From a virus, in the IMG/VR virus record IMGVR_UViG_3300045972_000043, positions 1 through 21,827 of that record: a stretch of 21,827 nucleotides of DNA; one strand, written 5' to 3'. Below the pieces are notes generated by a model, which did not search any database, had not been told where the DNA came from, and saw only the letters and a program-made list of their open reading frames with translations. A program made the position numbers and the translations under genes. This document shows positions 1 to 21,827 of the stretch, piece by piece. Each line of letters opens with the position of its first letter. Within the stretch, counting starts at the first letter, position 1.

Positions 1-3000
1 GTCAATATGGTCCTCAAGCCCGAGTTTCTTTACTACCTCAGACTCTAACCAATAGTATCCCTTGGTACCCACGACAGCGTGCCGCTTCCCATCGGATACT
101 CGCATAAGAGTCATACCATATTCTTTTTCCATTGGGCAGAATTGCCCCGTTCTTCCGACATATGTGCTATTGAACAATTCTCCTTTCTCGTCCAATTGGT
201 CTAGATAGAAGTCTGCATCAACTGCGGCTTTTGTTTCGCACATATCTTCGAAGAGCACGGGTTCTTTAGAGAACATGTTCTTGAAGACATACGGGTGACT
301 GTACTGCGCACCAGTCGAGGTCCACTCATTAGCGTGCTTGCCGCCTTTTGTGCGAATGCCCTTGTCGTCATATTTGGCGATGTAGACGGCATCGTTGGCT
401 AGGAACATCTTTGCATAAGTAGCCTCATGCTCGAAGTCATAGCCATACTGCTTGCCATAAGCGAAGACGAAGTCAACAATTTCCTGTGTAGCATCGGGGA
501 TCTTTATTGAGTCGGTCTTAATATGGGCGACAGTAAATCCACGGGCTTGCACCTCATGCTTCAGGTTGATCATGAAGAGCGCACCGCGCTTAGCGACGAC
601 ATTGTCATTGTTGCGGGGATCTTTGAAGGGATTGTTGAATGCCGCCGAAGTTAGCCCATAAACGATGTTAAGGGCAATTTTCAGCGCATTTGCCAGGTTG
701 CCGGATGCTTCTTTGTCAACTAGGTACTTCTCCAACACACCGCCGAGCATTCCCTTAGCAGAGTCATAATCCTTGTGCTTGATTGCAATGCGGGCATCCT
801 TTAGGTCACTGTAATTCTTAGTGTAGGGTCCAAAGAGACCCATAAGAATAATAGACGACGGATGCATTGACGCGATGTCAAGTAAGGCAACATTCTTATA
901 GACGCCATGCTCAGCATACACATAGCCGCCTTCACCAGGGTTTTCGCCTCGATAGAGGCTCTTACCGTGCTCGAAGGTATAACCAGGAAACAGCTTTGAA
1001 AGATCTGGGTAGATGAACTTATCCTGGGGATGATTGTCATTACCAAATATGATCTTGGCTGCATGACGTTGGGTTGTCTCGTTCATGCTAAGACCGCTCA
1101 ACTCGGATAGGATCTTTCTTGCAACAACGTCTTCCTTGATGTGGTGATATACAACTTCCAAGGATCGGACATCGTTGCCGCAGTATTCAATTACTAGGGG
1201 TATTAGTTCTTCGGGAACTGGAAGGTTCCATGGGTGTCCTAACTCCTGGTGATGAATACCAAGTTCAATCTGCCATTTCTTCAAGGACTGTTTCTTTGTT
1301 GCCACGTCGTAGACATCCAAGTAACTGACATTGTACGCTTCGCCAAACAGGCAAGATCGATTATTACTAATGATCTTTTGGCTAAGCCTGTACAGATCTT
1401 CAATGCTATAACCCAAATAGCAGGCATACAGCATGTGGTTGTCATAGCGACGATTGTTGAATCCAACGGTCTTTAACTTAAGAAGGTGCTCAATCTCTTG
1501 AGGGGTTGGATTAAGAAGGTTGACCATTTGGTCGTCCCCCTCATATTTCCAACACACAAGAAACATATTGCTAAAACACTCGACGTCGTAAAAAACTACC
1601 CTATCTTCTTCTTGAAATCCCTTATCCACGCTTGGCTCGACAGACGCAAACTTCATCTGAGTTACCCGGCGGACACAATACTCCTTTTGGTTAGTGCTCC
1701 GCATTGCGAAAGACAAGATGCGACCACGCATGTCTGAGACATCATAATGCATCCCTGATTTGGTTGCCTCTTCAAGAATTGTATAGATGAAGTCAATACT
1801 CGGACGGGTGCCTGGATGGATCTCTTTTGCCAGATTCTTCTCGATCAGGTTGCGAAGACCCATCTCAGATCGGACTACTTTGTCGTTGATCACCTTCTCC
1901 TCCTTTAATGGGAGTCCACCGTTTAAGGTAGCTACCGCGAGTTTGTTGCATTTACTTAGCTTGCGACGAAGGGCAGCGTCACCGTTGAAGACTTTTATCT
2001 CGATGCCAGGCGAATATAGGTTGCTGAGCCTGCTTGCGTCACCGGTGTAGAAGTAGTGAAGATGTAGACCCTCGCCACTCTTACTCAGTTCAGCATATGT
2101 TGGAGGCCAACTGCTAGCAGCTTCTAGGACCCTTACCACAGACTTGTATCCTTTTTCATCTTTCATATCAAAATCGATAACGATGTGGGTGGTTTCCCCC
2201 GGTTCTGGAAGTTGGACATAGTGCAATTGAGTTGTATCCAAATCCCACAATTGTGTTTTTACGTCGATCCATCGCTTCTCCGGAGTACCAGCGTCATTAG
2301 CATACTGTGCAAGACATATTCCGCACATCTCGTCGAACAGGGAAGGCCCTTCTTCTAGAACTATCCACGACTCATTCTCTTCTTTACCAACCAGCTCTTG
2401 CTCAGTAGAGAATTTATCCGCACGAAATCCTTGGTAGTAGTTTCTAACCTGCTTACCTTCGACTCGTGTTACGTCGTGTAGTTTTACGAAGTAACTTCGC
2501 AATTCTTCGCGGAATTTATACTTCGGCTCGATCCGGTCTATCTTCGACTCAGAGCAATACTGCTTATACCAGTCATACGCCTGAGTTAGAGTTGCACCAT
2601 CCTGAGTTTGGAACTGCTCGAAATACGACTCAACATAGTTGAAAAAGATATTCGTTTCAAACATCATGTCTACTGGTTTATACAGGGCGTAATAGTTCTT
2701 GCCCAATTTCTTGTAAACCTCCAGACAGTGCCAAGCGATAGCGCCCAACTCGAAGTCTATCCGAGCTACGAGGTCGTAATACTGTTTTACGGGGACCTTA
2801 CGGCCTGAGGGTCGAACATCGATAAGACGACGGATAAGACCCGATTTGGCATTGGTGATCTTAACAGGGCTGTTCGTTCCCATGAATAAGAAACAATTGA
2901 AAGACATCATGTAAGGCGTCTTATATTTCTCGTTCATGTTCATATTATCGTGCCCAACAAGACTGTTAAACATTGTGTTGGTTTCGATCCTGGATAGATC

Positions 3001-3702
3001 TCCATCGTGATCAATTGCTACTAAAGGATTGTTCTTTAGTATTTCCAACGCAAACGAATTGTTATTTGAGGTTATCGCCTTCGCATCGAATGCACTGTAA
3101 TATCCTTCGAACAACTTTTGCACAATATTTAAATATGTTGTTTTACCAGATCCGCCCTCGCCGTACAAAACAATAAACTTTTCGATCTTCTTCGAGTCGC
3201 CGGATATAACTGCTCCAATACCCCACTCAAGCTTCTCTAGCTCTTTAGGTTCGTACAAGGTTGTCGAGAGTTCCGTATATGCAGAATGATCGCCCTCGGC
3301 TAAAGAATAAGGTAAGCGTTTGCTTACATAATCCGATTTGCTTGTTGGTGTGTTGGTAAACGTTAACTTCTCGTCGATTTGGTGTGATGAATCGGCAAGT
3401 TTTGATAGATAGGTTTTGAACTCAGTCCATCTTCCGGAACTGAATTCCTGCATCGACTTAACGACAACTTTGGCGCCAGGGGTTGTTTTCTCGATCTCCT
3501 CCTTTCTTGCAAAGAGATCTTCATCAACCAAGCGTCGGAGTTCATACTCGTCGGTGCTCCATAGTTCTTTCGCTTTATCCCACACAGCGTAGAACTTTGA
3601 ACCTCTCACCATCATGTCGTGAGATCTGACAACCCTAAAATCGGGCGACAGTTCTATTTTTCCTGATGGTAGGGTGCGTTCTTTTATCTTGTAAAAATCC
3701 AC
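1..3702 (-). CDS. Helicase-primase-family B DNA polymerase fusion protein (partial, 3' end outside window)
   Basis: A single frame of 1234 sense codons starts at GTG 3702 and is still open at base 1. AGGAG lies 8 nt before the GTG. Domains in order: an unassigned N-terminus (1-170); an SF3/D5-type helicase with Walker A GEGGSGKT (181-188), an acidic LVAIDHDGD stretch (227-235), MGTNSPV with the sensor Asn277, and arginines 291-292; a winged-helix-like part (about 390-450); an archaeo-eukaryotic primase core with IDFD (509-512), SGEGLHLHY (542-550) and GIEIKVF (566-572); a DEDDy exonuclease with YDVE (705-708), GFNNRRYDNHML (747-758) and YCGND (840-844); and family B polymerase motif A DIASMHPSSI (D942), motif B K1008-N1012-YG (1015-1016) and motif C KTDS (1062-1065). 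I checked that the helicase, primase, exonuclease and polymerase motifs are all in the same frame. It should unwind, prime and copy the phage genome from the adjacent repeat region. The first Asp of the usual DTDS is Lys. The thumb lies beyond the window. Confidence 0.93.
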   Translation of the reverse strand, partial: MDFYKIKERTLPSGKIELSPDFRVVRSHDMMVRGSKFYAVWDKAKELWSTDEYELRRLVDEDLFARKEEIEKTTPGAKVVVKSMQEFSSGRWTEFKTYLSKLADSSHQIDEKLTFTNTPTSKSDYVSKRLPYSLAEGDHSAYTELSTTLYEPKELEKLEWGIGAVISGDSKKIEKFIVLYGEGGSGKTTYLNIVQKLFEGYYSAFDAKAITSNNNSFALEILKNNPLVAIDHDGDLSRIETNTMFNSLVGHDNMNMNEKYKTPYMMSFNCFLFMGTNSPVKITNAKSGLIRRLIDVRPSGRKVPVKQYYDLVARIDFELGAIAWHCLEVYKKLGKNYYALYKPVDMMFETNIFFNYVESYFEQFQTQDGATLTQAYDWYKQYCSESKIDRIEPKYKFREELRSYFVKLHDVTRVEGKQVRNYYQGFRADKFSTEQELVGKEENESWIVLEEGPSLFDEMCGICLAQYANDAGTPEKRWIDVKTQLWDLDTTQLHYVQLPEPGETTHIVIDFDMKDEKGYKSVVRVLEAASSWPPTYAELSKSGEGLHLHYFYTGDASRLSNLYSPGIEIKVFNGDAALRRKLSKCNKLAVATLNGGLPLKEEKVINDKVVRSEMGLRNLIEKNLAKEIHPGTRPSIDFIYTILEEATKSGMHYDVSDMRGRILSFAMRSTNQKEYCVRRVTQMKFASVEPSVDKGFQEEDRVVFYDVECFSNMFLVCWKYEGDDQMVNLLNPTPQEIEHLLKLKTVGFNNRRYDNHMLYACYLGYSIEDLYRLSQKIISNNRSCLFGEAYNVSYLDVYDVATKKQSLKKWQIELGIHHQELGHPWNLPVPEELIPLVIEYCGNDVRSLEVVYHHIKEDVVARKILSELSGLSMNETTQRHAAKIIFGNDNHPQDKFIYPDLSKLFPGYTFEHGKSLYRGENPGEGGYVYAEHGVYKNVALLDIASMHPSSIILMGLFGPYTKNYSDLKDARIAIKHKDYDSAKGMLGGVLEKYLVDKEASGNLANALKIALNIVYGLTSAAFNNPFKDPRNNDNVVAKRGALFMINLKHEVQARGFTVAHIKTDSIKIPDATQEIVDFVFAYGKQYGYDFEHEATYAKMFLANDAVYIAKYDDKGIRTKGGKHANEWTSTGAQYSHPYVFKNMFSKEPVLFEDMCETKAAVDADFYLDQLDEKGELFNSTYVGRTGQFCPMEKEYGMTLMRVSDGKRHAVVGTKGYYWLESEVVKKLGLEDHID

Positions 3703-3728
3703 TCGTACGACTCCTTTCAAGAGTTTGT

Positions 3729-4193
3729 AAAAACCCCGGTGGGATAGTTTTGTTACAATGTTACACTTTTTTGTCCAAAACTATTATATATATTATATAT
3801 ATTCTATAAAGAGTTTATGACGTTAAAAGTGTAACATTGTAACACGACCCTCCAAAAATGGCCTAAAACGCCGATTTCGCCCGTCGGATAGTTTAAAAAC
3901 ACCCAAAAACGCGTAAAAACCCCGGTGGGAGAGTTGTAAAACACCCTAAAAACCCCGGTGGGAGAGTTGTTTTTGTTACATCTTTTGTCACAAAACTGTA
4001 ACATAACCATTTTCGACAACTATCCCACCGGGCCTTTTTCAGACCCCTTTTGAAATAGTACCGGTGGGAGAGTTGAGTTCTGTTACAAACGGTCAAAAGT
4101 GTAACACGTTTGTAACACGTTTGTAACGGCTTTACCGGGCCTTTTTCAACTATCCCACCGGGCCTTTTTCAACTATCCCACCGGGCCTTTTTC
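3729..4193. repeat. Bidirectional CCCGGTGGGA(T/G)AGTTG repeat family
   Basis: Copies reading on the plus strand lie at 3729-3749, 3915-3936, 3948-3969 and 4061-4075. Copies in the opposite orientation lie at 4017-4040, 4147-4170 and 4170-4193, with a half copy at 4130-4146. The last two are a perfect tandem with a 23-bp period, and the final one runs into the stop codon of the flanking gene. Plus copies carry AAAAACC before the core and minus copies carry AAAAAGG, so two sub-families exist. Oppositely oriented copies could pair into long hairpins. Confidence 0.88.
3751..3844. repeat. Perfect 20-bp inverted repeat around an AT-rich core
   Basis: TGTTACAATGTTACACTTTT at 3751-3770 is the exact reverse complement of 3825-3844. 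Each arm contains two TGTTACA motifs spaced 8 bp apart. The 54-bp interior includes an uninterrupted stretch of alternating T and A. This could be a cruciform, paired binding sites for an initiator, or both. Confidence 0.9.
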
Positions 4194-4485
4194 AACTTTC
4201 GTTGATAAACTTCTCCAAAAGGTTCTGCTCGGGAGCCAGGAAACGATCGCAATACTCCACCCAAGTGATCCCCATATCCTGAGCCCGCATCCGCTGCACG
4301 CGCTCGTGGCTCGACATCCAGTGCTTCTTCGAAGCGGCGTTCGCCTTCGTCGGAGACATGTGCCCAACGATCTTCGGCCCGTGTTTGGTCCCGGTGTGCT
4401 TGCCGGATTCATCCTTCACCAGACGTTTGATCACTGCCAAATGCCGCAGCTTATCATTCCACAACTTGTTCCATGCTTCACCCAT
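4192..4485 (-). CDS. Hypothetical phage protein, 97 residues
   Basis: I chose ATG 4485 because AAGGAG lies 7 nt upstream, overlapping the stop region of the preceding gene. A longer in-frame extension would run deep into that gene without a ribosome binding site. The protein is basic and soluble, with many Lys, Arg and His in the first two thirds (for example KHGPKIVGH near residue 40) and no membrane segment or metal-binding pattern. It is the last gene before the repeat region, and its stop TGA lies inside a copy of the origin repeat. A DNA-binding role is conceivable from charge and position only. I do not recognise the family. Confidence 0.8.
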   Translation of the reverse strand: MGEAWNKLWNDKLRHLAVIKRLVKDESGKHTGTKHGPKIVGHMSPTKANAASKKHWMSSHERVQRMRAQDMGITWVEYCDRFLAPEQNLLEKFINES

Positions 4486-4496
4486 TTCGAATCTCC

Positions 4497-5063
4497 TTAA
4501 GCCAAATACGCCATTGCCTGATACCAGATGTCCACTTTCCTCTGGTCTTGATTGGACCACTTCAGCGGGAATAACCCTCCGCCCCTACCAAGTTCATCGT
4601 ACTCGCGATTGAAGAACTTATCGATCAAGTCCTCATTTCTCGACATCGCCTCATGGAAATAGGCATAGTCATCTTCAATCGCCTTAAGCCCCATATTCCC
4701 TACCATAAGCCAGAAGTAAGCGGACACCGAGAAGTTTTCAAATCTCTCGGCGCCGATATACTCCAGTCGTCTCGCCAGTGCGACCAAGCACTCCAGCAAA
4801 GATGCGTCTCCGGTTAAGGGATTAACTTTTGGAGTGTCGCCATCCTTCTGCAAGAATTCCCAACGCAGGCTAAGACCGTCCAAATATCGGTCTTCATCGC
4901 GGGGGACTCTTTTCGAGAATTCGAACTTCTGAATATGGAGCTCCCAAACAAACTTAGCGCAGTTGTTCTTTGCTGGACTTACGTCGATTTGAGCGCAAAT
5001 CCAATCGAAGTATTCAATCTCAACTCGCGCGCTTCGCCGTTTTCTTGCGAGGCTGATTGTCAT
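4497..5063 (-). CDS. Uncharacterised phage protein, 188 residues
   Basis: ATG 5063 is preferred, with GAGGG upstream at workable distance; it overlaps the end of the preceding gene by 44 nt. The protein is soluble and rich in aromatic residues, starting its conserved-looking part with EYFDW. It continues through a PRDEDRYLDGLSLR block to a C-terminal half with FFNREYDELGRGGGLFPLKW and WYQAMAYL. From memory this resembles an uncharacterised family of Gram-positive phages, often near DUF6353 genes, with an EYFEWL start and a REYE-DGRGGLF end. That resemblance is unverified and no function is known to me. It is coupled to the gene before and the gene after, so it belongs to the same operon. Confidence 0.82.
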   Translation of the reverse strand: MTISLARKRRSARVEIEYFDWICAQIDVSPAKNNCAKFVWELHIQKFEFSKRVPRDEDRYLDGLSLRWEFLQKDGDTPKVNPLTGDASLLECLVALARRLEYIGAERFENFSVSAYFWLMVGNMGLKAIEDDYAYFHEAMSRNEDLIDKFFNREYDELGRGGGLFPLKWSNQDQRKVDIWYQAMAYLA

Positions 5064-5802
5064 TTGCCGCCCTCTTCGCTGCCACGGCAGCAACTTTTGC
5101 CCGAACCCGAGCGTCGTTCTCGTCATAGCGCAGAGCGACGACCAGGAAGGCCTTCTTCGACCGAGTTACCTCGTAGTCCACGCCCTTCTTCGCGTCGCGG
5201 ACGTAAACCAGGTCGGGATCATCGACAAGCTTTCCAAAGCTGACCAGGGCATCAATGCCAAGAACTTCTTCCGGGTTCGGGATTACTTTGTCGTCGTCAT
5301 CCGCGAGAACATCGTCAGCCTCGTAGTAAGCGTACTGCACGAGTTCGTTGCCGGTCTCGCCGTATTGGTCCTCGCGAATAAGCTCGGGACCGTCCAGCGG
5401 CTTGGTGACCGGCTCGTCTTCCAACAACTTTGCAACCTCTTCAATCGGGGGGTTGACATGGCCGCTTTTCTTCGCCTTCTTTTTGGCCGGGGCAGTATAG
5501 TCGACAACCTGCTGGGGCTCTTTTTTAACTGGCTTGTCTTCCTCAGCCTTCGGGGTCCCATCCCAATACTCGTCGGCCTTGTCGTTGGCAACCGCAGTTT
5601 CAACAATCGCCGTAGCCAATGCCTTGGCCTCGTGAACCTCATAAACATATTTCATCCTTTCTGCATCGATCCGGTCTTTCTCAAGCTGGGCTTGCCACTC
5701 AATCTCTTCATTGATAGCAACCCCTAAACGTGCTCCAAGTGCTCCGCCAAGCAGAATAAACATTGCCAAACGCATTCCTTCTCTAGCCGTATCGCCAATC
5801 AT
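5020..5802 (-). CDS. Membrane-anchored acidic phage protein, 260 residues
   Basis: ATG 5802 follows AAAGGAG at 7 nt. Residues about 11-30 form one glycine-rich hydrophobic segment, followed by a charged, probably helical stretch (31-70) and a Lys/Pro/Glu-rich linker. A compact domain then includes YYEADDVLADDDDKVI, a GIDALVSFG piece and DLVYVRDAKKGVDYEV. The C-terminus is very basic (QPRKKTAKRAS). The 'YY-DDVLAD-DD-VI ... FG ... VYVR' pattern resembles an uncharacterised family of Gram-positive phages usually found next to DUF6353 proteins, as here. The role is unknown; the layout suggests a cytoplasmic domain tethered to the membrane. The next gene starts inside its 3' end. Confidence 0.85.
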   Translation of the reverse strand: MIGDTAREGMRLAMFILLGGALGARLGVAINEEIEWQAQLEKDRIDAERMKYVYEVHEAKALATAIVETAVANDKADEYWDGTPKAEEDKPVKKEPQQVVDYTAPAKKKAKKSGHVNPPIEEVAKLLEDEPVTKPLDGPELIREDQYGETGNELVQYAYYEADDVLADDDDKVIPNPEEVLGIDALVSFGKLVDDPDLVYVRDAKKGVDYEVTRSKKAFLVVALRYDENDARVRAKVAAVAAKRAANDNQPRKKTAKRAS

Positions 5803-5873
5803 TTGGTGCTCTCCTTTATGAAGTTGTCAAAAGGGTAGGGCCCGTCGTTAAACAGTCCCTCCCACGATTCGAT

Positions 5874-6821
5874 TCAGATCTTAAATTTCAGCAAGCTGAG
5901 AATCGGGCCGTCGACGTTGAAGTCGAGGACTGCGCAAGATTCTTGCCCCGCGCAGAAGGCCTGGTTAACCGTATCCTTCAACCCGAAGTCGACATAGTCA
6001 TCGTGCTTACCATTGTAATACCACCCAACGCTCCATCCTGCTTCGGTTTCTTCGAAACCCAGCATTCGGTAGACGTCATTCAAGAAGATATGACCGCGGC
6101 TTTGCAGAGTCCAATTGGCCTCACGCTGAATTCCTTCCACGAACGCCAGATTTGCCCAGGGCGTCGTGCGGAAATGGACAGGACTGTTGATTTTATCAAA
6201 GATCCTGGAGTAGTCGCTCAGGCCGTTGTCGTCGAAGTGCATCTTCCATTTCTCGGGGGTCTCAACTTCGCCATCCTTGCCAATCACAGCAGGTTCGGAG
6301 ACCTCGGTCGCATTCAACCGGATCATATTCTCGCGATCGTCGCCAACTTCCTTCTGGACACGACGGCGATACTTCTTGAACGAACTATCCAACAGCGTAT
6401 ACGCAGCGCTAACAGCCACCAGTTGGCCATTGAGCATCTTGTATCCGCCCAGGATAGACACCAGGCTTACCACGCCGACAGTCGCAGGCAGAGCGTAGAG
6501 TTTCCCGACGTTGAGCCACTTCTTGGTGTGCGCCAGGAGAACGTCGCGCTGCTTGTTTTCTTCGGTGTAGATCGCGCCCTTCACCAAACGCTTTCCGATC
6601 GAGAGATCGGAGTCTTCTTCAACGCGGTCAATCTCTTCGTCACCGTCCCACAGGGTGCGATCAAGGTCATACGTAGCCTTCGAGGCTAGCACGACAGTCG
6701 CAACCATACCAATACAGCCACCGATAATCATCAGCATCGGGCCGTTCTTCTTTGTCCACAGTTCAGTGCGACCGAGGGCGAAGCGCCCAGCGGCCAAACC
6801 TTTTTCAAGAATTTTGATCAT
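5874..6821 (-). CDS. DUF6353-like membrane protein (copy B), 315 residues
   Basis: Start ATG 6821 has AAAGGA upstream. Two hydrophobic segments lie at about 28-47 and 106-126, separated by an acidic loop. A helical stretch (about 133-160) ends in a KKYRRR cluster. The C-terminal domain has a RGHIFLNDVYRMLGF block, then VGWYYNGK, DYVDFGL and LDFNVDGPI. This matches the pattern I associate with DUF6353, a phage membrane protein of unknown function; the N-terminus is more divergent than in the second copy at 10021-10839. It is followed by the membrane-anchored acidic protein, a pairing that recurs in Gram-positive phages as far as I recall. A sense run follows its TGA stop in the same frame (see findings). 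Confidence 0.88.
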   Translation of the reverse strand: MIKILEKGLAAGRFALGRTELWTKKNGPMLMIIGGCIGMVATVVLASKATYDLDRTLWDGDEEIDRVEEDSDLSIGKRLVKGAIYTEENKQRDVLLAHTKKWLNVGKLYALPATVGVVSLVSILGGYKMLNGQLVAVSAAYTLLDSSFKKYRRRVQKEVGDDRENMIRLNATEVSEPAVIGKDGEVETPEKWKMHFDDNGLSDYSRIFDKINSPVHFRTTPWANLAFVEGIQREANWTLQSRGHIFLNDVYRMLGFEETEAGWSVGWYYNGKHDDYVDFGLKDTVNQAFCAGQESCAVLDFNVDGPILSLLKFKI

Positions 6822-6824
6822 TGC

Positions 6825-7025
6825 CTATTTTCCTTTTTTCTGTTCGCGCTGTTTGCGTTCCCGCTCTTCGCGATCTTTCTTGGCCCGCTCCTCAAGGATA
6901 CGGTTTGCACGCTGGCGCATAATCTCAGCAGCTGCCTGCTTGTTCGCCCAGGTCAAACGGTTGGCTGCGTCGAGAGCTTCATCAACCTCGTCGCGGTCGT
7001 CGTCGGTATTTTGTTTGTAGGTCAT
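6825..7025 (-). CDS. Small charged coiled-coil protein, 66 residues
   Basis: The ATG overlaps the stop of the gene before it by 4 nt (ATGA), a sign of translational coupling. The N-terminus is acidic (DDDRDEVDEALD). From residue 20 on the sequence is a single long Arg/Lys/Glu/Gln-rich helix ending in REERERKQREQKKGK. No enzyme or metal motif is present. Its sandwiched position directly before the DUF6353-like gene suggests a partner of that membrane protein, but this is a guess. I do not recognise the family. Confidence 0.8.
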   Translation of the reverse strand: MTYKQNTDDDRDEVDEALDAANRLTWANKQAAAEIMRQRANRILEERAKKDREERERKQREQKKGK

Positions 7026-7474
7026 TCGTCGTTGTCCTCGTGATTAGGTGTTAGGGACTTTTTGTGTTTCTTTTCGACCCAGTCCTTCGCCGTTGCCTCT
7101 TCTGAAGGAAGCGGGTAGCGTTTTTCCAATCGGTATTTATCCACGAACCGTGCCTGAATTTCCTGGTCGTACGGATATTCCGAAGGAAACAACGTTGGCT
7201 GAGTATTGCGAAGCTGCTCTTGAAGTTCTTCAACAGTAATTCCAGCCAACGGATGATCCCGCTCCCAAATTGCCTGACGCAGATACACAACCATGTCCAA
7301 GGCTTCCTGGTAAGCGTCCCACAAAGCATCGCGCTTGTTGAAGCCTTGAAGGGGTCCGCCATGTTTGGCTCGCCCCATCTGGTCCCGCTCTCCCATTTCC
7401 TTTCGCACGATGTCCCAAATTGCTGGGTTGTTGTTCCGGACAGGGGCCGGTTCATGCTCAGTTGGGCTGCTCAT
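7022..7474 (-). CDS. MazG-like phage protein, putative all-alpha NTP pyrophosphohydrolase
   Basis: ATG 7474 has GGAGA upstream; 150 residues. Residues about 29-69 carry the pattern ERDQMGRAKHGGPL followed by RDALWDAYQEALDMVVYLRQ. The RAK-G-PL / RDAL-DAYQEALD-YLR signature is found in phage proteins of the MazG-like or dATP/dGTP pyrophosphohydrolase type, where Glu and Asp of the EALD helix bind magnesium. Such enzymes clean the nucleotide pool during phage replication. The remaining half is charged and unassigned. The catalytic set is incomplete by eye (one E-x2-D pair is clear), so activity is uncertain. It overlaps the 22-codon gene before it and the coiled-coil gene after it. Confidence 0.75.
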   Translation of the reverse strand: MSSPTEHEPAPVRNNNPAIWDIVRKEMGERDQMGRAKHGGPLQGFNKRDALWDAYQEALDMVVYLRQAIWERDHPLAGITVEELQEQLRNTQPTLFPSEYPYDQEIQARFVDKYRLEKRYPLPSEEATAKDWVEKKHKKSLTPNHEDNDE

Positions 7475-7526
7475 CTAATTCTCCAATCTCGTAAAGTGCT
7501 GCGTAGACAGACATTTGTGCAGTCAT
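7458..7526 (-). CDS. 22-residue mini-gene between two coupled genes
   Basis: ATG 7526 is preceded by AAAGGAG at an 8-nt distance. It overlaps the stop of the gene before it as ATGA, and its own stop lies 17 nt inside the next gene. The peptide begins MTAQMSVYAALYEIGE and is acidic at the end. The strong ribosome binding site and the overlaps on both sides argue that it is translated. It may be a functional microprotein or a coupling device that delivers ribosomes to the MazG-like gene. Confidence 0.6.
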   Translation of the reverse strand: MTAQMSVYAALYEIGELDEQPN

Positions 7527-7750
7527 TTCGAAGATCTCCTTTCAAGATCAATCATTGCCGACGCCCAATAGGCGGTAGCTTTCATTAGAACTTCTTGGTC
7601 CGTAGTTATGGTCTGCATGTAAGTGTACAATTCTTGCGCAGACATACCCGGTTCCCAAAATATGGTCATTTCTAGGGCGAGTAAGATACCCGCCCTAGCG
7701 ACTTCAACTCTGCGATCGACATAACCTGATGGAAATATTTCTTCAAGCAT
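7523..7750 (-). CDS. Hypothetical phage protein, 75 residues
   Basis: I chose ATG 7750, because GGAGG lies just upstream across the stop codon of the preceding gene; a further 22 in-frame codons upstream have no such site. The protein is helical and mildly hydrophobic in the middle (AGILLALEMTIF), with a TTDQEVLMKATAYWASAMIDLERR tail in which several residues could form an amphipathic helix. The end of the gene contains the ribosome binding site for the following 22-codon gene. The family is not recognised. Confidence 0.75.
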   Translation of the reverse strand: MLEEIFPSGYVDRRVEVARAGILLALEMTIFWEPGMSAQELYTYMQTITTDQEVLMKATAYWASAMIDLERRSSK

Positions 7751-7751
7751 T

Positions 7752-8393
7752 TTACCTCCGTAACTGGTGAGGCTCCGGCATGTGAATAACAAAACCACCT
7801 GAGCGGTCGCGCTCAATATAAGACTCAGTCAGATCGTCCCAACCCCAGGAACTATCGACGAATTTTGAGGGCTCGTCGATGGCGGTGAAGAAGGCCGCCA
7901 CACTGACTTCCCCGTACTCGTCGATCTGCTCGGCCAATGAGTTAAGCGCGTCTTCAGCTTCTTGTCGACTTCCAATGATGTACTCGTCTAACTGATATCT
8001 GTTGCGGTTAGGGCGAAAGCGCGGCTCATCGTTGGACTCCCTCTTTCGGGACATGGAATTATAAGGAACGATGCTCCTACCGTTGGATGGCCCACGTGAA
8101 TCTCTTCGGCCACGAGGCTCGCCCCATAACGCCGTGTCTGCCATGTCAGAGAGAAGGGTTTTGGCCGCGGGTATCATGACATCCCACATCAAGTTTTGCA
8201 GCAACTCCTTGGGCTCGACACCGAAGAAGGTCTCGGTAAACCGAGTAATCAAAGAGCGACGCTTTTTCTTAACTGGATTGACAACCACCTTCTTTGCCAT
8301 ATCCTCAGCGGGTGGCTTTTGCTCTGGCGCAGGTTTGTTAAAGCGTTCACGACGGGAGTTACCCGGAAATTCAGGACGGACAGGAACTGTCAT
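7752..8393 (-). CDS. Uncharacterised conserved phage protein, 213 residues
   Basis: ATG 8393 overlaps the previous stop (ATGA) and has GGAG 6 nt upstream, so I trimmed 29 upstream in-frame codons. The first 50 residues are basic and Pro-rich (EFPGNSRRERFN). Next comes LITRFTETFFG, then NLMWDVMIPAAKTLLSDM (a helix that may touch membranes). An Arg/Ser-rich low-complexity linker leads to a C-terminal domain with SRQEAEDALNSLAEQIDEYG, SVAAFF and SSWGWDDL. I recall similar proteins, with 'WDV-PAAK--ISDM' and 'YG--SVADLY...WGW', from Gram-positive phages that also carry DUF6353 genes. No function is known to me. The linker suggests interaction with nucleic acid or a flexible tether. Confidence 0.85.
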   Translation of the reverse strand: MTVPVRPEFPGNSRRERFNKPAPEQKPPAEDMAKKVVVNPVKKKRRSLITRFTETFFGVEPKELLQNLMWDVMIPAAKTLLSDMADTALWGEPRGRRDSRGPSNGRSIVPYNSMSRKRESNDEPRFRPNRNRYQLDEYIIGSRQEAEDALNSLAEQIDEYGEVSVAAFFTAIDEPSKFVDSSWGWDDLTESYIERDRSGGFVIHMPEPHQLRR

Positions 8394-8623
8394 TTGTTTC
8401 TCCGCATGTACGCAATTCGTAGGATGATTTGGACGAGCCACATGAATTTGGAAGGGAGATACTTCTCCGAGAAAATCCACATGCTCGTGTCGTTAACGCA
8501 CCAGTCAAGGCCCAGCGTCCGGGACTTACGTCGCCAGCCGTCGGAGTCCTGGAACAGTATAAACTTCCAACGGGCTTTCTCGTCGAACGAGTAGGCGCCG
8601 CTGACGATGAGAATCTTTTTCAA
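8390..8623 (-). CDS. Small phage protein with TTG start, 77 residues
   Basis: The start is TTG 8623: AAGGAG lies 8 nt upstream, inside the last codons of the preceding gene, and the TTG overlaps that gene's TGA (TTGA). An upstream ATG would be far inside the previous gene without a ribosome binding site. The protein begins MKKILIVSGAYSF, is rich in Trp and Lys, and ends with a hydrophobic stretch (KFMWLVQIILRIAY) followed by a basic tail, possibly a membrane-associating helix. The family is not recognised. Confidence 0.75.
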   Translation of the reverse strand: MKKILIVSGAYSFDEKARWKFILFQDSDGWRRKSRTLGLDWCVNDTSMWIFSEKYLPSKFMWLVQIILRIAYMRRNK

Positions 8624-9021
8624 AGTTCGATCTCCTTCTTCAAATCTGACGGGCAGACCCTCGTGCAATCCGGTCTCGGATCGTCACGGTCTTCCACCAA
8701 CTCGTTATGAGAATATCCGAACGGCCTCTTAGCAATATCCCACGATCCGCACCATTCCGGCAAGCGCACCTTGGTTCCGACAGCGATTGGTGAGTCGCCA
8801 TTGTCGTGCCCCATTTGCCAGCAGGACGAGCAGGACACACCTTTCATAACAATCCCTTCGCGATCGCTGGTGGGCTTAATTTCGACGTAGAAGCCGGTGC
8901 ACCCGTGGTTGTTCAAAGGTGTCTCTTCGAGGTAGATCCAGGCGGCTTTCTCGCGCTTTTCGTCGAGATCTTTCAACGCTTGCTCAATAGCGCTCCCAAC
9001 ACTTACAAATTGTTTAGGCAT
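8620..9021 (-). CDS. Cysteine-containing phage protein, 133 residues
   Basis: ATG 9021 follows AAAGGAG. The protein is soluble and has six cysteines: C41, C64-x2-C67, C91, C119 and C123. C-x2-C together with the later pair could bind one zinc, but spacing and the absence of a clear partner motif make this tentative. The middle has a beta-rich look (GFYVEIKP, GIVMKGVSC). This is the first gene of the coupled operon running to 4192. No promoter of the shared family precedes it; only a hairpin and the ACCATATTT element do. Confidence 0.78.
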   Translation of the reverse strand: MPKQFVSVGSAIEQALKDLDEKREKAAWIYLEETPLNNHGCTGFYVEIKPTSDREGIVMKGVSCSSCWQMGHDNGDSPIAVGTKVRLPEWCGSWDIAKRPFGYSHNELVEDRDDPRPDCTRVCPSDLKKEIEL

Positions 9022-9041
9022 TAATAATCTCCTTTCAAGAG

Positions 9042-9056
9042 AAATATGGTAAGATC
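9042..9056 (-). promoter_or_regulatory. Recurring GATCTTACCATATTT element
   Basis: On the minus strand GATCTTACCATATTT lies between a terminator-like hairpin and the ribosome binding site of the 8620-9021 gene. Close copies occur at 11872-11886 (GATCTAACCATATTT) and 13274-13285 (CTAACCATATTT). At 9042 and 13274 it sits where other genes have the shared promoter. A weak promoter or a readthrough site are both possible. Confidence 0.35.
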
Positions 9057-9059
9057 AGA

Positions 9060-9077
9060 TGCCAAGTTTCCTTGGCA
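9060..9077 (-). terminator. GAAA-loop hairpin after the 9090-9347 gene
   Basis: TGCCAAG-GAAA-CTTGGCA on the minus strand gives a perfect 7-bp stem with a GAAA tetraloop just after the stop. There is no U-run after it, so termination may be partial, which would let transcription reach the large operon downstream. Confidence 0.55.
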
Positions 9078-9089
9078 CCCAACCTTCAA

Positions 9090-9347
9090 CTACTTTTTCT
9101 TATCTTTGTAAAAAGCCTGAACTTCTTGATAGACCGCGACGGTCTCTTCGACTTCATGCTCGGCGAACCGGGCCACGCTTTCTGCCAATATACCAGTAAT
9201 CACCACTTCCCCGATGCCAGTCAAGATCTTTCTAAAGACCGACTGCTTGTCAGGCATAGTGTCGATTACTATATTATGGACGACAACGTGTATCCCAGCC
9301 GCGGAGATGGCTCTTACGATACTCTTCGCTAACTTCTTTCCTTCCAT
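9090..9347 (-). CDS. Small membrane-associated phage protein, 85 residues
   Basis: ATG 9347 has AGGAGG 5 nt upstream and the gene has its own promoter at 9375-9402. The N-terminus (MEGKKLAKSIVRAIS) is a basic amphipathic helix. Residues about 41-57 (ILTGIGEVVITGILAES) form a modest hydrophobic segment, followed by an acidic helix and a KDKKK end. I recall phage proteins of this shape in the same gene neighbourhood, with a central 'GG-V--G--AD' hydrophobic part, but no function. The gene is followed by a hairpin. Confidence 0.78.
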   Translation of the reverse strand: MEGKKLAKSIVRAISAAGIHVVVHNIVIDTMPDKQSVFRKILTGIGEVVITGILAESVARFAEHEVEETVAVYQEVQAFYKDKKK

Positions 9348-9374
9348 GCTTCCTCCTAAACAGAATATAGTTCC

Positions 9375-9402
9375 ATTATAGGCGAAGTTCTACGCGCGCG
9401 TT
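9375..9402 (-). promoter_or_regulatory. Shared-family promoter for 9090-9347
   Basis: -10 TATAAT lies at 9375-9380 (minus strand), preceded by CGCGCGTAGAACTTCGCC. The element lies inside the last codons of the preceding gene, and the TAA stop of that gene is part of the -10 box. Confidence 0.7.
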
Positions 9403-9696
9403 AACTCGTTCAAGACAGTCGTGGTGGCATTTGAACCAGCGTACGGACGCTCCATTTTCAAACACTGCCATCTTTTCACCCCACATCTTCACCTTGATCC
9501 CGCAATAGTCGTAGTACATTTTAATCATCTTGGTCCACTCGCTCATCGCTACGGATTCATTAGAGACAATAACAGGTAATACGGTTATGTTTGGTGCAAT
9601 CAGGGTAATGTGGAAGTGTTCGTCTTCCTTAGGCTGAGGTTCCTCTTGACGCGTCTCCCAAAGGTGCACCCGTTTTGAAATTGGGTTGTTAGACAT
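9376..9696 (-). CDS. Hypothetical phage protein, 106 residues
   Basis: ATG 9696 follows GGAGG. The protein is soluble. The N-terminus is hydrophilic, then comes a beta-like part (FHITLIAPNITVLPVIVSN), a helix with several aromatic residues (MIKMYYDYCGIKVKMW), and an end with FKCHHDCLERVNARVEL. C-HHD-C could be half of a metal site. The last seven codons double as the promoter of the next gene, so the C-terminal RVELRL is constrained by DNA signals. No terminator follows it, so it may be read through into the next gene. The family is not recognised. Confidence 0.75.
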   Translation of the reverse strand: MSNNPISKRVHLWETRQEEPQPKEDEHFHITLIAPNITVLPVIVSNESVAMSEWTKMIKMYYDYCGIKVKMWGEKMAVFENGASVRWFKCHHDCLERVNARVELRL

Positions 9697-9712
9697 TAAT
9701 CCTCCGAGAAAG

Positions 9713-9746
9713 AAGGGTAGCCTAAGTTTTCACTCAGACTACCCTT
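9713..9746 (-). terminator. Terminator after 9754-9966
   Basis: AAGGGTAG and CTACCCTT form the outer 8-bp stem (9739-9746 with 9713-9720), followed by CTTTCT. The inner stem TCTGAG/CTTAGG closes a TGAAAA loop. It separates this gene from the next one. Confidence 0.75.
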
Positions 9747-9753
9747 CAGACAC

Positions 9754-9966
9754 CTACTCCACCGGAACTTCGGTGGGTTCGACAGTTTCCTCGACCTGGC
9801 CGGGTTCGGTTTCAACAGACGATTCGATCTTGTCGGCGCCAGCTTTCAAAACACCGGCGACCGCAACAGCGATCCCGATGCCAGCAAGCGTAGCACCACC
9901 AACAATCATCTTCTTCTTGTTCGAAACGAACACCAGGCCCTTAGCCAACGTATCAGTCAGTCCCAT
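9754..9966 (-). CDS. Single-span membrane mini-protein, 70 residues
   Basis: ATG 9966 was chosen because TTGGAGG lies 5 nt upstream; an ATG four codons earlier overlaps that site. The basic stretch SNKKK is followed by a glycine/alanine-rich membrane span (about 20-42, ATLAGIGIAVAVAGVL). After it comes a long acidic Glu/Pro/Val tail. The basic side before the span suggests the N-terminus is inside and the acidic tail outside. It is monocistronic, with its own promoter and terminator. No family recognised. Confidence 0.78.
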   Translation of the reverse strand: MGLTDTLAKGLVFVSNKKKMIVGGATLAGIGIAVAVAGVLKAGADKIESSVETEPGQVEETVEPTEVPVE

Positions 9967-9995
9967 TTCATCCTCCAATCAAAAGTATATGTATC

Positions 9996-10023
9996 AATAT
10001 AAGCGTGGTTTTTTACGCGTCTA
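9996..10023 (-). promoter_or_regulatory. Shared-family promoter for 9754-9966
   Basis: ACGCGTAAAAAACCACGC precedes a TATATT -10 at 9996-10001. The block begins directly at the TAG stop of the DUF6353-like gene before it. The leader GATACATATACTTTTG is nearly identical to that of the 12847-12996 gene. Confidence 0.72.
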
Positions 10024-10839
10024 CAGAAATGACAACTTGGTTCCAGACGGCAAGGGCATCGGGCGCTGCATGTATTCGAGAGTAATGCACGGCGTATTGT
10101 CCGCAGCAAGTTTCGCGCCGAAGTCAATATTCAGCATAAACTCGTCGACAGTTCCGTTCTTGACAGACCATCCGACCAGATCTCCAAGACCAGTGACCGG
10201 AAGACCCAAGGCGCAGTACCATTCGTTGGCCGTCTTGTACTGGCAGCGCAGAAGGTCTTCGTTGAAGTCATTCATCTTGCGCCGGACGGTCTCAATGTCG
10301 CCTTTGAAGTAGCGCCCAGAGAGTCCGTCGTAGCATAACGTGTCACCACCAGTAAAAATGATCTGGGTGTTGTTGATCGGAGTTGCATCGAGCTTGTCCT
10401 GCATGATCTCGCCTCTCAACTCCTGTTCCTTCTTCTCGCCAACCTTCTCAATGATCTTTTCGCGGTATTTCGTGATCGTCGTCTCGGCAAGCCCGTACAA
10501 GGCAGCCAGAGCCGAATATCGTTTTTCCCCAATAGAATGGGCGGCGACAATGCAAGCGATCGTTGCTAGGCCCATCCCAGCCGCGGGGATGTAGTTTTTC
10601 CAGGTGAGAAGGGCTTTTTCTTTGAGTGTCAGATCCATTGGAGCGGGATAACCTTCAACTGCTGTGTCCCGGTCCAACTCGTTTCTGATCATAAGAGCAG
10701 ATTCAATCCCAGCATCAGCAGCCATGACAGCAGTGGTAACAACTCCGCCAACTGCGAGAGTGGTCAGGATGGTCGTTGAGTGCTCTTTACCAAAGCCTGC
10801 TATCAGGCCAAATATGTTACGTGCGTTGGTGATGTTCAT
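10021..10839 (-). CDS. DUF6353-like membrane protein (copy A), 272 residues
   Basis: ATG 10839 has GGAAGGT 4-5 nt upstream and overlaps the preceding gene by 23 nt; 16 further upstream in-frame codons are left out for lack of a site. Two membrane segments lie at about 22-42 and 84-101. They are followed by HSIGEKRYSALAALYGLAET, a helical KYREKIIEKVGEKKEQ stretch, and a C-terminal domain with GGDTLCYDGLSGRYFKGDIE, NEWYCALGL, LGDLVGWSV and PCITLEY. The order and motifs closely fit DUF6353 as I remember it (YIPA, VG-KKE, DG-SGRYF, LG--VGW), a family common in Gram-positive phages and of unknown function. The domain after the second span should be cytoplasmic if the charged loop faces inward. Confidence 0.9.
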   Translation of the reverse strand: MNITNARNIFGLIAGFGKEHSTTILTTLAVGGVVTTAVMAADAGIESALMIRNELDRDTAVEGYPAPMDLTLKEKALLTWKNYIPAAGMGLATIACIVAAHSIGEKRYSALAALYGLAETTITKYREKIIEKVGEKKEQELRGEIMQDKLDATPINNTQIIFTGGDTLCYDGLSGRYFKGDIETVRRKMNDFNEDLLRCQYKTANEWYCALGLPVTGLGDLVGWSVKNGTVDEFMLNIDFGAKLAADNTPCITLEYMQRPMPLPSGTKLSFL

Positions 10840-11014
10840 TTTTACCTTCCATAAAGGTCTTAGCACAACTTTTGATAGTCTGTCCAAGTAAAACAGGAGA
10901 AAAACCAGTCGCGGAAGCCAGTTCTATGATTTTCGAACGTTCTTCTTTCGTGAAACCCATGGCCCATAAATCTCGTTCGTCTTTACTAATAGGGATTGGC
11001 TCCGAGTCGCTCAT
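10817..11014 (-). CDS. Hypothetical phage protein, 65 residues
   Basis: ATG 11014 follows AGAGGAT and overlaps the stop of the 13-codon gene (ATGA). It starts MSDSEPIPISKDERDLW and has a small helical part (FTKEERSKIIELASATGF, SPVLLGQTIKSCAKTF) reminiscent of a compact helix bundle. The start region is nearly identical in DNA to that of the gene at 11049-11339, with the same MSD opening and the same upstream sequence, which suggests local duplication. Its end holds the ribosome binding site of the DUF6353-like gene. Family not recognised. Confidence 0.78.
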   Translation of the reverse strand: MSDSEPIPISKDERDLWAMGFTKEERSKIIELASATGFSPVLLGQTIKSCAKTFMEGKNEHHQRT

Positions 11015-11052
11015 TTCTTATCCTCTAAATATAAGACGTTTTGCAAGTTCAT
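11011..11052 (-). CDS. 13-codon mini-gene MNLQNVLYLEDKK
   Basis: ATG 11052 overlaps the TGA of the upstream gene, and its TGA overlaps the ATG of the downstream gene. GGAGGA lies 6 nt before the start. The peptide MNLQNVLYLEDKK copies the C-terminal end of the upstream protein (DVLYLEDDK) and resembles the end of the one before that (NTLYWGDKK). It is either a translated coupling peptide or a remnant of a duplicated gene. Confidence 0.5.
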   Translation of the reverse strand: MNLQNVLYLEDKK

Positions 11053-11339
11053 TTATCGTCCTCCAAATATAAAACATCTTCAAAATAGTCATAGCCGACC
11101 AAACGTCCGAAGACATCGGTCATGGGGATACGTTCCAGGCGAGCAGGTCGTCCGGTTGAATCGAGGTGGTCGACAGCGAAGGACGTGTCGTAGTTAGTCC
11201 TTGAAACGACGACGCTGGTTTGTCCCTTTGGGACGAGTGTGACAGTTGTTTTCTCGCTGTATTCGTTAGAGAGTTTCTTAAGAAAAGAGCACAGTGTATA
11301 AACCTCCATCGGTGTCTTAGGAAGTGGTCTGTCGCTCAT
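11049..11339 (-). CDS. Hypothetical phage protein, 96 residues
   Basis: ATG 11339 has GGGGAG upstream and overlaps the stop of the zinc-motif gene (ATGA). The protein starts MSDRPLPKTPMEVYTLCSFLKK and continues with beta-like stretches (TTVTLVPKGQTSVVVS, SFAVDHL, ERIPMTDVFGRLVGYDYF). It ends DVLYLEDDK, an ending shared with its neighbours because that DNA also carries the next ribosome binding site. The neighbour at 11336-11806 also has a VDVFG-LG-G piece close to its end, so the C-terminal parts of the two may be related. No function is suggested. Confidence 0.78.
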   Translation of the reverse strand: MSDRPLPKTPMEVYTLCSFLKKLSNEYSEKTTVTLVPKGQTSVVVSRTNYDTSFAVDHLDSTGRPARLERIPMTDVFGRLVGYDYFEDVLYLEDDK

Positions 11340-11806
11340 TTCTTATCTCCCCAATATAAGGTGTTTGTTTCTTTGTCGAAACCCAAACCGAGTCCAAAGA
11401 CGTCAACGATTCCATAGTAAGCCGGTGGGTAATGACCTTCTCTTACGTTCACAATCCGGGTCTCGTTATTCAGGCCTTCTGCGAGTAGCGTAAAGAGATT
11501 ATGAAGCTCGTGGATTTTTTGACGGCGAAGCCATTCAGCACGGTAAACTCCGAAACTCGTCTCAACATTCTTGCGTTTCTCGTTTACGCATTTTTGGCAG
11601 GTGTGGAACCAGTTCTCCGCCATTAAGTTCATAGGAATAACTTTCTGGCAAACACTACAAACGTCAAACTTCGCCGTTGCAGCGCAATCGAGATGCATTG
11701 AGAGAACTTTTCTTTCCATCGTTCCACCGCCCAAGGTTCCCGTTAGATAACGATCGCCTTCAATTTCTTTAAAGCACAACGCGCACACTGGTTTTAGTTC
11801 AGGCAT
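11336..11806 (-). CDS. LIM-like zinc-binding phage protein, 156 residues
   Basis: ATG 11806 follows AAAGGAG. Nine potential ligands are arranged as two zinc sites: C8-x2-C11, H38-x2-C41, C50-x2-C53, and H68-x-C70-x2-C73. This spacing resembles LIM or double treble-clef modules, which bind proteins or nucleic acid. The C-terminal half is an alpha-helical stretch (YRAEWLRRQKIHELHNLF) followed by a YYGIVDVFGLGLGFD segment ending in LYWGDKK. It is the first gene of the operon 11806-10021. A regulator of the nearby shared promoters is possible but is inferred only from its type and place. Confidence 0.8.
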   Translation of the reverse strand: MPELKPVCALCFKEIEGDRYLTGTLGGGTMERKVLSMHLDCAATAKFDVCSVCQKVIPMNLMAENWFHTCQKCVNEKRKNVETSFGVYRAEWLRRQKIHELHNLFTLLAEGLNNETRIVNVREGHYPPAYYGIVDVFGLGLGFDKETNTLYWGDKK

Positions 11807-11839
11807 AATTGTCTCCTTTCAAGACAAAGAATATAGGAT

Positions 11840-11863
11840 AGGTAGTGGCAAACGCTGCTACCT
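11840..11863 (-). terminator. Weak hairpin after 11880-12116
   Basis: AGGTAG and CTACCT pair in the minus-strand transcript around a 12-nt loop. No U-run follows and the loop lacks the GAAA sequence of the other hairpins. It could be a partial terminator ahead of the zinc-protein operon, which has no shared-family promoter of its own. Confidence 0.35.
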
Positions 11864-11879
11864 CTCCCCTCAAATATGG

Positions 11880-12116
11880 TTAGATCTTGTTGAACAAGAC
11901 GTTGTTGATGATCAGATGCCGGACAACGCCGTCAGGGTCTGTGATCGTTTTAACGTTGATCTTGTGCGGCATCAGGTTGCGGGCCGCTTGGAAACCCCGG
12001 TCGTACCCAGCACTGTAATAGAGAACAGCGACGGTTCCAAGAACAATCCCTAAGGTTGTCGTTGGATGTGCATAGGCGAACTTTTTAACTTTACTTCCAA
12101 ACTCGTTCCAATCCAT
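11880..12116 (-). CDS. Single-span membrane mini-protein, 78 residues
   Basis: ATG 12116 has GGAGG upstream at 6 nt; the in-frame ATG further upstream overlaps the promoter and is rejected. The N-terminus is MDWNEFGSKVKKFAYAHP, followed by one span (about 19-37, TTTLGIVLGTVAVLYYSAG) and a soluble part with TITDPDGVVRHLIINNVLF. It has its own promoter and a structured leader. No family recognised. Confidence 0.78.
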   Translation of the reverse strand: MDWNEFGSKVKKFAYAHPTTTLGIVLGTVAVLYYSAGYDRGFQAARNLMPHKINVKTITDPDGVVRHLIINNVLFNKI

Positions 12117-12141
12117 GTCAATCCTCCATCGAAAGTTTTTA

Positions 12142-12188
12142 AGAGAAGTAGCAGCAATTGCACCCGAAGGCCCGGCCCCTACTTCTCT
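12142..12188 (-). other. Structured 5' leader of the 11880-12116 mRNA
   Basis: AGAGAAGTAG and CTACTTCTCT form a perfect 10-bp stem starting within a few nucleotides of the expected transcript start. The interior contains GCCTTCGGGT, which can form a UUCG tetraloop hairpin. A 5'-terminal hairpin of this kind could protect the mRNA or hold a regulatory fold. Confidence 0.5.
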
Positions 12189-12189
12189 C

Positions 12190-12217
12190 ATTATAGCCGT
12201 GGTTTTTTACGCGTCTA
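12190..12217 (-). promoter_or_regulatory. Shared-family promoter for 11880-12116
   Basis: ACGCGTAAAAAACCACGG precedes TATAAT at 12190-12195. The block abuts the TAG stop of the preceding gene. Confidence 0.75.
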
Positions 12218-12667
12218 CTTAACCTTCCACCAAATACTGCCGGACGCCGTCTTTGCCTTGTGGTACTCAAGCGTGGAAAGCTTGTGCTTGAAGTGGTCCC
12301 CAACAACATGCTCATCGCCGTTGCTGTCGTTGTAGAAGGTTGCCTTATTCTCGCCAACCTGAACCCAAAGCATCTCAACTATCACTTCATCATCGTCATT
12401 ATCGATAACACGCCCACAGCGCTTAGCCGAGATCAGGCCCTGGTTGCCTTTCCAGTTGGTGCCTTCCAGTTGGATGTCTTTCCATACGAGTTGCCCGATT
12501 TCGAGTTGCGACTTCACGAGCTCAATCTTCTGCTCGTAATCCATCTTCGCCAGCGACAGCTGACCTTCCGGAGTCTGAGACCAGCGAAGAGCGTCCATTT
12601 CCTTCGCCTTCTGATCGACCAATTTGGCGACATGCGCCCGTGATGCACAGTTCTGAATACCAGCCAT
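12215..12667 (-). CDS. Hypothetical soluble phage protein, 150 residues
   Basis: ATG 12667 (MAGIQNCAS) has AAGGAG 8 nt upstream; an ATG three codons earlier would overlap that site. The first 65 residues look helical (AHVAKLVDQKAKEMDAL, MDYEQKIELVKSQLE). The rest is beta-like with RVIDNDDDEVIVEMLWVQVG and ends GSIWWKVK. It differs from its neighbours in being soluble and larger. It has its own promoter and a long hairpin leader. No terminator follows; the promoter of the next gene begins at its stop codon. Family not recognised. Confidence 0.78.
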   Translation of the reverse strand: MAGIQNCASRAHVAKLVDQKAKEMDALRWSQTPEGQLSLAKMDYEQKIELVKSQLEIGQLVWKDIQLEGTNWKGNQGLISAKRCGRVIDNDDDEVIVEMLWVQVGENKATFYNDSNGDEHVVGDHFKHKLSTLEYHKAKTASGSIWWKVK

Positions 12668-12698
12668 TTCTAACACTCCTTCAAAAATTGAAAATAGT

Positions 12699-12778
12699 GA
12701 GACTAAGATATGTTAACGTCCAAGCCGTAATGCCCGGAATATTCTTGACGTCAGAATTGTAACTCATATCTTACTCTC
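12699..12778 (-). other. Long hairpin leader of the 12215-12667 mRNA
   Basis: The arms 12699-12717 and 12759-12778 pair over about 19 positions with one mismatch and a bulge (CATATCTTAGTCTC against GAGAGTAAGATATG). An inner ACGTC/GACGT stem (12716-12720 with 12747-12751) continues the fold. It begins at the expected transcript start and precedes an unusually long leader of about 100 nt. An unidentified cis-acting RNA is possible. Confidence 0.5.
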
Positions 12779-12803
12779 ATAATAGCATATGATTTTTACG
12801 CGT
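12779..12803 (-). promoter_or_regulatory. Shared-family promoter for 12215-12667
   Basis: CACGCGTAAAAATCATATGC precedes a TATTAT -10 at 12779-12784. It lies just after the terminator of the 12847-12996 gene. Confidence 0.65.
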
Positions 12804-12806
12804 GCC

Positions 12807-12839
12807 AAAATGGGAGGACACGTTTCTGTGTTCCCATTT
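12807..12839 (-). terminator. Terminator after 12847-12996
   Basis: AAATGGGA and TCCCATTTT form the outer stem. ACAC/GTGT is the inner stem closing an AGAAAC loop. It has A-runs before and T-runs after, so it could work in both directions. Confidence 0.8.
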
Positions 12840-12846
12840 CCTTACA

Positions 12847-12996
12847 CTACCCTCCGACGACTTTATGCCAGTGTTCGATGATCCGGTTGCGCATCTGCTC
12901 GGCCTTCCGTGCGACGTCGATGATGAACTCAATCATCTTAATCAGCATCCACAGAAAAACCACAGTCGCATAAACCTTTCTCAAAAACTTCCGCAT
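12847..12996 (-). CDS. Membrane-associated mini-protein, 49 residues
   Basis: ATG 12996 has GAAGGAG 7 nt upstream; the stop is TAG 12847. The protein starts with a basic MRKFLRK, then a hydrophobic segment (about 8-27, VYATVVFLWMLIKMIEFIID) and an amphipathic charged helix ending HWHKVVGG. It is monocistronic between its own promoter (13028-13056) and terminator (12807-12839), which supports its reality in spite of its size. No family recognised. Confidence 0.75.
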   Translation of the reverse strand: MRKFLRKVYATVVFLWMLIKMIEFIIDVARKAEQMRNRIIEHWHKVVGG

Positions 12997-13027
12997 TTAA
13001 AACTCCTTCGACAAAAGTATGTGTATC

Positions 13028-13056
13028 ACTATATGCTCAGTTATTTTAGCGTGGAT
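13028..13056 (-). promoter_or_regulatory. Shared-family promoter for 12847-12996
   Basis: CACGCTAAAATAACTGAGCA precedes a TATAGT -10 at 13028-13033. It overlaps the TAA stop of the preceding gene. The leader GATACACATACTTTTG matches that of the 9754-9966 gene. Confidence 0.62.
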
Positions 13057-13264
13057 ATCGCTTAAGAATATCCAGACCTTCCGACCACATCTGATTGCAC
13101 ACCTTGTCGATCTCCACTAAACCTCTGTGAAGTTCCCAACTCGGTTTAAAAGACACAAAGCACCAGACCATCATAATGAGTGTTATCAATCCCATTAGGA
13201 TAGTCACGAAGACCAGGGCAATCAGCCCAATGACCCACTTCCAAATCCACCAGATAGTTTTCAT
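13046..13264 (-). CDS. Trp-rich membrane protein, 72 residues
   Basis: ATG 13264 has GGAGGA 3-4 nt upstream. The N-terminus MKTIWWIWKW leads straight into a long hydrophobic segment (about 11-38) with IGLIALVFVTILMGLITLIM. A soluble C-terminal helix follows (ELHRGLVEIDKVCNQMWSEGL). Unlike its neighbours it has no TATAAT promoter; only the CTAACCATATTT element separates it from the terminator of the gene before, so it may depend on readthrough. No family recognised. Confidence 0.75.
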   Translation of the reverse strand: MKTIWWIWKWVIGLIALVFVTILMGLITLIMMVWCFVSFKPSWELHRGLVEIDKVCNQMWSEGLDILKRYPR

Positions 13265-13288
13265 TCTTCCTCCAAATATGGTTAGGCG

Positions 13289-13322
13289 AAAAGAGGAGGA
13301 CAGGTTTCCCTGATTCCTCTTT
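13289..13322 (-). terminator. GAAA-loop terminator after 13330-13509
   Basis: AAAGAGGA and TCCTCTTTT form the outer stem. TCAGG-GAAA-CCTG is the inner hairpin. A T-run follows. The gene at 13046-13264 begins only 25 nt further on. Confidence 0.8.
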
Positions 13323-13329
13323 CAAACAA

Positions 13330-13509
13330 TTAGTTCTTGAACAAGCTGATCTGGCGTTCGATCAAAGCGAACAGCATCTTGTAAAACCGAACAAACACGT
13401 AGACAGACAAAGTCATCGAGACGCCGCAAAGCGCCATGTAGACAATGAAAGCAACGAGAATGCTCCGAATAACTTCGGCGCTGATAACGATGTTAATTCC
13501 GTCAATCAT
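13330..13509 (-). CDS. Membrane mini-protein, 59 residues
   Basis: ATG 13509 (MIDGINIVIS) has GGGAG 8 nt upstream; an in-frame ATG 11 codons earlier would fall at or before the transcript start. One long hydrophobic stretch (about 13-45) with SILVAFIVYMALCGVSMTL could cross the membrane once or as a tight hairpin. It is followed by a basic end (FALIERQISLFKN). Own promoter and terminator. No family recognised. Confidence 0.78.
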   Translation of the reverse strand: MIDGINIVISAEVIRSILVAFIVYMALCGVSMTLSVYVFVRFYKMLFALIERQISLFKN

Positions 13510-13540
13510 TTTTAACTCTCCCAAAACTAGAATATGTTTC

Positions 13541-13568
13541 ATTATAGCAGTGGTTATTTACGCGTGCG
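13541..13568 (-). promoter_or_regulatory. Shared-family promoter for 13330-13509
   Basis: CACGCGTAAATAACCACTGC precedes TATAAT at 13541-13546. GAAACATATTC follows the -10, as in several members. Confidence 0.75.
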
Positions 13569-13604
13569 AAAATGGGAGCCTAAGTTTCCCTAGACCCTCC
13601 ATTT
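13569..13604 (-). terminator. GAAA-loop terminator after 13612-13854
   Basis: AAATGGAGGG pairs imperfectly with CTCCCATTTT. The inner part is CTAGG-GAAA-CTTAG with a G-U pair. It ends in TTTT and touches the next promoter. Confidence 0.8.
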
Positions 13605-13611
13605 CCTTAAA

Positions 13612-13854
13612 TCACTTAGTCATAAACCGGATTTCTTTCCATTGATCGGATATAACCACGACGAAACCGTTGAGACTTATTTTGAATCCTTTCTTGACCC
13701 CGCCGGTGCGACCGTATGTGAATATACCAGTGACGAACACCGGAAACATTACAACAATACTAATCGCGCAGGCGACAATCGCCAAAGCAGTCATAGCAAT
13801 CCACAACCAAATTTTCAACGCGTCTAACCAAACACCTAACAGAAATTTACCCAT
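13612..13854 (-). CDS. Membrane protein, 80 residues
   Basis: ATG 13854 (MGKFLLGVW) has AAAGGAG upstream; earlier in-frame ATGs overlap the -10 box or precede it. A strongly hydrophobic region (about 15-45, WLWIAMTALAIVACAISIVV then MFPVFVTGIF) can make one or two spans. A glycine/lysine-rich turn (GRTGGVKKGFK) and a short NGFVVVISDQW segment follow, with a basic end. Own promoter and terminator. No family recognised. Confidence 0.8.
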   Translation of the reverse strand: MGKFLLGVWLDALKIWLWIAMTALAIVACAISIVVMFPVFVTGIFTYGRTGGVKKGFKISLNGFVVVISDQWKEIRFMTK

Positions 13855-13879
13855 TTCATTCTCCTTTAGATTTAATTTC

Positions 13880-13905
13880 ATTATAGGCGCAGTTATTCTC
13901 GCGAA
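13880..13905 (-). promoter_or_regulatory. Shared-family promoter for 13612-13854
   Basis: TCGCGAGAATAACTGCGCC precedes TATAAT at 13880-13885. The leader GAAATTAAATC is identical to that of the 13943-14062 gene. Confidence 0.75.
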
Positions 13906-13939
13906 AAAGGGAGGAGACGTTTCCGTCGTTCCCCTTTTT
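13904..13939 (-). terminator. GAAA-loop terminator after 13943-14062
   Basis: AAAAAGGGGAACGACG-GAAA-CGTC and CTCCCTTTTT form a long stem with a GAAA loop, followed by T5. It directly abuts the next promoter. Confidence 0.82.
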
Positions 13940-13942
13940 GAA

Positions 13943-14062
13943 TTATTTCTTTTTGAACGATTTTCCAACAAAGTAGATAACAACAACGATGGTTGCAATG
14001 ACGAGCAGGGCTTTACCCAGCACAACGAACATTCCGACACCAATCACAGCGCTTTCTAGCAT
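13943..14062 (-). CDS. Single-span membrane mini-protein, 39 residues
   Basis: ATG 14062 has TTGGAG upstream at 8 nt; the stop is TAA 13943. The protein is almost entirely one membrane helix (about 5-32, VIGVGMFVVLGKALLVIATI) with a basic KSFKKK end, so the C-terminus should be inside. Its small size fits a holin-like, antiholin-like or exclusion peptide, but nothing specific identifies it. Own promoter and terminator. Confidence 0.75.
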   Translation of the reverse strand: MLESAVIGVGMFVVLGKALLVIATIVVVIYFVGKSFKKK

Positions 14063-14094
14063 TTTAGTTTTCTCCAAAAAATAGATTTAATTTC

Positions 14095-14122
14095 ATTATA
14101 GGCGTGGTTTTTTACGCGTGTG
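14095..14122 (-). promoter_or_regulatory. Shared-family promoter for 13943-14062
   Basis: CACGCGTAAAAAACCACGCC precedes TATAAT at 14095-14100. This is the closest member to the consensus; GCGT-N8-ACGC inside it is an inverted repeat. Confidence 0.8.
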
Positions 14123-14158
14123 AAAATGGGAGGCTGAGTTTCCCCAGCGCCCATTTTT
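14123..14158 (-). terminator. GAAA-loop terminator after 14163-14342
   Basis: AAAAATGGG and CCCATTTT form the outer stem. GCTGGG-GAAA-CTCAGC is the inner hairpin with one G-U pair. It could work in both directions. Confidence 0.82.
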
Positions 14159-14162
14159 GAAC

Positions 14163-14342
14163 CTACTTCCAAAAATCGTTCTCAAAACAAGTCTTAACAT
14201 TCGTCCCTGTGTTAAAGCAGACTGGGCCCCATTTATTTGTGGTTTCATCAACCCGGCTAATAGCCGAGCTAATTAAAGCCGCAATACAAATGGTCGCCAC
14301 GACCAAAATCAACACAACGATTCGTTCCGTTTTCTTGTTCAT
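14163..14342 (-). CDS. Exported or anchored protein with a Cys pair, 59 residues
   Basis: ATG 14342 (MNKKTERIVVL) has AAAAGGAG 7-8 nt upstream. A basic start is followed by a hydrophobic segment (about 9-26, VVLILVVATICIAALISS). The remaining 33 residues are polar, with WGPVCFNTGTNVKTCF holding C42 and C52. The positive-inside rule would place this part outside the membrane, where the two cysteines could form a disulfide. A surface role such as superinfection exclusion is only a guess. Own promoter and terminator. Confidence 0.78.
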   Translation of the reverse strand: MNKKTERIVVLILVVATICIAALISSAISRVDETTNKWGPVCFNTGTNVKTCFENDFWK

Positions 14343-14370
14343 TTCACACTCCTTTTTTGAAATATGTTTC

Positions 14371-14396
14371 ATTATAGGCGTGGTTATTCGCGCGAA
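14371..14396 (-). promoter_or_regulatory. Shared-family promoter for 14163-14342
   Basis: TCGCGCGAATAACCACGCC precedes TATAAT at 14371-14376, followed by GAAACATATTTC. Confidence 0.77.
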
Positions 14397-14430
14397 AGAG
14401 AAATGCTAAGTTTCCCTAACATCCCTCTTC
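14395..14430 (-). terminator. GAAA-loop terminator after 14448-14636
   Basis: AGAGGGATGTTAG-GGAAAC and TTAGCATTTCTCTTT form an imperfect stem with the usual loop. It touches the next promoter. Confidence 0.72.
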
Positions 14431-14447
14431 CCCATATCCCTTATGGC

Positions 14448-14636
14448 TTACTCGCCGCGTTTCTTCTGCGATCTGTTGTCAGCGATAAGATAGACAATCC
14501 CACCAAGAATAAACATCCCGAATAAGGCGCCTCCTACTTGAATAGTAGTGTTTTGGCGAATTATTCTTTGCTGATTCTTTTGGATCTTTTCTAGCTCGTC
14601 CATGACCTTTGCATCAACAACCGTAAACTGCTGCAT
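14448..14636 (-). CDS. Coiled-coil plus membrane-span mini-protein, 62 residues
   Basis: ATG 14636 has AAAGGAGG upstream. Residues 1-30 form a soluble helix with heptad-like spacing (VMDELEKIQKNQQRIIRQ). A glycine-rich span follows (about 32-51, QVGGALFGMFILGGIVYLIA), then a basic tail (DNRSQKKRGE). The layout resembles small phage membrane proteins such as antiholins, without a diagnostic motif. Own promoter and terminator. Confidence 0.78.
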   Translation of the reverse strand: MQQFTVVDAKVMDELEKIQKNQQRIIRQNTTIQVGGALFGMFILGGIVYLIADNRSQKKRGE

Positions 14637-14664
14637 AGTACCTCCTTTTCATAGAATATGTTTC

Positions 14665-14690
14665 ACTATAAGGGAGGTTATTCACGCGAA
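14665..14690 (-). promoter_or_regulatory. Shared-family promoter for 14448-14636
   Basis: TCGCGTGAATAACCTCCC precedes a TATAGT -10 at 14665-14670, followed by GAAACATATTC. Confidence 0.68.
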
Positions 14691-14725
14691 AAAGGTAGGC
14701 TAGGTTTCCCCAGCCGTTCCCTTTT
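14690..14725 (-). terminator. GAAA-loop terminator after 14729-14965
   Basis: AAAAGGGAACGGCTGG-GGAAAC and CTAGCCTACCTTTTT pair into an imperfect stem with a T-run. Confidence 0.75.
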
Positions 14726-14728
14726 GAA

Positions 14729-14965
14729 CTACTTCCAAAATTGCCAGAATTTCTTCGGTTGTTTGATTTGATAAAATGTCAGTTCAAGATTCAAGATTTT
14801 GATTCTCCGTTCGAGTTTACTTAAGCCGTATTCATGCGCTGTGATCGCTGCTGCTCTATTAGCAGGATCTTTCATGCTGAAAATGCTCAAATAAAACTCG
14901 TCAAGAGATTGATTCGTGATCTTTAGATCTGATATTTCCTTGCCCAATCTTTCAAGTTCAGTCAT
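14729..14965 (-). CDS. Soluble coiled-coil protein, 78 residues
   Basis: ATG 14965 has AAAGGAG 6 nt upstream. The protein is helical throughout (MTELERLGKEISDLKI, GLSKLERRIKILNLEL), with no membrane span. It ends in an aromatic, basic KKFWQFWK that could insert at a membrane surface. It stands out among membrane-span neighbours with the same promoter type. No family recognised. Confidence 0.78.
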   Translation of the reverse strand: MTELERLGKEISDLKITNQSLDEFYLSIFSMKDPANRAAAITAHEYGLSKLERRIKILNLELTFYQIKQPKKFWQFWK

Positions 14966-14991
14966 CTCTTTCTCCTTTTAGATTTAGTTTC

Positions 14992-15018
14992 ATTATAGGC
15001 GCAGTAATTCGCGCGTAA
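14992..15018 (-). promoter_or_regulatory. Shared-family promoter for 14729-14965
   Basis: ACGCGCGAATTACTGCGCC precedes TATAAT at 14992-14997. GCGC-N8-GCGC forms an inverted repeat. Confidence 0.75.
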
Positions 15019-15054
15019 CCTATTTTAGGAATTTTACTCCGCGGGATTTTTTCG

Positions 15055-15090
15055 AAAAACGGTATGCTAAGTTTCCTTAACATACCATTT
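15055..15090 (-). terminator. GAAA-loop terminator after 15113-15403
   Basis: GGTATGTTAAG-GAAA-CTTAGCATACC followed by GTTTTT is a strong stem with one G-U-type position. A further GC-rich palindrome (CCGCGG) lies between it and the next promoter. Confidence 0.82.
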
Positions 15091-15112
15091 CCGTACAACT
15101 TCTTGATTCGAC

Positions 15113-15403
15113 TCAAACACGTCCCTTAAGGACAAAGCTAATGGCCTTGCTTGAGATCACCCTGAGTTGTTCGTACTCAAGGATGACCACGATTCCGAGG
15201 ATATTCGTCACGGCTACGATAACCGTATCCATGCTAAACGACGGTTTCGACTTTGCAGTCGTAATCGCGTATAGCGCAGTTAAGTTATCTGTAGCGTGCA
15301 AATACTCCTCGCTACCGACGGTCATCTTTGACATCGCTGTCAACACATGAATGACCTCATCATCAATTACCAGTTTCTTTACTTCCTTCTTACGGAACCA
15401 CAT
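15113..15403 (-). CDS. Membrane protein of a phage family of unknown function, 96 residues
   Basis: ATG 15403 has GAGAGGAG upstream. The N-terminus MWFRKKEVKKLVIDDEV is basic then acidic. It is followed by a helical part with a SEEYLHATDNLTALYAI segment, then one membrane span (about 60-76, TVIVAVTNILGIVVILEYE) and a short C-terminal SSKAISFVLKGRV. From memory this resembles a common family of small proteins of Gram-positive phages ('Y---V-NL--L ... VTSKAL-FVLK'), function unknown. It is the first gene after the holin and has its own promoter and terminator. Confidence 0.82.
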   Translation of the reverse strand: MWFRKKEVKKLVIDDEVIHVLTAMSKMTVGSEEYLHATDNLTALYAITTAKSKPSFSMDTVIVAVTNILGIVVILEYEQLRVISSKAISFVLKGRV

Positions 15404-15429
15404 TTAATGCTCCTCTCAAGATGTACTTC

Positions 15430-15456
15430 ATTATACCGTACGTTATTCGCGCGAAC
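15430..15456 (-). promoter_or_regulatory. Shared-family promoter for 15113-15403
   Basis: TTCGCGCGAATAACGTACGG precedes TATAAT at 15430-15435. A second GCGAATAAC copy overlaps the stop codon of the holin gene just upstream. Confidence 0.75.
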
Positions 15457-15461
15457 GGGTG

Positions 15462-15998
15462 TTATTCGCTTGTACGTTCCATGGCTTGTCTGGCAGCCTC
15501 AATTTGAGAAATCTCGACCTTGTATTGGGCGTTGCTAATCCCTAGGAATATTCCCATGAAAGTGTCGATTGCGGCGATAGTTCCGATTACCTGGTCTCCA
15601 TATTGGAAACCCCAGATCGGACTTAACGCGACGGTGATTGTTCCAATGGAGGGAAGCAGGTATTGAGTGAAGAACATCAGAATGTCGTAAGTCTCTTCTG
15701 TCATTTTGATTATTAGACCAGTGCGACGTTCTTGAGTGGGAAAGGTTTTGATGTCTAGCGCAGCGGATCGCTTTAAGAGTTGTCCACCAAGGGACTTAAC
15801 ATCGGCCTGGTATTGTTTGTTCCCCATTCCAAGAACGAACCCCAAGGCAGAGTCAATAGCCATGACGGATAACACAATCTCGTCCCCATAAGGGAAACCC
15901 CAGATCTGTGTCAAGGCGAAGTACAGGGTTGCCAAGCCTGGTAAGAGATACTGGGCAACCCATTTCAAACGGTCGTAAGTTTCATTTGAGATCCGCAT
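15462..15998 (-). CDS. Tandem-duplicated Dp-1-type holin, 178 residues
   Basis: ATG 15998 has AAGGA upstream and overlaps the preceding gene by 17 nt. Residues 3-63 and 99-159 are two copies of one unit that align without gaps at an offset of 96. Shared positions include ETYD, QYLLP, PIWGF or QIWGF, YGD, a central AID, LG and N-QY. The unit matches the Dp-1-like phage holin pattern (short N-terminal helix, two spans with IWG-P-Y between, then LG). Such holins are normally one unit of about 65-80 residues. A linker of about 35 residues joins the units and a charged tail ends the protein. It should form membrane lesions at lysis; the fusion could fix dimer geometry or pair an active with a modulating unit. 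No terminator follows it. Confidence 0.85.
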   Translation of the reverse strand: MRISNETYDRLKWVAQYLLPGLATLYFALTQIWGFPYGDEIVLSVMAIDSALGFVLGMGNKQYQADVKSLGGQLLKRSAALDIKTFPTQERRTGLIIKMTEETYDILMFFTQYLLPSIGTITVALSPIWGFQYGDQVIGTIAAIDTFMGIFLGISNAQYKVEISQIEAARQAMERTSE

Positions 15999-16338
15999 CT
16001 TTTCCTTCCTCGTGCATAGCCTTCTCAAAACGTGACTCAATGATCTGAAGTTTCTTAACTTCGGTCATCACACGCTCTGCGGTTCCGTTTCCGCCCAATT
16101 CCTTGTAAGGGACGAAGAGATAATCGTGTAAATTCTCAAACTCATCCCGAGTTATCTGACCTTTCTCCAAAAAGTGGAATTCAAGCCAGATAATCCGGTC
16201 GTGAGCGATACCCATAAGCAGTTTGCGTTCCAAACCCCTCGATTCGTTCAGTTTTGACATAAACAGCCAAAACCCCGAGGACATCAGACCCGCGATTACG
16301 ATAGAAGCGAGTATTTCTAGTAATTTCACTGTATCCAT
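15982..16338 (-). CDS. Membrane protein next to holin, holin/antiholin-like, 118 residues
   Basis: ATG 16338 (MDTVKLLEIL) has AGAGGA 6 nt upstream. One membrane span (about 7-27) is followed by a cytoplasmic helical part with ERKLLMGIAHDRIIWL, ITRDEFENLHDYLFVPYKELGGNGTAERVM. The 'LL-G-AHDRI ... EY-NLHDYLY-PYK-LGGNGTAE' pattern is one I remember from small proteins beside holins in Gram-positive phages, with no established biochemical role. Position and topology suggest that it modulates the holin. The holin start lies inside its 3' end, so the two are translationally coupled. Confidence 0.82.
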   Translation of the reverse strand: MDTVKLLEILASIVIAGLMSSGFWLFMSKLNESRGLERKLLMGIAHDRIIWLEFHFLEKGQITRDEFENLHDYLFVPYKELGGNGTAERVMTEVKKLQIIESRFEKAMHEEGKDADLK

Positions 16339-16349
16339 AGATTTTCCTC

Positions 16350-16577
16350 TTAAACCAGCGGCTTTACAGCGCCAAGGTCGTCTATAAGACCGACCCACTG
16401 CCCTAGCACGGTCACAAAAGCCTCTTGCTGAGTCTTGGTCATCGCAGAATACTTAATCCCAGAAAGAGCAGTCAAAGTTGCTTTTAAAGCATCCCGTTCT
16501 TTCTTTTTCTTCTTTCCAGAGTCCCATTTCGCGCTACTCTTAGGCATTTTGGGTTCACTTACCGCTGGTTTAGCCAT
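16350..16577 (-). CDS. Small basic phage protein, 75 residues
   Basis: ATG 16577 (MAKPAVSEPKMPK) has GGAGG 6 nt upstream; 38 further upstream in-frame codons overlap the previous gene and have no such site. A Lys/Ser-rich start with a GKKKKKERD cluster is followed by a helical part (TLTALSGIKYSAMTKTQQEAFVTVLGQWVGLIDD). It overlaps the end of the chaperone-like gene by 8 nt and precedes the lysis genes. Family not recognised; a tail-assembly or lysis accessory role is possible from position only. Confidence 0.75.
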   Translation of the reverse strand: MAKPAVSEPKMPKSSAKWDSGKKKKKERDALKATLTALSGIKYSAMTKTQQEAFVTVLGQWVGLIDDLGAVKPLV

Positions 16578-16806
16578 TTGGAGCCTCCGGCCAGACAACC
16601 TCGTCTGGAGTAGCGTAGGTTTGCGGCAAATCGCGCAAAAGTTGTCGATATTCTTGCCAATCTTGACGCTCGGTAAGACTAAGAACGACATCGTTTGCCT
16701 GCGTCCAATCCGACTTGGATATTAACTCAGCGCGATGGCTTCGCACCAGCTGCCATTTTGATTCTTCGCTAATCTCAGGATTCAACACCCAGAGTAGACT
16801 AGACAT
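16570..16806 (-). CDS. Tail assembly chaperone-like protein, 78 residues
   Basis: ATG 16806 overlaps the end of the fibre gene, with GGAGG 5 nt upstream. The block RAELISKSDWTQANDVVL followed by W-EYRQLLRDLP and VVWPEAP is typical of short phage tail (fibre) assembly chaperone-like proteins, which carry 'R-LL--SDWTQ--D ... W--YRQ-LRD-P ... WP--P'. Such proteins usually sit directly after the fibre gene, as here, and may help its folding or attachment. Length fits the family. Confidence 0.82.
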   Translation of the reverse strand: MSSLLWVLNPEISEESKWQLVRSHRAELISKSDWTQANDVVLSLTERQDWQEYRQLLRDLPQTYATPDEVVWPEAPNG

Positions 16807-18694
16807 ATTGGCCTCCAGTAGCGGAACTACCGGCAGCATTTCCAGGAAAGTACGTTGCACCGCCAGCTGTCGTATCGATCACTGAGTTCTGGTTGACTAC
16901 GTAGTAGGTTCCTAAAGCATAGGCCTTGTTGGTGAACGTCATGCCAACAGCGTAGATAATAGAACACTTCGTCGCGTACGCCCAGATCCCAATGTTGGTG
17001 GTATTAGTGGTGAAGGTGATTGGGGCTGCGTTGGCGATCATAATACTGTTTACAGACAGCAACCAGTGAATCTGGCAGGTGCCAGAGACTGTGTAACCGC
17101 CAATAGATACGTAGACGATAGGACCGTTACTTAGGTCGAAGTGATAGGATGCGCAATTACCAAAGTTCAACTTCTCGACAGTTACCTTGATCGGGGCGAT
17201 GAAGCAGAAAGCGCTACCCGTGGTCGTCGTTTGAAGTTTGAATCCTTTGATGTTCCAACTTCCGCAGTAAGTAGTGTTTGTAAAACAGTGAGCAGAGGTA
17301 GTCGAGATTACGCAGTTTGTAGGCGTAGTTAGATTGCCGATGATATCGACATAACCACCGCCAGTAGTGGGCTTTAAGACAACGGTCCCTGTGTAAGTTC
17401 CATCAGCCACCATAATAGTAACCGCGTATCCGTTCAAATCTAACGAACAAGCAACGTCTACTGCTTTCTGAATTGTCTGAAAGGCTCCTGTAGTTCCGCT
17501 ATTGAGGCCGTTATTGCTGTTATTCCCATCAGTGCGAACATAGTAGGTCCTGTATCCAGCAATAACTTCTCTACCCGTACGCGCAACCCAAGACGTATCA
17601 CCCGGAGCGGCAGTTAAGTAAGCCCACTGGTTATAAGAAGCCGGGGTGGATACCTTTGGGGCCAAACCGTGAGCACTCGTTGAGGCGTTAAGCGTTGTTA
17701 CGTCGGTAGGCGCAGCCAAACCGTCCAATTTCAACGGCGCAACACTTACCCACTTCGTCCCATTACTTTGTAGAAAGTTTCCTGACGTTGATGGGACGAC
17801 ATTTGGAACGTTGTTAGAGTCGTTGATTGCTTTAACGGTTACGTACTTTGTGTCGTCGGTACCTGTGTTGAAGTCAACAGCGGATGCCTTTGGCAGCAAG
17901 ACAGGAAGTCCTACAGAGTTCCATTGCGATCCGTTTGCAACGAGCAAATTATTTGAAACCGTTGGGGCTACATTCGGAATGTTGGGCGGAAGATCTCCTG
18001 GAGTAATATACTTGTTGGTGATCGTCCGCGCGATGATTTCAGCCTGACTTGCGCGAGACGTAATTGCCAGTTTCAAATCAACCTGAGCTTGGAGATTCCC
18101 CGCAGCATCGTTTGTAAGTTGGTCTTTCATCGCGTTAAACCAAGTCGTGAATTGGTCGTTCCATTGGGTCAAAAGTGCGTCTGTCGTTACGCTAGTGACA
18201 ACACCGGTGACAAATGGGCATTCCGTGGTTCCAACAACATTTTCAATCATGCCCTGGGTAACTTGCAGCGGATTCAAACCGCGGTGAATGTACGCCAGAG
18301 GATACTGATGAATGTAGCCAGAATTAACCATGACCGGCTTTACCGCGGTGTTACCGTTGAATGTTCCATTCACGGTTTTAATCGCGTTAGCACGAACCGC
18401 CGGGTCAGTGTTCACTTCGAGAACGATCGCTTGATAGGCGTCGGTCAGCCAAGTAAAACCGGTGTCGTTAGTGTTGACACGAAGAGGAGCGTCAACGTTT
18501 GTCCAGGTCCCGTTGAACCAAGCCCGTCCAATGCCGACTTTGACGCCGTCATTGTCGGATAGGACAAACATGCTCGTACCGATAGAAGAAAAGACACCGT
18601 CTCGGATAAGGCCGTTAAACAACTCGCCAAATTGGCTAGCGTTGTAAGACCGGTCTCCACCAACGGAGTTGTAGAATCCATATGTTAAAGACAT
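16799..18694 (-). CDS. Tail fibre / receptor-binding protein with beta-helix end, 631 residues
   Basis: ATG 18694 was chosen because AAGGAGG lies 7 nt upstream; an ATG two codons earlier is only 1 nt from that site. The N-terminus (GFYNSVGGDRSYNASQFGELFNG, then VGIGRAWFNGTW) matches the attachment part of fibres of Gram-positive phages. The middle contains two related repeats (NVAPTVSNNLLVANGSQW, NVVPSTSGNFLQSNGTKW) and STSAHGLAPK, common in fibre shafts. From about residue 384 on YYVRTDGNNSNNGL, FQTIQKAVDVA and VTIMVADGTYTG mark a right-handed parallel beta-helix of the pectate-lyase type, probably the sugar-binding or sugar-cleaving tip. No catalytic residues can be assigned by eye. Confidence 0.87.
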   Translation of the reverse strand: MSLTYGFYNSVGGDRSYNASQFGELFNGLIRDGVFSSIGTSMFVLSDNDGVKVGIGRAWFNGTWTNVDAPLRVNTNDTGFTWLTDAYQAIVLEVNTDPAVRANAIKTVNGTFNGNTAVKPVMVNSGYIHQYPLAYIHRGLNPLQVTQGMIENVVGTTECPFVTGVVTSVTTDALLTQWNDQFTTWFNAMKDQLTNDAAGNLQAQVDLKLAITSRASQAEIIARTITNKYITPGDLPPNIPNVAPTVSNNLLVANGSQWNSVGLPVLLPKASAVDFNTGTDDTKYVTVKAINDSNNVPNVVPSTSGNFLQSNGTKWVSVAPLKLDGLAAPTDVTTLNASTSAHGLAPKVSTPASYNQWAYLTAAPGDTSWVARTGREVIAGYRTYYVRTDGNNSNNGLNSGTTGAFQTIQKAVDVACSLDLNGYAVTIMVADGTYTGTVVLKPTTGGGYVDIIGNLTTPTNCVISTTSAHCFTNTTYCGSWNIKGFKLQTTTTGSAFCFIAPIKVTVEKLNFGNCASYHFDLSNGPIVYVSIGGYTVSGTCQIHWLLSVNSIMIANAAPITFTTNTTNIGIWAYATKCSIIYAVGMTFTNKAYALGTYYVVNQNSVIDTTAGGATYFPGNAAGSSATGGQYV

Positions 18695-18706
18695 CAGCAT
18701 ACCTCC

Positions 18707-19816
18707 TTAAGGTATCGCAGCGAACGTTGGGTAGTGTTTAACGCCGTTAGAGTCTTGGCTATTGACATATTCAATCACACGAGAATCTGAGGCGTGCCCG
18801 TACGCATCTGCAACTTGGACTATGTCCCCGATGAAATAATGCGTGTTGTAGACAAAAGTTCCGCCAGCAGTAACCTGACCCTCGAATTTCTCTTCGACAG
18901 TCTTAGACGCTAACTCCGAAGCACCTTTTTGCTCAAGCAGAGCTAGATACTCGGCAACTTTTGCCGCGATCGAAGCACTGTATTGTTCTTCAGTGTAGAC
19001 CGGAGTGTAAGCCAGCGTTTCATTTGTGGAAGATCCGGCGTCAAGATAGGTCTCTCTTCTGTCGAGATCTGTCCCAGCGCCTCCAGGCATGTTAACTGTT
19101 ACCCGAATAATCGAGCCGTCGTCGCCAGTTCCCTCTACCAAAATAACCGTCTTAAGACTCTCGGTAGATATGTTGTATGTTGAACTAGCGAGATTGTTAT
19201 TTGCCGGAGAGAAAACAACTGGCGGAGTCTGGCCTATCGCAACTGACCGGTCCGTTCCTGCGTAAAGTTTGAAGACGAAGTTTCCAGAGACAACAGTCAG
19301 CTTAAAACCTAGATTGTTAAGCTGACAGATCTCAAGAATTACTTCGTAAAGATTCTTTCCTTTGCAAGAATATGGAGCCATCGTCAAATTGTAGACGTTT
19401 GGATCAGTAGAATCCGCAAAGACAATCCGACTAAGAAGTCTGGAACTATCCGACGGTGAAATCGCATTCTCGGTTATGATCCTGTGTATCGCTGTTTGAA
19501 TGTTTCCGCTGATCGTCGTTCCGTCCCAAACATCTCGACGCTTTAAGATGGATTCAAGAGACTTCGCTTTTGCATGAAGCTTGTTTCCATTTGTGACGTC
19601 CGAGGTTATCTCTAAACCCTCCAGAACCATCGTTCTGTCGGAGTCGGGAATGGTCATGAAGTACGTGTTCGCTAGGTTTGCCACATTATTGGTTGTTGGC
19701 GCAGCTACGATTTCAGCGTCCCCCTCGCCGCAGTATTTGTCCTTCCAGATCAAGGATTCAAACACGTCGAAAATTCCCACGGGGACTAAGTTCTTAGTAA
19801 GCAATGTTACATTCAT
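18707..19816 (-). CDS. Siphovirus ReqiPepy6 Gp37-like tail protein, 369 residues
   Basis: ATG 19816 starts 2 nt after the stop of the Dit-like gene, with GAAGGG upstream. The N-terminus (VGIFDVFESLIWKDKYCGEGDAEI) and the FMTIPDSDRTMVLEGLEI block are typical of the ReqiPepy6 Gp37-like family, as are ESILKRRDVW and NLYEVILEIC, GFKL, and a C-terminal FIGDIVQVADAYG. The family corresponds to the tail-tip protein that links Dit to the fibre (a Tal/baseplate hub equivalent). Length fits. Order (tape measure, Dit, this gene, fibre) is canonical. Confidence 0.9.
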   Translation of the reverse strand: MNVTLLTKNLVPVGIFDVFESLIWKDKYCGEGDAEIVAAPTTNNVANLANTYFMTIPDSDRTMVLEGLEITSDVTNGNKLHAKAKSLESILKRRDVWDGTTISGNIQTAIHRIITENAISPSDSSRLLSRIVFADSTDPNVYNLTMAPYSCKGKNLYEVILEICQLNNLGFKLTVVSGNFVFKLYAGTDRSVAIGQTPPVVFSPANNNLASSTYNISTESLKTVILVEGTGDDGSIIRVTVNMPGGAGTDLDRRETYLDAGSSTNETLAYTPVYTEEQYSASIAAKVAEYLALLEQKGASELASKTVEEKFEGQVTAGGTFVYNTHYFIGDIVQVADAYGHASDSRVIEYVNSQDSNGVKHYPTFAAIP

Positions 19817-19818
19817 TT

Positions 19819-20742
19819 TTACATCCCTTCGTAGGCCACACGATTTTCGATGCTTACAACGAGGTGGTCGTCGCCAGCGGTAGCGTCATACATGAACACG
19901 TTTTCGCCCTTGTCGAGCATGAACCAGCTAGGGTCTCTCTCTAAGGTGTAGAGCCAGTTGTATTCGATCGCATTCCTAAGTAATTTGACGGTCTTGTTGC
20001 CTTGCAAAGTCGAAATAGTTACCGTGTCTCCACTTTGAATTCGACTTGTGTCCTGTCCTTCGATCCCGCCGACTAAGTTTGGTGTTATCACAAACAGTTT
20101 AGGATCTCCGTCTTTGAGCATTCTGAAATCCCAAGCACTACCGCCTATAGCGTTTATCCGGATAACGATCCCGACCTTTCCTTCTCCGTCGTAGAACAGA
20201 CTCTTTCTTCCAATCGGTTGGAAAGTCCCGAATTGCAGAAGATTTGAGTTTAAAGAGTTGTTCACTAGCGGGAATTGGAAAGACGCCGAGGTGACACTCA
20301 TGGACGTTATTTGCAAATCAGGAGCGTAGAAGAAAGGATCGTGGCAGATAACAGATATCACGCACCCTTCGTCTTTGCTGAAGATCGTCGGCTTGTTCGA
20401 CTCGACGTAACCATAGATGTCGCCAACTCGGGTGTCCGAGATAAAACGCATCTTGATCTTTTCCCCAACAGGGAAATACTTGTACGTCGCGCGTCGCATG
20501 GCTTCAACAGTCGGATTAAACAAAAACCCAAGATTGAAAACAATGCTGCGCTTTTCGACTCTCGTAGAGTTAAACTCGTCGCCTGCGGTAGATCCGTTTG
20601 GGGTAGATGAGATCGTAGCGTCTGGAGGTCCGAGTCCCTCAATTCCAGCATCACGAATGAAGAACCCAGATTTCTCTGGGCTCTTCAACTCGATCGTGAC
20701 GGACTCTCCGCGTGCGTTCGTTACAGTTACACTGTCTATCAT
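19819..20742 (-). CDS. Distal tail (Dit-like) protein, 307 residues
   Basis: ATG 20742 overlaps the tape measure stop by 4 nt (ATGA), with GAAAGGA upstream. The N-terminal domain has FFIRDAGIEGLGPPDATIS, KRSIVFNLGFL and RRATYKYFPVGEKIKMRF. The middle has DIYGYVESNKPTIFSKDEG with VICHDPFFYAP, the marks of the phage tail family containing Dit. A C-terminal beta-sandwich-like region follows (GDTVTISTLQGNKTVKLL). Dit forms the hexameric ring at the end of the tail tube to which the receptor-binding apparatus attaches. Confidence 0.9.
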   Translation of the reverse strand: MIDSVTVTNARGESVTIELKSPEKSGFFIRDAGIEGLGPPDATISSTPNGSTAGDEFNSTRVEKRSIVFNLGFLFNPTVEAMRRATYKYFPVGEKIKMRFISDTRVGDIYGYVESNKPTIFSKDEGCVISVICHDPFFYAPDLQITSMSVTSASFQFPLVNNSLNSNLLQFGTFQPIGRKSLFYDGEGKVGIVIRINAIGGSAWDFRMLKDGDPKLFVITPNLVGGIEGQDTSRIQSGDTVTISTLQGNKTVKLLRNAIEYNWLYTLERDPSWFMLDKGENVFMYDATAGDDHLVVSIENRVAYEGM

Positions 20743-21827
20743 GGTAAAATTCCTTTCAGTGTGGCTATCGTACGCTGATTGTACTTATACAGCTCGTAAG
20801 CCGACGGCGCCGTTGGAGCGTTGATGTTTTGAGTTAGGGAGATGACACTCCCATTTTGATTTCCGTTTGAGTCCACTGTAGCAGTAGGATAGTTGTTGTC
20901 ATTACGTCCTTGAACGCTTGGCATTCTATCTGCTACGAAACCAACGTTTAGATTCTTATCGCCGAATAGAGTTCCGAACTTCTGCGCTCCAGCCCTAACG
21001 TCCGAAAGATCGATTACCGGGCGAATTGTTGGGGTCATGTCGAAGTTCTGGTTAACCGAATCAGCGATTTGCGCCAAAGCACTACCTAAAGTAGCAACTG
21101 CGGTTCTCTTTAGATCCTTTGTCCCGGACCTAATTCCATCACCGATGGCATCAGGTATTTTATTCCCAAGGTCTTGAGGAGCATTTGGATCTTTTCTACC
21201 AGTTAACCATGCAATAGCAGCCGAGATAGCATTTTTTATGATGTCTTGCAACGCGTGGATGACTTGTGAAACGTTGTTGTAGATACCTGTTACTAGATTC
21301 TCAACGAACGACTTAGCAAATTCCCACGCAACTTTAAGGAACTCTGGTGCTCTTTCTTCGATTGCCTTTCCTATTGCGATAAGTAGTTGCGTTATGAAGT
21401 TTAGAGCAGCATCGACAAGCGGAGCCAGATTTGAAGCAAGGGCATTAACGAAGGATACTACAAATGCGACTGCCGAAGCAACGATTCGCCATGCGTCCGA
21501 CGCTAAACCCTCAAGAAGTTTGACCAGAATTGTAACACCCTTCTCGATTAGTCTAAGAGCATTTTTGTCGATAACGTCCAAGATTGAGTCGATCAAAGTT
21601 ACGACAGCTTCCAAGAACATTGGAACAGCAACGTTCCAACCGTCCAACATCGTCTTCAGAATTGCAATGAATGCTTCCTTGATGACGAATGCATTAGCGG
21701 CAAGAGAAGACGCTGCCATTGCTAAGATAGCTCCGATTCCAGCAGCCATCGCCGCCAGCATCGTCATACCTATAGCAAAGGATAGGATGCCGACCCCAAT
21801 TAGGCCGATAGCAACGCCAAGCAACGC
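20739..21827 (-). CDS. Tape measure protein, C-terminal part (5' end outside window)
   Basis: The frame is open through the right edge and ends at 20739; 362 residues are visible. Low-complexity hydrophobic helices (LIGVGILSFAIGMTMLAAMA) are followed by long amphipathic stretches with repeated alternation of aliphatic and small residues. The end carries LGNKIPDAIGDGIRSGTKDL and TLGSALAQIADSVNQ. Hydrophobic segments plus an 'IGDGI--G' C-terminal part, directly before Dit, are typical of tape measure proteins, which set tail length and enter the host membrane during DNA injection. No lytic domain is seen in this part. Confidence 0.9.
   Translation of the reverse strand, partial: ALLGVAIGLIGVGILSFAIGMTMLAAMAAGIGAILAMAASSLAANAFVIKEAFIAILKTMLDGWNVAVPMFLEAVVTLIDSILDVIDKNALRLIEKGVTILVKLLEGLASDAWRIVASAVAFVVSFVNALASNLAPLVDAALNFITQLLIAIGKAIEERAPEFLKVAWEFAKSFVENLVTGIYNNVSQVIHALQDIIKNAISAAIAWLTGRKDPNAPQDLGNKIPDAIGDGIRSGTKDLKRTAVATLGSALAQIADSVNQNFDMTPTIRPVIDLSDVRAGAQKFGTLFGDKNLNVGFVADRMPSVQGRNDNNYPTATVDSNGNQNGSVISLTQNINAPTAPSAYELYKYNQRTIATLKGILP

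Follow-up and report, generated by a model that had tools for sequence, protein, structure and literature searches.

A HelPrimPolB/GP55-type replicase in a soil-phage fragment and a candidate replication origin directly upstream of its gene

The window, by which we mean the whole 21,827-bp linear IMG/VR fragment analysed here, carries a single long minus-strand frame in which a helicase, a primase and a polymerase appear to be fused, with a repeat-rich gap directly upstream. This raises the question of what kind of protein the frame encodes, whether its domain order is new, and whether the repeats belong to the same replication system. A sequence-only reading had described one frame without a stop over 1234 codons, called its domains in helicase-first order and proposed a near-complete replisome on one polypeptide, with a hint that the upstream repeats are part of it. 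We assign a probability of about 0.6 to the combined reading, in which a GP55-type replicase is served by the upstream array as its replication origin; that the gene is a HelPrimPolB/GP55-type replicase, taken by itself, is practically certain.

The frame is indeed open over all 1,234 codons, from a GTG at position 3702 to base 1 of the minus strand. A ribosome-binding site (GAAAGGAG) lies immediately 5' of this GTG, and homologues begin at the matching position with MDFY... The 3' end is incomplete because the record stops at base 1, and the C-terminus lacks approximately 40-80 residues (about 40 judged by GP55 and about 79 by the homologous locus L002). The encoded protein begins with an SF3 helicase that ends in a winged-helix-like domain, followed in turn by an archaeo-eukaryotic primase (AEP), a small helical domain, a DEDDy exonuclease and, last, a family B polymerase (Table 1); the earlier domain calls and their order agree with the PHROG match, the alignment of homologues and the structure models described below.

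Table 1. Features of the replicase gene, the upstream gap and the neighbouring gene (positions in the window)
Feature	Position	Strand	Basis
Putative replication origin, 450-bp intergenic gap	3736..4184	.	two interleaved repeat sets, both orientations, around AT-rich stretch
Inverted pair GTTACACTTTT...AAAGTGTAAC around AT-rich stretch	3760..3835	.	exact match; 0/100 shuffles
AT-rich stretch CTATTATATATATTATATATATTCTATAAAG, proposed DNA unwinding element	3782..3812	.	sequence
Replicase N-terminal domain, residues 1-125	3328..3702	-	strands and helices, D5_N-like position; AF2 10-residue-block pLDDT 91-97
SF3 AAA+ helicase core, residues 140-335, Walker A GEGGSGKT (K187)	2698..3285	-	DUF5906 Pfam match; 7ola alignment; K187 = GP55 K189
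Winged-helix-like domain, residues 345-431, proposed iteron-binding	2410..2670	-	H-E-H-H-E-E order in AF2 model; position as in Cch2 origin-binding C-terminal domain
PriS-like archaeo-eukaryotic primase, residues 455-600	1903..2340	-	DFD 510-512, SKSGEGLHLH 540-549, EIK 568-570 invariant in 71 homologues; D512 = GP55 D509
aHD helical domain, residues 610-690	1633..1875	-	Y653/F665 = GP55 Y655/F667; four helices in AF2 model
DEDDy 3'-5' exonuclease, residues 700-870	1093..1605	-	D706, E708, N749/D754, Y840...D844 conserved
Family B polymerase, residues 871-1234	1..1092	-	motif A DIASMHPS, motif B KIALNIVYG, motif C KTDS; 3' end cut by record end
Conserved upstream neighbour gene, phrog_4678, no assigned function	4497..5126	-	GP55-type phages have a gene in the corresponding place, e.g. 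ReqiPepy6 gp071

The protein matches phrog_4210 almost from end to end (1,819 bits; profile positions 1-1260 of 1304), a PHROG of full-length fusion proteins that is annotated as DNA polymerase. In Pfam, DUF5906 (SF3 helicase) was detected at residues 185-298 (E 9.5e-14), while AEP matches stayed below the cut-off and PolB was not listed; for these two domains the alignment of homologues and the structure model described below are decisive.

The closest biochemical reference is GP55 of Lactococcus phage 1706, purified by Zhang et al. 2025 as a 'four-in-one replicase' (PMC12205980). That paper describes a UTP/dTTP-dependent helicase, an RNA primase, a 3'-5' exonuclease and a family B polymerase capable together of de novo DNA synthesis, with priming that needs a new helical domain, aHD. 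We aligned the window protein with 70 other full or near-full homologues and found K187, D510/D512, H547, D706/E708, D942 and the KTDS motif C (1062-1065) conserved among the 71 sequences. GP55 residues K189, D509, D712, E714 and D949 correspond to K187, D512, D706, E708 and D942 of the window protein and are present in 71/71 sequences; the aHD residues Y655 and F667 correspond to Y653 and F665, kept in 70/71 and 71/71, so that a single Y-to-F change in the Y653 column is the sole exception among the seven residues checked. The proposal of a near-complete replisome on one polypeptide is supported by this relative, 40% identical, for which such activity has been shown biochemically.

In the AF2 model of residues 2-445 (mean pLDDT 87.9) an N-terminal domain precedes an AAA+ core, and the model ends in a winged-helix-like domain. 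Of the solved structures it matches best the SaPI5 primase-helicase 7ola (Foldseek E 4e-11; VIA Z 22.9, rmsd 4.0, 368 residues, over residues 5-413), followed by poxvirus D5/E5, ASFV PrimPol and NrS-1 helicases. The winged-helix-like order of elements lies at residues 351-425 of the model, and the VIA alignment to 7ola ends at residue 413. The model of residues 430-1234 (pLDDT 84.2) matches family B polymerases, best of all Pol alpha (8g9l, Z 15.4 over model residues 265-726); PolB matches fill the list, and no primase fold is among the matches listed in this PDB search. Structure prediction, also suggested at the outset, bears out helicase and polymerase, and the primase assignment is supported by conserved motifs and the GP55 alignment, without a fold match.

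A novel domain order can be rejected. The helicase-primase-polymerase order is described in PMC7544198 and PMC12205980, and the search for proteins of the same order returned at least 252 phage records with at least 80% of the protein in one place. These homologues include phages of Gordonia, Arthrobacter, Streptomyces, Rhodococcus, Curtobacterium, Microbacterium, Faecalibacterium and Lactococcus. The fusion is of an already described kind, to which the window adds a soil-phage member; because identity is below 60% in all phage records matched, the window protein represents a distinct lineage, which in the tree adjoins IMG/VR contigs and Gordonia/Rhodococcus phages.

The repeat region directly upstream is real and lies in the gap between the replicase and a small ORF (4192-4560). 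One of its two repeat sets, AACTMTCCCACCGG, occurs there in seven exact copies and one with two mismatches, in both orientations, and is absent elsewhere in the window within two mismatches; allowing up to three mismatches gives 12 matches, where chance alone would give a mean of 2.05. The other set, TGTAACA, is found 11 times in the window (chance mean 1.94), nine of them in 3736-4184 and two in the other 21 kb. The motif AAGTG is contained in AAAAGTGTAACA and AAAAGTGGGC and is present in the TGTAACA set of the window. No Rfam match and no tRNA were found in the window. GC skew of the window and of phage 1706 shows no informative sign change; nearly all genes lie on one strand.

We propose that a HelPrimPolB/GP55-type replicase acts as a one-protein replisome, in which the SF3 helicase would unwind the DNA, the PriS-like domain together with aHD would make RNA primers, and the proofreading family B polymerase would extend them with strand displacement. 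Helicase, priming and extension steps are demonstrated for GP55 and are, in the window protein, what the conserved residues imply. The array at 3736-4184 would be the phage replication origin: the winged helix behind the helicase core may bind the iterons, copies of the replicase could then assemble around the AT-rich stretch that the inverted iterons enclose and melt it, and replication would start with primase and polymerase already attached. Origin function, and recognition by the winged helix of the replicase, are probable readings of the comparative evidence that follows.

Arrays of this kind recur in relatives. An 8-mer is repeated upstream of the replicase above all or all but one of 200 shuffles in the window and in seven other loci, and a few further homologous loci are borderline in the same test. 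The motif varies between clades, with TGTAACA (L002, L005, L006, L061), TGTGACA (L003, L022), AAAACTGGTA (L045, L047, L076) and GTGGTACA (L046) types. In the loci inspected by eye the common layout is repeats, an AT-rich stretch, a reversed repeat and the start codon, with a small ORF separating array and replicase in L003; spacers within the inverted pairs of relatives are 63-92% A+T. Two further clusters, in L068 (an SGSG-type coding repeat) and in L061 (+6,025), were set aside as not origin-like. Repeats of AATATCAC were seen in two related phages (L052 at about 11980-12400; L076 at +9168 from the replicase); in L052 they are spaced about 60-90 bp apart in seemingly mostly non-coding DNA and are possibly a regulatory array.

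To ask the question from the side of the DNA, all of IMG/VR was searched for the inverted pair alone, with a scrambled pair of the same composition as control. This motif-first scan returned 42 stretches, many from related phages and hence not independent, against one for the control. Just over half (22/42) precede a GP55-type replicase by some 0-280 bp, with gene starts extrapolated to the open frame, and another 12 have in their vicinity one of five further replication proteins with the same SF3 domain (PF19263). In three cases there is an array with no recognised replication gene in the surrounding DNA examined, one stretch adjoins a Toprim protein with only a weak P-loop match, and the last four lack an array. 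For the PF19263 proteins, a Pfam search of a single representative per group identified additional domains in some: an AEP in L120 and L121 and a Toprim primase in L087. The polymerase is a separate gene in L096 and L120, and relative to the helicase gene the array is on the downstream side in L087, L096 and L120 and about 1.5 kb upstream in L121. Since the array accompanies PF19263 genes whose polymerase is separate, and in downstream or distant placement, the comparison argues that it travels with the helicase module, and not with the polymerase or one promoter. A second scan, for TACCAGTTTT...AAAACTGGTA, returned only three known array loci and four single pairs without arrays, and gives no independent support.

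The array could instead be an operator or promoter, its repeats bound by a regulator or by the replicase itself to control replicase transcription. Autoregulation through iterons is common in plasmids, the array sits directly 5' of the start codon in the window and in the soil clade, and the AT-rich core could hold a promoter -10 element. We nevertheless consider an operator unlikely, given the downstream arrays just described and three phages in which array and replicase gene are kilobases apart. The L015 array, at about 10280-10720 and about 4.4 kb downstream of the replicase, consists of twelve AAGTGGGC copies around an AT-rich stretch and is a clean candidate origin. In phage 1706, all five exact AAAACTTCGGGA copies fall at 51,646-52,033, between orf74 and orf75 and 9 kb from gp55, and the count of the 9-mer AAAACTTCG is reached in 0/500 shuffles; we predict the origin of this phage at about 51,640-52,080. 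In FP_oengus, TTGGCCAAAAA-type repeats at about 26,900-27,080 were noticed by eye; the 7-mer search missed them, and their 9-mer count is beyond 500 shuffles.

Less probable still is that the origin lies elsewhere and the array serves partition, packaging or recombination, or consists of selfish repeats. The AACTMTCCCACCGG set leaves some room for this: it was not found in the k-mer survey of relatives' upstream regions, where only the TGTAACA set is shared. Set against it is the link of the array to SF3 helicase genes across different domain architectures, which disfavours packaging and partition because neither predicts such an association. As for the gene itself, the idea that three separate genes were joined by a chimeric contig or a missed frameshift has next to no probability, since the frame is open throughout and the 70 aligned homologues, including independently sequenced cultured phages, share the domain order and every joint.

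The replication-origin reading has its own counter-evidence. In SEC-MALS GP55 behaves chiefly as a dimer and not as a hexamer, and no origin was needed for its activity in vitro (PMC12205980); the available account reports the four activities and no origin. Also counting against an origin are the missing arrays in most members of a large gut clade (within flanks of about 6 kb), the motif that varies between clades and the unshared second repeat set. The suggestion that the upstream repeats belong to the replicase system nevertheless gains support from the comparative evidence, which suggests an origin as their probable function. A more general proposal, which we hold at even odds, is that GP55-type replicases are their own origin-recognition proteins, the winged helix behind the SF3 core binding clade-specific iterons around an AT-rich element, so that one gene and one 450-bp site would make up a complete initiator and replisome.

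Closer inspection of the winged helix showed that, within the GP55 family, a wing sequence R-[IVL]-x-x-K-x-x-R accompanies TGTAACA/TGTGACA arrays, and the same holds more loosely for L096 and L120; this tie between signature and motif is confounded by phylogeny. A one-residue wing code (T with TGTAACA, A with TGTGACA) fitted the first seven loci but broke down in loci outside that set: the residue at TGTAACA loci there is T, K, E, V or I, and L117 is mixed.

The remainder of the window holds three further features. A run of tiny minus-strand ORFs at 12600-15130 is separated by similar intergenic cassettes, each a GGAAAC-loop hairpin with a T-run followed by a -10-like element CCTATAATGAAA (four exact copies and one GCTATAATGAAA in this run; 12 within two mismatches in the window against a chance mean of 3.1); these look like repeated terminator-promoter units, one per small gene. 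A holin-like ORF (15462-16040) contains two tandem holin modules (phrog_881 and phrog_9233, two stretches each). Paralogous predicted membrane proteins (5874-6821 and 10021-10887, both phrog_2152, E about 1e-60) flank a set of small genes.

We found no description of an array upstream of a GP55-type replicase in the open-access literature searched. What the window adds is a candidate origin for this replicase family. Should the array prove to be the origin, one protein and one short DNA site would make up a complete system from initiation to synthesis, which would be attractive for reconstitution and DNA amplification.

Among known systems, HelPrimPolB was named in 2020 by Kazlauskas et al., citing an earlier description (PMC7544198). 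That paper places SF3 helicase and PrimPol domains N-terminal to the polymerase, as in the window protein, and gives a divergent motif C and KxY motifs as traits of the group; no distinguishing feature was found in a comparison of features other than the motif logos. Motif C of the window protein is the conserved KTDS. The 'DNA primase/polymerase' proteins of Petito (Gordonia), ReqiPepy6 (Rhodococcus) and MediumFry (Arthrobacter) are 53-55% identical over the whole length. Petito and ReqiPepy6 share with the window a gene of similar size just upstream of the replicase, but unlike it have no iteron array immediately upstream, and a 7-mer array search over 40 kb of Petito found nothing. GP55 has the same SF3-PriS-aHD-exonuclease-PolB order, 40.5% identity over 1,214 aligned positions, and the seven mutated residues that were checked are kept in the window protein; it differs in being complete at 1,317 aa, whereas the window protein is cut at 1,234, and the array of phage 1706, near 51.6-52.1 kb, is away from gp55, whereas that of the window is directly 5' of the gene.

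On the side of origin recognition, the initiator-type helicases of SaPIs (Rep) and SCCmec (Cch2) use a C-terminal domain to bind iterons; for Cch2, a relative of SaPI5 Rep, the iteron AAGTG is required (PMC7581432). The helicase region of the window protein aligns to the SaPI5 structure 7ola, AAGTG is present in the window TGTAACA set, and in both systems several short repeats lie by the helicase gene, in the window with the AT-rich element between its inverted pair. The SaPI5 protein and Cch2 carry no polymerase, and SaPI origins are downstream of rep, whereas the window array is upstream. L096 and L120 have the same kinds of helicase and polymerase, encoded by two unfused genes; Pfam places the primase domain of L120 ahead of the helicase, an order that it does not show for L096. 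Their AAAAGTGTAACA array adjoins the helicase gene (L096) or is one small ORF away (L120), and because the array is common to SF3 helicases attached to different primases, the comparison suggests that origin specificity resides in the helicase module.

Follow-up and report, generated by a model that had tools for sequence, protein, structure and literature searches.

The question raised by this locus is which RNA polymerase (RNAP) reads a series of promoter-like repeats that carry a TATAAT-like hexamer preceded by a conserved block. In the window, i.e. the whole 21,827-nt stretch of viral DNA analysed, the repeats reported in an earlier note were confirmed as 12 copies of a 28-mer, all on the minus strand. 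They are listed below as candidate promoter elements, together with neighbouring features.

15426–15453, minus strand: element 1, upstream of ORF 15113–15403
15062–15085, minus strand: GAAA-loop hairpin ahead of element 2, candidate terminator for the preceding unit (z -2.90)
14988–15015, minus strand: element 2, upstream of ORF 14729–14965
14690–14725, minus strand: hairpin and U-run directly before element 3 (z -2.62)
14661–14688, minus strand: element 3, upstream of ORF 14448–14636
14395–14430, minus strand: hairpin and U-run directly before element 4 (z -5.69)
14367–14394, minus strand: element 4, upstream of an ORF with SD-supported start at 14342
14123–14157, minus strand: hairpin and U-run directly before element 5 (z -4.01)
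14091–14118, minus strand: element 5, followed by an ORF that ends at 13943 and has an SD-supported start at 14062
13904–13938, minus strand: hairpin and U-run directly before element 6 (z -2.53)
13876–13903, minus strand: element 6, SD-supported start at 13854
13568–13606, minus strand: hairpin and U-run directly before element 7 (z -5.16)
13537–13564, minus strand: element 7, SD-supported start at 13509
13289–13323, minus strand: hairpin and U-run of the same kind with no element behind it (z -3.09)
13024–13051, minus strand: element 8, weaker (CGCT, TATAGT), upstream of ORF 12847–12996
12807–12840, minus strand: hairpin before element 9 (z -2.10)
12775–12802, minus strand: element 9 (TATTAT), next ORF 12215–12676, ~100 nt away
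12186–12213, minus strand: element 10, SD-supported start at 12116
9992–10019, minus strand: element 11 (TATATT), SD-supported start at 9966
9371–9398, minus strand: element 12, upstream of ORF 9090–9347
1–3720, minus strand: DNA primase/polymerase gene, truncated at the edge of the window, family assigned via the G004 homologue

Reality of the repeats

The distance from CGC(G) to the hexamer is 18 bp in all 12 elements, and the hexamer is TATAAT in eight, TATAGT in two, and TATATT and TATTAT in one each. Scored with a matrix built from the same 12 elements, one of which entered one base out of register, the elements reach 19.9–42.2 bits, as compared with 9.3 bits for the next best place in the window and 16.4 bits for the best in 20 first-order Markov sequences. 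The fixed spacing and the scores above all 20 Markov sequences show that the repeats are real. A start codon with a Shine-Dalgarno (SD) sequence lies 26–33 nt past the hexamer in ten elements and 74 nt past it in another; for the element at 12775–12802, no SD-supported start codon was found by the rule applied to all 12. An origin by chance or as a coding remnant was excluded by the shuffles, by the relatives and by the one-strand bias (206/208 records) described below.

The inverted repeat GCGT-N8-ACGC, described in the earlier note as often present, was found in only 2 of the 12 elements and in 4 of the 869 sites of the wider family; hence, it is not a defining feature, and an inverted-repeat operator was rejected. 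No named phage matched the window in a direct look-up, and a search for related loci with the DUF6353 protein returned two stretches, with no relative among them.

A family of elements in phages of Actinomycetota and Bacillota

Across Actinomycetota and Bacillota phages and prophages, the element has the consensus TCGC-R-N-R-WWWW-ACA-N-SS-CC-TATAAT-GA. The family comprises 869 non-redundant sites which, like the 603 sites used below, were pooled from records picked by element, RNAP or polymerase and so are not an unbiased sample. Sites are confined to a single strand in 206 of the 208 records with matches at 13 bits and occur on both strands in the other two. There are up to ~20 elements per genome, mostly ahead of single small genes. 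The box is exactly TATAAT at 481 of 869 sites; A is absent from position 2 at 168 (19%) and T from position 6 at 19, and the variants TTTAAT, CTTTAT and TCTTAT occur within the same arrays. The CGC, ACA and TATAAT boxes are 9.5–10 bp apart, and hence face the same side of the helix.

IMG/VR DNA was scanned with a window-type pattern, which gave seven stretches, and with a looser one, which gave at least 120, both from phages of this group; the reversed-pattern controls that were run gave none. When 84,980 species of bacteria and archaea were searched, the pattern had five matches. No prior report of the element was found in searches of an open-access library of published main texts, including the accessible text of PMC5513430, PMC13313380, PMC5467207, PMC8270828, PMC10770324, PMC7824862, PMC7481178, PMC7302621 and PMC8758107.

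The -35 region and the start of transcription

A loose scan of both strands of positions 9000–16200 revealed 11 sigma-70-like sites, as compared with 9.5 expected. At the 603 sites of relatives, a TTGACA-like hexamer (at least 4/6) is found 16–18 bp from the box in 7% and at three spacings further upstream in 10–15%; at closer spacings, the values are 3% at 7–9 bp and 65% at 4–6 bp, the latter because that spacing covers the conserved WWTTACA. The absence of a -35 box pointed out in the earlier note therefore holds statistically, though 6 of the 12 elements pass the loose scan with 9–11 of 12 matches, and the element family lacks the -35 hexamer at 16–18 bp that is characteristic of sigma-A promoters.

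Sigma-A promoters also need A at the second -10 position, with T at the sixth, and transcription by the host sigma-A enzyme starts ~7 nt downstream of the -10. The position of the start in the element family was constrained indirectly by SD and tRNA-like positions, which do not agree with such a distance. Of 378 sites that have an ORF and a strong SD, 54 (33 records) show an SD starting 1–4 nt after the box, as compared with 2 of 4345 control windows, the matrix itself somewhat raising the chance of an SD there by covering the first five positions past the box. With offsets up to 60 allowed, all 19 element-linked tRNA-like genes (so termed as several calls have no clear anticodon, 'tRNA-???') begin 3–8 nt after the box, at offsets that lie outside the matrix. 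The first two positions after the box are 100% purine, partly by construction, as the matrix favours G or A there, and in actinophages positions 5–8 are mostly C (53–77%).

These indirect constraints would place the start directly after TATAAT and not 7 nt later. TATAAT is probably a start-site box rather than a sigma -10, in which case a missing -35 is expected. The frame adopted in the earlier note, a host-type -10 and conserved spacer block read by the host polymerase with an activator or repressor, fits worse, because the start indicated by the SD and tRNA positions immediately follows the box and because 168 of 869 boxes have no A at position 2.

A candidate RNA polymerase

A protein of ~900 residues, phrog_4291, is common to the element-bearing genomes. 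Its alignments include an invariant GADFDGD (10/10 and 34/34 sequences), which provides the catalytic aspartate triad DxDGD, and both termini carry HTH/Sigma70_r4-like domains. In the AlphaFold2 model (pLDDT 78.7, pTM only 0.57), residues 225–707 match QDE-1 with E 9e-10, Z 15.2 and rmsd 5.0 over 376 residues; the further best solved matches are RDR2, P74-26 gp62 (Z 12.6) and P23-45 gp64 (Z 11.3). The model thus predicts a single chain with a two-barrel RNA polymerase fold. Searching PDB sequences with a profile of the RNAP alignment gave HTH and unrelated matches only, with no polymerase. Among the shared non-structural proteins scanned, only the phrog_4291 RNAP has an HTH; the other shared core proteins scanned contain no recognisable DNA-binding regulator domain, and several have no known domain at all.

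At least 511 relatives of phrog_4291 are present in IMG/VR, one full gene per record being the rule. Cultured phages of Gordonia, Streptomyces, Arthrobacter, Microbacterium, Curtobacterium and Bifidobacterium carry this RNAP subfamily. The name 'NCgl1702-like' is used in the accessible text of PMC7824862. An N-terminal peptide, [YF]LxHYG...WG, is common to the phrog_4291 RNAP and head-region proteins.

Co-occurrence of the element and the polymerase

All six contigs examined that carry the window-type pattern encode phrog_4291, a seventh (10 kb) having been left out. With the looser pattern, 34 of 45 contigs match phrog_4291, 31 of them in full or nearly so, among the listed matches of at least 28.9 kb; 11 have no match and three a partial one only. 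All 17 element-bearing contigs of at least 50 kb encode the protein, among the matches listed. Four contigs with no or a partial match are 40–50 kb long: two end less than 1 kb from the polymerase or helicase gene, one ends 5.5 kb past the polymerase gene, and one is without that gene. In the reverse test, 27 of 34 records chosen by the polymerase carry the strict element, always on the polymerase strand, as compared with none for the reversed pattern; the other seven do not show the strict pattern. Genome G021 (61 kb) encodes the RNAP and has a single weak element, and a de novo repeat search of two of its four stretches revealed no variant element. Four of the five cellular genomes with the pattern encode the polymerase, as compared with 2 of 199 in a phylum sample (one being a query genome, the other at E = 5e-4). 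Co-occurrence, as expected of a cognate promoter of a phage RNAP, is thus observed with exceptions.

Phages that share the DNA polymerase and have no RNAP were sought to break the linkage, and 32 of the 34 records have the RNAP; the other two stop 4.9 and 7.1 kb beyond the polymerase gene, possibly through truncation. In a partial Mantel analysis of 26 genomes, the correlation was 0.22 (p 0.02) for RNAP given DNA polymerase and 0.35 for DNA polymerase given RNAP. Divergence of the element tracks the RNAP no better than the DNA polymerase, and hence the co-occurrence does not set the RNAP apart from other linked core genes.

The window itself, a 21,827-base fragment, contains no RNAP gene. In relatives, that gene is downstream of the DNA primase/polymerase gene, which here would place it beyond the window edge at position 1, and the nearest relative by DNA polymerase (60%; the contig of L269/L120/G039) has the RNAP and four elements.

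Interpretation and alternatives

The 12 elements are best interpreted as promoters of a phage-encoded single-chain RNA polymerase of the two-barrel (double-psi beta-barrel) type, the phrog_4291 protein, with a probability of about 0.74. The gene, near the genome end and downstream of the DNA polymerase gene in relatives, would be present in the genome of the window as well. Its product would read a compact promoter of ~27 bp, with TCGC at -25 to -22, WWWWACA at -18 to -12 and CC at -8/-7; the AT box TATAAT at -6 to -1 would be melted and transcription would start at the purine (G or A) right after it. The boxes could be contacted by the two terminal HTH regions of the polymerase, the assignment of box to domain being putative. 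In the window, each element would drive mostly one small gene, often closed by a terminator hairpin abutting the next element. The interpretation in the earlier note is partly supported: the altered polymerase specificity under phage control that it suggested comes close to this reading, which is its stronger form, a separate phage-encoded enzyme.

Alternatively, the host RNAP with sigma-A may read TATAAT as a -10 while the role of the -35 is taken by the TCGC/WWWWACA block and a conserved phage protein bound to it, much as with T4 MotA/AsiA or an activator that binds the spacer. The exact sigma-A consensus in 8/12 and 481/869 boxes agrees with this, and an upstream block that does not depend on the host would be consistent with a factor encoded by the phage. 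Furthermore, the element is also found ahead of the exonuclease-RNAP region in several genomes, where transcription could only get under way with an enzyme carried in the virion, host activity or some other promoter, and a host enzyme reading the element would be the easiest solution. Nevertheless, this reading is unlikely: a start 7 nt downstream would cut the SDs at 1–4 nt and the tRNA-like genes at 3–8 nt, the C-rich positions 5–8 in actinophages and the 19% of boxes without A at position 2 fit it less well, and the RNAP is the only shared core protein scanned with a recognisable DNA-binding regulator domain, several of the others having no known domain. The regulator named in the earlier note, the zinc protein at 11336–11806, has no Pfam or PHROG match and was rejected, as no homologue was found in nine related element-bearing genomes (E up to 1).

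Dual promoters, fired weakly by host sigma-A early and later taken over by the phage RNAP with a start a few nt upstream, would solve the same start-up problem and account for the lasting similarity of the box to a sigma-A -10; they are improbable, given that TTTAAT, CTTTAT and TCTTAT are poor sigma-A -10s yet lie in the same arrays. Repeats bound by a phage repressor or silencer, as at mycobacteriophage stoperators, would likewise be numerous, intergenic and in one orientation, but a fixed register to an AT box, a nearby SD and start codon and a preceding hairpin are promoter architecture and an inverted repeat is nearly absent from the family, which makes operators highly improbable.

A broader proposal extending from the phrog_4291 reading is tentative and itself rather doubtful. 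In a widespread lineage of Actinomycetota and Bacillota phages, most or all transcription may be performed by one virion-carried single-chain two-barrel RNAP with its own sigma-like HTH domains, TATAAT being read as a start-site box, [YF]LxHYG...WG marking virion carriage and no host promoter being needed.

Significance and comparison with known systems

Start signals of single-chain phage RNAPs are still poorly known. Comparative sequence here yields a precise promoter and a predicted start for a very common subfamily, and its presence in cultured phages makes the prediction testable at once. It would correct promoter prediction and gene starts in these genomes, in which TATAATG is easily taken for a sigma -10 or a start codon. 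It could also supply a compact orthogonal expression system for Gram-positive hosts.

T7-type promoters are compact and contiguous, with TATA directly before the start and many scattered copies. The element family would work alike, but the T7 polymerase fold is unrelated to the two-barrel type of phrog_4291. T4 middle promoters (MotA/AsiA) share the TATAAT-like box, the missing -35 and a conserved upstream block, and differ in being read by the host holoenzyme at the normal sigma start distance. Neurospora QDE-1 and plant RDR2, the best fold matches of the model (Z 12–15, ~340–440 residues aligned), are cellular RNA-silencing enzymes without promoters of this kind.

Microbacterium phages of clusters EC, EI and EG also have repeated motifs in short intergenic gaps, but the 18-bp motif of EC phages has another sequence, and a sigma factor gene is noted in EC and EI phages (accessible text of PMC7302621). 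The two-barrel single-chain RNAPs gp64 and gp96 of Thermus phage P23-45 have their own conserved promoter motifs, described in the accessible text as GC-rich and AT-rich; that phage has a virion and a non-virion enzyme (PMC10770324), whereas the records here generally carry a single full phrog_4291 gene. A further counterpart is the single-chain two-barrel RNAP YonO of Bacillus subtilis phage SPbeta (Forrest et al. 2017, PMC5467207). According to the accessible text, it is one phage-encoded polypeptide of ~100 kDa with multisubunit-type catalytic aspartates that transcribes phage genes. Such enzymes were suggested to be similar to the polymerase from which all cellular RNA polymerases descend. 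Transcription by YonO begins upstream of yonK and covers a single long late operon, its promoter sequence having been left open in that text (PMC5467207), whereas the phrog_4291 polymerase would serve up to ~20 elements, mostly ahead of single small genes.

Promoter-like elements in the small-ORF array

The window, a fragmentary virus record of 21,827 bases, has its genes on the minus strand in the order tape measure, Dit, minor tail, large fibre-like or head protein, holin, small-ORF array, DUF6353 membrane proteins (phrog_2152) and DNA primase/polymerase, the last being truncated at the left edge. DUF6353 occurs twice. The array holds 12 elements with the consensus CGCG-N-R-AAWAAC-NN-C-N-CC-TATAAT-GAAA, and the spacing from CGC to the hexamer (the box) is 18 bp in all of them. 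Element scores are 19.9–42.2 bits, as compared with 9.3 for the runner-up place in the window and at most 16.4 in shuffled sequence. The twelve repeated TATAAT-linked elements described in the earlier note are thus borne out by their fixed spacing and by scores above those of shuffled sequence; the inverted repeat (GCGT-N8-ACGC) that it also reported is present in 2 of the 12.

Several elements are directly preceded by hairpins, many of which carry a GAAA loop and a U-run (z ≤ −2.1 in 8 of 9 folded segments). Therefore, the typical unit consists of promoter element, Shine-Dalgarno sequence (SD), small gene and terminator. Further places in the window are as follows.

13289–13323: terminator-like hairpin of the same kind with no element behind it
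14163–14372, 13330–13542 and similar, minus strand: ORFs for which mechanical calls take the ATG inside TATAATGA as start codon, SD-supported starts being located ~30 nt beyond it
4497–5126, 7752–8480 and 5020–5802, minus strand: proteins of three families (phrog_4678, phrog_4079 and one more) that recur in most or all of the group's compared genomes

Distribution of the element

Only seven stretches in IMG/VR match a pattern close to that of the window's copies. The contigs of all seven include further copies of a more general element, on one strand only, and the reversed pattern gave no match. The element precedes small genes in Gordonia phage Mossy, Streptomyces phages Rima and SheRa, Arthrobacter phages Salk and DevitoJr, Microbacterium phage DizzyRudy, Bifidobacterium phage BitterVaud1, a saliva contig and, in the form TATAATAGA, Curtobacterium phage AddiRose. 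The relatives share the gene order tail, holin, array, DUF6353, primase/polymerase, SSB, helicase, VRR-Nuc, exonuclease and a protein of ~900 residues. The family consensus, from 603 non-redundant sites, is T-CGC-A/G-N-A/G-WWWW-ACA-N-SS-CC-TATAAT-G-A-R-A. Strand bias is extreme: at 80 loci found via the DNA polymerase gene alone, the coding strand has 295 sites and the opposite strand none; sites of at least 13 bits occur in 208 of 263 pooled records and on both strands in two of those 208.

The top-scoring element of the bacterial-genome matches (46 bits) lies at 3423–3454 of Streptomyces sp. NRRL F-5122 contig NZ_LMWH01000236.1. There, CRISPR-like repeats (~37 bp) flank it on both sides as a lone insert the size of a spacer. 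The genome lacks the ~900-residue protein, and the insert is apparently a CRISPR spacer derived from the promoter element. Such a spacer would match many sites within one phage genome.

Position of the transcription start

Sigma-A starts transcription ~7 nt downstream of the −10 hexamer, and the start position therefore discriminates the host sigma-A from another enzyme. Of the 378 sites that combine a strong SD with a suitable gap and an ORF of at least 30 codons, 54, from 33 records, have the SD starting 1–4 nt past the box, as against 2 of 4345 control windows. Examples are CTATAAT|AGGAGGTAATGAGATG in the related record L137 and CTATAAT|GAAAGGAGAGATTAATATG in L269, the window's nearest relative by DNA polymerase. 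A start by sigma-A would cut or remove these SDs. The element also stands in front of 19 of 47 tRNA or tRNA-like genes (phage records G006, L264, L265, L284, L342 and others), and for several of these ARAGORN gave no clear anticodon. All 19 genes behind an element start 3–8 nt past the box, so that a sigma-A start would fall inside most of them.

Positions 5–8 past the box are mostly C in the actinophages, and the second-position A is absent from 168 of 869 boxes. Together with the SD positions and the tRNA-like gene starts, these features make about −6 to −1 the best position for the box, and the purine directly behind it the putative start. With this placement, the three conserved boxes would be spaced at about one turn of the helix. 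As the element is probably no sigma promoter, the missing −35 hexamer is no longer odd.

The phrog_4291 protein as candidate reader

The ~900-residue protein, phrog_4291 (gp86 of Rima, gp89 of Mossy), is annotated as 'RNA-dependent RNA polymerase' in Rima and elsewhere as 'helix-turn-helix DNA binding domain protein' or hypothetical. All 10 of the 10 sequences aligned retain GADFDGD and SNLITDM unchanged, and Pfam places HTH domains at both ends. Sigma70_r4_2 exceeds the Pfam cut-off in three of five scanned proteins (Rima, SheRa, AddiRose), and a weak RdRP match surrounds DFDGD in three of the five (SheRa, AddiRose and the related record G004). An AlphaFold2 model (34 sequences, pLDDT 78.7, pTM 0.57) has its nearest structural matches in QDE-1, plant RDR2 and the phage RNA polymerases (RNAPs) P74-26 gp62 and P23-45 gp64. 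By motif and predicted fold, the protein is a predicted single-chain two-barrel RNAP. Short stand-alone ORFs in contigs of this group (G082 18684–19082, G304 19415–19690 and G314 27285–27497) match only segment ~538–634 of the RNAP profile, which includes SNLITDM.

Among the matches listed, 45 contigs of at least 28.9 kb were picked by the element; 34 have a phrog_4291 match (full or nearly full length in 31), as do 17 of 17 of at least 50 kb. Conversely, the strict element was found in 27 of 34 contigs picked by the RNAP (those of at least 17 kb among 80). The window's DNA polymerase was used to pick a further 80 contigs; of 34 longer ones among them, 32 have the RNAP and 24 a pattern match, and a matrix scan gave at least one site in 73 of the 80 loci. 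The pattern matched five times in bacterial and archaeal genomes of 84,980 species, and four of the five genomes with a match carry both the RNAP and element arrays; a phylum sample had the RNAP in 2 of 199 genomes, one being the query genome and the other a weak match.

The nine genomes compared have about two dozen genes in common, and in a partial Mantel test of 26 genomes the RNAP had no advantage over the DNA polymerase. The association of element and RNAP is strong, yet shared by other core genes. No known regulator domain was found in the scanned small non-structural proteins shared by the nine genomes. The reader of the elements is most likely the phage's own RNAP, which would start transcription at them, next to the AT box. 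Reading by this enzyme would account for the same element in hosts of two phyla and across phage genomes of 33–61% G+C, for its recurrence before so many array genes, and for a start adjoining the box.

Several genomes also have elements upstream of the exonuclease-RNAP region, and the structural arm of the complete genomes that were mapped showed none; hence the start of infection is a puzzle for reading by the RNAP. The N-terminus of the RNAP, [YF]LxHYG[ILTV]...WG (e.g. LxHYGILRKSGRYPWGSG), is disordered in the model and resembles the N-terminal [YF]LxHYGVKGMKWG of head-region proteins (L259 10528–14848, L261 5454–7863 and others in related records). One of the PHROGs that these head-region proteins match is named virion structural protein. 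Given the resemblance of the two N-termini, one possibility, offered as a lead, is that the RNAP is packaged in the virion to make the first transcripts, and the shared peptide may be a virion-targeting tag.

Comparison with known systems

In the portions of the open-access literature searched, no account was found of the element or of phrog_4291 acting as a transcribing enzyme. Promoters specific to a phage and phage RNAPs of the two-barrel type are both already known kinds. The promoter of YonO was left open in 2017 (PMC5467207), and promoter motifs are described for the P23-45 RNAP (PMC10770324).

Follow-up and report, generated by a model that had tools for sequence, protein, structure and literature searches.

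A series of single-gene units, most of which encode a small membrane protein, was found on the minus strand at 12,807-15,456, downstream of a holin gene. The window, i.e. the whole stretch of DNA analyzed, was the IMG/VR fragment IMGVR_UViG_3300045972_000043 (positions 1 to 21,827; 21,827 nt). Judged from sequence comparison, there is a good chance that these units, which comprise proteins as well as structured RNAs, form an exchangeable array that is probably read by a phage polymerase. A broader reading is modestly favored: a lineage of Actinobacteria and Clostridia phages would possess its own two-barrel polymerase and a bipartite promoter (TTCGC-N7-ACA-N5-TWTWAT|G) that runs swappable protein and RNA units and doubles as their recombination site. 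That the arrays contain new structured RNAs, including one family with a covarying loop-loop pseudoknot, belongs to this broader reading and is put forward jointly with it.

The window is kin to phages of Gordonia, Arthrobacter, Rhodococcus, and Streptomyces. It encodes a fused helicase-polymerase (primase-polymerase) matching phrog_4210 over its full length (E = 0; 54.6% identity to that of Petito), which places it in the phrog_4210 phage group (Gordonvirus, Mudcatvirus, Tanisvirus, Pepyhexavirus, and kin). As elsewhere in the group, the holin is followed by phrog_5818, the small units, phrog_2152, and the primase-polymerase; the array is flanked by the lysis genes on one side and the phrog_2152/DUF6353 gene on the other. 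Megablast of the whole window against phage records gave no matches, and single-protein queries of IMG/VR with the minor tail protein and the holin yielded no relatives; the primase-polymerase as a single query did recover them. An apparently gene-free stretch at 1-4,000 was set aside, being mostly one open-ended primase-polymerase ORF. The window ends inside this gene and does not include the gene for the phrog_4291 polymerase discussed below. ARAGORN and Rfam searches of the window detected nothing.

Small genes, hairpins, and promoter copies of the array

The first-pass annotation had described eight genes of 39-96 codons. The size range was correct (39-96 aa), but nine ORFs were present (96, 78, 62, 59, 39, 80, 59, 72, and 49 aa), all with a Shine-Dalgarno sequence. 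A membrane-span-like segment (Kyte-Doolittle, 19-residue window, ≥1.6) was found in eight of the nine, compared with 2 of 15 small ORFs elsewhere in the window (Fisher p = 5e-4). Hairpins followed eight of the nine ORFs, and eight of the nine were each preceded by a copy of a single promoter type. The array noted at first pass is real, and its alternation of gene, terminator, promoter, and gene was recovered with gene H as the exception.

All coordinates given here refer to minus-strand features. Upstream, the array is bordered by the holin gene (15462-15998), which carries two Dp-1-type holin domains in one ORF (PF16938 in two stretches, E 5.5e-42; phrog_881). Gene A (15113-15403, 96 aa, one membrane span) is the conserved anchor; it matches phrog_5818 (E 3.8e-20) and is the first gene after the holin in relatives. 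It is preceded by a promoter motif at 15426-15455 (24.4 bits, predicted +1 at 15429) and followed by a hairpin with a GGAAAC apex and then a T-run (15055-15093). Gene B (14729-14965, 78 aa) lacks a membrane span; its motif lies at 14988-15017 (28.2 bits, +1 at 14991) and its hairpin at 14689-14724. Genes C (14448-14636, 62 aa, one span; motif 14661-14690, 28.3 bits, +1 at 14664; hairpin 14395-14430), D (14163-14342, 59 aa, N-terminal span; motif 14367-14396, 31.6 bits, +1 at 14370; hairpin 14122-14157), and E (13943-14062, 39 aa, one span; motif 14091-14120, 30.8 bits, +1 at 14094; hairpin 13903-13939) are built alike. Gene F (13612-13854, 80 aa) and gene G (13330-13509, 59 aa) encode predicted membrane proteins; the motif of the former is found at 13876-13905 (32.5 bits, +1 at 13879) with a hairpin at 13569-13606, and that of the latter at 13537-13566 (30.2 bits, +1 at 13540). 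A hairpin at 13288-13323 separates genes G and H without a promoter copy after it, so gene H (13046-13264, 72 aa, membrane protein) is preceded by a hairpin only. A weaker motif overlapping the end of gene H (13024-13053, 17.4 bits, +1 at 13027) precedes gene I (12847-12996, 49 aa, one span), which is followed by the last hairpin (12807-12841).

Four further promoter copies lie beyond this stretch. One (12775-12804, 29.1 bits, +1 at 12778) precedes a predicted structured non-coding RNA unit of about 89 nt (12690-12778, from fold statistics) that the first-pass coordinates had left outside. The others stand 5' of a small gene at 11880-12116 (12186-12215, 27.0 bits) and of small membrane genes at 9754-9978 (9992-10021, 17.3 bits) and 9090-9347 (9371-9400, 18.7 bits).

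The majority of the eight intergenic hairpins had a GGAAAC apex. Those directly 5' of promoter copies had folding energies of -15 to -26 kcal/mol, whereas random 54-mers drawn from the window averaged -10.0 (sd 4.2); T-runs 3' of the window hairpins were short. Pfam and PHROGs searches with genes B-I gave no credible match, and these genes had no homologs among about 300 related loci, 71 of which contained homologs of gene A.

Promoter motif, predicted start point, and candidate polymerase

The promoter consensus was TTCGC-N7-ACA-N5-TATAAT|G. A profile built from 484 non-redundant sites gave, at ≥10 bits, 528 matches on the gene strand, 3 on the opposite strand, and 3 in reversed sequence. Within the window, 12 matches fell on the gene strand and a single one on the opposite strand, in keeping with the single shared promoter type proposed at first pass. 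Because an exact sub-pattern occurred five times in the window versus zero expected (100 shuffles), and because the profile matches were strand-biased, the motif stands above chance. Generic sigma-70 and terminator scans of the window did not; used alone, they would have hidden a signal that is visible only with the right motif. The motif was common to the array, replication-region genes, and tRNA/RNA units, and was not found in the structural-gene halves of MediumFry and ReqiPepy6.

Structured transcripts pointed to the start site. Where the motif lay close upstream of a tRNA gene, nucleotide 1 fell 1-8 nt (median 3) past the hexamer in 18 of 19 cases. Among RNA units, the first base past the hexamer was exactly where the closing helix began in 58 of 146 cases (controls, 0 of 42). 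In the window RNA unit (minimum free energy -28.3 kcal/mol, z -5.15, none of 200 shuffles as good), the closing helix likewise starts at the predicted +1. An Rfam search with this RNA at E 5 returned nothing, and it was not assigned to the new RNA family, as it contains no GACACGAA block and the family core is absent. These positions argue well for transcription starting at the G directly after TATAAT; such tRNA and RNA starts, as predicted, are unlike those of host sigma-A promoters. Promoters of the PhiKZ polymerase also terminate in TATG, whose G is the +1 (PMC7618050).

A candidate for the enzyme is phrog_4291, currently annotated only as an HTH protein. It was present in 43 of 50 motif-bearing records, a co-occurrence confounded by common descent, and on the contig of the closest relative of the window (L006/L309); two long motif-bearing contigs (G006 and G015) had no match. 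The sequence DFDGD, a DxDGD active-site motif, was invariant in 28 members, and an HTH resembling sigma region 4 was found in 26 of the 28. Its predicted model matched RDR2 (Z 14.6 over 344 residues), QDE-1 (Z 14.5 over 369 residues), and gp62 of phage P74 (Z 12.7 over 355 residues). A sequence-profile search of solved structures with phrog_4291 gave no polymerase match, and the assignment came from fold comparison alone. By its predicted model, phrog_4291 is a two-barrel RNA polymerase with a QDE-1/RDR2-like fold. We infer with moderate support that the array promoter is read by this enzyme of the phage itself and defines a regulon of non-structural genes, in which the polymerase, with its HTH domains, would transcribe the units from the G after TATAAT. 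The phrog_4291 operon itself often has a promoter copy upstream; hence, the enzyme would need either to arrive inside the virion or to have its expression initiated by the host polymerase. On a non-exhaustive search for T7-type polymerases, a promoter for such an enzyme was set aside because phrog_4291 is nearly universal.

It is conceivable, though rather unlikely, that a phage activator or sigma-like factor, bound to CGC-N8-AC in a MotA-like or late-sigma-like manner, instead directs the host RNA polymerase to these sites. The composite promoter with its upstream element at fixed spacing would suit such a factor, and these phages encode several small HTH proteins. However, a sigma-70 open complex would not be expected to place the start immediately past the hexamer, and besides phrog_4291 no HTH protein was found to be universal in a non-exhaustive check.

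Less likely still are classical morons in series, in which an ordinary host sigma-A promoter (TATAAT as the -10, with a weak -35) and a terminator flank every gene and expression is independent of the phage program. The layout resembles this, and in the group of the window the hexamer TATAAT is the exact -10 consensus, so host sigma-A might still use the promoter. However, there was no -35 consensus, the generic sigma-70 scan stayed at chance, predicted RNA starts abut the hexamer, and the CGC-N8-AC block, with one fixed spacing, was as conserved as the hexamer. Moreover, CGC, AC, and AT-G were invariant while the hexamer varied. Its second position was A in 0 of 12 FP_oengus sites and in 54% of Clostridia genome loci, where TATTATG and TTTTATG were most frequent. 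Loss of this key A in Clostridia phages, although the hosts share the sigma-A consensus, indicates that the hexamer is not conserved as a sigma-A -10 element. Both geometry and hexamer usage thus appear to disagree with a host sigma-70-type promoter, and a phage polymerase remains the preferred reader of the array.

Exchange of units among relatives

The same layout was found at the same place in Petito, MediumFry, ReqiPepy6, Circum, FrodoSwaggins, and others, with phrog_5818 as the conserved first gene followed by variable units. Whole units were gained, lost, or moved in five pairs of close relatives, Gordon/DevitoJr, Caterpillar/MediumFry, Correa/Tribby, Breylor17/DevitoJr, and Petito/Perkunas. 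Families 14, 30, 32, and 7 illustrate such gain, loss, and relocation. Unit junctions in the pairs fell in repeated promoter, leader, or terminator sequences. Several units in relatives, and one adjoining the window array, consist of a predicted RNA instead of a protein. The first cassette is conserved, and turnover of the others is fast.

The first-pass annotation had suggested a possible site of cassette exchange, against which identical genes in identical order in all relatives, together with read-through of all terminators, would speak. Since content and order differed between close relatives and the junctions lay in repeats, the gene-order half of that objection does not apply. The position of the junctions suggests that units are exchanged by plain homologous recombination between copies of the repeated promoter or terminator, a reading with good support. 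A cassette would consist of the lineage-specific promoter, a Shine-Dalgarno sequence with one ORF or else a structured RNA, and a hairpin terminator, the ORF usually encoding a small single-span membrane protein. Integron-like attC hairpins were set aside, as the hairpins differ in sequence and the junctions fall in regulatory repeats; because the window is a fragment, a missing integrase gene would prove little. An extended lysis module of holins, antiholins, and lysis timers would fit the location directly after a double Dp-1-type holin gene and the single span of most products but is improbable. The structural halves of two relatives lack the promoter, which replication-region genes and tRNA/RNA units also use; gene B is predicted to be soluble; and close relatives that retain the holin differ freely in unit content.

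Significance and comparison with known systems

That these phages carry many small mid-genome membrane genes is already known; the 2011 ReqiPepy6 paper reportedly noted unusually many membrane proteins. We found no report of the promoter, the start point, the polymerase link, or the RNA family. Tiny membrane proteins would be abundant in isolated relatives because they are the cargo of an exchangeable cassette array. We may guess that the variable products act at the host membrane as host-takeover, superinfection-exclusion, or anti-defense factors, which would account for the rapid turnover, the per-product control, and the abundance of membrane spans. Units that change fast offer good candidates for host-takeover or anti-defense roles. 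For a widespread family of phage RNA polymerases, the motif is a promoter candidate that can be tested directly in cultured phages; it also provides a simple sequence route to every gene and RNA unit of the regulon.

The closest counterpart is the small transmembrane-gene region of Arthrobacter AM/AU/AW, Gordonia DJ, and Rhodococcus CC phages, which shares the position after the tail and lysis genes, the anchor gene, and the neighbors; the cluster papers describe, in their passages on this region, many small membrane-span genes grouped in mid-genome (PMC13313380, PMC5679793). Those passages do not describe the promoter, single-gene units, junctions, RNA units, or polymerase link (PMC13313380, PMC5679793), and the variable genes of the window are unrelated to these membrane genes in sequence.

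Lambdoid morons are likewise single genes with their own promoter and terminator that are absent from a close relative. Most units here have both elements (gene H lacks a promoter copy), and presence or absence between the same neighbors was seen in relatives rather than in the window itself. Unlike morons, the array is a long uninterrupted series with a lineage-specific promoter, apparently off host sigma-70 geometry, and includes RNA units. As Arthrobacter AU isolates related to the group of the window are, in addition, reported to be lytic in the cluster description (PMC5679793), the moron label given at first pass is not supported in the strict sense.

YonO of Bacillus SP-beta, gp62/gp64 of P23-45/P74-26, and crAss-like gp66 resemble the predicted polymerase phrog_4291 in being single-chain enzymes with a DxDGD-type site and a QDE-1/RDR2 fold. 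For the P23-45 polymerase, a set of promoters dedicated to it has been shown (PMC10770324), and the YonO promoter was undetermined as of a 2017 paper (PMC5467207). Unlike these enzymes, phrog_4291, a remote homolog only, has HTH domains at both ends and a candidate promoter that is long and bipartite. Halovirus HF2 is an archaeal virus unrelated in sequence, but it too has intergenic repeats that carry promoters (PMC8707807).

Layout of the array in the window

The 21,827 bases of the window constitute one IMG/VR virus record, which is probably a fragment, and all genes of interest lie on its minus strand. In the direction of transcription, genes for tape measure, Dit and minor tail proteins (phrog_4372, 33, 538) are followed by those for a fibre-like protein, a phrog_4105 protein and a double Dp-1-type holin. 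Then come the array, small genes with a phrog_2152 gene, more small genes with a second phrog_2152 gene, and finally the gene for a fused helicase-primase-polymerase (phrog_4210), which runs off the window end. The phrog_4210 polymerase shared 54.6% identity with its counterpart in Gordonia phage Petito and about 53% with those of Arthrobacter and Rhodococcus phages. The two phrog_2152 genes (5874-6821 and 10021-10887, minus strand) encode divergent copies of a membrane protein within one genome; their label DUF6353 stems from a Pfam match of the Petito homolog. The holin ORF (15462-15998, minus strand) carries two tandem Dp-1-type domains in two Pfam stretches. Its halves align to roughly one site in relatives, which suggests that it arose by in-frame duplication and fusion. 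A non-coding repeat cluster built on CTCCCACCGGGG and its complement GAAAAAGGCCCGGTGGGATAGTT is situated just before the primase-polymerase gene (3740-4190, minus strand) and is a possible replication origin or control region.

The first-pass annotation had described eight single-gene units for membrane mini-proteins at 12,807-15,456. The common promoter type, the hairpins and the membrane-span genes were all recovered there, and the small-gene series stood, but its count had to be raised to nine small ORFs with a Shine-Dalgarno sequence (genes A to I in transcription order). Eight of the nine contained a membrane-span-like segment, compared with 2 of 15 other small ORFs of the window. Hairpins, mostly with a GGAAAC apex, followed eight of the genes, and the same promoter type preceded eight, gene H (13,046-13,264) being the only one without its own copy. 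An additional promoter of this type at 12,804 leads to a predicted 89-nt RNA and no gene. Gene A (phrog_5818), the first unit after the holin gene, had 71 homologs among about 300 related loci; genes B-I had none in any of these loci. Our guess is that the array membrane proteins are host-takeover, exclusion or anti-defence factors, because their rapid replacement, separate control and position in the membrane would fit such roles.

Exchange of units among related phages

Directly after the holin position, Arthrobacter phage MediumFry and Petito likewise had gene, hairpin, promoter and gene in series. In 17 of 17 compared genomes the first unit belonged to the phrog_5818 family and the array ended before a phrog_2152 gene, with varying units in between. 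The proposal that the array is a site of cassette exchange was supported by comparing gene content among relatives: within one phage cluster, whole units were gained, lost or relocated. The family 30 unit was missing from Gordon and that of family 32 from Correa and Xenomorph, Petito had an extra family 7 unit, and the family 14 unit, in second place in MediumFry, came last in Breylor17 and Nightmare. When five pairs were aligned, the junctions fell within the promoter-leader in three (Gordon/DevitoJr, Correa/Tribby, Petito/Perkunas) and at the terminator or terminator-promoter in the other two (Breylor17/DevitoJr, Caterpillar/MediumFry). Judged from these junctions, homologous recombination between repeated regulatory sequences would be the simplest mechanism of unit exchange. 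We consider the reading as a cassette array highly probable.

One published description mentions about 20 small membrane proteins in Arthrobacter AU phages (PMC5679793), and another mentions many small mid-genome membrane-span genes common to clusters CC, AM, AW, AU and DJ (PMC13313380). No description of the promoter, unit structure, start point, polymerase link or RNA family was found in the literature searched, the coverage of which was incomplete.

Promoter motif and RNA units

A profile seeded with 25 sites from three phages yielded 484 non-redundant sites in about 90 loci, with the consensus TTCGC-N7-ACA-N5-TATAATGA and fixed spacing. Matches of at least 10 bits numbered 528 on the gene strand, whereas the opposite strand and reversed sequence gave 3 each. 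No motif site occurred in the structural-gene half of MediumFry (18 kb) or in that of ReqiPepy6 (33 kb). A Shine-Dalgarno ORF was present within 110 nt of 514 of 586 sites, typically 10-50 nt past the hexamer, and most of the 72 ORF-less sites led to tRNA genes or other structured RNAs.

These RNAs bear on the start point. Of 19 tRNA genes lying shortly downstream of the motif, 18 had their nucleotide 1 located 1-8 nt (median 3) past the hexamer. Among RNA units, the closing helix began exactly at the G after the hexamer in 58 of 146 cases versus 0 of 42 control positions, with a similar outcome in a second analysis. These two independent signs place the predicted transcription start at the G directly after the hexamer. 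Two features set the array promoter apart from the usual sigma-70 type. A sigma-70 start, about 6-8 nt downstream of the hexamer, would cut into the tRNAs and RNA units. Moreover, in phages of Clostridia the hexamer drifts to TATTATG, TTTTATG or CTTTATGG, although their hosts use the common TATAAT as sigma-A box; A occupied hexamer position 2 in none of the 12 FP_oengus sites and in 54% in loci from Clostridia genomes.

One structured RNA occurred in 15 copies in different phages, each under the array promoter (related loci L004 7754-7860, L010 3033-3121, L012 4268, L064 4403, L066 2142, L086 8322, L122, L133, L162, L168, L169, L197, L200, L219 and L221). It comprises hairpins P2a and P2b, a third hairpin and a loop-loop pairing that switches from CGAA/UUCG to CUAA/UUAG. 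Both sides changed in 15 of 21 pairs (52 cells versus 15.6 in shuffles; 0/500), and sliding the partners removed the signal, pointing to an RNA family with covarying helices and a loop-loop pseudoknot. Those of its loci that were searched against Rfam 15 gave only tRNA matches. The window RNA (12690-12778, minus strand; folding z -5.15 versus shuffles) has a different predicted fold, the closing helix of which starts at the predicted +1; its loop GACGUC may pair with a downstream GGACGUU. Arthrobacter AU phages carry, directly at the predicted +1 of an array promoter, a truncated tRNA-like RNA reduced to acceptor stem and T-arm, AAAGGTAAGG...GGTTCGAATCC...CCTTACC (L005 12180-12250, L091 3905, L092 5076, L093 3029). 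Single-unit tRNA genes of the array (L023 1562, L041 1956, L067 3361, L080 2142, L086 8207) start 2-8 nt past the hexamer, and several of them have odd anticodon loops.

A candidate polymerase for the motif

At their genome end these phages encode an approximately 880-aa protein whose annotation reads 'helix-turn-helix DNA binding domain'. It is a member of phrog_4291 (RNA-dependent RNA polymerase family), with a single DFDGD motif. Two proteins so annotated (L004 34035-36683, L005 35989-38607) are two-barrel RNA polymerases that contain DFDGD and have HTH domains close to either end. A predicted model based on 28 relatives (mean pLDDT 77.6) matched the folds of RDR2 (Z 14.6), QDE-1 (Z 14.5) and the phage polymerases P74 gp62 (Z 12.7) and P74 gp64 (Z 11.6), and terminal HTH domains resembling sigma region 4 were seen in 26 of the 28 members.

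The gene was present in 43 of 50 motif-bearing records, five of the seven others being fragments below 35 kb, and it shares a contig with the closest relative of the window (L006 and L309). Common descent of motif and polymerase would give the same co-occurrence. Across 80 polymerase loci the motif lay on the polymerase strand in 55 (81 copies versus 4 on the other strand), and copies clustered roughly 1 kb before the gene. That the phrog_4291 polymerase reads the motif appears reasonably likely to us.

As for known systems, the promoter of YonO was still undetermined in 2017 (PMC5467207). Promoters of the PhiKZ non-virion polymerase read (-3)TATG(+1) (PMC7618050), and the array promoter resembles them in that its predicted +1 is likewise a G.
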